From Opitutaceae bacterium (GTDB lineage Bacteria > Verrucomicrobiota > Verrucomicrobiia > Opitutales > Opitutaceae): a DNA stretch of 42,371 nt. Of the stretch, positions 1 through 42,371 are shown piece after piece. The notes beneath the pieces were generated by a model, which saw nothing but the letters and a program-made list of their open reading frames with translations, ran no database searches and was not told the origin of the DNA. Each line of letters starts with the position of its first letter. The stretch's first letter is position 1. The stretch is from the NCBI GenBank assembly GCA_028280955.1, contig JANQKU010000239.1:1-42371 (forward strand), written 5' to 3'. Made by a program: the position numbers and the translations under genes.

Positions 1-1659
1 GCTATGCAGCTTGGCAAGTGGAGACGGGCAGATGACTATTGGTTATCCTATATTGGACCCAGTGAACTTTTCAGAGATTGTGCTTCAGCAGTTGTTGAAA
101 ACAGTGGGCGTATTTTTGCTAAATTACAAGTTTCATGCTCTCATGAAGTCTCATCTGTCCCTTTTGTACCGAGCCCCGGGAATATCTATGATAAGCTTAA
201 GGCGATGCATGATCTTGGAGTTAGCGGTGTGATGCAAAGCTGGCTTGGTGGAGGGTATCCTTCTCTTATGGTGAAAGCAGTCGGAGAGCTTTCTTTTAAG
301 GAATTTCCTGAGACGAAAGAAAAATTTTTAATGTCACTTGCTCAAAAGGATTGGGGTCCAAAGGCAAAGGATGTGGTAAAGGTATGGAATTTGTTTCAGG
401 AAGCTTATGGGAATTATCCTCTTGCGGTAGCCTTTGGCTATTATGGGCCCATGCATGATGGACCTCTTTGGCCCTTATATCTTGAGCCTCGGAATCTGCC
501 TCTTGCTCCAAACTATCTTACTGATTTTCCGCCGAGTGGAGATCGGATAGGGGAGTGCATCCTCTATAATCATACCTTGGAAGAAATACTTATTCTTTGT
601 CGTGCCATGTCTGAGACGTGGGATCAGGGAGTGGCAATCTTGAAAGGACTTAGAGAGTGTTATGCGTCCGATAGAGAACGAATAAAAGAGATAAATGTGG
701 CTGCTGCTCTAGGGGTACATTTTAGAAGTGGGATCAATATTTTCAGGTTTTATCATTTGCGCGAACAATTAGCCGAAAATCTCCAAGTAGATGCTCTTGG
801 AATTCTAGGGCAAATGGAACAGATTGTTCTCAACGAGATTGAGAATTCGGAGGAATTGCTCGATTATGTAAATTATGACCCTCTTCTTGGTTTCAGTTCA
901 GATGCCGAAGATTTCAAATATTACCCGGAAAAGTTCCATTGGCGCATCAAACAACTTAAAGATTTGTTAAAGACAGAATTTCCAACGATCAGGCAAAGAA
1001 TCGAAAAGCAGCTGGTGCCATTTCCCCGTTATACGGGTGAAGAACCTGAAGAAAAGGTATACAACTGCCGCCGTTTTGCTGATTCTTCCATAACGAATGA
1101 AGCTCTGTTTGAAGGATCATGGGAAATGATAAAATCAGATTCTTTGACGATAGTGGGCTCCGAAAGTGTGGATAGCAACACCACTTGGAGAGCCGGTTAT
1201 ACTGATGAGGCATTGTGCATTAATATTTGTTGTAAAAGAGTGGAGAAAAGTGATGACGTTTCGAAACAAAACTCTGAGAATGGCAGTGAATGGGAAACGG
1301 GAGAAGGGGATGAAATGGTCGAGGTTCGACTTGAGCCTCAGCGTCTTTGGCCATATCCCCCTATATTCATAAAGAGGGATGGTTCTTACAAGATGTCGGG
1401 TTTGGAACTGGGGAATTTTCAGGATGATGGGAAAAAAGAGATAGTGGCTATCGACAAACCAGATGAATGGACAGTGACACTGAAGATCCCCTTTGCCAGT
1501 CTTGGCAGAGAGCCAAAAAACAAATTCAAACCTTTAAAGATCAATATTGTCAGAAATAGCGAGGTTAACAGCAAGTGGGTATGTAAAGAACCCCTCGAAA
1601 GACGGATCATCTATTTTACGGAAAACCCAGCAGAATTCGGCTGGTTGGTTTTTGAATGA
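1..1659 (+). CDS. Carbohydrate-active-like protein with C-terminal CBM9-like domain, 5'-truncated by window start
   Basis: The reading frame is open to base 1 (a GCT codon precedes the first visible ATG at base 4), so the true start probably lies outside the window. At least 551 residues are visible. Roughly residues 50-215 are rich in aromatic and Gly/Pro motifs (GVMQSW, GPMHDGP, WPLYL) of the kind seen in large glycosidase-like TIM-barrel proteins of PVC bacteria, but I cannot assign a GH family. Roughly residues 365-551 have the layout of a carbohydrate-binding family 9-like domain: a Trp-containing first strand, an E-V-R-L-E-P stretch, a W-T-V-T-L-K-I-P-F strand and a closing N-I-V-R-N segment. 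The CapA-type gene follows after about 50 bp on the same strand. Acting on a polysaccharide or glycoside is an inference from the C-terminal domain; the N-terminal function is unknown. Confidence 0.7.
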   Translation, partial: AMQLGKWRRADDYWLSYIGPSELFRDCASAVVENSGRIFAKLQVSCSHEVSSVPFVPSPGNIYDKLKAMHDLGVSGVMQSWLGGGYPSLMVKAVGELSFKEFPETKEKFLMSLAQKDWGPKAKDVVKVWNLFQEAYGNYPLAVAFGYYGPMHDGPLWPLYLEPRNLPLAPNYLTDFPPSGDRIGECILYNHTLEEILILCRAMSETWDQGVAILKGLRECYASDRERIKEINVAAALGVHFRSGINIFRFYHLREQLAENLQVDALGILGQMEQIVLNEIENSEELLDYVNYDPLLGFSSDAEDFKYYPEKFHWRIKQLKDLLKTEFPTIRQRIEKQLVPFPRYTGEEPEEKVYNCRRFADSSITNEALFEGSWEMIKSDSLTIVGSESVDSNTTWRAGYTDEALCINICCKRVEKSDDVSKQNSENGSEWETGEGDEMVEVRLEPQRLWPYPPIFIKRDGSYKMSGLELGNFQDDGKKEIVAIDKPDEWTVTLKIPFASLGREPKNKFKPLKINIVRNSEVNSKWVCKEPLERRIIYFTENPAEFGWLVFE

Positions 1660-1717
1660 AAACTGTTAGACTGCCTTTATGATATAGCTGCAGCAGAGAA
1701 GAAGAACGCTTTTGGAA

Positions 1718-2980
1718 ATGGATATTAAGAATGGAAGAATTGATCTGTCGGGAAAAGAGGAGACCAGTCATCAGATAAGTCTTCTGCTGGCAGGAGATTT
1801 TTGCTCGATAAGCAGGACAGAGAGAGCTATTTTAGCAGGAAAAACCATGGAAATGGTTCAATCGATCTATCCTCTTTTGCAGAACTCTGATATTTCCATT
1901 GTTAACTTGGAAGCTCCTCTTACAATTTCGGAAAAAAGTATCCAAAAAACGGGACCCAATCTGAAAGGTGATCCTGAATGTGTGAAATTTCTTGAAGGAG
2001 CAGGATTTGACGTGGCTAATCTGGCAAACAATCACATCAAGGATATGGGATCTGAAGCTGTCCTGGAGACGATGGCGACATTGAAGAGGAATGAAATATT
2101 GTCAGTAGGAGCCGGTGAGAACTTGGAGGAAGCGGTAAAGCCTCTGATTATCGAAAAAAAAGGTAAGAAAATCGCTGTTCTCGCCTATGCTGAAAACGAA
2201 TTTTCTATTGCTGACGAGACATCTGCGGGCGCTGCCAATCTGGATCTCGTTTCAAATCTGGAGCAAATAAGGCAGGTTTCTCTGGAAAATGATATCACAA
2301 TTGTTTTGATACATGGCGGGAATGAATATTGTCCGGTGCCCAGCCCGAGAATGCGCCAATGGTATAGAGCTTTTGTTAAGGCTGGCGCTTCAGCTGTGGC
2401 GGCCACGCATACTCATTGCCCTCAAGGGATGGAGATTGTGGATGGTGCGCCGATTTTCTATAGTATGGGAAATTTCCTTTTCGATACGCCCTATAAAGAC
2501 ACAGAATATTCTGAAGAAGATTTTTGGTGGAAAGGGTATATGGTAAAGCTGGACTTCGTTAAAAATAAAGTAGCCTCAATTGAGTTTGTCCCTGTTTCTT
2601 CGGGTCCAGATGGTACAGCTGTAAAATTGATAGAAGGAAATGAAAAGGAGGTTTTTTTGAGTTACCTTCAGCATATTTCAACAATCATTCAAAATGAGAA
2701 AAAGGTAAATGATTTATGGAATGCCTGGTGTTTAAAAGAAGGTCCAACGTGGATTGAATATTTTAAAAAAGCTCAGTATCCGGCAGTGACTGATGAGGCT
2801 TCAATCGACACAATGGTTTTACGAAATGGGTTTACCTGTGAGGCGCATCATGAGGTAGTTAGAACTTTTTTGAGGATGATTTGCGAGGGGAAAACTTCAG
2901 AAGCTGAAAAACATATGAATGAATTGGAAGGTCTGCGGAGGGGCGTTATTGAACAGGAGTTTTCTGATGGAAATAGTTGA
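1718..2980 (+). CDS. CapA/PGA_cap-type metallophosphoesterase-fold protein
   Basis: This belongs to the CapA (poly-gamma-glutamate capsule biosynthesis) family, which has a calcineurin-like metallophosphoesterase fold. Visible motifs, in order, are LLLAGDF near the N-terminus (metal-binding Asp), NLEAPLT, LANNHIKDMG (the Asn-His pair), IVLIHGGNEY, ATHTHCPQGMEI and FYSMGNFLFD. These match the family's conserved blocks. There is no signal peptide or membrane segment, unlike many CapA proteins tied to capsule export, and a C-terminal tail of about 110 residues is family-unspecific. ATG at 1718 is chosen; a TTG two codons upstream (1712) is possible, and neither has a strong Shine-Dalgarno. The esterase gene overlaps its 3' end. 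With carbohydrate and esterase neighbours, a hydrolytic role on a small phosphorylated or acylated substrate is as plausible as capsule synthesis. Confidence 0.85.
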   Translation: MDIKNGRIDLSGKEETSHQISLLLAGDFCSISRTERAILAGKTMEMVQSIYPLLQNSDISIVNLEAPLTISEKSIQKTGPNLKGDPECVKFLEGAGFDVANLANNHIKDMGSEAVLETMATLKRNEILSVGAGENLEEAVKPLIIEKKGKKIAVLAYAENEFSIADETSAGAANLDLVSNLEQIRQVSLENDITIVLIHGGNEYCPVPSPRMRQWYRAFVKAGASAVAATHTHCPQGMEIVDGAPIFYSMGNFLFDTPYKDTEYSEEDFWWKGYMVKLDFVKNKVASIEFVPVSSGPDGTAVKLIEGNEKEVFLSYLQHISTIIQNEKKVNDLWNAWCLKEGPTWIEYFKKAQYPAVTDEASIDTMVLRNGFTCEAHHEVVRTFLRMICEGKTSEAEKHMNELEGLRRGVIEQEFSDGNS

Positions 2981-4922
2981 GCTGACTAGCAAAAATGGAT
3001 GTATGGAATACTGTGATACGAGATCACAGTTACAGAGATTTATCTATGGGCGTTCGTCTGAAGCGTTTAAGCGTGGAGATGAGAGAAGAGATGCGATTCG
3101 ATCAATTGAAGAATTTGAAGCTTATCGAAGGCAGATGCGGAAACGTTTTGTGAATCTTATTGCGGGGTTGCCATCAAATGATACTTCATTGAATCCAGTC
3201 ATTACGGGTGAAGTTGTCTGTGATGGGTTTCGCATTGAGAAAGTGATTTTTGAGTCGCGGCCTAAAAATTACGTGACGGCTAATCTTTATCTGCCTGAAG
3301 GACAGGCGGAACGAACGGGAGCGGTTCTCTTCTTATGTGGCCATTCGGAAGAGGGGAAACAGTATCCGGCCTATCAGAGGGTATGTCAGTACCTCGTGCA
3401 AGCAGGGTTTGTTGTTTTAGCCCAGGACCCTATCGGCCAGGGAGAACGTTTTAGCTATTACGAAAAAGAAATTGGGCGAGCAAAGATAAATCCTTGCGTT
3501 CCGGATCATGATCATGCCGGTTTTCAATGCTTGTTCTTGGGAGATAGCCTGGCCAGGTATTTTATCCATGATGCGATGAGAGGTATCGATTATCTTTGTA
3601 CTCGAGATGAGGTGGATTCTTCCAAAATTGGTGTGACTGGTAGTTCGGGAGGAGGGACGCAGACCGTTATGTTGATGGTATGTGATGAAAGGATTGCAGC
3701 GGCAGCGCCGGCCAATTTCGTCATGAACCGGGAATCCTATTTGTATGCAGGAGGAGCTCAGGATTCTGAACAACTTTGGCCCGGGTATACGGCTTTAGGA
3801 TTTGATCACGAGGATTTGCTTCTTTGCATGACACCAAAACCAGTCTGTGTGAATGCGGTTACCTATGATTTTTTTCCGATAGAAGGGACGAGACGAACGG
3901 TAGGGAGAGTCAAACGATTTTGGGAAATGTATAGGAAGGAGAAAAACATCCAATTGCATGAAGATGCATCTGTTCATGATTACACGGAAAAACTTGCCAT
4001 TAAAGCAGCTGAGTTTTTCGCGACTCATTTCAAAGAAGAAAACGTTGATGGTAGCCAATTTTCTATCAGGCCTCTCCCCATTGAAAAGTTGTGGTGCACT
4101 GCTACGGGACAAATCAAAGCAGATTTTGAAGAGGCGTGTTTTGTCTATGAGGAGAATCAAAAACGCCTGGAGGAACTTGCCGCCATTCGTCATGCTAATT
4201 CCGAGAAAAAGCGAGATGAGGAAATTCAAGTGTGGCTCAAGAAAAAGGTTTTTTATGAACGGAAGCCTTGTGACTTGAATCTGCGGTTATTTCATTTGGG
4301 AGAACTATTTGATCTGGAAGTTCAGAGGTGTCTGTGGTGGGCACAGGAAGGATTGTATTCACATGCGCTCTCTTTTAAGGGGCCAGAATGCGCAGAAAAG
4401 CCTCCTGTTACGATTGCCGTTTGGGATGGGGGAACTGCTGCTTTGGAAGATCATCTAGAATGGATCAAAAGAGAATGCTCGGCCGGTAGGGTGGTTCTTG
4501 TTCTCGATGTTGCAGGTGTGGGGTGCCTTGAACCGAATCCGGTTAGTCATTTCGGTGTTTATGAGAGTTATGGAACGTTGCGAAAATTTGCGGATGATTT
4601 AATCTGGCTGGATGATAGTCTGCCTGCCTTAAGGATTTATGATGTTCTCCGAACGGTTGAAATGATCCGGGAGTTTCCTGATTTAAGAGAAGATGATATT
4701 TTTGTTTATGGTTGGGGGAAGTATGGGTTGTATGGACAGTTGGCTGCCTATATGGATGATCGAATTAAGAAGATAACCGTAGAAAACGGGGTGGAGAGTT
4801 TTTCGGAGCTTGTGGCTACCCGATACTATGACTCTTTTGATCTGAAAAGTATCATTCTCCCAGGCACCTTGAAATACACCGATATCGATGAGATAAATGA
4901 GCGATTGAGATGTAAGGGATGA
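2967..4922 (+). CDS. Two-domain alpha/beta-hydrolase (acetyl-xylan-esterase-like), second domain degenerate
   Basis: The protein is 651 aa from ATG 2967, which has a good ribosome site (caggag, 2954-2959, 7 nt spacing) and overlaps the capA-like stop by 14 nt. An in-frame ATG at 2919 is less likely. The N-terminal half is an alpha/beta-hydrolase with a nucleophile elbow G-S-S-G-G (Ser about 227), a candidate acid Asp about 301 in TYDFF and a His about 337 in SVHDY. The oxyanion-region GHSEEG lies upstream. The C-terminal half (about 475-651) again resembles a hydrolase core (strand TIAVWDGG, then VVLVLDVAGVG), but its elbow reads G-W-G-K-Y-G with no serine, so it is probably non-catalytic. 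The protein lacks a signal peptide. Deacylation of carbohydrate or another ester is likely; the exact substrate is unknown. Confidence 0.82.
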   Translation: MEIVELTSKNGCMEYCDTRSQLQRFIYGRSSEAFKRGDERRDAIRSIEEFEAYRRQMRKRFVNLIAGLPSNDTSLNPVITGEVVCDGFRIEKVIFESRPKNYVTANLYLPEGQAERTGAVLFLCGHSEEGKQYPAYQRVCQYLVQAGFVVLAQDPIGQGERFSYYEKEIGRAKINPCVPDHDHAGFQCLFLGDSLARYFIHDAMRGIDYLCTRDEVDSSKIGVTGSSGGGTQTVMLMVCDERIAAAAPANFVMNRESYLYAGGAQDSEQLWPGYTALGFDHEDLLLCMTPKPVCVNAVTYDFFPIEGTRRTVGRVKRFWEMYRKEKNIQLHEDASVHDYTEKLAIKAAEFFATHFKEENVDGSQFSIRPLPIEKLWCTATGQIKADFEEACFVYEENQKRLEELAAIRHANSEKKRDEEIQVWLKKKVFYERKPCDLNLRLFHLGELFDLEVQRCLWWAQEGLYSHALSFKGPECAEKPPVTIAVWDGGTAALEDHLEWIKRECSAGRVVLVLDVAGVGCLEPNPVSHFGVYESYGTLRKFADDLIWLDDSLPALRIYDVLRTVEMIREFPDLREDDIFVYGWGKYGLYGQLAAYMDDRIKKITVENGVESFSELVATRYYDSFDLKSIILPGTLKYTDIDEINERLRCKG

Positions 4923-4965
4923 AGTTTTCCTTGAATTTGATAGAGAGAGGATAGAAGACTGAGGT

Positions 4966-5730
4966 GTGTTAAAAATAAAACCTCGTTATTATCGCTGGCA
5001 TGTTGATCCAGGTGTTGAATGGAGTGAAGCAAACACAAGCTACGACACACTCGATTGGGAAATCCCCTTGGAAAAAGCAGCGGTTATTGCTTTGGATACC
5101 TGGGCGTTTCATTATTTAAAAGAAACACGGGAGCGGATAAATGATATTACGGAGAACAAAATTGTTCCTCTCTTGGATAAGTGTCGAACGGCTGGTTTGG
5201 AAATTATTCATGCGCCTGGTGTGCAAGTAGCGGTTAAGCATCCTCAATGGGTGAAGATGGTGGAAGAAGATGAGCTTGAATGGCCTGTCTATGATCCGGA
5301 ATGGCCTCCAAAAGATTTTATTGAACGCAAGGGTGAGTTTGCCAAATACGATCATCCGTTTGAACCTCGTCAGGCTTGGTTAGAGGAACGTCGCAAGGAA
5401 CGTTGTTTTCATCCGTTGGTTGAACCGAAAGAGAGAGAAGCAGTGGTGGCAAATGGAGAAGAGCTTCATCGTTATTGCAAAAAGAAAGGAATCCTTTTCC
5501 TTATCTATGTTGGATTTAATACCAACCATTGTATCATTTTAAATGATTACGGGACGACGCATATGCATAACCGTGGCTATAAAGTAACGCTGGTTCGCGA
5601 TTGTACCACGGGGATGGAATCTTTCGAAACTGTCGAAAGACTCGATCAAACAAGAGCTGTTATCTTACATTTGGAAATGACGCAGCGATTTTCCATTACA
5701 GCGGATGAACTGATGGAGGGTTTGCCGTAG
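4966..5730 (+). CDS. Isochorismatase-like cysteine hydrolase
   Basis: This 254-aa protein of the isochorismatase/nicotinamidase fold starts at GTG 4966, 43 bp after the esterase. The catalytic triad of the family is recognisable: Asp about 44 in ALDTW, a Lys about 156 in VEPKEREAV, and Cys 189 in GFNTNHC, followed by the typical GYKVTLVRDC segment. An insertion of about 60 residues rich in acidic and aromatic residues sits between the Asp and Lys blocks. The family hydrolyses amides or vinyl ethers of small molecules (carbamoyl, ureido, N-formyl groups). Position between the esterase and an AraC regulator suggests a small-molecule catabolic step in the same operon. The substrate cannot be told from the sequence. 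Confidence 0.85.
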   Translation: MLKIKPRYYRWHVDPGVEWSEANTSYDTLDWEIPLEKAAVIALDTWAFHYLKETRERINDITENKIVPLLDKCRTAGLEIIHAPGVQVAVKHPQWVKMVEEDELEWPVYDPEWPPKDFIERKGEFAKYDHPFEPRQAWLEERRKERCFHPLVEPKEREAVVANGEELHRYCKKKGILFLIYVGFNTNHCIILNDYGTTHMHNRGYKVTLVRDCTTGMESFETVERLDQTRAVILHLEMTQRFSITADELMEGLP

Positions 5731-5757
5731 TGATTAAAACAGCTGGTTAAAACGATA

Positions 5758-6627
5758 ATGCCGGAGAAAGCTGTTTATTCAGGTTGGGATCGAGTTTCAC
5801 CTCGGTTGGGCTATGCCAATTTCTATGAAGGTGAACCAGGGAGTTGTTTTGGTCCTCGCAGTTTACGGGATTTTCAGTTGATTTTTGTTTTGGCAGGGGA
5901 GGGAAAGGCTGAATGGGATACGGTTTCTTGTAATATTTATTCAGGTGATATTCTCTTTTGGCCCCCGAGAGCTACGCAGTTTGTTTCTACTTCAGGAGAT
6001 CAAAATTTGCGGCTTATCGGTTTGCACTTTGTTTTTGATGAATCGGAATATGGAGGGTCTGAAGGGATTGATTGTATTGAAAAAATAATACCAAAATGCT
6101 CGATTGAGCCTTTACCTCCACCTCACCTCAGAAGCCGACTTTCCCGTCCCATTTTTACCTTTTGTAAGGATTTGGCGTTGAGCTATATTTCTTCTCCATA
6201 TGGAAGGATTCTAGAGAAAAAGGGGCTGCTTTTACTTTTGTTTCAGGCTTGGCAGGAGGAAATTGAAAGGGCGAGGGGAAGGGCCAATGTTTCACGTCGT
6301 CATCTGCTTTTGGTTGAGAGAGCAGAATCGGCTCTCTGTAAGGATCTCAAAAATACGCCTTCCTGGAATGAGATAGCGGCGGAATTAAATGTTTCGAAGC
6401 GCTACTTGAGCGACCTTTTTAGGGGTCATACCGGAATGGGATTCAAAGGGTATTTGCGAGAACAGCGTTTGGTTGAAGCTCGCAGGCTCTTAACAGAAGG
6501 GACGATGACGATCAGTGAAGTGGCTTATACGGTGGGTTTTAATGATCCTTTTTATTTTTCACAGGAGTTTTCCAAGCGATTCCGTCTTTCCCCCAAAGCT
6601 TTTCGCCAGCAATTCAGGACGATTTGA
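5758..6627 (+). CDS. AraC-family transcriptional regulator
   Basis: The protein is 289 aa. Residues about 15-90 resemble the AraC cupin-like sensor (FQLIFVLAGEGKAEW, then SGDILFWPP), which usually binds a sugar or other small ligand. Residues about 185-289 form the tandem helix-turn-helix domain: WNEIAAELNVSKRYLSDLFRGHTG for the first HTH and ISEVAYTVGFNDPFYFSQEFSKRF for the second, the AraC signature. The gene follows the isochorismatase-like gene by 27 bp on the same strand, so it is probably the last gene of the 1-6627 unit and likely regulates it. No clear ribosome site is visible before ATG 5758. Confidence 0.92.
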   Translation: MPEKAVYSGWDRVSPRLGYANFYEGEPGSCFGPRSLRDFQLIFVLAGEGKAEWDTVSCNIYSGDILFWPPRATQFVSTSGDQNLRLIGLHFVFDESEYGGSEGIDCIEKIIPKCSIEPLPPPHLRSRLSRPIFTFCKDLALSYISSPYGRILEKKGLLLLLFQAWQEEIERARGRANVSRRHLLLVERAESALCKDLKNTPSWNEIAAELNVSKRYLSDLFRGHTGMGFKGYLREQRLVEARRLLTEGTMTISEVAYTVGFNDPFYFSQEFSKRFRLSPKAFRQQFRTI

Positions 6628-6719
6628 TTTTTTCAATAGTGGTTTTAACTGACGAATGAAATGAAGGCCTTTCTGCACTTTTTTCCAGGTCTTTGTCGTT
6701 TTGTTTAGTCTTCTCAGGG

Positions 6720-6747
6720 TTGTTTTAGGCGCTTAATTCTCTATATT
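6720..6747 (+). promoter_or_regulatory. Candidate sigma70-type promoter for the ferritin-like gene
   Basis: TTGTTT (6720-6725) and TATATT (6742-6747) are separated by 16 bp, about 40 bp upstream of the ATG at 6789, within a 161-bp intergenic stretch. Spacing and match to consensus are reasonable, but this is by eye only. Confidence 0.4.
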
Positions 6748-6788
6748 AGTTTAATTTTAAGACCCTAAAAGAAACTCATTTTATTGTT

Positions 6789-8123
6789 ATGGCTACTTCT
6801 CAATCAACTGATGCATCCGCATCGAAATCTTCAGGCAAATCATCACTGCGCATGCTCGCAGTCATGGACATGGCGAATTTGCTGCGCCATATTTTTGAAT
6901 ATGAACGGGAGATGATCAGAACGGCAACGACTTTGGTCTATCGCGTTGGTGAACCTGAGTTAAAGTATTTGCTCTGTCAGCATATTTGGGAATCTGCCCA
7001 GCATGCACGTTTTTTGCGTGAAAGAGGACGAGAGATGGCGGGATTTGGTTCCGGCGAAAGTGTTCGTACTGAAATTCGTAAAATTTTTGAGGAAGCGGTA
7101 AAACCAGAGGATGGTATGATTGCCTTGGCTGGCTTTTACCGGGTTTTAAAACCAGCGTTATTGAAGTCTTACCGTTATTATTTGAAGGAAACAGACCATT
7201 TGGCGGATTGGCCTTCCAAGCAACTACTACAGGAATTTATTGCTGATGAAGAACGCCATGCTTCTGAGATGGAGAAATACCTTGAGGGTGTTGAAGCAGG
7301 AGAATGGGTGAGCCACATGAAAACCGCTCTTTCCAGCATTGGTGGTTTGCTGGAGATCGAAGAAAAAGAGGATCTTCCAGCTGGGTTTGTTTGGAAGCAT
7401 GAAAAAGAGGGTTATTCTCATCCCCCTGTTTGCAGCCGGGGAAAATATCCGGTTTGCTCCAGTGTCTTTGGACATAATCCGGATGAAGATCCCATCATTC
7501 GTCCATGGCTTGAAGAAGAGGCCAATACCGATGCGGCTGTGTTGCGGTTGATGATCTATGTCTGGTTAATGATGGAGATGGATGCAGTGGATTACCTAGC
7601 TACTATTTTCTATGATACACCCGAGGCTCCTCTCGATATGCATTACGATATGGCACGACACCTTTGGGATGAATCCAGGCATAGTCAGTTTGGTTTCCGT
7701 CAACTTCCGCGTTTGGGCGTGGATGTCATGACGGTTGAGCATTCGTTGGATCTCTATTGTATCTTAGTTCAGATGCCTGCTCCAGAGCGTTACGCCATGA
7801 TGACGATGGAATTTGAAGCGGGTAGTTTTCCGACCAAGGCTTATCTCATCGACCGTATTCGTGAACTGAATGATTTCGAGGTGGATACTTTGTTGGCCTT
7901 TGATCGCAATGATGAACAGAATCATGTCCGTTATGGTCATCAATGGTTAAAGCCTTTGATGGAGCAGTTTGGTATTGAGGCCGAAGTAGGTGATTTTGTT
8001 AAAGCGACACAAAAGAAGTTTGAAGAATTTGCCGAGAAGTTTGGAGGAAAAATTCCCCATTCTCTTTCTCCAGAAGAACGATTGACGGGTAATAAGATTA
8101 AGAAAATCGCCGGGGTTAACTAA
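6789..8123 (+). CDS. Two-domain ferritin-like di-iron protein
   Basis: The protein is 444 aa with two successive ferritin-like four-helix domains. Domain 1 (about 25-175) carries a Glu on the first helix (E37/E39/E41 region), E68/H72 in WESAQH and E154/H157 in ADEERH. Domain 2 (about 240-410) carries E263, D294-E295/H298 in WDESRH, a Glu pair E341/E343 and E376/H379 in NDEQNH. Each domain therefore has the paired E-x-x-H type ligands expected for a carboxylate-bridged di-iron site. The linker (about 185-240) contains a Cys/Pro-rich patch (HPPVCSRGKYPVCSS). An N-terminal Ser/Lys-rich tail of about 20 residues precedes domain 1. It appears monocistronic, with its own promoter and terminator. 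An oxidase or oxygenase role is inferred from the family; iron storage is less likely for a two-domain fusion. Confidence 0.8.
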   Translation: MATSQSTDASASKSSGKSSLRMLAVMDMANLLRHIFEYEREMIRTATTLVYRVGEPELKYLLCQHIWESAQHARFLRERGREMAGFGSGESVRTEIRKIFEEAVKPEDGMIALAGFYRVLKPALLKSYRYYLKETDHLADWPSKQLLQEFIADEERHASEMEKYLEGVEAGEWVSHMKTALSSIGGLLEIEEKEDLPAGFVWKHEKEGYSHPPVCSRGKYPVCSSVFGHNPDEDPIIRPWLEEEANTDAAVLRLMIYVWLMMEMDAVDYLATIFYDTPEAPLDMHYDMARHLWDESRHSQFGFRQLPRLGVDVMTVEHSLDLYCILVQMPAPERYAMMTMEFEAGSFPTKAYLIDRIRELNDFEVDTLLAFDRNDEQNHVRYGHQWLKPLMEQFGIEAEVGDFVKATQKKFEEFAEKFGGKIPHSLSPEERLTGNKIKKIAGVN

Positions 8124-8143
8124 GGTTAATTTAATTTATTTAC

Positions 8144-8176
8144 AAAGGCAGGCACTGAGGTGTCTGCCTTTTTTAT
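8144..8176 (+). terminator. Rho-independent terminator after the ferritin-like gene
   Basis: A 12-bp stem (aaaggcaggcac, 8144-8155, pairing with gtgtctgccttt, 8160-8171, with one G-U pair) has a 4-nt loop and is followed by a T-run. It lies 20 bp after the stop codon of the two-domain ferritin-like gene. Confidence 0.9.
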
Positions 8177-8215
8177 TTTAAATGGTGGATGGTCAAAAGT
8201 TTCCTTCAGCGTTTC

Positions 8216-8245
8216 TTGACATGAAGTAGTATGGCATAGTATGGC
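8216..8245 (+). promoter_or_regulatory. Candidate promoter with a helically phased direct repeat upstream of the GntR-type regulator
   Basis: A perfect -35-like TTGACA (8216-8221) is followed by two copies of TAGTATGGC (8227-8235 and 8237-8245), offset by exactly 10 bp, that is one helical turn. A palindrome GCTATAGC follows directly. The ATG of the regulator is at 8270. The repeats overlap the expected core promoter, which fits an autoregulatory operator. No convincing -10 hexamer at ideal spacing is seen; TATGGC at 8240 is the nearest. Confidence 0.45.
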
Positions 8246-8269
8246 TATAGCTAGAGTGATATTCTTCGG

Positions 8270-9277
8270 ATGAATACAGAATGGCTACAAATTGATGCAA
8301 GCGGCGGTGTTCCCAAATATGAGCAGATCGTCAATGGTGTCACGAAGGCAATTCGGAGTAAGGCTCTGCGCAAGGGGGCCGAGATACCTTCTATTACAAG
8401 GGTAAGTGATGAGCACGATCTTGCGAGAGAGACAGTGGCGAAAGCCTATCGGAGGCTTCGTCGTCGTGGGATTATTCATTCGATTCCGAGTAAGGGGTAC
8501 TATGTGGCAAGTGAATCGATTGAGCATACGGTTCGCGTTTTCCTGCTCTTGAATGCCTTTAATTTAGATAATCGTGTACTTTATGAGGCTTTTCACCAGC
8601 GATTAGGGGAGCAGGCTCAAGTGGATTTGTTTTTTCATCACTATAATATCGATGAATTTAAACGTTTAGTTCATGACAATCTTGGCAAATACGAGATGTA
8701 TGTGATCAAGCCATTTGATCATAGATCTATTCCGAAAGTTCTCAAGGAAGTGGAGCGAGAAAATCTTCTCATTCTGGATAGAAGAGATTATCTCGATGAG
8801 AGATTCACCTATGTTGGGCAGGACTTTAATGGAGCTGTTTTTGACTGTCTGGAATCAGAAGTGGGACGGTTTTTGCGGTATTCTGAAATCAATGTTGTTT
8901 GTCCTGCCTCAATGCAGCATCCAGTTGCGACGTTGAATGCGATTAAACGTTTCTGTCGACGTCATAAAATAAGGTATCGTTTGTGCAAAGGGGTGAGTGA
9001 TTTGAAGACCAAATCTGGAGTTGTCTATTTTTCTTTTTTTGATGAAGACTTGGCGGAATTGTTGGAGAAGTGTGAAACCGCTGGATTAAGAATTGGACGG
9101 GATGTTGGGATTGTTGCCTACAATGATACGCCACTTAAAAAATACATAGCAGGAGGGTTAACGGTTATTTCAACCGATTTTCAACGAATGGGTAAAACAG
9201 CTGCAGACTTTGTTCTAGACCGAACAGTAAAGGAGCAGGTGATTCCCACTTCACTTATCATACGAAAGTCGCTCTGA
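8270..9277 (+). CDS. GntR-type HTH regulator with LacI-like sugar-binding domain
   Basis: The protein is 335 aa. Residues 1-75 form a GntR-type winged helix (YEQIVNGVTKAIRSKALRKG, IPSITRVSDEHDLARETVAKAYRRLRRRG and the wing GYYVAS). Residues about 85-335 resemble the periplasmic-binding-protein-like effector domain of LacI/GalR regulators, ending with RIGRDVGIVAYNDTPLKKYIAGGLTVISTDFQRMGKTAADFVLD, a strong match to the LacI C-terminal pattern. Such hybrids sense sugars or related ligands and usually repress. The gene lies 31 bp upstream of the UroD-like gene on the same strand, which is its likely target together with itself. Confidence 0.88.
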   Translation: MNTEWLQIDASGGVPKYEQIVNGVTKAIRSKALRKGAEIPSITRVSDEHDLARETVAKAYRRLRRRGIIHSIPSKGYYVASESIEHTVRVFLLLNAFNLDNRVLYEAFHQRLGEQAQVDLFFHHYNIDEFKRLVHDNLGKYEMYVIKPFDHRSIPKVLKEVERENLLILDRRDYLDERFTYVGQDFNGAVFDCLESEVGRFLRYSEINVVCPASMQHPVATLNAIKRFCRRHKIRYRLCKGVSDLKTKSGVVYFSFFDEDLAELLEKCETAGLRIGRDVGIVAYNDTPLKKYIAGGLTVISTDFQRMGKTAADFVLDRTVKEQVIPTSLIIRKSL

Positions 9278-9308
9278 GAGTGACGCAAAACTAAAGAATA
9301 AAGACGAT

Positions 9309-10355
9309 ATGCTACCACAACAATGGGAAACTTTTAAACGGGCTGCTCGATTGGAAAAAATGGATGAGATCCCAATGGCCATGATTATCGATAGTCCATG
9401 GATTCCGGGTTATCTGGGTATCAGCCACATGGATTATTTTCTCGATCCGGAACTTTGGTTTCAGTCGAACCTCAAAATCATGGAAGAGTTTCCTGACATT
9501 ATTTTTGTTCCTTCTTGGTGGATGGAGTATGGTATGGCGGCGGAACCATCCGTATTGGGGGCCAAGATTAAATTCTGGCCGGATAACACGCCGAGTGAAT
9601 ACCACACGTTGTATCGTTTAGAGGACATCAAAAATTTTCCGGAATACGAAATTGAAGCAGATGGTTTTGCTGCTTTAACGTTGCACAGGATCAAGATGCA
9701 TAAGCAGCGTATTCTCGATCACGGCTATACGTTGCCGATGGTAACCGCTCGCGGTCCTTTATGCACGGCTGGATTTGTGCGTGGCACGACAGATTTTATG
9801 CTCGATTTGGTAGATGATCCTGAAGGAGCCCATAAGTTGATCGATCTTTGCACCAACGTTGTCATTGATTGGCTCAAAGCTCAGGCAAAAGTTATCGGTG
9901 ATACGGTGGAGAGTATTTTTGTTTTAGATGATATTGTCGGCTTTGTTAATGAAGAGCATTACGAGGAATTTGCACATCCCTATTTGAAGCGAATTTGTGA
10001 TGCTTTTCCGAAAGACTGGATAAAGGTTTATCATAATGACGCCGATATTAATGCCTGCGTCGAACATTTGCCGGATGCCGGTTTTAATGTGCTTAATTGG
10101 GGCAAGCAAACAGACATTGAGGAGGTGAAGGATTTGGTCGGTGATCGTATGTGTTTAATGGGTAATGTGAACCCATTGGAGATCGGTGTGCGTGGCTCTC
10201 CGGAAGAAGTCCATCAGGCAACGATGGATGTTCTTGAGAAATCAGGTGGTGAAGGAATTATCCTTTCTGTGGGTGGTGGAACCAGCCCAGGGATGCCTGG
10301 TGAGAACATCCGAGCTATGGAAGCAGCACTGAAGGAATACAACGCAAAGTCGTAA
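9309..10355 (+). CDS. Uroporphyrinogen decarboxylase (UroD)-family protein
   Basis: The protein is 348 aa with a UroD/methyltransferase-type TIM barrel. Recognisable blocks are the TARGPLCTAGFVRG region, the D-D-P-E-G-A-H-K-L helix, FVLDDIVGFVNEEHYEEFAHPYLKRI, the HNDADINACVEHLPDAGFNVLNW block and MGNVNPLEIGVRGSPEEV followed by ILSVGGGTSPGMPGENI. These are typical of the UroD superfamily that includes corrinoid methyltransferases. The His-x-Cys zinc motif of MtaA/MtbA-type methyltransferases is not present in the HNDADINAC block. There is no haem gene nearby, so haem synthesis is unlikely. A catabolic methyl- or sugar-related role is inferred from its place beside the GntR/LacI-like regulator and a TIM-barrel isomerase-like gene. 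Confidence 0.85.
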   Translation: MLPQQWETFKRAARLEKMDEIPMAMIIDSPWIPGYLGISHMDYFLDPELWFQSNLKIMEEFPDIIFVPSWWMEYGMAAEPSVLGAKIKFWPDNTPSEYHTLYRLEDIKNFPEYEIEADGFAALTLHRIKMHKQRILDHGYTLPMVTARGPLCTAGFVRGTTDFMLDLVDDPEGAHKLIDLCTNVVIDWLKAQAKVIGDTVESIFVLDDIVGFVNEEHYEEFAHPYLKRICDAFPKDWIKVYHNDADINACVEHLPDAGFNVLNWGKQTDIEEVKDLVGDRMCLMGNVNPLEIGVRGSPEEVHQATMDVLEKSGGEGIILSVGGGTSPGMPGENIRAMEAALKEYNAKS

Positions 10356-10540
10356 AAATTAGAATACTTTTCAGTCTGCTTCTAGGTCGGTAGAGCTCAT
10401 AAAATTGATTTTTAGAGAATTGACCCCTTGAGGCTTATGGTAAAGATAGGGGTAACCGTAGCTACTTCATTTTTTAGAAGGAGTCATTGCTTCGGTGTAT
10501 CAGCAAACTGAATGAAAACCGTTAACCCGTAAAAAATTTC

Positions 10541-11413
10541 ATGGCTTCAAGAAAAAAAGTTAAGAAACCTGAACTTCATCTCTGTGCAACAGCTTGGTCA
10601 ATGGCTGGATATCCTTCAGTAGAGAAAGAATGGTCGATGGACAGAAAAGTGAAAGCAGCAAAGAAAGCTGGCTTTGATGGATTTAGTGGAAGAGCTGATC
10701 CGGAAATGGTGGAAGCGTGCCGTAAATATGATATTCAATTAGTCGGTGGTGTTGATGTGGGGTCAGACGATGATGCGGAAGAAAAACTTCGGGTCTTCAA
10801 AAATGGAGGAGCCAAATATGTAAACATTCAGCTTTGTGATCATGATACACCTATTGCCAAAGCTGCTACGGTTGCCCGCAGAGTGATGGCGGCCGCTAAA
10901 AAACTTAGGATCAAAGCAACGATCGAATGGCATCGCGATACCTGTACGGAGACACCGGAAAAGGGGATCGCCTTAGCGGCACAGTATCTAAAGCGCTATA
11001 AAGAAAAACTTCCGACCAATTTTGATCATTCTCATCCGGCAATTATCAAACAGCTTTGGCCAACTCGTTATTGGGAGAGGATTGTTGAATATGAACCGGA
11101 ATTACTAAAAGCCAGTGAGTTGATTCACTTGCGGCCGTTTACGGGAAGCCATTGTCAGACTCCGGTTACAGATGGAGGACGTAATCTCGACGGGAATTTT
11201 ATTGAATGGAGAGATAATTTCTTAAAACCATTCTTTGACTTTTGGTTGAGTGGCGCGCGTGCGGGAAAACCTCTTTGGGCAGTGGTTGAACTTGGCCCGA
11301 AGGGATCTGGCTACGGTCTGGAATGTTTCCCCGATATTTGGAAGGATGCGATTGCTGGAAGAGCTGAAATTGAAAAGGTTTGGAAAAATGCTCTGCGAAA
11401 ATGGCGTAAATAA
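10541..11413 (+). CDS. Xylose isomerase-like TIM-barrel protein (sugar phosphate isomerase/epimerase family)
   Basis: The 290-aa protein matches the AP-endonuclease-2/xylose-isomerase-like barrel. Candidate metal ligands appear in order: Glu in IKATIEWHRD, Asp/His in NFDHSHPAI, His in LIHLRPFTGSHC and Glu in VVELGP near the C-terminus. The N-terminal strand (LHLCATAWSMAGYPSVEKEW) and the KKAGFDGFSG block are typical for this family. There is no signal peptide; the first eight residues are Lys/Arg-rich. A 185-bp gap separates it from the UroD-like gene and holds only a weak 6-bp inverted repeat (10423-10428/10448-10453). Isomerisation or epimerisation of a sugar or inositol derivative is inferred; the specific substrate is unknown. 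Confidence 0.82.
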   Translation: MASRKKVKKPELHLCATAWSMAGYPSVEKEWSMDRKVKAAKKAGFDGFSGRADPEMVEACRKYDIQLVGGVDVGSDDDAEEKLRVFKNGGAKYVNIQLCDHDTPIAKAATVARRVMAAAKKLRIKATIEWHRDTCTETPEKGIALAAQYLKRYKEKLPTNFDHSHPAIIKQLWPTRYWERIVEYEPELLKASELIHLRPFTGSHCQTPVTDGGRNLDGNFIEWRDNFLKPFFDFWLSGARAGKPLWAVVELGPKGSGYGLECFPDIWKDAIAGRAEIEKVWKNALRKWRK

Positions 11414-11535
11414 AACTGAGAACGGTTGATTTTTTTGAGGATTGTCTCCTTAAGGTTTTCTTTTGTCATGATTGTTTTTTTGACATTTTTTGTGTCGTAA
11501 AAGGAAAAGGGTATTTTAGTTAGAGGGTTATAGAT

Positions 11536-12369
11536 ATGAATATTTATAAGGTTCTACCTGATTTAAAAAATGATCGCCAAATGCGTCTTTGGTATCAGGG
11601 GTTGCGGAAACAGTGGTCCGCAGCTGATATTGATTGGAAGAAGGGTCAGCGAATCTCCAATAAATCTTTCAAAGATAATTTGGCCAAGGTTCTTACACCT
11701 GTCCTGACGGGGGAACAGTCAGCTCTTTATTCTGTATCAGGTTTGATTCCTGTTCTGGGTCATCGATCCGAAGTAGAAGGCCAATTTTATCTGACGACCT
11801 GGGCTGTGGATGAGGCGCGTCATACTGAACTTTTTGCGCGTTATTATCATCGTTTGGATCGAGAACCTCTGTCTATTCGTAAGTTTCCGGCTGGTTACTT
11901 ATTTCAAAGCAGGATTATTTCAAAAGAACCGGCTGAATGGTTAACAGGTGTCTTAGTCAGTGAAAGTTTAGCTCAAATTATTTCGCATGAATTTCGTGAA
12001 CTGGATTTGGATCCGGTTTTAAGTGAGATTTGTGAAGGCATTCTTGAAGATGAAGCGCGTCATCTTGGCTTTAATCATGTTTATATGAGTGATCGATTTA
12101 AGGATCTTTTTCAGAAGGATGAAAAGGATGCCCAACACTTTGCCCAACATTTGGAGAAGCGTAGAAAGTATGTTTTGGAGGGAGCCTCACCGATTCTAAA
12201 GGCTCTTGAAAAGGAATGTGAAATCATTGGTCTTGATCAGGAGAAAATCATTTCTGAGGTGGATCGCATGACGAAAAAACGTTTAGAAAAATCTGTTCAA
12301 GCAGGTTTCAAAGCGTCTGAAGGTGAAACCATTCCGGAAGAGGAATTGGTTGTTCCGGTAGGGGTTTAA
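11536..12369 (+). CDS. Ferritin-like (R2-like) di-iron oxidase
   Basis: The 277-aa protein has the full ligand pattern of a carboxylate-bridged di-iron enzyme: E60 (TGEQSA), E93/H96 (VDEARH), E143 (VSESLAQ) and E173/H176 (EDEARH), with spacing as in ribonucleotide-reductase-R2-like oxidases, acyl-ACP desaturases and AurF-type N-oxygenases. It is soluble, with no membrane segment. It is the first gene of a tight operon: the FAAL gene begins 14 bp after its stop, followed by an ACP and an acyltransferase. By context the likely substrate is an acyl chain on the ACP (desaturation, hydroxylation or other oxidation). This is an inference; sequence alone does not separate oxidase, oxygenase and desaturase activity. 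Confidence 0.82.
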   Translation: MNIYKVLPDLKNDRQMRLWYQGLRKQWSAADIDWKKGQRISNKSFKDNLAKVLTPVLTGEQSALYSVSGLIPVLGHRSEVEGQFYLTTWAVDEARHTELFARYYHRLDREPLSIRKFPAGYLFQSRIISKEPAEWLTGVLVSESLAQIISHEFRELDLDPVLSEICEGILEDEARHLGFNHVYMSDRFKDLFQKDEKDAQHFAQHLEKRRKYVLEGASPILKALEKECEIIGLDQEKIISEVDRMTKKRLEKSVQAGFKASEGETIPEEELVVPVGV

Positions 12370-12383
12370 GGAAAGGAAAACAT

Positions 12384-14114
12384 ATGGCAGGAGATAGCAA
12401 GTTATCTCTGATCCGAGGCATGATGTCAGGTGTTCTGAAGGCATCTGAGGAAACGTCCCTGATCGATTTGTTTCTGAGAGGAGCAAAAGAATATCCCGAT
12501 AGAGGTATTTCTATCTTTGATCGAAGAGGTGCTTCGGCAGAGACAAAATATTATTCGCAAATTGTTGAAGACTTTAAAAAGGCCGCCGCAAAACTGCAGG
12601 CTTTTGGGATCAAGCCAAAAGACACTGTTCTCCTTTGTTTGCCAACTAGTTGGGAATTGTTGGATTTGTGGTTGGGTTGTGTTTATCTAGGAGCCTATCC
12701 GGCAGCCATTGCTCCGTCTATGGGAGGAGGGCTTGGGCCGTCATCCAATTTTTCAGAACGTTTGGAAAGATTTCGTGATGTCATTGATGCATCCCTACTG
12801 ATCGGCAGTGATGCTTTGGTAAAAAGTATCGTAGAAAAAGGTATCGTATCCTTAAAGGATATTTCTCTTTCGCCTGCTCAGCTCGAAATGATCGAAACGG
12901 AGGGCATTACTGAAAAGTATCCGGCCAAAGGTGATGAATTGGCTTTTTTACAGTTTACCAGTGGATCAACCGGGATACCTCGTGCGGTCATGATTTTACA
13001 CAGGACTCTTGTCCACAACATCCATGCTATCAACAATGGACTGGGTCTTTCTTATGGCAGAAAGGCAAGTGAATTTGCGGAAGCCTTTGTTTCCTGGTTA
13101 CCTTTAAACCATGATATGGGGCTTATCAGTACTTTGTTTGCTGCTTGGTTCGGATTGGATGTTCTTCTTATGAATCCTGCAACATTTTTGGCGCGTCCGA
13201 TCGCATGGTTAAAGGCGATGAGTGGTCGTCGATGTTTAACGGCTGCTCCAAATTTTGGGTACCAATTTTGTGTTGAGAGAATCAAAGAAGCACAATTGGA
13301 AGGGATTGATTTATCAGGCCCTCTTCGGATGTGTGCGGGATCCGAAATGATTCGCCCAGAATCCATGCGGGCTTTCAGAGAAAAGATGTCGAATGTTGGT
13401 ATTGATGATGCATTTCTCACACCTTCTTATGGAATGGCTGAAGCGACATTGGCTTTAGCCTTTGATCAAAAGAAAGAAGGTATACGAGTTGCTGCCCCTG
13501 ACATGAGTGGTCAAGAAGAAGTTGGTGAACCGGTTGTTTGTGTGGGAGCGCCGGTTATTGATACGACGTTAAGAGTATGTGATGCAGAGAACAATGTGCT
13601 TTCGGAAGGGCAATTGGGTTTTATTCAGGTGAAGGGTCCTGGTATTTTTGCGGGATATTACCGTAATGAAGAGGCGACAGCGGAAAGTTTGGTAGATGGT
13701 TGGCTCAAGACAGGGGATTTGGGCTTTATCAAAGATGGAGAACTCTATATTGCTGGACGATCCAAGGATGTTTTGATTATTCGGGGCGAAAATATCATGC
13801 CTCATGATATCGAATGGCAAGCAGAGGAGGTGAGAGGAAGGGGTGGCGCTGAACGCTGTGCTGCTTTTTCGATTGTTCGTGGGAATGAGGGAGAAGAACC
13901 GGTTATTGTTATGGAAACCACTTTAACAAATGAGGCAGAACTTAAAACATTGGAAAATAAAATTCGTAGTCAGATTGGCCGTAGAATGTCGCTGGTTTTA
14001 GCTGATTTCGTCTTTGTTCGACGTGGCCGAATTCCCAAAACGACTAGTGGGAAGATAATCCGAGGTCAGTTGAAAGATGACTATTTACAAGGAAGATTGG
14101 AGCGTTTGAATTAG
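12384..14114 (+). CDS. Fatty acyl-AMP ligase (FAAL)-type adenylating enzyme
   Basis: The protein is 576 aa from ATG 12384, with a strong purine-rich ribosome site (aaggaaagga) just upstream. It belongs to the ANL adenylating superfamily: P-loop-like FTSGSTGIPRAV, SWLPLNHDMGLI, the APNFGYQFCVERI block, CAGSEMIRPESMRAF, SYGMAEATLAL, KTGDLGF, AGRSKDVLIIRGENIMPHDIEW, and a C-terminal Lys in KTTSGKIIRGQL. The HDMGLI, APNF and CAGSE blocks are those typical of fatty acyl-AMP ligases, which load fatty acids onto acyl carrier proteins rather than CoA. The ACP gene 29 bp downstream is the obvious acceptor. Chain-length preference cannot be read from sequence. Confidence 0.9.
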   Translation: MAGDSKLSLIRGMMSGVLKASEETSLIDLFLRGAKEYPDRGISIFDRRGASAETKYYSQIVEDFKKAAAKLQAFGIKPKDTVLLCLPTSWELLDLWLGCVYLGAYPAAIAPSMGGGLGPSSNFSERLERFRDVIDASLLIGSDALVKSIVEKGIVSLKDISLSPAQLEMIETEGITEKYPAKGDELAFLQFTSGSTGIPRAVMILHRTLVHNIHAINNGLGLSYGRKASEFAEAFVSWLPLNHDMGLISTLFAAWFGLDVLLMNPATFLARPIAWLKAMSGRRCLTAAPNFGYQFCVERIKEAQLEGIDLSGPLRMCAGSEMIRPESMRAFREKMSNVGIDDAFLTPSYGMAEATLALAFDQKKEGIRVAAPDMSGQEEVGEPVVCVGAPVIDTTLRVCDAENNVLSEGQLGFIQVKGPGIFAGYYRNEEATAESLVDGWLKTGDLGFIKDGELYIAGRSKDVLIIRGENIMPHDIEWQAEEVRGRGGAERCAAFSIVRGNEGEEPVIVMETTLTNEAELKTLENKIRSQIGRRMSLVLADFVFVRRGRIPKTTSGKIIRGQLKDDYLQGRLERLN

Positions 14115-14143
14115 TCGCCCTGAAAACTAATTTTTTTAAAACT

Positions 14144-14380
14144 ATGAACACTGAAGAAACTGTTATTGGAATTCTGGCTAAAATAGCGGAAGTTGATGTG
14201 TCCGAGATTAAACTGGAAATGGAGTTGGTTGCCGGATTGGGGATTGATTCTCCTAAAGCTTTACAACTTTTGTTTGAATTGGAGGAGGCATTGAAAATAG
14301 AAATCAGCGATGAACAGGCTGCACAGATGGAAACAGTGGCCGATATTTTGAAGTTGGTTACGAATGAGAAAATTGCCTAG
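14144..14380 (+). CDS. Acyl carrier protein
   Basis: The protein is 78 aa, the usual ACP length. The phosphopantetheine attachment motif is G-I-D-S-P-K with Ser 36, followed by the family's Leu-rich recognition helix (ALQLLFELEEALKIEI) and a short C-terminal helix (VADILKLV). It replaces the common DSL with DSP, a minor variation. The gene sits between the FAAL gene (29 bp) and the acyltransferase gene (1-nt overlap), so it is presumably a dedicated carrier for the acyl chain handled by the operon rather than the housekeeping fatty-acid ACP. Confidence 0.93.
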   Translation: MNTEETVIGILAKIAEVDVSEIKLEMELVAGLGIDSPKALQLLFELEEALKIEISDEQAAQMETVADILKLVTNEKIA

Positions 14381-15045
14381 TGCCAGACGAGCGAAAACCA
14401 TCTTTTAAGGCTCATTTATTGGCCATTCTTCTGCGGAGTATTATTCGTCTTTTATATGCTTCCTGGAGCATAGAAATCGTTTCGGGACAAGCTCGGTTCT
14501 CTGAATTGCAGTCTAATGTGAAGCCGGTTCTTTTATGTTTTTGGCATAATCGCATGTTTTTCTTTTCCCGATTTCTCGAAGAGGAATTTGTCGACAGAGG
14601 GATGAAATTGACGCAAATGTCCAGCCAATCGCAAGATGGCGATATTGGCATGATTATGGCAAAAATGGCTGGTGCGCATGTTGTTCGAGGCTCTTCCAAT
14701 CGAGGAGGGGCTCAAGGATTGCGGAATTTACTTAGAGCCGTTTTGAGAGAAAATAGCTCTACCATTCTTTTACCTGATGGCTCTCAGGGACCTATTTATA
14801 AAGCAAAGGCTGGTTCCATCGTACTGGCGCAACTAGCTCAGGTGCCTCTTTATCCAATGTCCTATTCGACTGAAAAATGTTGGCGGGTGGCTTCTTGGGA
14901 TAAAATAATCATCCCTAAACCATTTGCCAAGGTCTTGATAAAATTCGGAGACCCCTTTGAGGTCCCGAGAAAGCTGGAGGGAGAACAGTTAGAGGAATAT
15001 CGCATCAAACTGGAAAATACTTTGAATGAATTAGGGATGGAGTGA
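14380..15045 (+). CDS. DUF374-type lysophospholipid acyltransferase-like protein
   Basis: The protein is 221 aa from GTG 14380, overlapping the ACP stop by one base (TAGTG), which implies translational coupling. It has the DUF374/LPLAT pattern: an N-terminal hydrophobic stretch, the catalytic-type His about 56 in CFWHNRMFFF, SSQSQDGDI, RGSSNRGGAQGLR, the LLPDGSQGPIYKAKAG block and a closing KFGDPFEVPR. Members are thought to transfer acyl groups to lipid A-like or glycerol lipids at the inner membrane. In this operon it is the likely acceptor enzyme for the ACP-bound acyl chain produced by the FAAL and di-iron oxidase. The acceptor lipid is unknown. Confidence 0.85.
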   Translation: MPDERKPSFKAHLLAILLRSIIRLLYASWSIEIVSGQARFSELQSNVKPVLLCFWHNRMFFFSRFLEEEFVDRGMKLTQMSSQSQDGDIGMIMAKMAGAHVVRGSSNRGGAQGLRNLLRAVLRENSSTILLPDGSQGPIYKAKAGSIVLAQLAQVPLYPMSYSTEKCWRVASWDKIIIPKPFAKVLIKFGDPFEVPRKLEGEQLEEYRIKLENTLNELGME

Positions 15046-15087
15046 GGTCTTTGTATTGCGGATTTATTTGGGGGTAGTCATAATGGG

Positions 15088-15849
15088 GTGAAAATGAAAT
15101 TGGATACAAAAGCTCTGGGAGCAATGAAGGGAAATAAACCGATCGCGATGTTGACGGCATATAATTATCCCATTGCTCGTTATCTGGAAAAATCGGGTAT
15201 TCCCGTTATTTTGGTGGGAGACTCATTGGCGATGGTGGAGAGAGGGTTGAAAAATACCCGTTCTGTTACGATTGAGCATATGCAGTATCACGTGGAGGCT
15301 GTTCGTCGGGGAGCTCCTAATACGCATCTTATTGGTGACCTTCCATACCAAACGTATGAGTCGATAGAGGATGCTTTAAAAAATTCGCGTCTACTTATTA
15401 AGGCAGGCGCAGATAGTGTAAAATTAGAGGGTCCTCATCCTGAGATTATTGCATCCCTTGTTGCAAATGGAATTGCTGTTGCCGGCCATACCGGATTGAC
15501 ACCTCAATCAGCCAGTCATCTTAGACAAGTGGGTAAGAACGCCGAAGAGGCACAGAGAATTTTAGGTGAGGCAGAGGCGATTACTCGTGCGGGCGCTTTC
15601 TTACTGGTACTGGAGCATATACCAGATAAACTTGGAGAAGAAGTGACAAATTCAATCAGTATTCCTACTGTTGGTATTGGCGCAGGCCCACACTGTGATG
15701 GGCAGGTCCTTGTGATCAATGATATGTTGGGTATTGGTGACTACTGGCCTCCGTTTTCCAAACAATATGCCCATGTGGGTCAAATCGTGAAGGAAGCGGC
15801 AGACAAGTTTAAAGAAGAAGTTGAGCAGAGATCGTTTCTTTCGAAATAA
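15088..15849 (+). CDS. panB: 3-methyl-2-oxobutanoate hydroxymethyltransferase (PanB)
   Basis: PanB transfers a hydroxymethyl group from methylene-tetrahydrofolate to 2-oxoisovalerate, giving ketopantoate, the first pantothenate step. The 253-aa length is typical. Conserved blocks are MLTAYNYPIARYLEKSG, ILVGDSLAMVERG with metal-binding Asp, MQYHVEAVRRG, IGDLPYQTY, SVKLEGPHPEI, VAGHTGLTPQSA, LLVLEHIP and PTVGIGAGPHCDGQVLVINDMLGI. GTG 15088 is taken as start; ATG 15094 is equally possible, with a G-rich sequence just before either. It follows the DUF374 gene by about 42 bp and is probably co-transcribed. Pantothenate supplies the 4'-phosphopantetheine that the upstream ACP requires, though no other pan gene is here. 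The gene converges with nagA across only 22 bp. Confidence 0.95.
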   Translation: MKMKLDTKALGAMKGNKPIAMLTAYNYPIARYLEKSGIPVILVGDSLAMVERGLKNTRSVTIEHMQYHVEAVRRGAPNTHLIGDLPYQTYESIEDALKNSRLLIKAGADSVKLEGPHPEIIASLVANGIAVAGHTGLTPQSASHLRQVGKNAEEAQRILGEAEAITRAGAFLLVLEHIPDKLGEEVTNSISIPTVGIGAGPHCDGQVLVINDMLGIGDYWPPFSKQYAHVGQIVKEAADKFKEEVEQRSFLSK

Positions 15850-15871
15850 TTCAGGCTGTGTCAGCGACCTT

Positions 15872-17026
15872 TTAAGGTCGAAACGTATGCTCTGCTAGTT
15901 TTTTACCTCGAATGTAAATATCGACTTGTCGTGCTGAATCGGAACCGGTTAACAGGCAAAAATCAGCTGGATTACCAGCTTCCCATAGTGGAGGGAGGTC
16001 GAGATGGTCCGTAAAACGATCCGAAAAGCGATGCCATACCTTTTCAGGAGTGGTGTCTAACATACGAGCTGCTCGAAAAACGCCTTCCAAAGGAGTAAGA
16101 CTGGATCCGGCGAAATTTGGTTTTCCCGGTTGACGGACAATCCCATCCTCACCGACTTTCACAATGTGAGGCCCGACTTTAAATTGTCCGGGAGGAGATC
16201 CGGCTGCGGACATACAATCTGTTGTATAAGTAATCCTTTCTTCATCAATGGCGCGATGCATGATGCGGAAGAGTAAAGGAGAAACATGAATACCGTCGCA
16301 AATCAGGCAGGTATTAATCTTTGGATTATCGATGATTCGATAGATGATATTATCGGCTCGATCGAGAGCATTGGTGCAACCGTTTCCTAAGTGAGTGAAT
16401 CCATTAGCTCCGGCAATAACGGCTTTTTCAATTTGTTCGGAAGACGCATCCGTATGGCCGAGCCAGACAAAGGCGCCTAAATCTCTAGCGGTGCGAATGC
16501 CTTCAGAAATATTTTCCCATTCCGGAGCCATTGTCAGAAGAAGAGGAGCGTTTCCGGTTAATTTTCGCAAGGTAGCAACCTTGTCTGGTGTTGGTGGCAC
16601 CATGAACTCCGGTGGATGGGCTCCATGAAAACCGGGTTCAGGCGACATGAATGGGCCTTCGATATGCCAACCGATAAAAGTTTCCGAAAGTTCAGGTGAA
16701 GCTTTTATCATTTCATTCAAATATTGAATGCGATGACAGAGTTTATCCCATTGATCAGTGATCAGAGTCAGTAGAATACGTGAGCAACCATGTTGGTGAA
16801 GAGCCTTTCGAACAGCGAGAAGTTCTTCTTTGGTGATATCATCTCTTTGAAAATCATATCCAGCAAAGCCATTGTTTTGCACATCGGTCAGAGTAGGTGC
16901 GATCGTAAGGGCTCCATCCGGAATTATCTCAAGTGTTTCGACTTTCGAGATAACTCCATTGTCCCATTCGATTTGAAGGGCATCGCCTGTTTGGTAATGC
17001 CTACCAATAATAAGGTTTTTCGCCAT
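15872..17026 (-). CDS. nagA: N-acetylglucosamine-6-phosphate deacetylase (NagA)
   Basis: The protein is 384 aa of the NagA amidohydrolase family: TLTDVQNNGFAGYDF near the N-terminus, GWHIEGPFMSPEPGFHGAHPPE (metal/substrate Glu), GHTDASSEQIEKAVIAGANGFTHLGNG, LICDGIHVSP, YTTDCMSAAG and the C-terminal GNPADFCLL. It removes acetate from GlcNAc-6-P to give GlcN-6-P, the substrate of the adjacent NagB. The stretch HLGNGCTNALDRADN departs from the usual HLFNAM but keeps the His. The gene is 21 bp downstream of nagB on the same strand and is the last gene of the minus-strand operon. Its stop codon sits inside a small 6-7 bp hairpin shared with the panB side. Confidence 0.9.
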   Translation of the reverse strand: MAKNLIIGRHYQTGDALQIEWDNGVISKVETLEIIPDGALTIAPTLTDVQNNGFAGYDFQRDDITKEELLAVRKALHQHGCSRILLTLITDQWDKLCHRIQYLNEMIKASPELSETFIGWHIEGPFMSPEPGFHGAHPPEFMVPPTPDKVATLRKLTGNAPLLLTMAPEWENISEGIRTARDLGAFVWLGHTDASSEQIEKAVIAGANGFTHLGNGCTNALDRADNIIYRIIDNPKINTCLICDGIHVSPLLFRIMHRAIDEERITYTTDCMSAAGSPPGQFKVGPHIVKVGEDGIVRQPGKPNFAGSSLTPLEGVFRAARMLDTTPEKVWHRFSDRFTDHLDLPPLWEAGNPADFCLLTGSDSARQVDIYIRGKKLAEHTFRP

Positions 17027-17047
17027 TTTTGATTTTCCGTGCGTCTC

Positions 17048-17821
17048 TCAGGAAAGGAGGCTGGCAGAATCTGGGTCGAGGAAAAGAGAAGCTTGCTTTT
17101 GTGTCCTCAGGAAACTCCCAGGACAGCTGGTGGCGATAGGACCTTCCAGACTGTCTTTGGCGGCCTGAGCTTTGCGAGTTTCCGGAACGACACAGATCAT
17201 ACGGCCCACATTACAGAGGGTAGGGACGGTAAGAGTGATGGCGTACATCGGGACGGCATCCAGATTGGGAAAATGACCTTCACCGACTTGTTGTTGCCGA
17301 CATTTTTCATCGAGTTTTACAAACTTGAGAACTTCGGGATCTTCGAAGTCTGCAACGGCAGGATCATTGAAGGCGATGTGTCCATTTTCACCAATACCGA
17401 GACAGCAAATATCAATCGGTTTTTCGTTCAGAAGGGAGCTATACGTCTTGATTGCTTTCATGGGTTCCATCGCATCACCTTCTAGAAGGTGCATGGCTGC
17501 AGGATTGACCACGTCAGCGACACGATCTTTGAGATATTTACGGAAGGAAGCTGTGTGTTCAATGGACATACCGAGGTATTCATCCATGTGAAAGAGAGTT
17601 ACTTTTGACCAATCGATTCCATCGAGTTTGGTCAGTTTATCCAAAAACAAATCCTGAGAGTTTCCCGTGGCGATAATCGCTCTGGCTTCACCTCTTTCAG
17701 TGATGGCGCTGACCAGAGTTTTTTTGGCCTCATCGGCTGCATCAGTCGCCATTGCTTCGATGGAATCAAAGATACGGACATCAAGTTCGTCTTTCTGGAA
17801 TTGTTTAGTTGGTGCACTCAT
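17048..17821 (-). CDS. nagB: Glucosamine-6-phosphate deaminase/isomerase (NagB)
   Basis: The protein is 257 aa and converts GlcN-6-P to fructose-6-P plus ammonia in the cytoplasm. Signature blocks are IIATGNSQDLFLDKL (phosphate loop), TLFHMDEYLGM, CCLGIGENGHIAFNDP and the C-terminal SLEGPIATSCPGSFLRTQKQASLFLD. The phosphate loop reads ATGNS rather than the commoner PTGST, as in the broader NagB-like group. With nagA immediately downstream it completes the route from GlcNAc-6-P to glycolysis. A 123-bp gap separates it from the upstream SDR gene, so it may have an additional promoter, but none is clear by eye. No GlcNAc kinase or PTS is present in the window to supply the phosphorylated sugar. 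Confidence 0.92.
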   Translation of the reverse strand: MSAPTKQFQKDELDVRIFDSIEAMATDAADEAKKTLVSAITERGEARAIIATGNSQDLFLDKLTKLDGIDWSKVTLFHMDEYLGMSIEHTASFRKYLKDRVADVVNPAAMHLLEGDAMEPMKAIKTYSSLLNEKPIDICCLGIGENGHIAFNDPAVADFEDPEVLKFVKLDEKCRQQQVGEGHFPNLDAVPMYAITLTVPTLCNVGRMICVVPETRKAQAAKDSLEGPIATSCPGSFLRTQKQASLFLDPDSASLLS

Positions 17822-17944
17822 GTTTGAAGGTTTTTTAAAAGGAAAGATGTCGATGGCAATAGCTAAGAAATTTTTAGAAGAAGACGAAATACTTTTTATG
17901 AGGGTAGTGCTGGAAGACTTGCTGAATATTTCTTGTCGGCTTAC

Positions 17945-18709
17945 TTAAAACCCAACACTGGCACCGCCATCGATAGGGATAATGGTTCCGGTAACGAAAC
18001 GGCTGGCCGGTGAGGCGAGATAGACAGCGGCGTTTCCAATGTCTTCCGGTTCTCCAAATGTGCCCATGGGCGTCCGGCTTAGGATCTTCTGTTTTCGTTC
18101 AGGGTCGTCGGAAAGCGCTTTTTCCGTGATGGCCGTATGGATCCAGCCCGGGGCAATTGCATTGACTCTTATTTTTTTAGGTGAGAGTTCAGCGGTCAAA
18201 GCACGTGTCATACCCAGAACGGCTGTCTTGGCTGTGGTATAGGCAGAGATATAGGGGAAGGCGAGAAAGGAAGCCATCGAGGCGATAAAAATGATACTAC
18301 CGGATTCTCTTTTTACCATCGAGTGAGCAATGTGACGAGAAAGAGAAAAGGCAGCATTGATATGTGTCTCAAAGATCGATTTTAGATCGGCATCTTCTGT
18401 TTCCAAAAACGATTTTTTGTGATGGTTTCCCGCATTGTTAACCAACACATCAATCTTTCCCTGCTGTTTTTGGAGTGATTCAACGAATCCTGGGAGCTCA
18501 TCTAATGCAGTGATATCTTGGACAGCGTAGGTGGCTTTTTCGCCTAAGTCTTTTGAAGCTTGGCGAAGAGTGTCTTTGCGTCGTCCAACGAGAATTACAT
18601 TTGCTCCGGCAGCGACCATGCAACGAGCGATGCCGAGTCCAATACCTGTGCCACCTCCGGTGATCAGAGCAGTTTGTCCATCCAATTTAAAGGCATTTGG
18701 AAGATCCAT
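17945..18709 (-). CDS. SDR-family oxidoreductase (gluconate 5-dehydrogenase-like)
   Basis: The 254-aa classical short-chain dehydrogenase has the cofactor motif TGGGTGIGLGIA near residue 18, an Arg-rich segment after beta-2 (VGRRKD, suggesting NADP(H) use), NNAGNH, catalytic Ser in FIASMASF and YTTAK, then PGWIHTAITEKAL and the C-terminal GTIIPIDGGASVGF. The pattern resembles gluconate 5-dehydrogenase/2-deoxy-gluconate 3-dehydrogenase-type SDRs. It lies 8 bp downstream of the enolase-superfamily gene. Together they could interconvert and dehydrate an acid sugar released from the uronate part of the substrate. Specificity is inferred from context. Confidence 0.88.
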   Translation of the reverse strand: MDLPNAFKLDGQTALITGGGTGIGLGIARCMVAAGANVILVGRRKDTLRQASKDLGEKATYAVQDITALDELPGFVESLQKQQGKIDVLVNNAGNHHKKSFLETEDADLKSIFETHINAAFSLSRHIAHSMVKRESGSIIFIASMASFLAFPYISAYTTAKTAVLGMTRALTAELSPKKIRVNAIAPGWIHTAITEKALSDDPERKQKILSRTPMGTFGEPEDIGNAAVYLASPASRFVTGTIIPIDGGASVGF

Positions 18710-18717
18710 TGTTATTT

Positions 18718-19830
18718 CTAAAGGACGTTGAATTTTTCGAAAGCTTCTGAGGAAAAGGTAGTGCCGGCACCTGGTTCTTGAGGCGTAACAAAGAACCCGC
18801 TTTCAACGGTGGCAGGTTCCACAAAAGCTTTGCGACACCAGGGAATATATTCGAGATGATTGGTAGCAGGGTGGGACTGAGCCAAATGTAGATGAACCTG
18901 CATCATATCACCGACATGGGAAACGACCGGCAAGTTGTGAGCACTGGCCAAATCTGCGACGACGAGCCATTCGGTGATGCCGGCTACCCTTACCACATCA
19001 GGCTGACAAAAACTGACAGCACGCGCATTGATGAAAGCAGTGAAGGCATCGGCAGAGTAGAGTTGTTCGCCTAAGGCAATAGGTGTGCTGATCGAAGCCG
19101 CCAATTCCTGATGACCTAAGATGTCATCATACCAAATGGGCTCTTCGAACCAAAGAATGTCATAATCAGCGAATTTGTTTCCGATACGGGTTGCCGTATT
19201 GAGATCCCATTTTCCATTGGCATCGACCATCAGTTTGATTTCGGGACCAATTGCTTTTCGTACGGCTTCAATGCGTTTCAGATCGGTTGTTGGATTTGGG
19301 CTGCCAACTTTCATTTTGATGCCTGGAAAGCCTCTGCGTTCAACACTGTCTTTGGCATCCGAAACGAGTTCGTCAAAGCTCCAGTTGAGCCAACCGCAGT
19401 CGGTGTTATAGGCTTCGACGGATTTGGTATCACTGCCTCCCAATAGCTGCCAAAGTGGCTTTTCCGCTTCTTTGGCTTTCAGGTCCCATAGGGCGATATC
19501 AATAGCTCCCAAAGCAAGATGAGAGATGCCAGCACGCCCGATCCATTGTGAGGGAGGGTGACGATAGAGTTTTTGCCAGAGGTGATTAGTGGCTCGAGGG
19601 TCTTCTCCGATGAGGAGTGGGCCATATACGTTAGTAATAAAATCGACGATAATGCGGTCACCAGCCAGCTCTGCATGGGTTCCGGAAAAACCATATCCCT
19701 TATGTCCGGTATCCGTGTGGATGATGACGCCCGGATAGCCCCAATGACTGATCTGGTGAGTGCTATCGGCAATCCCTTGTCGAGTGACGGGGACGTGAAG
19801 AATAAAGGGTTCAAGTTTCGTTATTTTCAT
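18718..19830 (-). CDS. Mandelate racemase/enolase-superfamily acid-sugar dehydratase
   Basis: The protein is 370 aa with the superfamily's N-terminal capping domain and a TIM barrel. Catalytic features are visible in order: the Lys pair in GIKMKVG, metal ligands Asp in MVDANGKW, Glu in FEEPIW and Glu in LGEQLY, and the mandelate-racemase-type His in SHVGD. Members of this subgroup abstract the alpha-proton of aldonic or uronic acids, giving 2-keto-3-deoxy acids. It precedes the SDR gene by 8 bp and lies downstream of the two lyase genes (138-bp gap), matching a uronic/aldonic acid catabolic operon. The particular acid sugar cannot be named from sequence. Confidence 0.9.
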   Translation of the reverse strand: MKITKLEPFILHVPVTRQGIADSTHQISHWGYPGVIIHTDTGHKGYGFSGTHAELAGDRIIVDFITNVYGPLLIGEDPRATNHLWQKLYRHPPSQWIGRAGISHLALGAIDIALWDLKAKEAEKPLWQLLGGSDTKSVEAYNTDCGWLNWSFDELVSDAKDSVERRGFPGIKMKVGSPNPTTDLKRIEAVRKAIGPEIKLMVDANGKWDLNTATRIGNKFADYDILWFEEPIWYDDILGHQELAASISTPIALGEQLYSADAFTAFINARAVSFCQPDVVRVAGITEWLVVADLASAHNLPVVSHVGDMMQVHLHLAQSHPATNHLEYIPWCRKAFVEPATVESGFFVTPQEPGAGTTFSSEAFEKFNVL

Positions 19831-19968
19831 CGGTAATTTTTCAGACTGAATAGGGACTTAAGAGAGAGGCAAAGCATGAATCTCGAGAGCTTTTATGAAG
19901 TCTAGGGTTATGATTCAAAGGTACAAAGGACAACAGCATTATTCCTCAAGTTTACGCCATCTTCCGCT

Positions 19969-21966
19969 TTAAATCGTAAAAGGAGCTGTCCAAATTTCGT
20001 CCATTGAATCTATTCCGACTGTTATTTTATCTGAGTAGAGGGAAACGATTGTTTTTCCGGAGTCCGTTTCGATGGAAATGATGTTGTTCTCCCTCTTCCA
20101 TTTTGGAATTTCAGCTTTCTCTTTGCTAATGGAAAAAAGAGAGAAAATTTTGCAGTGATCGGAATGGTCGAGTTTGGCCTCCACAAAGCTGGTATGCCCA
20201 TCTTCCATTTTAGCGCCGTAATGATTCTTGTCCCATGGCGCTTTGTATTGATGATGATCTTGCCCAAACTTCAATTTGTTATCATCCAGGCTGAATATTT
20301 TCGCGGAAAGGATAGCGGGTTCATTTCTTACGACAAAAGAATCATCTTCTGTCGGTATCGCATAATCAACCGTGTGCCAGCGAATGGAAATAGATTCTGG
20401 TTTTTCCAATTTCGCTTCATCTAAGACAAGAACGATTCCGGGGAAAAGATGTATAACGGTGCGAGAGGATTGGAGAACACCTTCGTAGGCCGCTTTTGTA
20501 TCAATTTTCCAGATACTTCCAAGGTCGTCGGAAAATTCTGATCGAGTGATTTTTCCCTGAGCATCTCCTGCTTTTTTATTGTGGAGTTTTCCTTCAAGGT
20601 GATCGGGGTCGAGAATATAGTTGAATTTCATTTCTCGTCCACCAAAGACAGGTATATTATGGCCCCATGCTTGGGCTATATAGTATTTCCAACGGTCTCT
20701 TGTGGCATATCCATTTGGATAACCTGTTCCGACTCGTTCCAGATCAATGATTAAAGGTTTTCCGTATCCATCGATGCAGACTTGGCCGATGTCATTGTGC
20801 TCATGGTTGTCTTCTCTGCGAGCTTTACTCATGACCACGCTGACTGGAGCGATGTTGTCCCATGAGGAACGACTGCTGATACAGGCTCCATGATCGTGGT
20901 AGGCTCTTCCTTTGGGAAGAACCCCCTCGGGGTTTATTTCTTTGAGATTGGCATCGTAATAAAGAAGATCAGAAGGATCTGCAGTTGAAGTGTAGTGATG
21001 GTGGTAATACCATTGGAGAATACCGTCTTGGGTGGCAGTAGCGATAGCAGCGATCCAATTTCCTCTATGGGGATAGACTTTACCGTCACCAAACAGAATT
21101 AAATGGCCCGGAGGAACTGTCATATAAAGAAACCAGAGCGCATTTTGAGGGAAGGGATGTTCGGTTAGGCATTGTTGTTCTCCATTTGTATAAGAGGCGT
21201 AGGCTGTAAAATAATCGGTAGCTAGAACCATGGCTTTGGCATAGCCAACGGCTTCATTGAATTCACCTTCAGCTCCGATAGAATCGATGTGATGTTGGAA
21301 ACGGGGAATGGCGATGTCGACGAGTTCCTTTGATTGAGGATGATCATCTTTAAGAGCCATTCCGGCGGTCGCAAGTCCACCGACGATACAGGTGCACCAA
21401 TTGTTATCGGTCTTAGCCCACCATGGATTGTTTTCTTTGATATCAGTTAAATAAGGCTGGATGGCACGGCGGTCGAGACCTTCGATTATTTCCTGCTTTT
21501 CATCAGAGCTGAGTGAATCTTTCAGCCAATCATAGGCGATGCCGGCTGTTTTTGCCATTGCTCCGGTCCGTAAGTGAACTGTTGCTTTGCCATCTCTTCT
21601 GAAGGCGGCCAGATCGCACCAGGCGGGAAAGATGTCTTCATCGAACATCAATTTAAGTTGAGCTAAGGCGTTGTCCCGATATCGTTCGTCATGGGTAAGG
21701 TGGAAGACGAGGGCATGACGCAGGATACGTTTTTCGAGGGCTTTGGTGAGAATCGCATCGAGATTTTTCATCTTGATTTGATCAGTACCTCGATGAGGTA
21801 AAGCTGTTTCCAGGGTGATCAGATCACTACTCAGTTCCTCATCCGCTTTTGCCTTAATGTCCTGCCAGATCTTTTTGGCATGACCGGATTGAATATCCTC
21901 CCGGATTTGATTGAGACGTTCTTGTGCGTGATAGGATCCGGACGAAAGGAATAGAATGGGGTGCAT
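19969..21966 (-). CDS. Heparinase II/III-like polysaccharide/oligosaccharide lyase (copy A)
   Basis: The protein is 665 aa with an alpha/alpha-toroid N-terminal half (FHLTHDERYRDNALAQL, LRTGAMAKTAGIAYDWL, TDNNWCTCIVGGLATAGMAL, GEFNEAVGYAKAMV with candidate catalytic Tyr). The C-terminal half is a heparinase II/III-type beta-sandwich beginning around VVMSKARREDNHEHNDIGQVCIDGYGKPLIIDL, where the His-rich stretch is the family's metal or substrate site. These enzymes cleave uronic-acid-containing glycans by beta-elimination. There is no signal peptide: the protein begins MHPILFLSSGSYHAQERL, so it likely works in the cytoplasm on imported oligosaccharides. It is a tandem duplicate of the next gene, only 7 bp apart, with most residues shared throughout. 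It is transcribed with the NagAB operon. Confidence 0.85.
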   Translation of the reverse strand: MHPILFLSSGSYHAQERLNQIREDIQSGHAKKIWQDIKAKADEELSSDLITLETALPHRGTDQIKMKNLDAILTKALEKRILRHALVFHLTHDERYRDNALAQLKLMFDEDIFPAWCDLAAFRRDGKATVHLRTGAMAKTAGIAYDWLKDSLSSDEKQEIIEGLDRRAIQPYLTDIKENNPWWAKTDNNWCTCIVGGLATAGMALKDDHPQSKELVDIAIPRFQHHIDSIGAEGEFNEAVGYAKAMVLATDYFTAYASYTNGEQQCLTEHPFPQNALWFLYMTVPPGHLILFGDGKVYPHRGNWIAAIATATQDGILQWYYHHHYTSTADPSDLLYYDANLKEINPEGVLPKGRAYHDHGACISSRSSWDNIAPVSVVMSKARREDNHEHNDIGQVCIDGYGKPLIIDLERVGTGYPNGYATRDRWKYYIAQAWGHNIPVFGGREMKFNYILDPDHLEGKLHNKKAGDAQGKITRSEFSDDLGSIWKIDTKAAYEGVLQSSRTVIHLFPGIVLVLDEAKLEKPESISIRWHTVDYAIPTEDDSFVVRNEPAILSAKIFSLDDNKLKFGQDHHQYKAPWDKNHYGAKMEDGHTSFVEAKLDHSDHCKIFSLFSISKEKAEIPKWKRENNIISIETDSGKTIVSLYSDKITVGIDSMDEIWTAPFTI

Positions 21967-21973
21967 GTTTACT

Positions 21974-23968
21974 CTAGATCGTAAAGGGCGCTGTCCAAAT
22001 TTCGGCCGTTGAATCTGTCCCGAGGGTTATTTTATCTGAATGGATAGAAACGATGATTTTTCCAGAATCAGTTTCGATAGAGATGATATTGGCCTTTTGA
22101 TTCCATTTAGAAATTTCTACTGAGTCTTTAGTGATAGAAAAGAGAGACAGAATTTGGCAGTGATCAGAATTATCTAGTTTGGCTTCAACGAAGTTATTCG
22201 GTTGTTCCCGCATTTTTGGACCAAATTGGTTTCTGTCCCATGGAGCTTCGTATTTGTGATGGCCTTGCCCAAAACTCAATTCGTTGTTATCTAAGCTGAA
22301 TATTTTTGCAGAAAGAGATGCGGGTTGGTTAGATACCGTAAAGGAACCATCCTTTGCCGGCGCTGCCTTATCCACTGTGTGCCAGCGAATCGAAATGGAT
22401 TCCGATTTCTCCAATTTAGCTTCGTCCAGGACGAGAACGACTCCGGGGAAAAAATGAATAACGGTGCGGGAAGATTGGACAACCCCTTCGTAGGCAGCGG
22501 TTGTATCAATTGACCAGATACTGCCAAGATCGTCGGAGAATTCTGATCGCGTTATTTTCCCCTGAGCATCAGCCGCTTTTTTATTATGAAGGTTTCCTTC
22601 TGTATGATCGGGGTCGAGGATGTAGTTAAACGCCATTTCACGACCACCAAAAACAGGAACGTTATGGCCCCAGGCTTGGGCCTCATAATACTTGAAGCGA
22701 TCTCTGGTGAAGAAACCAACTGGATAACCTCCATATACTCCAAGGTCGACGATAAGTTGTTTCCCATATCCATCGATGCAGACTTGGCCAATGTCGTTAT
22801 GCTCATGGTTATCTTCCCTACGGGCTTTGCTCATGACAACGCTGACAGGGGCACTGTTGTCCCAGGAAGAGCGACTACTAATACAGGCTCCATGATCGTG
22901 GTAGGCCCTCCCTCTGGGGAGAACTCCTTCCGGATCGATTTCTGCGAGATTGGCATCGTAATAAAGGAGATCGAAAGGATCAGGGGTGAGGGTGTGGTAA
23001 CGGTGATAATACCACTGGAGAATACCGTCCTGAGCGGCGTAAGCAATCGTGGCTACCCAATTTCCTTTGAGCGGTGCCCGTGCTTTTGCGTCACCAAAGG
23101 CTACCAGATGACCTGGGGGAACTGTCATGTAGAGATACCAGAGTGCATTTTGAGGAAAGGGATGGTCGGCCAGGCATTGATGCTCTCCATTTGTATAGGA
23201 GGCGTAGGCTGTGAAATAATCGGTGCCCAGAATCATGGCTCCGGCATACCCTACGGCTTCGTTGAATTCACCTTCGGCTCCAAGGGAATCAACATGATGT
23301 TGAAAGCGGGGAATGGCGATATCGATAAGCTCTTGTGATTGGGGGTGCTCTCCCTTGAGGGCCATTGCAGCGATGGCAAGACCACCAACGATACAGGTGC
23401 ACCAATTGTTATCGGTCTTGATCCACCATGGATTGTTTTTTTTCAGATCGGCTAAGTAGGGCTGGATAGCGCGTCGATCAAGGCCCTCAATGATTTCAGC
23501 TCTTTCATCAGAGCTGAGGGAATCTTTAAGCCAGTCGTAGGCAATACCTGCTACTTTTGCCATGGCTCCCGTCCGAAGGTGAACAGTTGGCTGACCATCT
23601 TTATAGGCGGCCAGATCGCACCAGGCAGGAAAGGCATCGGTATCAAACATTAATTTGAGCTGCGATAAGGCATTCTCCCGATATCGTTCATCATCAGTCA
23701 GGTGAAAGGCAAGCGCATGACGCATGATGCGTTTTTCCAGTGCATTCGTGACGGTCCAATCGAGATTTTTCATCTCGATCTGATCAGCCAGTCGGTCGGG
23801 CAGAGCTGTTGCAGTGGTGATTAGATCGCCGTTCAATTCCTCATCAGCTTGCGCTTTTACACCTTCCCAAAGGTTTTTGGCATGACCAGATTGGATGCTT
23901 TCGCGGATTTGCTTGAGTCGCTCTTGAGCGTGATAGGAGTCGGATGAAAGAAATAAGATAGGGTGCAT
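21974..23968 (-). CDS. Heparinase II/III-like polysaccharide/oligosaccharide lyase (copy B)
   Basis: The protein is 664 aa and paralogous to copy A along its full length, with the same start (MHPILFLSSDSYHAQERL), the same WCTCIVGGLA and GEFNEAVGYA blocks and the identical MSKARREDNHEHNDIGQVCIDGYGK block. Differences cluster around the loop after LIVDL (GVYGGYPVGFF versus ERVGTGYPNGYA) and around the FGDAKARAPLKG segment. The copies may therefore differ in fine specificity. It is first in the minus-strand operon and lacks a secretion signal. Its ATG is 114 bp from the divergent kelch-symporter gene, and the gap holds the shared palindrome and two direct ATACGATT repeats (23972-23979, 23990-23997). 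A long plus-strand ORF over it is a shadow. Confidence 0.85.
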   Translation of the reverse strand: MHPILFLSSDSYHAQERLKQIRESIQSGHAKNLWEGVKAQADEELNGDLITTATALPDRLADQIEMKNLDWTVTNALEKRIMRHALAFHLTDDERYRENALSQLKLMFDTDAFPAWCDLAAYKDGQPTVHLRTGAMAKVAGIAYDWLKDSLSSDERAEIIEGLDRRAIQPYLADLKKNNPWWIKTDNNWCTCIVGGLAIAAMALKGEHPQSQELIDIAIPRFQHHVDSLGAEGEFNEAVGYAGAMILGTDYFTAYASYTNGEHQCLADHPFPQNALWYLYMTVPPGHLVAFGDAKARAPLKGNWVATIAYAAQDGILQWYYHRYHTLTPDPFDLLYYDANLAEIDPEGVLPRGRAYHDHGACISSRSSWDNSAPVSVVMSKARREDNHEHNDIGQVCIDGYGKQLIVDLGVYGGYPVGFFTRDRFKYYEAQAWGHNVPVFGGREMAFNYILDPDHTEGNLHNKKAADAQGKITRSEFSDDLGSIWSIDTTAAYEGVVQSSRTVIHFFPGVVLVLDEAKLEKSESISIRWHTVDKAAPAKDGSFTVSNQPASLSAKIFSLDNNELSFGQGHHKYEAPWDRNQFGPKMREQPNNFVEAKLDNSDHCQILSLFSITKDSVEISKWNQKANIISIETDSGKIIVSIHSDKITLGTDSTAEIWTAPFTI

Positions 23969-23998
23969 GGGATACGATTAAACAGAAGAATACGATTC

Positions 23999-24027
23999 AA
24001 GGAGCAATGTGATTGCGCTTCGAGAAA
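23999..24027. promoter_or_regulatory. Palindromic element, copy 1, in the divergent lyase/symporter intergenic region
   Basis: The core GCAAT-GTG-ATTGC (24004-24016) is a perfect inverted repeat with a 3-nt spacer, flanked by sequence matching the second copy upstream of the other kelch-symporter (shared AGCAATGTGATTGC with CTT and GA/AAA flanks). It lies 67-79 bp upstream of the TTG start at 24083 and about 35 bp upstream of the lyase start at 23968 on the other strand. An operator for a dimeric regulator controlling both directions is the simplest reading. Confidence 0.6.
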
Positions 24028-24082
24028 ATTCTTCATTGGGTGACGTGTTCAATTAGTTTCCAACCTCAATATTTGATCACCC

Positions 24083-26539
24083 TTGAAAAACCGAAACTGT
24101 TTATCCGCCTTGCTTACTTTTTTGACGCTATTGGTGTTTTTGCCCAGTGTCTCTAACGCAAAGGAGTTAGTCACTTTTGATGAAGTGCCCTATCCGAAAT
24201 TGCCGGTATCTGCTGAAGGAATTCAATTGGGTCAGATTGGGGGCGATGTTCTGGCTTTTGGGGGAGTGGGATCGGATGCTGTTTTCCTTTTAAATGAAGA
24301 AGCCGATGAATGGACGCAATTGGAGGCCAATCTAGCAATTTCTGATGCTTTTGTTATTTCGTCAGAAGATATTCTCTATGTGATTGGAGGACAGGCGGAA
24401 GATGTTTTATCGGATACCGTGTTTTCCCTGAAACTGGAAAATGATCAACTGGTGAAAACCGATATTATCGATCTTCCGGTTTCATTGAATCATCTTACGG
24501 CCACCCTTGATGAGAGTGATCTGTATGTGGCGGGCTATTCTGTTGAGGCAGATTCTCAGAAAATGTTGATTCAGCTGAATCTGGATAATGCAACTAAGGG
24601 GTGGGCAGAGTTGGATGTTTGGCCGGGAGAAGGAGAGGGAGTTCTCGTGGCGGGTTATCAGGATGGCGATCTTTTTATTGGGGAGTCTGATTTTGATGGA
24701 ACGTCGACGGCTCTTTATCGATACAATGATGGCGAAGAGTGGAGCATCCGTGAAACGTTACCAGTTATTTTTAACGATGGTGGCGTTTCATTATCCCTTG
24801 GTCCCTCTCATATTTTATTTGGTGGGATCGATGCGACCAGAGATGATAACAAGAGATTGGTTTTGTGGTCTTATCATACTGTTACGAATACCTGGTCTGA
24901 AATTGGAGGTGTAACAAGTTCCTCTGAAGTTGAGAGAGTGATTCCCTGGTTTATTGAAAGAAAACCTCCTGAAACAGATCTTAGCGGCATTGTCTCAGTG
25001 AGTGGAGAAGGAATGACTGAAAGCTCTCATGTTGTATTGGCTGAGATAAAGGTGAAGAAGGGGTTGTTTACCTGGTTGGACTATACAGCCGTTGTTGTTT
25101 ATCTAGTTGGAATGATTTGGATTGGGGTTTACTTTTCCAAAAGAGAAAAGGGAACAGAAGATTTCTTTGTCGGGGGTCGAAAAATGCCTTGGTGGGCCGT
25201 GGGTTTCAGTTTGTATGCTACCGGAACAAGCGCGATCAGCTTCATGGCGATTCCAGCGCTGTCTTTTGGGACAAACTGGATTGTTTTGAGTGGTAATGTA
25301 TTTGGTCTAATCGCAACGGTTTTTGTCGCTTTGTATTTGGTCCCTTTGATCCGACGTTTGAATATTACGTCGACCTTTGAATATTTGGAGTCCCGATTCC
25401 ACCCCTCTCTCAGGATGGTTGGCAGTTTTCAATGTCTGGTTTTCCAGATTTGTGGACGAATGAGTGTGGTGCTTTTCCTTCCCGCGTTAGCGCTCTCGTC
25501 TGTTACCGGTTTGGATGTGGTGACCAGTATTTTGGTCATGGGGATTATTGCAACGGTTTATACTGTTTTGGGAGGGATTAAGGCAGTTATCTGGACAGAT
25601 GTTGTCCAGGTTATTGTGCTATTAGGAGGCGCTATTTTCTGTCTTTTCGTTATCATCAAGGGAATAGATGGTGGACTTTCCGAATTTTTAAGGATCACTA
25701 CTGTGGATGAGAAAACCCGTATGTTTGACTGGAGTTGGGATTATACGATTCCGACAGCTTGGGTCTTTCTTCTGTTGATGGTTATCAACGTGACGGAGCT
25801 TCCTAGGGATCAGGTAATGGTCCAACGAATTCTTTCGACTAAAAGTGACAAGGCGGCTGGAAGATCGGTGTTCACTCTCGCTTTGATTGTCATACCAGGT
25901 AGTGTCCTTTTCTTTGGTTTGGGAACGGCCTTGTATGTCTTTTATAAATCCCATCCGGAAAGATTGAGTCCGTTGCTTCCGGGTGTTGATTCAACTTTGC
26001 CTTATTTTGTGGCGGCTGAATTACCGATTGGTATTACAGGGTTGATTATTGCGGCTTTGTTTGCGGCTTCCATGTCCTCACTGGACAGTAGTATGAACAG
26101 CGTGGCTACGGTCATTACGGTCGATTTTTACAAACGGTTTAAGAAAAACGTAACTGACAAAGCGAGTTTACATTTAGCAAAATGGATCACGATAGCTGCC
26201 GGTGTTTTTGGGACGGTTTTTGCTTTAATCCTCAGTCGCTATCCTGCTCCATACCTTTTTGAAGTATTCGCTGGTTTTGGTGGATTATTGGGTGGAGGTA
26301 TTGGAGGAGTCTTTTCGTTAGGTCTTTTCACCAGACGGGCTAATTGGCAGGGAGCTATGATAGGGATGCTAGCAAGTGTTATTATCACTTGGGCTGCCCA
26401 AGAGTTCACAGATATGACGCCTTTCCTTTTTGTTGGAGTCGCAATCGTTAGTTGTACCGTGATTGGATATCTAGCCAGTTTGTGCTTCCCCGCACCTTCT
26501 CAATCTCTGAAAGGGCTGACGCTTTTTGCAGAGAAGTGA
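24083..26539 (+). CDS. Kelch-like periplasmic domain fused to sodium:solute symporter (SSS), copy 1
   Basis: The protein is 818 aa from TTG 24083. The first about 26 residues are a signal peptide (Lys/Arg start, LLTFLTLLVF core, cleavage after SNA). Residues about 30-320 form a diverged kelch-type beta-propeller with repeated G-G and W motifs (LAFGGVGS, LYVIGGQ, DEWTQLE, ILFGGID), reminiscent of NanM-type sialic acid mutarotases. From about residue 333 on there is a complete SSS transporter: YLVGMIWIGVYFSKREKGTEDFFVGGRKMPWWAVGFSLYATGTSAISF, LVPLIRRL, YTVLGGIKAVIWTDVVQ, and the Na+-site helix AASMSSLDSSMNSVATVITVDFYKRF. It probably imports an acidic or amino sugar with Na+. It is divergent from the lyase operon. 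TTG is chosen because it gives the signal peptide, and no ATG fits. Confidence 0.88.
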   Translation: MKNRNCLSALLTFLTLLVFLPSVSNAKELVTFDEVPYPKLPVSAEGIQLGQIGGDVLAFGGVGSDAVFLLNEEADEWTQLEANLAISDAFVISSEDILYVIGGQAEDVLSDTVFSLKLENDQLVKTDIIDLPVSLNHLTATLDESDLYVAGYSVEADSQKMLIQLNLDNATKGWAELDVWPGEGEGVLVAGYQDGDLFIGESDFDGTSTALYRYNDGEEWSIRETLPVIFNDGGVSLSLGPSHILFGGIDATRDDNKRLVLWSYHTVTNTWSEIGGVTSSSEVERVIPWFIERKPPETDLSGIVSVSGEGMTESSHVVLAEIKVKKGLFTWLDYTAVVVYLVGMIWIGVYFSKREKGTEDFFVGGRKMPWWAVGFSLYATGTSAISFMAIPALSFGTNWIVLSGNVFGLIATVFVALYLVPLIRRLNITSTFEYLESRFHPSLRMVGSFQCLVFQICGRMSVVLFLPALALSSVTGLDVVTSILVMGIIATVYTVLGGIKAVIWTDVVQVIVLLGGAIFCLFVIIKGIDGGLSEFLRITTVDEKTRMFDWSWDYTIPTAWVFLLLMVINVTELPRDQVMVQRILSTKSDKAAGRSVFTLALIVIPGSVLFFGLGTALYVFYKSHPERLSPLLPGVDSTLPYFVAAELPIGITGLIIAALFAASMSSLDSSMNSVATVITVDFYKRFKKNVTDKASLHLAKWITIAAGVFGTVFALILSRYPAPYLFEVFAGFGGLLGGGIGGVFSLGLFTRRANWQGAMIGMLASVIITWAAQEFTDMTPFLFVGVAIVSCTVIGYLASLCFPAPSQSLKGLTLFAEK

Positions 26540-26661
26540 TTTTGCTGTAATCCAGTATTAAGATAGCTGTTTGCTTTAATATGCTTAGGCGATTGATTCC
26601 TGATTGTTCTATTGTGATTTGTCGTCGCTTCGGATATTCTTTAGATTCTTATAGTTAGAGT

Positions 26662-26692
26662 CCATCCTGATTTCAATTGGAAGCCAGGATGG
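26662..26692 (+). promoter_or_regulatory. Strong hairpin immediately upstream of an SDR gene
   Basis: CCATCCTG (26662-26669) and its exact reverse complement CAGGATGG (26685-26692) enclose 15 nt, within which TTTC and GGAA can pair further. The structure ends 13 nt before the ATG at 26706, so it would either occlude the ribosome-binding region in the mRNA or act as a DNA operator. There is no T-run, so termination is unlikely. Confidence 0.45.
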
Positions 26693-26705
26693 TGTAGAAG
26701 CACCC

Positions 26706-27476
26706 ATGTATCTTGAAAAATATAATCTTGATGGCCAGGTAGCTGTTGTGACAGGGGGTGGGCGCAACATTGGATTGGCTTGTGCTCAGGCTTTGGCCGA
26801 AGCGGGTGCAAAGGTGATTATTGGGGAAATTGATCCAGAGATAGGGGAGTCTGGAAAGATTCGCTTAAAGGAGTTAGGATATGAAGTGGAGGTTATCGAA
26901 CTCGATGTGACTGATTCGGTCGCAGTTACCAATGTGGCGCATACGATCGTTGAGCAACATGGTCGGGTTGATGTTCTGGTGTGTAATGCGGGTATCGCCC
27001 TTAATACGCCGGCGGAAAAATTGACGGATGAGGAATGGCACAGGATTGTGGACGTTAATTTGAATGGCGTCTTTTGGTGCTGTCGTGCTTTTGGTCGTCA
27101 CATGGTAAAGCGAGGAAAGGGGAACATCGTCAATCTTGGTTCCATGTCAGGGATCATTGCCAACAAGCCTCAACCACAAGTTCACTATAATGCGGCGAAG
27201 GCGGGTGTCCATATGCTGACGAAATCTTTGGCAGTGGAATGGGCAGAACATGGTGTTCGGGTCAATACAGTAGCGCCGACTTACATTGATACGGCAATGA
27301 CGAAGGAAGGCATTGAAAATCCGAACTATTTTCCGACTTGGATGGAGATGACTCCTATGAACAGAGTAGGACAACCCCATGAAATTGCTTCTGTTGTTCT
27401 TTTTCTTGCTTCTAATGCCTCGAGTTTGATGACGGGAAGTATCGTCCTGGCTGATGGGGGCTATACGAGTTGGTAA
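26706..27476 (+). CDS. SDR-family oxidoreductase (sugar/polyol dehydrogenase-like)
   Basis: The 256-aa classical SDR has the cofactor loop TGGGRNIGLACA, an acidic residue after beta-2 (IIGEIDPE, suggesting NAD+), LVCNAGIALN, catalytic Ser in NLGSMSG, YNAAK, then PTYIDTAMTK and GSIVLADGGYTSW at the end. The proline-rich N-K-P-Q-P-Q-V-H segment before the Tyr is typical of polyol (arabinitol/xylitol/threitol-type) dehydrogenase SDRs. It lies between the two kelch-symporters, each of which it may serve. It is preceded by a hairpin and followed, within 26 bp, by the palindrome of the next transporter gene. Substrate is not determinable. Confidence 0.88.
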   Translation: MYLEKYNLDGQVAVVTGGGRNIGLACAQALAEAGAKVIIGEIDPEIGESGKIRLKELGYEVEVIELDVTDSVAVTNVAHTIVEQHGRVDVLVCNAGIALNTPAEKLTDEEWHRIVDVNLNGVFWCCRAFGRHMVKRGKGNIVNLGSMSGIIANKPQPQVHYNAAKAGVHMLTKSLAVEWAEHGVRVNTVAPTYIDTAMTKEGIENPNYFPTWMEMTPMNRVGQPHEIASVVLFLASNASSLMTGSIVLADGGYTSW

Positions 27477-27501
27477 CTTTTGATCGATAAAGTGGGAATT
27501 T

Positions 27502-27526
27502 CTAAGAGCAATGTGATTGCTCTTAG
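27502..27526. promoter_or_regulatory. Palindromic element, copy 2, upstream of the second kelch-symporter
   Basis: Left arm CTAAGAGCAAT (27502-27512), spacer GTG and a right arm (27516-27526) that is the exact reverse complement make an 11-bp perfect inverted repeat. It is a more complete version of the element at 23999-24027 and lies 65-89 bp upstream of the ATG at 27591. No T-run follows, so a terminator for the preceding SDR is less likely than an operator or a 5' leader hairpin. Confidence 0.65.
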
Positions 27527-27590
27527 CGAAAAGACTTACTTAGGTTGCCATCCCAATTACCTTTCTCCTCCAATTTTATATCCCCTTAAA

Positions 27591-30065
27591 ATGCGAAAAC
27601 GCTCACTCTCGTCGCTTGTAATTTTATTTCTATGCCTGGGATTCCCCGGGCTTTCATATACGAAAGACATCACTTCTATCGGTGAAGTTAACTATCCAGA
27701 TCTACCCATTTCTGTTGAAGGGCTTAATCTTGGGCAAGTAGGTGGAGATGCCCTAGCCTTCGGAGGTTTTGAGACGGTCAATGGGGTCAAATGGTGGAAT
27801 GAGAAAGCTTATCTTCTCGAGGATGGAGGAGAAGAATGGAAAAAGGTGGATTTTGATCTCGTTCTGGCAGATGCCTCGTTTGCGTCTGATGAAAAGGCGC
27901 TTTATATCGTAGGGGGTGTCACTCCTGAAGGTGCTTCTCAAGCAGTCTTTTCGGTAACCCTGGATGGAGAGGAACTTAAAAAGAGCGAACTAACTGAACT
28001 TCCTGTTACGCTAAATAATCTTTCGGCGACTGTTAATGGCACTACCCTGTACGTAGCTGGTTATACTTTTGATACGACTGAGAAGAGATTGATGAGCCTT
28101 AATCTCGAAGGTGTGACTGATGGATGGGTCGATATGGAGGTCTGGCCTGGAGAGGATCAAGGTGTTACATTGATTGCTTATCAGCAGGGCTCTTTATTTC
28201 TGGCAGAGACGATTGTTTCGGAAGGCGGTGAAGCCGGGACTTTTTTACATAGCTTAAAAGATGGGGAGAGTGAATGGAATCTATGTAAGGAATCCCCATC
28301 TGTTCTAGGAGAAGGGTCTGCTCTATCAATCAGACAGTCGTTTATCATTTTTAGTGGTGTTGGCACGGATCAGAAGTCGGTCGAATTGTTAACTTATAAT
28401 ACCATCACTGATCAATGGGTCTCGGTCGGAAGCATTGAGTTGAATCAAAGTCTTCTTTCAATTGCGTCATGGTACGTTGAGAAAACACCACCAGAAACAG
28501 ATGTCAGTGGAGTCGTATATATTCAGAAAAGCAGTGATGACGCAACTGGAGCGACAGTTGCTATGGCTGAGCTTGTTGTAGCGAAAGGAATGTTCACCTG
28601 GCTGGATTACACCATGGTTGTTGTTTATCTGGTGGGTATGATTTTGATAGGGGTTTATTTTTCCAAGAGAGAAAAAGGAACTGAAGATTTTTTTGTGGGA
28701 GGTCGCAAAATGCCTTGGTGGGCAGTGGGCTTCAGCCTTTATGCGACGGGAACGAGTGCGATTAGTTTCATGGCTTTACCCGCACTGTCGTTTAGAGAAA
28801 ATCTGGTTTATTTAAGTGGTCCTCTGTTTGGGCTCGTTGGTACGGTGATTGTCGCTTTTTATTTAGTTCCATTGATTCGCCGATTGAATGTGACGACGAC
28901 CTACGAATACCTTGAGTCTAGGTTCCATCCTTCAATTCGGCTGCTTGGCAGTGTGATTAGTATTGCTTTCCAGATTGGTGGTCGGATGAGTGTTGTTCTT
29001 TTGCTCCCTGCGTTAGCTTTATCTGCGGTAACTGGATTTGATGTGGCGAGCAGTATCATTGTGATGGGAATCATCGCAACGGTTTACACGGTGTTGGGAG
29101 GAATCAGGGCAGTTATTTGGACGGATGTCGTCCAAGTTGTCGTTTTACTTGGTGGGGCGTTTCTCTGTATGGGGATTGTTTTATTTAATATTGATGGCGG
29201 GATAGTGGGGGCATGGAATATTGCGGCGGAGAATAGTAAGCTTGATATGTTTGATTGGCGTTGGGAGTTCGCTGCGCCGACAGCCTGGGTTTTTCTGCTC
29301 CTGGCCATCGTTGATCTTACCTTTATCCCGAGAGATCAGGTGATGATGCAGAGGATCCTCTCAACCAAAAATGATAAAGCGGCAGGTCGGTCGGTCCTCA
29401 TGATGGCATTGATCGTGATTCCGGGTAGTTTGTTATTTTTCGGTTTAGGAACGGCCTTGTTTGTCTTTTATAAGACCCATCCCGCAGAATTGAGCCCTCT
29501 CTTAATTAACAACGATTCGACAGTACCGTTTTTCATCGCATCACAGTTACCAATTGGTATCACAGGATTAATCATTGCTGCCTTATTCGCAGCTTCTATG
29601 TCTACGCTCGATAGCAGTATGAACAGTGTTGCTACATTGGTGACGGTGGATTTTTACAAGCGCTTTAAAAAGGGTGTGACGGATGAGAGCTGCCTGCGTT
29701 TAGCCAAGTGGATTACCATTATGGTTGGTGTTTTTGGAACCGGTGTGGCGCTTTACATGAGTCAATTTGATCTGATGTCTCTCTACGTTACCTTTATGGG
29801 GTTAATGGGATTGATTGGTGGCGGTGTTGGCGGTGTTTACATGCTGGGGATGTTTTCTCGCAGAACGAATTGGCAGGGAGTTTGGGTCGGCGCCATTTTC
29901 AGTTTTATTCTCACGTTGATGATCCGGGAGTTTACCGGTGTGCATGCTTTAATGTTTCTCCCGATTTCGGTCGTTAGCTGTATGGTGGTGGGTTACCTCA
30001 GTAGTTATTTATTCCCATCGCCTCAAGTAGCTCTAAAGGGGCTAACGATTTTTAAAGAAAACTAA
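27591..30065 (+). CDS. Kelch-like periplasmic domain fused to sodium:solute symporter (SSS), copy 2
   Basis: The protein is 824 aa from ATG 27591; a TTG-initiated extension from 27480 exists but would bury the signal peptide (Arg/Lys start, SLVILFLCLG core, cleavage near SYT) and run through the palindrome, so it is rejected. It is paralogous to copy 1 throughout: propeller residues about 28-325, then the SSS domain from about 337 with GVYFSKREKGTEDFFVGGRK, YTVLGGIRAVIWTDVVQ and AASMSTLDSSMNSVATLVTVDFYKRF. The propeller has an extra insertion (ETVNGVKWWNEK) relative to copy 1 and is the less conserved half. This suggests related but distinct ligands. The upstream region is also homologous to that of copy 1. 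A Rho-independent terminator follows at once. Confidence 0.88.
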   Translation: MRKRSLSSLVILFLCLGFPGLSYTKDITSIGEVNYPDLPISVEGLNLGQVGGDALAFGGFETVNGVKWWNEKAYLLEDGGEEWKKVDFDLVLADASFASDEKALYIVGGVTPEGASQAVFSVTLDGEELKKSELTELPVTLNNLSATVNGTTLYVAGYTFDTTEKRLMSLNLEGVTDGWVDMEVWPGEDQGVTLIAYQQGSLFLAETIVSEGGEAGTFLHSLKDGESEWNLCKESPSVLGEGSALSIRQSFIIFSGVGTDQKSVELLTYNTITDQWVSVGSIELNQSLLSIASWYVEKTPPETDVSGVVYIQKSSDDATGATVAMAELVVAKGMFTWLDYTMVVVYLVGMILIGVYFSKREKGTEDFFVGGRKMPWWAVGFSLYATGTSAISFMALPALSFRENLVYLSGPLFGLVGTVIVAFYLVPLIRRLNVTTTYEYLESRFHPSIRLLGSVISIAFQIGGRMSVVLLLPALALSAVTGFDVASSIIVMGIIATVYTVLGGIRAVIWTDVVQVVVLLGGAFLCMGIVLFNIDGGIVGAWNIAAENSKLDMFDWRWEFAAPTAWVFLLLAIVDLTFIPRDQVMMQRILSTKNDKAAGRSVLMMALIVIPGSLLFFGLGTALFVFYKTHPAELSPLLINNDSTVPFFIASQLPIGITGLIIAALFAASMSTLDSSMNSVATLVTVDFYKRFKKGVTDESCLRLAKWITIMVGVFGTGVALYMSQFDLMSLYVTFMGLMGLIGGGVGGVYMLGMFSRRTNWQGVWVGAIFSFILTLMIREFTGVHALMFLPISVVSCMVVGYLSSYLFPSPQVALKGLTIFKEN

Positions 30066-30088
30066 GGTGCTCGAGCATCTTCGTTTTT
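30064..30088 (+). terminator. Rho-independent terminator after the second kelch-symporter
   Basis: Stem aaggtgc (30064-30070) pairs with gcatctt (30075-30081, one G-U pair) around loop tcga, followed by cgttttt. It begins within the TAA stop codon of the symporter gene. Confidence 0.75.
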
Positions 30089-30128
30089 GTGATAAAGTTC
30101 TCTTTTTTATTTTTGTATTAAACACGTA

Positions 30129-31220
30129 ATGAAAAAATATAAGACAGTGATCGTTGGTACCGGAGGTATCGCAGATAGTCATGTAAAAGCAGTTCGGGCT
30201 TTACCCGATCGTTTTGAACTGGTTGCGGTAGCAGATCTTGATGAGGAAAAGGTCAAGGGTTTCAGCAAGCAGAATGATATTCCTCGTAGTTATACGGACT
30301 ATGAAGAAATGCTGGTTGCTGAAAAACCAGATCTGGTGCAGATAGCGGTTCCTCCATTACTTCATGTCAAGTTCAGTATTATGGCCATGGAAGCAGGAGC
30401 TTGGGTTTATTGTGAAAAACCGCTTTGTGCGTCTTTAGCGGAATTAGATAAGATAGAAGAAGCGGAGAAACGAACGGGGAAGTTTTGTGCTTCGGTTTTT
30501 CAGATGCGTTTTGCCCCTTCCAGTGTTCATGTAAAAAAACTCATCGAAAGTGGGCGTCTAGGTAAACCGATGATTGGCATCGCACATACTTTGTGGTATC
30601 GAGATCTTGATTACTATGGGATTTCCTGGAGAGGAACATGGAAATCCGACTTTGGGGGGCCCACAATGATTTTGGGTATCCACAATATGGATCATATGCT
30701 AAACTTGATGGGAGAATGGGAAGAGGTTCGTGCCGTCACAGCTACTCTGGATCGTCCGATAGAGGTAGAAGATGTTTCCATGGTACACGTTCGCTTTAAA
30801 AATGGAGCTCTTGTTTCAATAATTAACAGCGCCTTGAGCCCAAGGGAGGAAACGTATTTGCGGCTTGATTTTCAGAAGGCGACGGTGGAATTGAAACACT
30901 TGTATATTTATCAAAATGAAAATTGGAGTTTCAGTGTTACCAACGAAGAAAAAGATTCTGGATTATTGGAAGAGCTGACGTCCTTGCCAGAGGACGCACC
31001 TTCGAGCCATGCCAGCCAGATAAAGGCGATGGTTGGGGAGATGGATCGGAATGAACGACCGTCGACCAGTGGGACCGGTGTTCGCGATACCGTCGAGTTT
31101 CTAAGTGCAATTTATAAATCGGGGTTCACTGGTCAGGCAGTAAAAAAGGGAACGATCGGCAAGGATGATCCTTTTTACACGGATCTTAGCGGAAAGTCTG
31201 CGGAGGTTAAGATGGTATAA
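30129..31220 (+). CDS. Gfo/Idh/MocA-family NAD(P)-dependent oxidoreductase
   Basis: The protein is 363 aa. The N-terminal Rossmann fold has VGTGGIADSHVKA and VAVADLDEEK, followed by the QIAVPPLLH segment and the family's EKP signature (YCEKPLCASL, about residue 97) with catalytic-type Lys. The C-terminal alpha/beta domain includes FQMRFAPSS, GGPTMILGIHNMDHMLNLMGEWEEVRA (the H-N-M-D-H-M block in the usual GG-D-x-G-x-H position) and VHVRFKNGALVSI. There is no Tat signal, so it is cytoplasmic. Members oxidise or reduce sugars, inositols or acid sugars. A DUF6807 (PmoA-like) gene follows 53 bp downstream, a pairing seen in PVC carbohydrate loci, and both likely serve the substrate imported by the symporters. 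Confidence 0.9.
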   Translation: MKKYKTVIVGTGGIADSHVKAVRALPDRFELVAVADLDEEKVKGFSKQNDIPRSYTDYEEMLVAEKPDLVQIAVPPLLHVKFSIMAMEAGAWVYCEKPLCASLAELDKIEEAEKRTGKFCASVFQMRFAPSSVHVKKLIESGRLGKPMIGIAHTLWYRDLDYYGISWRGTWKSDFGGPTMILGIHNMDHMLNLMGEWEEVRAVTATLDRPIEVEDVSMVHVRFKNGALVSIINSALSPREETYLRLDFQKATVELKHLYIYQNENWSFSVTNEEKDSGLLEELTSLPEDAPSSHASQIKAMVGEMDRNERPSTSGTGVRDTVEFLSAIYKSGFTGQAVKKGTIGKDDPFYTDLSGKSAEVKMV

Positions 31221-31273
31221 GGTATATCGAGTAAAGAAGGTTCGATAAATTAATTTTGTAATGGTATTTTATT

Positions 31274-32212
31274 ATGTCTGATTCAAAAAAGAGAATAACG
31301 TTAGTTCATACACATGGACGTTCGGTGGAAATCGAGGTGGAGGGTGTTCAATTGTTTCGTTATGTTTACAATCCGGCAGAGATTCCCATGACGGAATCTC
31401 CCAAACCGTATTTTCATCCCGTGAAAACATTGCAGGGAAATGTGATGACAAATCTTCGTGCTAATGATCATCCCTGGCATCATGCCCTGGCCATGACAAT
31501 TACTCTTTTGGATGGTTATAATTTCTGGGGTGGGCCAACCTACGCTGATGGTGAAAATTATCGCTGGGTAGAGAATCACGGTCGTCAAAAACATTTGGAA
31601 TGGAAGGTCCTTTCGGCAAACGAAGATGGGACCTTGCAGATGGAGGAATCTTTGCTTTGGGAAACTCTCAAAGGAGAAGGATTGCTCTCAGAGACTCGTC
31701 ATATTGGTATTCCGGAAATCTCAGAGAAGAAAGGTTACTGGGTTTTGGATTTTGCAACGAAATTAGAGAATGTTTCGGGGCGCGATCTAACGATGGGCAA
31801 TTATTATTCCTCAGAGGGATTAAAGGGATCCCATTATTCGGGGCTCCTGTTTCGGTTATCACGTGAGTTTGTCTATGAATGTGGTGATCCTGAAATCAAA
31901 CTGCTGGCAGCAAATGATCTCGATGGAGAAGAAGCGGTGCATGGAGCCTCTTCCCCATGGTTAGCAATGGTGGGACGGCATGATGAAACCTTAGACCGGA
32001 GTACTGTTCTCTTTTTGGATCGCCCGGAAAATGAGACTTATCCGACGCATTGGTTTGTGCGAAGAGCACTTCCCTGTGCGGCCTATACCTTTCAATACGA
32101 TAAGGATCGCATCCTGAAAGACGGTGAAACGCTTAGCTTAAGTTATCGTATGGTGATAGCCAATGGTGCCTGGACTAGAGAAAAAATTGAAGCGTTTGTG
32201 GCGTCTCAGTAA
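31274..32212 (+). CDS. DUF6807 (PmoA-like) family protein
   Basis: The 312-aa protein matches the family annotated as PmoA-like/DUF6807, often mislabelled methane oxygenase. Recognisable blocks are FRYVYNP near the N-terminus, the conserved KPYFHPVKTLQGNVMTN, NDHPWHHALAMTI with clustered histidines, FWGGPTYADG, YYSSEGLKGSHYSGLLFR and HWFVRRALPCAAYTFQYDK. The histidine cluster could bind a metal, but no activity is established in my knowledge. It has no signal peptide. It follows the Gfo/Idh gene on the same strand and overlaps the convergent epimerase gene by 7 bp at the stop codons. A role in sugar metabolism is inferred from the neighbours; it is not a membrane methane monooxygenase subunit. 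Confidence 0.82.
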   Translation: MSDSKKRITLVHTHGRSVEIEVEGVQLFRYVYNPAEIPMTESPKPYFHPVKTLQGNVMTNLRANDHPWHHALAMTITLLDGYNFWGGPTYADGENYRWVENHGRQKHLEWKVLSANEDGTLQMEESLLWETLKGEGLLSETRHIGIPEISEKKGYWVLDFATKLENVSGRDLTMGNYYSSEGLKGSHYSGLLFRLSREFVYECGDPEIKLLAANDLDGEEAVHGASSPWLAMVGRHDETLDRSTVLFLDRPENETYPTHWFVRRALPCAAYTFQYDKDRILKDGETLSLSYRMVIANGAWTREKIEAFVASQ

Positions 32213-33048
32213 AGTTCAGCTTCGTCTTCTGGCTCCCAGTTGATTTCGTCTTTGATGCGGCTTATGTCAATGAGTCGATCTTTTGGTTTATCCGGAGTTT
32301 TCCAGGGAATGTGAGAATAGTAACGTTCGATCACTTCCTCAATCGACAGATATGCTCGTTGACGTTTAGCGGCGGGGAGATAGATACGAAATCCAGGGAG
32401 AGTGCTCTTTAAGATACATTCAAGGAGATTGGCGGTATCGACAAACGAAAGGGCGGCAAAGGCCTGACGGATCCAGGTGAGCCCAATGTTTGAGGGAGGG
32501 TGTTCTCTCTTCATATGTTTGGGAGGGATCATCGTTGGAAGACGCAGGGCGGTTCCTTCAATGGGATAAAGGGATGAAAAATAGGAGAGCATATCTTCAC
32601 CTGTTTTTTTACTCAGAGCGTAACTGTTGCTCGGCTTAGCCGGCGTATGGCTATCCAGAGGAAATGAGGGAAAGTCGGGCTCTTCTGTTTGGAGAACGGT
32701 GCCAGGTCCTTCGCTGGCAAGTACTTGAATGGAACTGGCAAAGATAACTTTTCGGACACCCGCATGGGCGGCTGCCTGAAAGACATTCATATTCATGGCG
32801 CAGTTTTCATTAAAAACTGTCTGCGGATGTCCGGTATAGGAATGATTACCAAAATGAATAACGGCATCAAAATTCTGGATCGTCTTTTCCGTAGCTTCCC
32901 AGTCCAGAAGATTTAACTCTAGACTAGAAACAGTCTTATCGTCTGCCTGGCGGCGGTCGCTGCCGACAACATCAAATCCTTTGTCGGACAGTGCTTTGCA
33001 GAGATAACTTCCAACATTTCCGGTGGCGCCTGTGATGAAGATCTTCAT
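32206..33048 (-). CDS. NAD-dependent epimerase/dehydratase family protein (uronate dehydrogenase-like)
   Basis: The 280-aa extended-SDR protein has GATGNVGSYLCKAL (G-x-x-G-x-x-G), VVGSDRR after beta-2, HFGNHSY, VIFASSIQVLAS and the catalytic YALSK (SNSYALSKKTGED). The size and the GNHS block fit uronate dehydrogenase-like or NAD-dependent sugar epimerase members that act on free sugars rather than on long nucleotide sugars. It is the only minus-strand gene in this part of the cluster and converges on the DUF6807 gene with a 7-bp overlap of the coding ends. Oxidation of a uronic acid would fit the lyase/enolase operon, but this is inference. Confidence 0.83.
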   Translation of the reverse strand: MKIFITGATGNVGSYLCKALSDKGFDVVGSDRRQADDKTVSSLELNLLDWEATEKTIQNFDAVIHFGNHSYTGHPQTVFNENCAMNMNVFQAAAHAGVRKVIFASSIQVLASEGPGTVLQTEEPDFPSFPLDSHTPAKPSNSYALSKKTGEDMLSYFSSLYPIEGTALRLPTMIPPKHMKREHPPSNIGLTWIRQAFAALSFVDTANLLECILKSTLPGFRIYLPAAKRQRAYLSIEEVIERYYSHIPWKTPDKPKDRLIDISRIKDEINWEPEDEAELY

Positions 33049-33226
33049 GAAAGAATTGGATGATTGCAGGTGTTAATCAAAAGACTCTGAAGCTTAAAAA
33101 TAAATGCGGAAAATTTCTTTTTCGAACAATGTTTCCCTTTGATCTATCCTGTTAATGAGAGATCGATTGTTTTTTAAATAAAAAACTCAGCAATGTTGTG
33201 GAAAAATAAATCTGAAAAGAGAGCCT

Positions 33227-33793
33227 TTATTCAAAGACAACAGTGCTTTCTTTTAAATCTATTTTTGCTCCTTTAATGACGTTTCTATCCTTCATTTTGC
33301 TCAGGAAGTTGTAAACAATGTCCTGTTCAGTCGTTCTTTCCTCATCGCCGACTTCACCAGCCTTCCCGCATTTAATTATTTTGATGTGATTTTCTCTACA
33401 GTATTCGATGAAGGAAAGGAAAACTTTGAAATTGATAAACTTTCGCCTGTGGATGGGCAGTAAATAATAGCGAAAAATAAAGAATGTTTTTTGGTCATGT
33501 ATTTGTTTGGTTTGATAGGCTACCAGACCGATGAATTGATCGCCATATAAATAAAAAAAAGCGTCAAAATCATTGGCAAGGAGACCTTTCTTTAACAGTG
33601 TAATCTTTTGGCTTTTTTCTTCAGCTTTTAAAAAAGGCTGAATGAAAACGTCATTAGTATTTTGAAAAAATTCGGATTCCTGATCATTGGGATTTTCGGA
33701 TGCTTCTCCCAAGACCATTTCAATGTATTTCACGATGTAGTCATTATAGGCATCATCGTCTATTTTCTCCGACATCAGGAAATGAGTTTTCAT
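33227..33793 (-). CDS. Hypothetical protein, possible GNAT-like acetyltransferase fold
   Basis: The 188-aa protein is AT-rich compared with its neighbours. I do not recognise it with confidence. The middle part (FFYLYGDQFIGLVAYQTKQ, then YLLPIHRRKFINFKVFLSFIEYCRENHIKIIKC) has the rhythm of a GNAT fold: a strand with G-x-V-A, then a strand-turn with an R-x-K/R-type motif followed by a helix. The acetyl-CoA-binding Q/R-x-x-G-x-G/A loop is not canonical. The first 45 residues are acidic and probably unstructured. Start ATG at 33793 is taken; Met 7 is possible. It lies alone between the epimerase gene and the binding-protein array, flanked by gaps of 178 and 255 bp, with no obvious operon partner. 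Confidence 0.55.
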   Translation of the reverse strand: MKTHFLMSEKIDDDAYNDYIVKYIEMVLGEASENPNDQESEFFQNTNDVFIQPFLKAEEKSQKITLLKKGLLANDFDAFFYLYGDQFIGLVAYQTKQIHDQKTFFIFRYYLLPIHRRKFINFKVFLSFIEYCRENHIKIIKCGKAGEVGDEERTTEQDIVYNFLSKMKDRNVIKGAKIDLKESTVVFE

Positions 33794-33931
33794 ATTGAAA
33801 AGCAGTTTTTCTAGGGGATTACGTTAGGTTTTTCGATCAACTGTATTGGACCAAAATTTTATTCAAGCTAATAGCTCTTGAGAAAAATCTGTCGAGCGCG
33901 TACTTAGTTTTTGCGGTTCTTTTCTTTAATC

Positions 33932-34012
33932 ATGGCTATAAGAATTTCCTTTATGGGATGCTCGATGAAAATTGTTCTCTTGCCTCTAATGTTGGTTTTA
34001 TTTTTATACTGA
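33932..34012 (+). other. Possible 26-codon hydrophobic leader ORF upstream of the binding-protein array
   Basis: An ATG-started ORF of 26 codons encodes a short basic N-terminus followed by a leucine-rich hydrophobic run (about 14 residues) and stops 36 bp before the first binding-protein gene. It could be a small membrane peptide or the decayed N-terminus of another array copy, whose members begin similarly. No ribosome site is seen. The rest of the 255-bp gap (33794-34048) shows no gene and no clear terminator. Confidence 0.2.
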
Positions 34013-34048
34013 TAACCTTGGTCCACCGACTTATTTGATTATCCTGAT

Positions 34049-35569
34049 TTGAAAGCACTTTTTACTCTTACCTTATTATTTCTAATTATAGTTAGTGGAG
34101 CGACCTATCTAACTTTGCCGGGAGTTCGTTCCGATAAACCACAACTGCATTGGATTATTGTAGGGGGACCAGAAAAGGGAGAGCAGGTGGAAATGTTTTA
34201 TCAATGGTTGAAGGAAAATAATTACCCGGAGTTTGACCTGAAGATGGATAAGCCTGGGGCAAAACCACATGAAAAGAATGTGATACAGGGCATTTCGGGT
34301 GTGGCGGGGGATATTCTGGATTGTTATGAAGGGCATGTTCAATTGTACCAGTCGGTCGGTCTTTTGGTGGATTTAACGGATAGAGCAGGAGAGATGGGGT
34401 TAGACCTTGAACAAACCTATACGGCGGTACGGCCTTCAATGAAAGTGGATGGACGTCAGTATGCCTTTCCGCGTAACGTTTCCAGTCGCCTGCTCTGGGT
34501 AAATCTGGAAGCTTTTGAAAAACTTGAACTTCCAGTGCCTCCGGACATTTGGACTTTTGAAGAATTTGAAGAACATGGGAAAGCTTTTGTTGCGGCGGCC
34601 AATATTGCGGGAGAGCACCAAGAATTTTATTTCTCAACGTATATGGGGCTTTACGAGCGGATCATGTTTTTCCGATCCCAAGGAAGAGATATTTACAATG
34701 AAACTCTGACAAAGTTGGAGATGGAACATCCTATCTATGAAGAAATTTACCAAATGTTCTATCGTTGGATTCGCGAGGTGAATATTATCCCGACTGAAAT
34801 GGAAGCAAAAACATTGTTGTCTGCCTCTTCTGGTGGGGTAGGGGCTGGCACATTTCATCTTTTTGCAGAAGGAAAGTATGGCATGATGGGTGGGGCCCGG
34901 TGGAGCTTGATCCAAATGCGGAGAACTGGTCCTACGAAACTGGCGGTCAGTGAATTGCCGCATGGAGGATTTCGCAATACATTGGTCTACTATGGCGCAG
35001 GCGCGGTTTATGCCGGTTCAAAATATACGGACTTAGCGCAATATTTCCTCAAGTTTCTGGCCAGTGAACAATTTAATATGCATATTGTGAAAAGCGGAGA
35101 CGGATTGCCGCCAGTGGCCAAGTATACAGAAACGGAAGAGTTTCTTCGGCCCAAAGAGTTTCCCAATGAATGGGGTTCGCATGAGCGTATTCGAAGAATT
35201 GCGACAGAAATCGCCCTGCCGGTTTCTTCCAGCCCCTATATTTTACTTTCCAGTGTCATGAGGATTGAGAAAAATGCGTTTCATAAATTTTTATCGGGTC
35301 GTAGTTCCGCAGGGGAAGCCATCCGGTTTGCAGAAGACATGATCCGAGCAGAAATGAAACGGGCAAGAGAAGAATCCTCAGAATTGTCCGTGAAATATGA
35401 AAAAGGTTTAAGAGATCAGGCAGAAATTGATCGATTGAGGGAGAAGGGAGAATTAGTTCCGTTACATCTAATTTCGAATCCTTTCTATCGGCGTTATTAT
35501 GTTGAGAGAGGCTGGTCATTGCCAGAAGGTGACGAAGAGACGTTAACGGTTGTTTCTTCTCTAAAATGA
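34049..35569 (+). CDS. Membrane-anchored extracellular solute-binding protein, array copy 1
   Basis: The protein is 506 aa from TTG 34049. Residues about 4-22 are a hydrophobic signal anchor with no lipobox Cys. The rest resembles a family 1 carbohydrate-binding ABC solute-binding protein: an early HWIIVGGPEKGEQVEMFYQWLKE strand-helix, AGDILDCYEGHVQLYQSVGLLVDLTD (matching the SBP 'hinge to DLT' block), FPRNVSSRLLWVN, PPDIWTFEEFEEHGKAF (the 'P-x-T-W-D-E-F' block), GKYGMMGGARW and the ELPHGGFRN/AGSKYTDLAQYFLKFLASE block. A charged C-terminal tail from about 435 holds a possible short coiled coil and ends in NPFYRRYYVERGWSLPEG. No permease or ATPase gene adjoins it. No Shine-Dalgarno precedes the TTG. 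Confidence 0.82.
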   Translation: MKALFTLTLLFLIIVSGATYLTLPGVRSDKPQLHWIIVGGPEKGEQVEMFYQWLKENNYPEFDLKMDKPGAKPHEKNVIQGISGVAGDILDCYEGHVQLYQSVGLLVDLTDRAGEMGLDLEQTYTAVRPSMKVDGRQYAFPRNVSSRLLWVNLEAFEKLELPVPPDIWTFEEFEEHGKAFVAAANIAGEHQEFYFSTYMGLYERIMFFRSQGRDIYNETLTKLEMEHPIYEEIYQMFYRWIREVNIIPTEMEAKTLLSASSGGVGAGTFHLFAEGKYGMMGGARWSLIQMRRTGPTKLAVSELPHGGFRNTLVYYGAGAVYAGSKYTDLAQYFLKFLASEQFNMHIVKSGDGLPPVAKYTETEEFLRPKEFPNEWGSHERIRRIATEIALPVSSSPYILLSSVMRIEKNAFHKFLSGRSSAGEAIRFAEDMIRAEMKRAREESSELSVKYEKGLRDQAEIDRLREKGELVPLHLISNPFYRRYYVERGWSLPEGDEETLTVVSSLK

Positions 35570-35633
35570 TAGGGCTTGAGGTAAATTTATTGTTGGTTAT
35601 GCTGAACGCTTTAACCCTTAACTGTATTAATTA

Positions 35634-37154
35634 TTGAAGGCGCTTTTTACCCTTACGCTACTGTTTCTTGTCCTGGTCAGTGCGGCAACTTATCTGACTT
35701 TGCCGGGAGTAAGGACCGATAGGTTTCAATTGAATTGGGTTGTTGCCGGTGGGCCGGAGAAAGAGAAACAGATTGAGATGTTTTATGAATGGTTGAGGGA
35801 AAATAATTACCCGCAGTTTGATCTGAAAATGGACAAGCCAAGTAGGCGACCAGAGAAAAAGAATGTCATCCAGGGTATTTCGGGTGTCGCAGGGGATATC
35901 CTGGATTGTTATGAGGAGCATGTTCAGCTTTATCAATCCGTCGGTATGTTGGTTGATTTAACGGATATGGTTGAGGAGATGGGGTTGGGGCTGGAGCAAA
36001 CGTATCCATCAGTGAGGCCTTCAATGATGGTGGATGGGCGTCAGTACGGATTTCCCCGTAATGTTTCGAGCCGACTACTGTTGGTGAATGTGGAAGCTTT
36101 TGAGAAACTCGGGCTCCCCACTCCTCCGGATATTTGGAGCTTTGAAGAGTTCGAACAAAACGGGAAAGCCTATATCGCTGCGACGAATATTCCTGGAGAG
36201 AATCAAACTACTTATTTTTCAATTCCTATGGGGCTCTATGATCGAATCGTTTATTTTCGTTCGATGGGAAAAGGTTTTTATAATGAGACTTTAACTAAGG
36301 TCGCCATTGAGGATCCTGCCTATGAGGAAATTTACAGAATGCTTTATCGGTGGACGCATGATTTGCATCTTCTTCCGACCGGAATGGAAGCGAAGGCGCT
36401 ATTATCTGCTTCGAGTGGAGGGTTAGGGGCTGCGATTTTCCACCTTTTTGCCGAGGGGAAATATGGCATGATTTCTCGGTCGAGGTGGGGGTTGCTTGTT
36501 ACGCGGAAAATTGGACCTTCGAAACTGGCTGTTAGTGAATTTCCGCATGGAGGATTTCGCAATGCAGTGGTCTATTATGGGGCAGCAGCTATCTATGCGG
36601 GTTCAAAACATAAGGATTTAGCTGCCTATTTACTAAAATTTATGGCGAGTGAGGAATTCAATATGCATATTGTCCGAAGTGGAGATGGATTGCCGCCTGT
36701 TGCTAAGTATATCGAGACGGAAGAATTTCTTCGGCCCAAAAAATTTCCCAATGAATGGAATGTGCATCAACGTATTCGTGATGTTATCACAGATATCGCA
36801 TTACCGTTACCGTCGAGTCCATTTATCACAATGCTCAGTGTCACTCGATTGGAAAAGAATGCCTTTGATAAATTTATGTCTGATCGCAGTGATGCCAGAG
36901 AGGCGATTCAATTTGCGGCAGAGATGATCGATACAGAGATGAAACGCGCGGCGAAAGAATCTCCTCGTTTGGCCAAAAAATATGAACAGGGCCTGAAAAA
37001 TCAGGCAGAGATTGATCGATTGCGGAAAGAGGGAAAACTCGTTCCGTTGCATCTCATATCGAATCCTTTTTACCGCCGTTACTATGTCGAGAAGGGGTGG
37101 TCTTTACCGGAGGGTAGTGAAGAGGGATTGACGGTTACCGCTTCTATGGAATGA
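35634..37154 (+). CDS. Membrane-anchored extracellular solute-binding protein, array copy 2
   Basis: The protein is 506 aa from TTG 35634 and is the closest relative of copy 1, of the same length. The anchor (about residues 4-22) and all SBP blocks are retained: AGDILDCYEEHVQLYQSVGMLVDLTD, FPRNVSSRLLLVN, PPDIWSFEEFEQNGKAY, GDGLPPVAKY and NPFYRRYYVEKGWSLPEG. Compared with copy 1, substitutions concentrate in residues about 180-300 (for example TTYFSIPMGLYDRIVYFRSMGKGFYNE), probably the ligand-facing lobe, while the anchor and tail change little. That pattern suggests different ligands on a shared scaffold. The gap before it is 64 bp; a TATTAA hexamer (35625-35630) lies directly before the start. 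Confidence 0.82.
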   Translation: MKALFTLTLLFLVLVSAATYLTLPGVRTDRFQLNWVVAGGPEKEKQIEMFYEWLRENNYPQFDLKMDKPSRRPEKKNVIQGISGVAGDILDCYEEHVQLYQSVGMLVDLTDMVEEMGLGLEQTYPSVRPSMMVDGRQYGFPRNVSSRLLLVNVEAFEKLGLPTPPDIWSFEEFEQNGKAYIAATNIPGENQTTYFSIPMGLYDRIVYFRSMGKGFYNETLTKVAIEDPAYEEIYRMLYRWTHDLHLLPTGMEAKALLSASSGGLGAAIFHLFAEGKYGMISRSRWGLLVTRKIGPSKLAVSEFPHGGFRNAVVYYGAAAIYAGSKHKDLAAYLLKFMASEEFNMHIVRSGDGLPPVAKYIETEEFLRPKKFPNEWNVHQRIRDVITDIALPLPSSPFITMLSVTRLEKNAFDKFMSDRSDAREAIQFAAEMIDTEMKRAAKESPRLAKKYEQGLKNQAEIDRLRKEGKLVPLHLISNPFYRRYYVEKGWSLPEGSEEGLTVTASME

Positions 37155-37212
37155 TGCAGAAAATCGACGAATGTGGCCAGGATTCGTGTTAACCTTATAA
37201 ATCCATTAATTT

Positions 37213-38703
37213 GTGAAGACCCTTTTTGCAGTTATTTTACTTATTCTTGGTGTTGCCAGTGTGGTAACCTATCTGAAGTTACCAGGCGCAAAAGAAGATG
37301 ATCCTATTTTAACCTGGGTGGTGACTTCAGATCCAATTCGGCGTTCTCAAGTAGAGATGTTTAAGCAGTGGTTAGAGGAGAACGGATATCCTTCAATTGA
37401 TTTACGGATCGATACGGTTGGCCGGAATAAACAGGCTGAAAAAAATGTTATTCAGGGTGTGGCTGGTGTGGCCGGAGATCTTCTGAATTGTGGATCGGGT
37501 CAGATGGGTCTCTACGAATCTGTTGGTATGTTGGTAGATCTGACAGATGTGGCTGAGGAGATGGGATTTGATGAATCTGTGACCTATCCGTCGGTGAGAC
37601 CTCTATTGAGAGTTAAAGGCCGTCAGTATGGATTTCCGCGCAACGTCGGAGTGCGCATGTCTTTTGTCAATGTGGAAGCTTTCGAAAAAGTTGGTCTGTC
37701 AATTCCTCCAGATATCTGGACATTTGATGAATTTGAAAAAAGAGGGTTGGCGTATATCAAAGCTTCGAATGTTCCGGGGGAACGCCAAACGGTTTATTTT
37801 ACCAGTAGTCTGGCCTCGATCGATCGACTTATGTATGCTCGTTCGATGGGAGCTGATTGGTACAATGAAACCATGACGAGATCTGGCCTCGATGGTCCGG
37901 TTTTTGAAGAGGTATACGACATGGTGTATCGATGGATCAATGAACTCAGTATTGTTCCGACACTTGCGGAAAGACAAGGGCTCTCCTCAGATACTGGATC
38001 TGGTGTCACCCGGGCTGACATGCATTTATTTTCGAAAGGAAATCTAGGGCTGATTACGGCGGGACGCTGGGCGGTGATGCATTTCAGGTTAGTGGGACCT
38101 TCCAAGCTTTCGGTTTGTGAAATTCCATATAAAGAATTTCGTAATACTCTCATGATGTCAGGGGTGGGTGCGGTTTATGCGGGGTCAAAACACAAAGAAT
38201 TAGCGTATTATTTCATGAAGTTTTATGCCAGTGAAAAATATAATAACCAGATTATTGAAAATGGAGATGGACTACCACCTGTTCCACGTTTTACGAAAAC
38301 GGAAGCTTTTTCCCGACCACCAAAGCATCCCAATGAATGGGGGCTTCACGATCGTATTTTAAAAATGGCGACAGAGATTGCCATACCTGTTTCATCCAGT
38401 CCATATGTTCTGGATAGTTTATCCAGGCGGCAGGAGGATAGTTCTTTTGATAAAGCCATTGCGGGTCGTGTTTCGGCTAAAGAGGCTTTAAAATTGGCTG
38501 CTCGAGTTGTCAATGATGATATCGAAAGGAAGGTGAATGAATCGTTAGAATTGCAAGATACCTATGAGCAAGGACTTGAGGATCAGAAAGAAATCGAACG
38601 ACTTCGTAGCGAAGGCAAAATGGTTCCTTTGGACTTGATTACCAACCCTTTTTATCGTCGCTACTACGTCGAAAAGGGTTGGTCGTTGCCGGAAGGATCT
38701 TAG
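37213..38703 (+). CDS. Membrane-anchored extracellular solute-binding protein, array copy 3
   Basis: The protein is 496 aa from GTG 37213 (a TTG at 37211 is in another frame). It is more diverged from copies 1 and 2, and lacks the 10-residue C-terminal extension after GWSLPEG seen there. Blocks kept: AGDLLNCGSGQMGLYESVGMLVDLTD (the usual Asp-Cys-Tyr is Asn-Cys-Gly here), FPRNVGVRMSFVN, PPDIWTFDEFEKRGLAY, GDGLPPVPRFTKTEAF, PNEWGLHDRI and NPFYRRYYVEKGWSLPEGS. The ligand-lobe region TVYFTSSLASIDRLMYARSMGADWYNE differs strongly from its neighbours. A TATAAA (37196-37201) lies 12 bp before the start codon, in -10-like position for a very short leader. Confidence 0.82.
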   Translation: MKTLFAVILLILGVASVVTYLKLPGAKEDDPILTWVVTSDPIRRSQVEMFKQWLEENGYPSIDLRIDTVGRNKQAEKNVIQGVAGVAGDLLNCGSGQMGLYESVGMLVDLTDVAEEMGFDESVTYPSVRPLLRVKGRQYGFPRNVGVRMSFVNVEAFEKVGLSIPPDIWTFDEFEKRGLAYIKASNVPGERQTVYFTSSLASIDRLMYARSMGADWYNETMTRSGLDGPVFEEVYDMVYRWINELSIVPTLAERQGLSSDTGSGVTRADMHLFSKGNLGLITAGRWAVMHFRLVGPSKLSVCEIPYKEFRNTLMMSGVGAVYAGSKHKELAYYFMKFYASEKYNNQIIENGDGLPPVPRFTKTEAFSRPPKHPNEWGLHDRILKMATEIAIPVSSSPYVLDSLSRRQEDSSFDKAIAGRVSAKEALKLAARVVNDDIERKVNESLELQDTYEQGLEDQKEIERLRSEGKMVPLDLITNPFYRRYYVEKGWSLPEGS

Positions 38704-38789
38704 CAGAGAAAATAACCTCTTGAAATTTTTTTAAGATGGAGGTTTAGTAGGTTTCCTACTGTTTCGTAAACCCAGTAATCTTCGGCTGT

Positions 38790-40300
38790 TTGAAGTTTCT
38801 TTTTCGTAGTGTTTTTTTAATGCTAATAGTGACGAGTTTCGTCACCTATCATTTTTTATCTGATGTGGAAGGAGATAGACCGGTGGTTAACTGGATTGCG
38901 AACCCAACGCCAACTCGCAAAGCACAGGTAGCTACCTTTTATCGTTGGTTGGAGAAAAATAATTATCCACCAATTAAAATTAATTTTGATGCCGAGGGGA
39001 GAGCTTCCACACAAGTTAAGATTATTGTTCAAGGAGTATCGGGAGTGGGAAGTGATGTCTTTGATTGCTATCCTGGACAGGTGAGGTTGTATCAATCAAT
39101 TGGAATCCTAAACGATCTGACAGAAGTGGCAGAGAAGATGGGGTTTGAGGGAACGAGGACTTACCCTGGTATACAGGAAGCGATGTATGTAAACGGTCAT
39201 CAGTATATTTTCCCTCGAAATGTGGCATCCCATTTTCTATGGGTCAATATGGAGGCTTTCAATCGTGTGGCAATGCCTATACCCCCTGATGTTTGGACGA
39301 TTGATGAATTTGAAAAAATTGGTAAGGAGTTTATCGAAAAGTCTAATCAGGGAAAAGAACACCAAACCGTTTTTTTTACCAAAGATTTAACGATAGGGGA
39401 TCGGATAGTGATGGTTCGATCCAATGGGGTAGATTTTTTTAATGAAACGTTAACTCAAACAAACCTAAAGTGTTTAGCGTATGCCGAAAGCTATGAACGA
39501 ATCTATCGTTGGATCAATAATCTACATATTATTCCAACGTTGGCGGAATCCAAGGAATTGGTGACGAGCACGGGAAATGCGGTTTCAAATGTACATGTTC
39601 ATTTATTTGCCAAGGGAAATTATGGCTTAATGCCGGGTGGACGTTGGGGCTTGATGTATTTTCGAGAAGTTGGTTTTAAAAATTTATCAGTGAGTGAGCT
39701 TCCTCATGGAGGCTTTCGCAATACTACCTTTGGTTTTGGCGGATTGGCTGTTTATGAGGGGACGAAGGAAAAAGAAGCGGCTCATTATTTTGTAAAGTTT
39801 ATGGCGAGTGAGGACTACAATATGGGAATTGTAGAAAATGCGGATGGATTACCTCCAATTCCCAAATACACGAAGACGGAAGAATTTTTACATCCTCCGG
39901 ATCATCCGAATGAATGGGGATTGCATGGGAGAATTTTACAGATAGCGGAAGAGATAGCGATACTTCGATCGGAGAGCCCGTTTATTTTATTGGATACGAC
40001 AACTCGACTGGAAAAAATGCTTTTGAAAAGTTTGTAGCAGGCCGTGCTTCAGTGAAAGAGGCTTTGCAGGATTGCGCAGCAAGAATCGAAAAAGAGATGG
40101 AGAGAAATATTGGTAAATCTTCAGAACTTACTATTTTGTATGAGAAGAGACTTCGTGATCAAGAAGAGATTGAAAGGCTCCGGAAAGAGGGTAAAATGGT
40201 ACCGTTACGGCTAATTTCGAATCCCTTTTACCGGCGCTACTATGTGGAGATGGGGTGGTCGTTACCTGAGGGAGGTGCTTTTGTTGGCAGTGAAAAATAG
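38790..40300 (+). pseudogene. Array copy 4 of the solute-binding protein, frameshifted near the 3' end
   Basis: The frame from TTG 38790 gives 415 aa and stops at 40037. The missing C-terminus (ending in NPFYRRYYVEMGWSLPEGG and a GSEK tail) is encoded intact in the -1 frame up to 40300. The switch point is an A6 tract at 40012-40017 (GAAAAAATG); paralogues read Glu-Lys-Asn-Ala there, and one extra A would restore a 503-aa protein of normal family length. All other SBP blocks are normal (GVGSDVFDCYPGQVRLYQSIGILNDLTE, FPRNVASHFLWVN, PPDVWTIDEFEKIG). No other stops or gaps occur, so the lesion is recent, a sequencing error, or a site of slippage or recoding. Confidence 0.75.
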
Positions 40301-40345
40301 AGAATAGTGAAGGGTGTTTTGCACAAATTGTTTCAGAACTATGTA

Positions 40346-40375
40346 TTGAACTTTTTAGGGTTTTGATGGTATATT
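40346..40375 (+). promoter_or_regulatory. Promoter-like pair consistent with a leaderless start for array copy 5
   Basis: TTGAAC (40346-40351) and TATATT (40370-40375) are 18 bp apart. A start site seven bases after the -10 box falls on the GTG start codon at 40382. Array copy 6 has homologous upstream sequence in the same register (TTGGCC at 41933, GTG at 41970), though its -10 is weaker. Confidence 0.45.
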
Positions 40376-40381
40376 TATAAA

Positions 40382-41890
40382 GTGAAATTTTTAGCCGTTA
40401 CCCTTTTAGTCTCTCTTATTTTGGCAAGTGTGGCGACGTATTTTAACCTTTCGGATGTTAAAAAAGACCGTCCGGTTCTTCATTGGGTGACGACTGCCGA
40501 TCCTATTCGTGACGGCCAACTGGAACTTTTTCAACAATGGTTGAAAAAATATGATTATCCGGAAATGGAGATTCGAATTGATGTAAGAGCAAAGAAAAAT
40601 GCAGGTGTTAAGAATATCGTGCAAGGTGTTTCCGGAGTGGCCGGAGATCTCATTGATTGTTTCACCGGAGAAGTGATATTGTACCAATCGGTGGGTATGC
40701 TGGAGGATGTTACCGACGTTGCAAAAGAAATGGATTTTGGAGGCTCAAAAACGTATCCATCTTCTAGATTTTCGATGCACATAGATGGTCGCCAATATGG
40801 GTTTCCCCGCAACGCAGGTTCTAACTTTCTTTGGGTAAATGCAGAGGCTTTTGGACGAGTTGGATTGCCTGTTCCTCCTGATGTCTGGACGTTTGAGGAA
40901 TTTGAGCGAAGGGGAAAAGCCTATGTGAAGGCGCATAATGCAGCAGGGGAACGCCAGCGCTTTTACTTTGTGAGATCTCTTGGTGGTGGGGGTAGGGCTA
41001 TTATGGCCCGATCACTGGGAGTCGATATTTTCAACGAGACTATGACAAAATCGAACTATGATACGGCTGTCTTCAGGGAGATTTTTGAAATGAATTATCG
41101 TTGGATTCATGACTTTCGAATTGTTCCTACTCTGATGGAGGCAGAATCTTTGACAGCAAATTCCAGTGCATTGAGTCAAGTAGAGATGTATTTATTTTCT
41201 CAAGGAAATTTTGGTATGATGATCGGAGGTCGATGGGGGCTGATGCATTTCAGAGAAGTTGGCCCCGAGCAACTATCTGTCAGTGAATTCCCTCACGGTG
41301 GTTTTCGAAACAGTTATTCGGGAGGTGGCATTGTGGGCGTTTATGCAAAGTCAAAGCATAAAGAGTTGGCTTTCTATTTCTTGAAATTCTTGGCCAGTGA
41401 AGAATTTAATCATCAAATTATTGAAAATGCAGATGGACTACCTCCGGTATCTGAATACACGAAAACGGAAGCTTATCTGCATCCGGCAGATTATCCGAAT
41501 GAATGGAATCTGCATGGACGTATTGAAAGAATAGAAGAGGAGGTGGGTATTTCTTATGCTTTCAGCCCGTTTGTTATGAGAACTGAAGACGAAAGACTAC
41601 AAAAGAATGCTTTTGATAAATTTATTGCGAACCGTTCCTCAGCTGAAGAAGCCTTATCCATTGCCGCAAAGATGATCAATACAAGTATGGAGCGAAAAGC
41701 CCGTGAATCTGTGGAAGGATGGGCTCAATATCAAAAATTGCTCAGAAATCAGAAAAAGATAGAGCAACTTCGTAGTGAAGGTAAATTGGTTCCTTTATCG
41801 TTGATTACCAATCCTTTTTATCGTCGTTATTATATCGAAAAAGGTTGGTCGTTACCGGAAGGTAGTGCGTCTGTTAAGAGTGAAAAATAG
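40382..41890 (+). CDS. Membrane-anchored extracellular solute-binding protein, array copy 5
   Basis: The protein is 502 aa from GTG 40382. The anchor (about residues 3-21) is followed by the SBP core: HWVTTADPIRDGQLELFQQWLKK, AGDLIDCFTGEVILYQSVGMLEDVTD (Phe in place of Tyr after Cys), FPRNAGSNFLWVNAEAF, PPDVWTFEEFERRGKAY, GGRWGLMHFREVGPEQLSVSEFPHGGFRN and ADGLPPVSEY (Ala for Gly before Asp). It ends with NPFYRRYYIEKGWSLPEG and a VKSEK tail like the GSEK tail of copy 4. Its N-terminal third is nearly the same as copy 6. No Shine-Dalgarno is visible; the promoter-like -10 lies 7 bp before the start codon. Confidence 0.82.
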   Translation: MKFLAVTLLVSLILASVATYFNLSDVKKDRPVLHWVTTADPIRDGQLELFQQWLKKYDYPEMEIRIDVRAKKNAGVKNIVQGVSGVAGDLIDCFTGEVILYQSVGMLEDVTDVAKEMDFGGSKTYPSSRFSMHIDGRQYGFPRNAGSNFLWVNAEAFGRVGLPVPPDVWTFEEFERRGKAYVKAHNAAGERQRFYFVRSLGGGGRAIMARSLGVDIFNETMTKSNYDTAVFREIFEMNYRWIHDFRIVPTLMEAESLTANSSALSQVEMYLFSQGNFGMMIGGRWGLMHFREVGPEQLSVSEFPHGGFRNSYSGGGIVGVYAKSKHKELAFYFLKFLASEEFNHQIIENADGLPPVSEYTKTEAYLHPADYPNEWNLHGRIERIEEEVGISYAFSPFVMRTEDERLQKNAFDKFIANRSSAEEALSIAAKMINTSMERKARESVEGWAQYQKLLRNQKKIEQLRSEGKLVPLSLITNPFYRRYYIEKGWSLPEGSASVKSEK

Positions 41891-41969
41891 AATGGCAAGA
41901 AGGAGACTAAATTGTTGTTTCGCAAATATGTGTTGGCCCTTTCGGGTATTGATCTGGTAGTTTTCTAAT

Positions 41970-42371
41970 GTGAGGTTTTTAGCTCTTACTCTTTTGACTG
42001 TACTGCTTTTTGCCAGCGGAATGACTTATTTTAATCTTTCGGATGTGAAGAAAGATCGTCCGGTACTTCATTGGGTGACAACTGCTGAAACAATTCGTGA
42101 GGGACAGTTGGAGCTTTTTCAACAATGGTTGAAAAAACATGATTATCCGGAGATGGAAATCCGTATGGATGTAAGGGCCCGAAAGAATGCAGGCGTTAAA
42201 AATATTGTGCAGGGTGTTTCCGGGGTGGCTGGAGATATTCTGGATTGTTTCTCTGGGGAAGTCATGCAGTACCAATCGGTGGGTATGTTAGAGGATCTTA
42301 CGGATGTGGCGAAGGAAATGGGTTTCGATGGATCCAGAACCTACCCATCGGCCAGGATTTCGATGGAAGTG
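41970..42371 (+). CDS. Membrane-anchored extracellular solute-binding protein, array copy 6, 3'-truncated by window end
   Basis: The frame from GTG 41970 is open to the last base (134 codons). It begins with the same anchor type as the other copies and continues HWVTTAETIREGQLELFQQWLKK, then the AGDILDCFSGEVMQYQSVGMLEDLTDVAKEM block, so it is plainly the next array member. An ATG at 41968 is followed at once by a stop and cannot be used. The upstream 79 bp resembles the gap before copy 5, showing that duplication units included the intergenic region. Confidence 0.82.
   Translation, partial: MRFLALTLLTVLLFASGMTYFNLSDVKKDRPVLHWVTTAETIREGQLELFQQWLKKHDYPEMEIRMDVRARKNAGVKNIVQGVSGVAGDILDCFSGEVMQYQSVGMLEDLTDVAKEMGFDGSRTYPSARISMEV

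Follow-up and report, generated by a model that had tools for sequence, protein, structure and literature searches.

A putative acyl-modification and transfer cassette combining a fatty acyl-AMP ligase, an acyl carrier protein, a di-iron oxidase and an LpxJ-type acyltransferase in Verrucomicrobiota

Organization of the locus

The stretch of DNA analyzed here (the window, 42,371 nucleotides from an Opitutaceae bacterium) constitutes an entire contig of a host genome of 3.68 Mb that is 86% complete. Open reading frame calls and family searches agree on five genes in the order given by the initial annotation, with intergenic spacings of 14, 29, -1, and 42 bp (the last originally given as about 42 bp).

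11536..12369, + strand: DIOX, 277 aa, ferritin-like (R2lox/ADO-fold) di-iron oxidase; predicted ligands E60, E93, H96, E143, E173, and H176
12384..14114, + strand: FAAL, 576 aa, stand-alone fatty acyl-AMP ligase; FAALs are its best matches among both models and solved structures
14144..14380, + strand: ACP, 78 aa, dedicated acyl carrier protein; attachment serine in GIDS
14380..15045, + strand: LPLAT, 221 aa, GTG start, DUF374/LpxJ-type acyltransferase; W55-H56, D86, D133, and W173-D174
15088..15849, + strand: PanB, 253 aa, GTG start, housekeeping ketopantoate hydroxymethyltransferase; a neighbor outside the cassette
11414..14379, + strand: segment present in the window genome and missing from the congener G001, which has a 58-bp spacer in its place

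The residues required in the individual proteins, that is the di-iron ligands of DIOX, the adenylation motifs of FAAL, the GIDS serine of ACP, and the WH and DG motifs of LPLAT, are present. The suggestion that PanB supports carrier modification did not survive. The protein is recognized by the Pfam ketopantoate hydroxymethyltransferase model (292.7 bits) and by TIGR00222 (256, cut-off 207.55), and a genome search finds it to be the sole copy in the window genome, so that CoA synthesis is its most parsimonious role. In G001, whose flanking proteins are 71-93% identical to those of the window and unchanged in order, the genes run GntR, UROD, isomerase, LPLAT, PanB, with the 58-bp spacer joining the isomerase gene to LPLAT-PanB; PanB thus follows LPLAT there in the absence of DIOX, FAAL, and ACP. 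A PanB gene beside the cassette is absent from all other cassette loci examined. Its single-copy status and its position in G001 lead us to reject PanB as a carrier-modifying member, and together with its absence at the other loci they delimit the unit to the four genes DIOX-FAAL-ACP-LPLAT.

Recurrence and inheritance of the cassette

In a search of relatives, DIOX was found in the window genome and in three of 94 other genomes, each of which likewise has FAAL, ACP, and LPLAT, ordered as in the window. A scan of 84,980 species genomes identified 13 loci in Verrucomicrobiota, Planctomycetota, and Acidobacteriota, two of them identical to L010 and L011; wider searches of phyla added further planctomycete and acidobacterial loci, and a search of plasmids returned distant relatives only. 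Recurrence of the gene order in other PVC genomes, put forward in the initial annotation as a check, was found: LPLAT follows DIOX-FAAL-ACP in seven verrucomicrobial loci (the window, L009, L010, L011, L014, L021, and L023), whose outer flanks fall into three sets or more, and LPLAT is missing from L015. As the DIOX-FAAL order is also encountered in Planctomycetota and Acidobacteriota, and hence in three phyla, and as ACP-LPLAT comes next in the seven verrucomicrobial loci, the association of these genes goes beyond chance.

FAAL adjoins DIOX in most DIOX loci with assembled downstream sequence, the exceptions being L022, L072, and L073. The first of these belongs to G457, in which the cassette is split over two contigs, DIOX-ACP (L022) and FAAL-LPLAT, and all four genes are present; at L072 and L073, neither FAAL nor ACP is found near DIOX within the locus. 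In most loci of Planctomycetota and Acidobacteriota LPLAT is not adjacent and, considering also L072 and L073, it may be a partner in some lineages only. The planctomycete locus L068 (identities of 24% for DIOX, 27% for FAAL, and 31% for LPLAT) has the order FAAL-ACP-DIOX with LPLAT oriented divergently beside it, keeping all four kinds of gene, and in L052 LPLAT is joined to FAAL. A FAAL orthologue occurs in only 5 of 90 relatives, four of which have DIOX and one of which (G009) has LPLAT.

At a single site between glucosaminidase and HisA-like genes, three states are found, namely LPLAT only (G020), FAAL-ACP-LPLAT (G009), and all four genes (G013 and G057); L014 and L021 were assigned to the last state by their HisA flank. 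No DIOX match exists anywhere in the G009 genome. These nested states define an order of dependence, LPLAT, then FAAL-ACP, then DIOX: among the genomes examined here, DIOX is more dependent on FAAL-ACP than FAAL-ACP is on DIOX (L072 and L073 being exceptions), and LPLAT can stand alone. Such a pattern is the expected trace of a pathway that ends in LPLAT and has DIOX as a tailoring step. In the FAAL tree, the G009 protein nests among those of DIOX-bearing loci, suggesting that G009 lost its oxidase. A count of changes gives no direction, and it is this nesting, together with the broad agreement of the trees, that favors loss of the trio over independent insertion beside LPLAT. In the trees of DIOX, FAAL, and LPLAT alike, the window falls together with L009/L023, in that of FAAL without forming a supported clade, and the carrier of L009 (G091) belongs to another family of the order. 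The genes therefore appear to travel together, which suits a cassette that moved or descended as a unit and suffered losses later.

Predicted properties of the cassette proteins

FAAL is an AMP-binding protein whose best NCBIfam model is the FAAL model NF006624, at 362.6 bits and under its curated cut-off of 600, compared with 161 for the general acyl-CoA ligase model; the top four PDB matches, at 2.5e-62 or lower, are all to FAALs or domains of this type. It contains the motifs SWLP..HDMG, APNF, and TSGK. The bulky CoA-excluding residues and the pocket proline of EcFAAL (W224, P226, M231, and F279) served as test residues: on alignment of SWLP..HDMG with EcFAAL (3PBK), the CoA-excluding W224 and M231 and the proline P226 are kept, and the position of F279 corresponds to APNF, an assignment read by eye and less certain. 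ACP matches the PP-binding family with 40.9 bits, and its GIDSP motif is common to the ACPs of cassettes in other genomes. With high probability, FAAL loads this ACP with a fatty acid.

DIOX matches the Pfam AurF-like ferritin superfamily with 32.3 bits (cut-off 29.6); matches to R2lox are weak, the NCBIfam R2lox model giving 50.9 bits against a cut-off of 194. In its AlphaFold model (pLDDT 84), the best PDB fold match is R2lox (Foldseek E about 1e-5), followed by aldehyde-deformylating oxygenase, and the ligand positions align with the 2-His/4-Glu site of R2lox. The ligands E60, E93xxH96, E143, and E173xxH176 are invariant in 16 of 16 close family members, and DIOX of L068 has Asp at the position of E143. 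Position 169, where AurF and CylC have their third His, is Ile in the 16 close members and Phe in L068, and the ExxH of helix 2 is preceded by Asp, as opposed to Gln in CylC halogenases. Where R2lox has the Val of its Tyr-Val ether cross-link, close to the metal site, DIOX has the invariant Ala63. These features argue against three known types. A CylC-type dimetal halogenase has QExxH and HxxDExxH and an open 3-His/3-Glu halide site, where DIOX has DExxH, IxxDExxH, and a full 2-His/4-Glu set; an AurF N-oxygenase would need the seventh ligand that is replaced by Ile169, and the AurF score is just 32.3 bits; and a classical R2lox would need the cross-link residue and a family score that DIOX falls far short of. 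The predicted site is of the common C-H-oxidizing type, from which desaturation or hydroxylation of the acyl chain is to be expected. The substrate of DIOX is probably an acyl-ACP, and it could be some other compound.

LPLAT matches DUF374 with 60.5 bits. DUF374 is the family of LpxJ, the late lipid A acyltransferase known from Helicobacter, Campylobacter, Wolinella, and Rickettsia, and the residues essential for LpxJ of R. typhi are W60, H61, D86, D132, W172, and D173 (PMC6148475). All six are found in LPLAT (W55, H56, D86, D133, W173, and D174) and do not vary across ten sequences, that of L068 among them; a single-sequence structure model of LPLAT reached a pLDDT of 36. DUF374 proteins occur in 52 of 57 relatives. 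Those placed in a tree fall into two groups, a housekeeping group, no member of which is accompanied by the trio, and a second group containing every cassette LPLAT as well as the proteins of G001, G020, G067, and G009. This separation (support 100/99) rules out that LPLAT is the housekeeping LpxJ of the order with three genes inserted upstream. In all six genomes of the sample that have the cassette subfamily (G000, G001, G009, G013, G020, and G067), its member is the only DUF374, a count weakened by kinship among the genomes and by the incompleteness of MAGs and accompanied by a tree that took part of the DUF374 proteins of other genomes. This pattern suggests that the cassette LPLAT functionally replaced the housekeeping DUF374.

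It seems fairly likely that LPLAT takes the product of DIOX. Membership in the LpxJ family, the six conserved residues, the sole-DUF374 pattern, and the presence of LpxC and an LpxL-type protein in the window genome make lipid A or its precursor the likeliest acceptor, an assignment to which we lean slightly. The same cassette might instead acylate a lysophospholipid, an ornithine-type or other amino lipid, or an unknown glycolipid, and so provide another oxidized membrane lipid. DUF374 lies within the wider LPLAT superfamily, the cassette LPLAT forms a subfamily of its own, and G005 has a KR-KAS-ACP-DUF374 operon, indicating that the DUF374 family serves dedicated pathways too. However, all LpxJ-essential residues are kept, the cassette LPLAT is the sole DUF374 wherever it was found in the sample, as if replacing the housekeeping lipid A enzyme, and PlsC-type acyltransferases are encoded elsewhere in the window genome, so that we consider a different acceptor unlikely, at roughly one chance in five.

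Proposed pathway and comparison with known systems

The reading that we prefer, a four-gene cassette for acyl modification and transfer in which the substrate and the reaction, like the sequence of steps and the acceptor, are inferred, has in our estimation an even chance of being correct. FAAL would convert a free fatty acid to acyl-AMP and pass the acyl group to the phosphopantetheine arm of its ACP, a route that avoids both CoA and bulk fatty acid synthesis. As a soluble di-iron protein, DIOX would then use O2 and electrons from an outside donor, none being encoded within the cassette, to oxidize a C-H bond of the ACP-bound chain by desaturation or hydroxylation. Finally, LPLAT would transfer the chain from ACP to a membrane lipid, with lipid A or a precursor as the likeliest acceptor. 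The initial proposal of an acyl-ACP oxidation module that feeds a lipid acyltransferase and not a PKS is supported by the recurring gene order, with PanB no longer part of the system. More tentatively, the cassette may represent a new route to oxidized lipid A, in which some Verrucomicrobiota install an oxidized secondary acyl chain in their outer membrane by means of a private FAAL-loaded ACP, an O2-using di-iron enzyme of an uncharacterized subfamily, and an LpxJ-type acyltransferase that displaces the housekeeping one, with variants in Planctomycetota and Acidobacteriota.

The cassette might also be a starter module for a natural product, as JamA/JamB/JamC are, with the PKS or NRPS located elsewhere in the genome and LPLAT an unrelated neighbor. 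FAAL-ACP-oxidase trios usually prime PKS/NRPS, further FAAL-like domains are present in large reading frames of G000 (1915 and 2741 codons), and LPLAT is non-adjacent in most planctomycete loci. Against this, no PKS or NRPS genes were seen adjoining the cassette in the window or in its verrucomicrobial counterparts, LPLAT is joined to the trio in the seven verrucomicrobial loci, accompanies it in the diverged L068, and stays with FAAL in L052, and G009 retains FAAL-ACP-LPLAT without DIOX, which makes a starter module improbable. Slightly less probable still is fatty acid salvage, in which an AasS-like FAAL would direct exogenous fatty acids to envelope lipids and DIOX would merely adjust the fluidity of the chain. 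Stand-alone acyl-ACP ligases are known in salvage and G009 does without the oxidase, but a private ACP and a dedicated acyltransferase would be needless for this purpose, and of the five relatives with the FAAL orthologue four have DIOX as well. Chlorination or bromination of acyl-ACP by DIOX, conceivable because in CylA/CylB/CylC a FAAL and an ACP are paired with a ferritin-like di-iron enzyme that halogenates acyl-ACP, is very improbable given that DIOX is devoid of the halogenase signature and has DExxH, IxxDExxH, and the 2-His/4-Glu set invariant in 16 close members.

FAAL-ACP-oxidase modules (Jam, Cyl, and Noc) are already known, in the role of polyketide and lipopeptide loading modules, and so is LpxJ; for such a module joined to an LpxJ-type acyltransferase, no description was found in searches of the open-access literature, whose silence is no proof of novelty. 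If the preferred reading of acyl modification and transfer to a membrane lipid is true, loading chemistry of natural products would have been carried into membrane lipids, a new use, an orphan di-iron subfamily would gain a role, and the unusual DUF374 that some Verrucomicrobiota have instead of the common type would be explained. The presence and absence states among close relatives make this reading directly testable by mass spectrometry of lipid A.

The initial annotation had cited JamA/JamB/JamC as an example of known loci, in which the oxidizing enzyme, JamC, is a membrane desaturase. The jamaicamide proteins share with the cassette a FAAL, an ACP, and an oxidizing enzyme acting on the loaded chain, and differ in that their product enters a PKS/NRPS (PMC11837247). 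CylA/CylB/CylC, which consist of a FAAL, an ACP, and a ferritin-like di-iron enzyme, are closer. For CylC and NocO it is established that ferritin-like di-iron enzymes act on FAAL-loaded acyl-ACP (PMC12101540, PMC8406957); in CylA/CylB/CylC and NocL/NocM/NocO, as predicted for the cassette, a free ACP is charged by a stand-alone FAAL, and the di-iron enzyme reacts at an unactivated carbon of the resulting acyl-ACP. Unlike these systems, DIOX has a 2-His/4-Glu site without halogenase signature and a best fold that is R2lox/ADO-like and not AurF-like, and the downstream gene encodes a DUF374 acyltransferase in place of a PKS. From LpxJ (PMC6148475), with which it shares all six essential residues, the cassette LPLAT differs by forming a distinct subfamily and by its link to an ACP and a FAAL of its own. 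DIOX resembles R2lox and ADO in its fold and its 2-His/4-carboxylate site. Both of these proteins bind fatty acyl ligands. DIOX departs from R2lox in having Ala63 instead of the cross-link Val and in being encoded in a FAAL-ACP operon. In AcpXL/LpxXL of Rhizobiales, a lipid A acyltransferase likewise receives an unusual acyl chain from a dedicated ACP. That chain is built by dedicated FabF/FabZ, whereas the cassette would load a ready-made fatty acid by means of FAAL and then oxidize it.

Cassette variants and acyltransferase pairings in relatives

In the relative's genome G009, genes for a glucosaminidase, the fatty acyl-AMP ligase (FAAL), the acyl carrier protein (ACP), the DUF374/LpxJ-type acyltransferase (LPLAT), and a HisA-like protein follow one another in this order (L143:7957-11618). 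The ferritin-like di-iron oxidase (DIOX) is cleanly absent from this locus, which is a natural version of the cassette without oxidase. In the Opitutales genome G005, too, a DUF374 acyltransferase is associated with an ACP of its own: an operon (L115:4272-7342) consisting of genes for a ketoreductase-type SDR, a beta-ketoacyl synthase, an ACP, and a second DUF374 protein contains neither FAAL nor DIOX.

Other genes in the window and its genome

Downstream of the cassette, two convergent genes are situated on the minus strand (window 15872-17821):

15872-17026, minus strand, N-acetylglucosamine-6-phosphate deacetylase-like by eye, putative partner of the following gene; no Pfam family passed
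17048-17821, minus strand, glucosamine-6-phosphate deaminase relative, with a family score below its cut-offs

The LpxL-type protein of the window's genome is encoded by a reading frame of 650 aa (L106:1504-3456), the C-terminal half of which resembles, by eye, a heptosyltransferase-type glycosyltransferase, and it is possibly an acyltransferase-glycosyltransferase fusion.

DIOX relatives in other contexts

At an acidobacterial DIOX-FAAL locus (L017:6177-12241) no ACP was found; genes for a YcaO protein and for a protein similar by eye to TfuA-type partners come next, and this locus might be linked to peptide backbone modification. A locus on a Rhodococcus opacus plasmid (L026:5848-7369) encodes a distant, longer DIOX relative, in which all six predicted ligands of DIOX are kept. 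Directly after it lies a ferredoxin gene, which hints at the type of electron donor for the wider DIOX family.

Follow-up and report, generated by a model that had tools for sequence, protein, structure and literature searches.

The genome studied here carries, at a single site and in a single direction, an array of about 18 genes for solute-binding proteins (SBPs) of ABC transporters, with no permease gene beside it. Its copies form one lineage-confined clade of paralogues, and the SBPs far outnumber the permeases of their type: this is a lineage-specific expansion of orphan SBPs. We put at about 60% the probability that the receptors bind different oligosaccharides and share a permease, which would be encoded elsewhere in the genome.

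The window, which is the whole stretch of 42,371 nucleotides that was analysed, is the entire contig C189 of an Opitutaceae metagenome-assembled genome (MAG), called G000, and this contig ends inside the array. Six SBP paralogues, all on the + strand, run from position 34049 to the contig end, next to two flanking genes on the left:

31274..32212, + strand: DUF6807 gene, left flank; a homologue lies further left of the single SBP gene of the related genome G033
32206..33048, - strand: NAD-dependent epimerase gene, left flank; a homologue lies directly left of the single G033 SBP gene
34049..35569, + strand: SBP copy A01, 506 aa, TTG start, opens the array; Pfam match
35634..37154, + strand: SBP copy A02, 506 aa, 72% identity to A01; Pfam match
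37213..38703, + strand: SBP copy A03, 496 aa, orthologue at G001:C347 with 88% identity; Pfam match
38790..40300, + strand: SBP copy A04, split by a frameshift in an A-run around aa 410 into the ORFs 38790-40037 and 39914-40300; Pfam match
40382..41890, + strand: SBP copy A05, 502 aa; Pfam match
41970..42371, + strand: SBP copy A06, truncated by the contig end to its N-terminal 134 aa; contig C250 probably begins with the remainder

The Pfam curated cut-offs for SBP_bac_8/SBP_bac_1 were passed by five of the six window copies. The 134-aa fragment A06 gave no Pfam match and was assigned by its 52% identity to A01. Coordinates, Pfam matches and identity thus bear out the six tandem, same-strand paralogues described in the earlier note, corrected in that A04 is frameshifted and the array is larger (about 18 genes). 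Two relatives of A04 in a second genome, G001, are intact; the frameshift may reflect decay, error or variation. Pairwise identity among array copies is 43-74%. Spacers between the SBP genes of the window measure 58-86 bp, and scans for promoters and terminators gave no excess over shuffled sequences, terminator-like sites in these spacers included.

A protein search of G000 gave 25 matches, and the array could be followed downstream on other contigs, as had been proposed earlier. The array runs over C189, C250 and C47, and ends at C47:8003 with no permease adjoining. Contig C250 (8.1 kb) is made up of SBP genes of this family, among which one unrelated gene is inserted, and C47 adds nine further SBP genes. 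The inserted gene is the following:

L029:5413-6840, - strand: unrelated 475-aa gene inside the array (C250), with an RskA_C match and a signal-like N-terminus

Where the end of C189 overlaps the start of reversed C250, 60 of 63 bases agree, with 45 of 63 for the next-best paralogue; reversed C250 joins reversed C47 through four bases that keep a single SBP gene in frame. No exact overlap was found between the array contigs, and the joins rest on this near-match, the four-base in-frame join and synteny. The count of 18 genes is that obtained after joining, copies 6 and 10 each being split by contig ends. Over the joined array the spacers are 21-157 bp long, save where the 475-aa gene is inserted. 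Outside the array, two tandem SBP copies are located on C42, one on C123 (the operon copy, see below) and one fragment on C160. The total for G000 is therefore 22 SBP genes or fragments, versus two MalF/MalG sets of this type.

An artefact of metagenome assembly, by collapse of strains or wrong grouping of contigs, could be suspected, since G000 is a short-read MAG (3.68 Mb in 286 contigs, 86% complete) and the joins are made through three mismatches in one case and four bases in the other. However, C47 alone holds at least nine copies and C189 six, and the copies differ far more than strain variants would. Moreover, G001 (isolate NORP342), an independent MAG of the same genus, agrees with G000 in the flank and in local gene order. 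Finally, the genome G033 connects both outer flanks. We consider an artefact very improbable.

In G033 (QNAI01000021, L095), a single SBP gene has the epimerase on its left, and a propeller gene, a homologue of a 463-aa protein and an aminotransferase on its right. These genes are homologues of those at the left outer end of C189 and the right outer end of C47, where the gene next to the array is a convergent propeller gene, and their order and orientation are identical. Because the single SBP gene sits between the genes that flank both array ends, the array must have grown by duplication at one site, and the joins between C189, C250 and C47 are supported independently of the overlaps. The right flank of the array also contains a tandem pair of paralogues (L026:1925-4748, - strand; 460 and 463 aa) that belong to no Pfam family and of which G033 has one.

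Phylogeny placed the array copies of G000 and G001 in one clade (99% SH-aLRT; 100/99 in a second tree), with the G033 SBP as its sister at moderate support. Orthologous SBP pairs of G000 and G001 are found in conserved order, which means that a large part of the expansion is older than the separation of these two species. The relatives of the source genome, G001 included, are Opitutaceae; G001 is 75% and G033 83% complete.

Elsewhere, the family has a different organization. A single-sequence scan of genome contigs returned nothing, and an alignment-based scan gave 78 loci. Other genomes (from Verrucomicrobiota, Lentisphaerota, Planctomycetota and others) contributed 73 loci, and for 71 of them the arrangement could be read: 66 have the SBP gene beside a MalF-like permease gene (~490 aa), usually followed by MalG, and five are orphans. 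A few of these loci have two SBPs. The survey of copy number in related genomes that the earlier note had suggested agrees: among 252 genomes of the Opitutaceae, 30 besides G000 and G001 have a match, each with one or two copies, versus 22 in G000, and a class-wide genome sample likewise gave one or two copies. In the survey of the 252 genomes at most six matches were scored for each, a ceiling that affects G000 and G001 alone. Single orphan SBPs of the family were seen at L111, L156, L159 and L164; for L111, L156 and L164, a full operon is present on another contig of the same isolate (L107, L149 and L153). GntR-type regulator genes with a Peripla_BP_3 domain are found at L030:5327-6385, L031:858-1934 and window positions 8270-9277 (Pfam-confirmed for L030 and the window gene), those of L030 and L031 being divergent from an SBP gene of the family.

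The nature of the proteins was examined on an AlphaFold2 model of A01 (pLDDT 91.8), in which a two-lobed core is preceded by a helix (residues 2-21) and followed by a helical extension at the C-terminus. Three parts of the protein are referred to below:

34052..34114, + strand: hydrophobic helix at the N-terminus of A01 (residues 2-21), predicted to serve as an uncleaved membrane anchor, as in all other copies
34616..34660, + strand: cleft loop of A01 that varies among copies (residues ~190-204); it corresponds to ligand-contact residues 172-180 of YesO
35378..35509, + strand: helical extension at the C-terminus of A01 (~residues 444-487), carrying the conserved motif NPFYRRYYVEKGW; solved SBPs do not reach into it

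Fold matches to oligosaccharide SBPs reached Z scores of 30-35, which designates the two-lobed SBP fold. By family and fold, the copies are CUT1-type SBPs (class II, cluster D; MalE/YesO/AbnE-like), predicted to bind oligosaccharides. Membership of the TTT/Bug (TctC-type) receptors was rejected, as the Pfam scan gave SBP_bac_1/8 and otherwise weak matches only.

Cysteine is absent from residues 1-40 of every full-length copy (17 array-type copies and the C123 copy). The absence of a lipobox, already remarked in the earlier note, is thus confirmed, and these proteins are not lipoprotein SBPs. The hydropathy of the N-terminal 19 residues (1.75-2.76 among copies) and the model fit an anchor, yet some copies have possible S-x-A/A-x-A sites. 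The uncleaved anchor that had been proposed therefore stands as a prediction for all copies, but it is not specific to the array: the N-terminal hydrophobic helix is present in 69 of 72 family homologues, and a C-terminal NPFxxxY motif in 50 of 72.

Divergence between copies was then compared with the position of the putative ligand contacts, 18 of the 21 published YesO contacts (PMC7596534) being placed on A01 by the family profile. For Lmo0181, looked at as the source of a second map, a search turned up no list of contacts. Among 17 array-type copies, mean entropy was 1.97 at contact positions versus 1.37 in the core (P = 0.002 against random sites, 0.007 against slid sites). Between close paralogue pairs, 46% of contacts differed versus 30% of the remaining core (Fisher p = 0.0004, an optimistic value, as are the other pair p-values, because pairs share sequences). 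For the G000/G001 orthologues the proportions were 22% of contacts and 20% of the core, and the contrast between paralogues and orthologues had a p of 0.08. In 19 operon homologues of similar divergence there was no excess (1.04 at contacts, 1.13 in the core). When loop 190-203, within which the alignment is uncertain, was removed, the contact excess was not significant (P = 0.20). These comparisons support a divergence of the copies at the presumed ligand-contact positions, mainly in one cleft loop. The mapping of variable residues onto a predicted structure, as formerly proposed, thus places cleft contacts above the core, but the excess depends on that loop; similarly, the reported divergence of close copies in their middle third holds for some close pairs and not for all, the signal coming mainly from the loop.

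Pairwise dN was far below dS, which is saturated between most copies; for G000/G001 orthologues dN/dS was ~0.07-0.1, with dS near or above 1. Given these low ratios, the copies are under purifying selection. The copies might nevertheless bind much the same ligand and serve dosage or differential expression, the loop having diverged by relaxed drift. The restriction of the cleft excess to one loop would fit, and GTG/TTG starts, which occur among the array copies, together with the short spacers, permit joint expression. However, the identity of 43-74% and an age that predates the split of G000 and G001 argue against this explanation, as do the low dN/dS and the operon homologues of like divergence, which do not vary at contact positions. 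It is, in our opinion, the least likely of the biological explanations.

Inspection of the flanks on C189 and C47 revealed no permease at either end of the array. The set of receptors on a common scaffold with no adjoining permease, as first described, was thus borne out, the far array end included. Two permease sets of the relevant type exist elsewhere in G000. The first is a complete SBP operon over C123 and C285, with SBP-MalF on C123 and MalG on C285, so that this SBP copy, in contrast to the array, is encoded with its own permease. MalG of C285 was assigned to this operon because both contigs end there and because MalF and MalG are together on G001:C254. The second is a stand-alone MalF-MalG pair on C107, with an epimerase gene upstream and no SBP gene; kinship of this epimerase with that of the array flank was considered and rejected, the two being unrelated. 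The C107-type pair was found neither in G001 (75% complete) nor in G033 (83% complete), and in the MalF phylogeny the position of C107 had no resolution and did not tie it to the array SBPs. The PotA/UgpC-like ATPase on C17 was the only TOBE_2 protein found in G000, where an OB_MalK search gave nothing; assigned by family only, it may be the partner of these permeases. The array SBPs would use the C107 or the C123 permease, the C107 pair being a candidate as it lacks an SBP of its own.

Alternatively, the orphan receptors could be membrane-tethered sensors or scavengers of glycan fragments, acting via a partner (a kinase, for example) or by concentrating the ligand locally. The lack of a permease in both flanks is compatible with such a role, which is among those proposed for orphan TTT receptors (PMC5994714), and G033 keeps one orphan SBP with no close MalF detected in its 83% complete genome. 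But that genome is incomplete, no histidine kinase or chemoreceptor is present among the annotated flank genes, the SBP family is otherwise tied to MalF-MalG, and G000 keeps a MalF-MalG pair with no SBP of its own. We regard this role as unlikely, if somewhat less so than a common ligand for all copies.

The reading that we favour, different oligosaccharides delivered to a shared permease, is as follows. An ancestral CUT1-type oligosaccharide-binding protein would already have lost its link to a permease when it was duplicated in tandem at one site, in one Opitutaceae genus, into about 18 receptors with a predicted membrane tether, two more copies having moved to a second place. Purifying selection keeps the copies, and as their cleft loop has diverged, their ligands are most likely different oligosaccharides, or else variants of a complex glycan. 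With the N-terminal helix as tether, all receptors would share a single MalF-MalG permease as their docking partner; the stand-alone pair of C107 is the likeliest choice, or else the permease of the C123/C285 operon, energized by a separately encoded ATPase such as that of C17. Its strongest form, an ABC importer in which some 20 interchangeable tethered receptors each bring another glycan fragment to one hub permease encoded elsewhere, is proposed more tentatively, and we would give it slightly less than even chances. Such receptors would broaden the means by which a marine Opitutaceae bacterium could import diverse fragments of glycans.

Carbohydrate ligands are in line with the gene context, as the remaining window looks like a uronate/polysaccharide island, with a DUF4962 protein, an enolase-superfamily enzyme, a KduD-like dehydrogenase and two kelch-sodium symporter fusions. 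In the latter two genes (24083-26539 and 27480-30065), an N-terminal kelch/mutarotase-like part is fused to a sodium:solute symporter (SSF). Two adjoining genes at 19969-21966 and 21974-23968 (- strand) encode proteins of 665 and 664 aa; the second has a DUF4962 match and the first has none in Pfam.

In searches of the non-subscription literature, no close case of an ABC-type orphan SBP array or of a tethered SBP came to light. Related by family are the SBP-MalF-MalG operons (Opitutaceae, Lentisphaerota, Planctomycetota; L096-L168, and C123 of G000), which mostly share the N-terminal helix and the C-terminal motif, but combine a permease with one or two SBPs and contain no array. YesO of Bacillus subtilis, a rhamnogalacturonan oligosaccharide SBP (PDB 5z6b; PMC7596534), is also a class II, cluster D oligosaccharide SBP, and the family profile matches its residues 41-435 (E 2e-20). 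In contrast to the array copies, it is the single SBP of one transporter, and no such N-terminal transmembrane anchor or C-terminal extension is described for it (PMC7596534). The closest solved fold is that of Lmo0181, a cycloalternan SBP (PDB 5f7v; Z 35.4, 382 residues), and another close one that of AbnE, an arabino-oligosaccharide SBP (PDB 6rjy; Z 31.7, 398 residues); with 18-19% identity, the solved parts of both match model residues 29-448, which leaves the anchor and the C-terminal extension unmatched.

As a phenomenon, the array comes closest to the orphan SBP expansions already known among TTT (TctC/Bug) receptors. They occur in Bordetella, Cupriavidus and Rhodoplanes sp. Z2-YC6860 (PMC5994714). 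The latter has 434 TTT SBP genes, spread genome-wide with a longest array of nine, and Bordetella bronchiseptica has 181 TTT receptors; the membrane sets of Bordetella number no more than four (PMC5994714). The likeness lies in a lineage-specific excess of SBPs over membrane components, mostly orphans and partly in tandem arrays, and a shared permease or a sensing role has been proposed there too (PMC5994714). The Opitutaceae case differs by belonging to the ABC CUT1 type, with about 18 genes at one site, one traceable ancestor and predicted tethers. It is compact and traceable, from one ancestral gene at one site with known flanks to some 18 descendants and a candidate lone permease, and its conserved scaffold with a variable cleft loop makes the question of many receptors for one importer directly testable.
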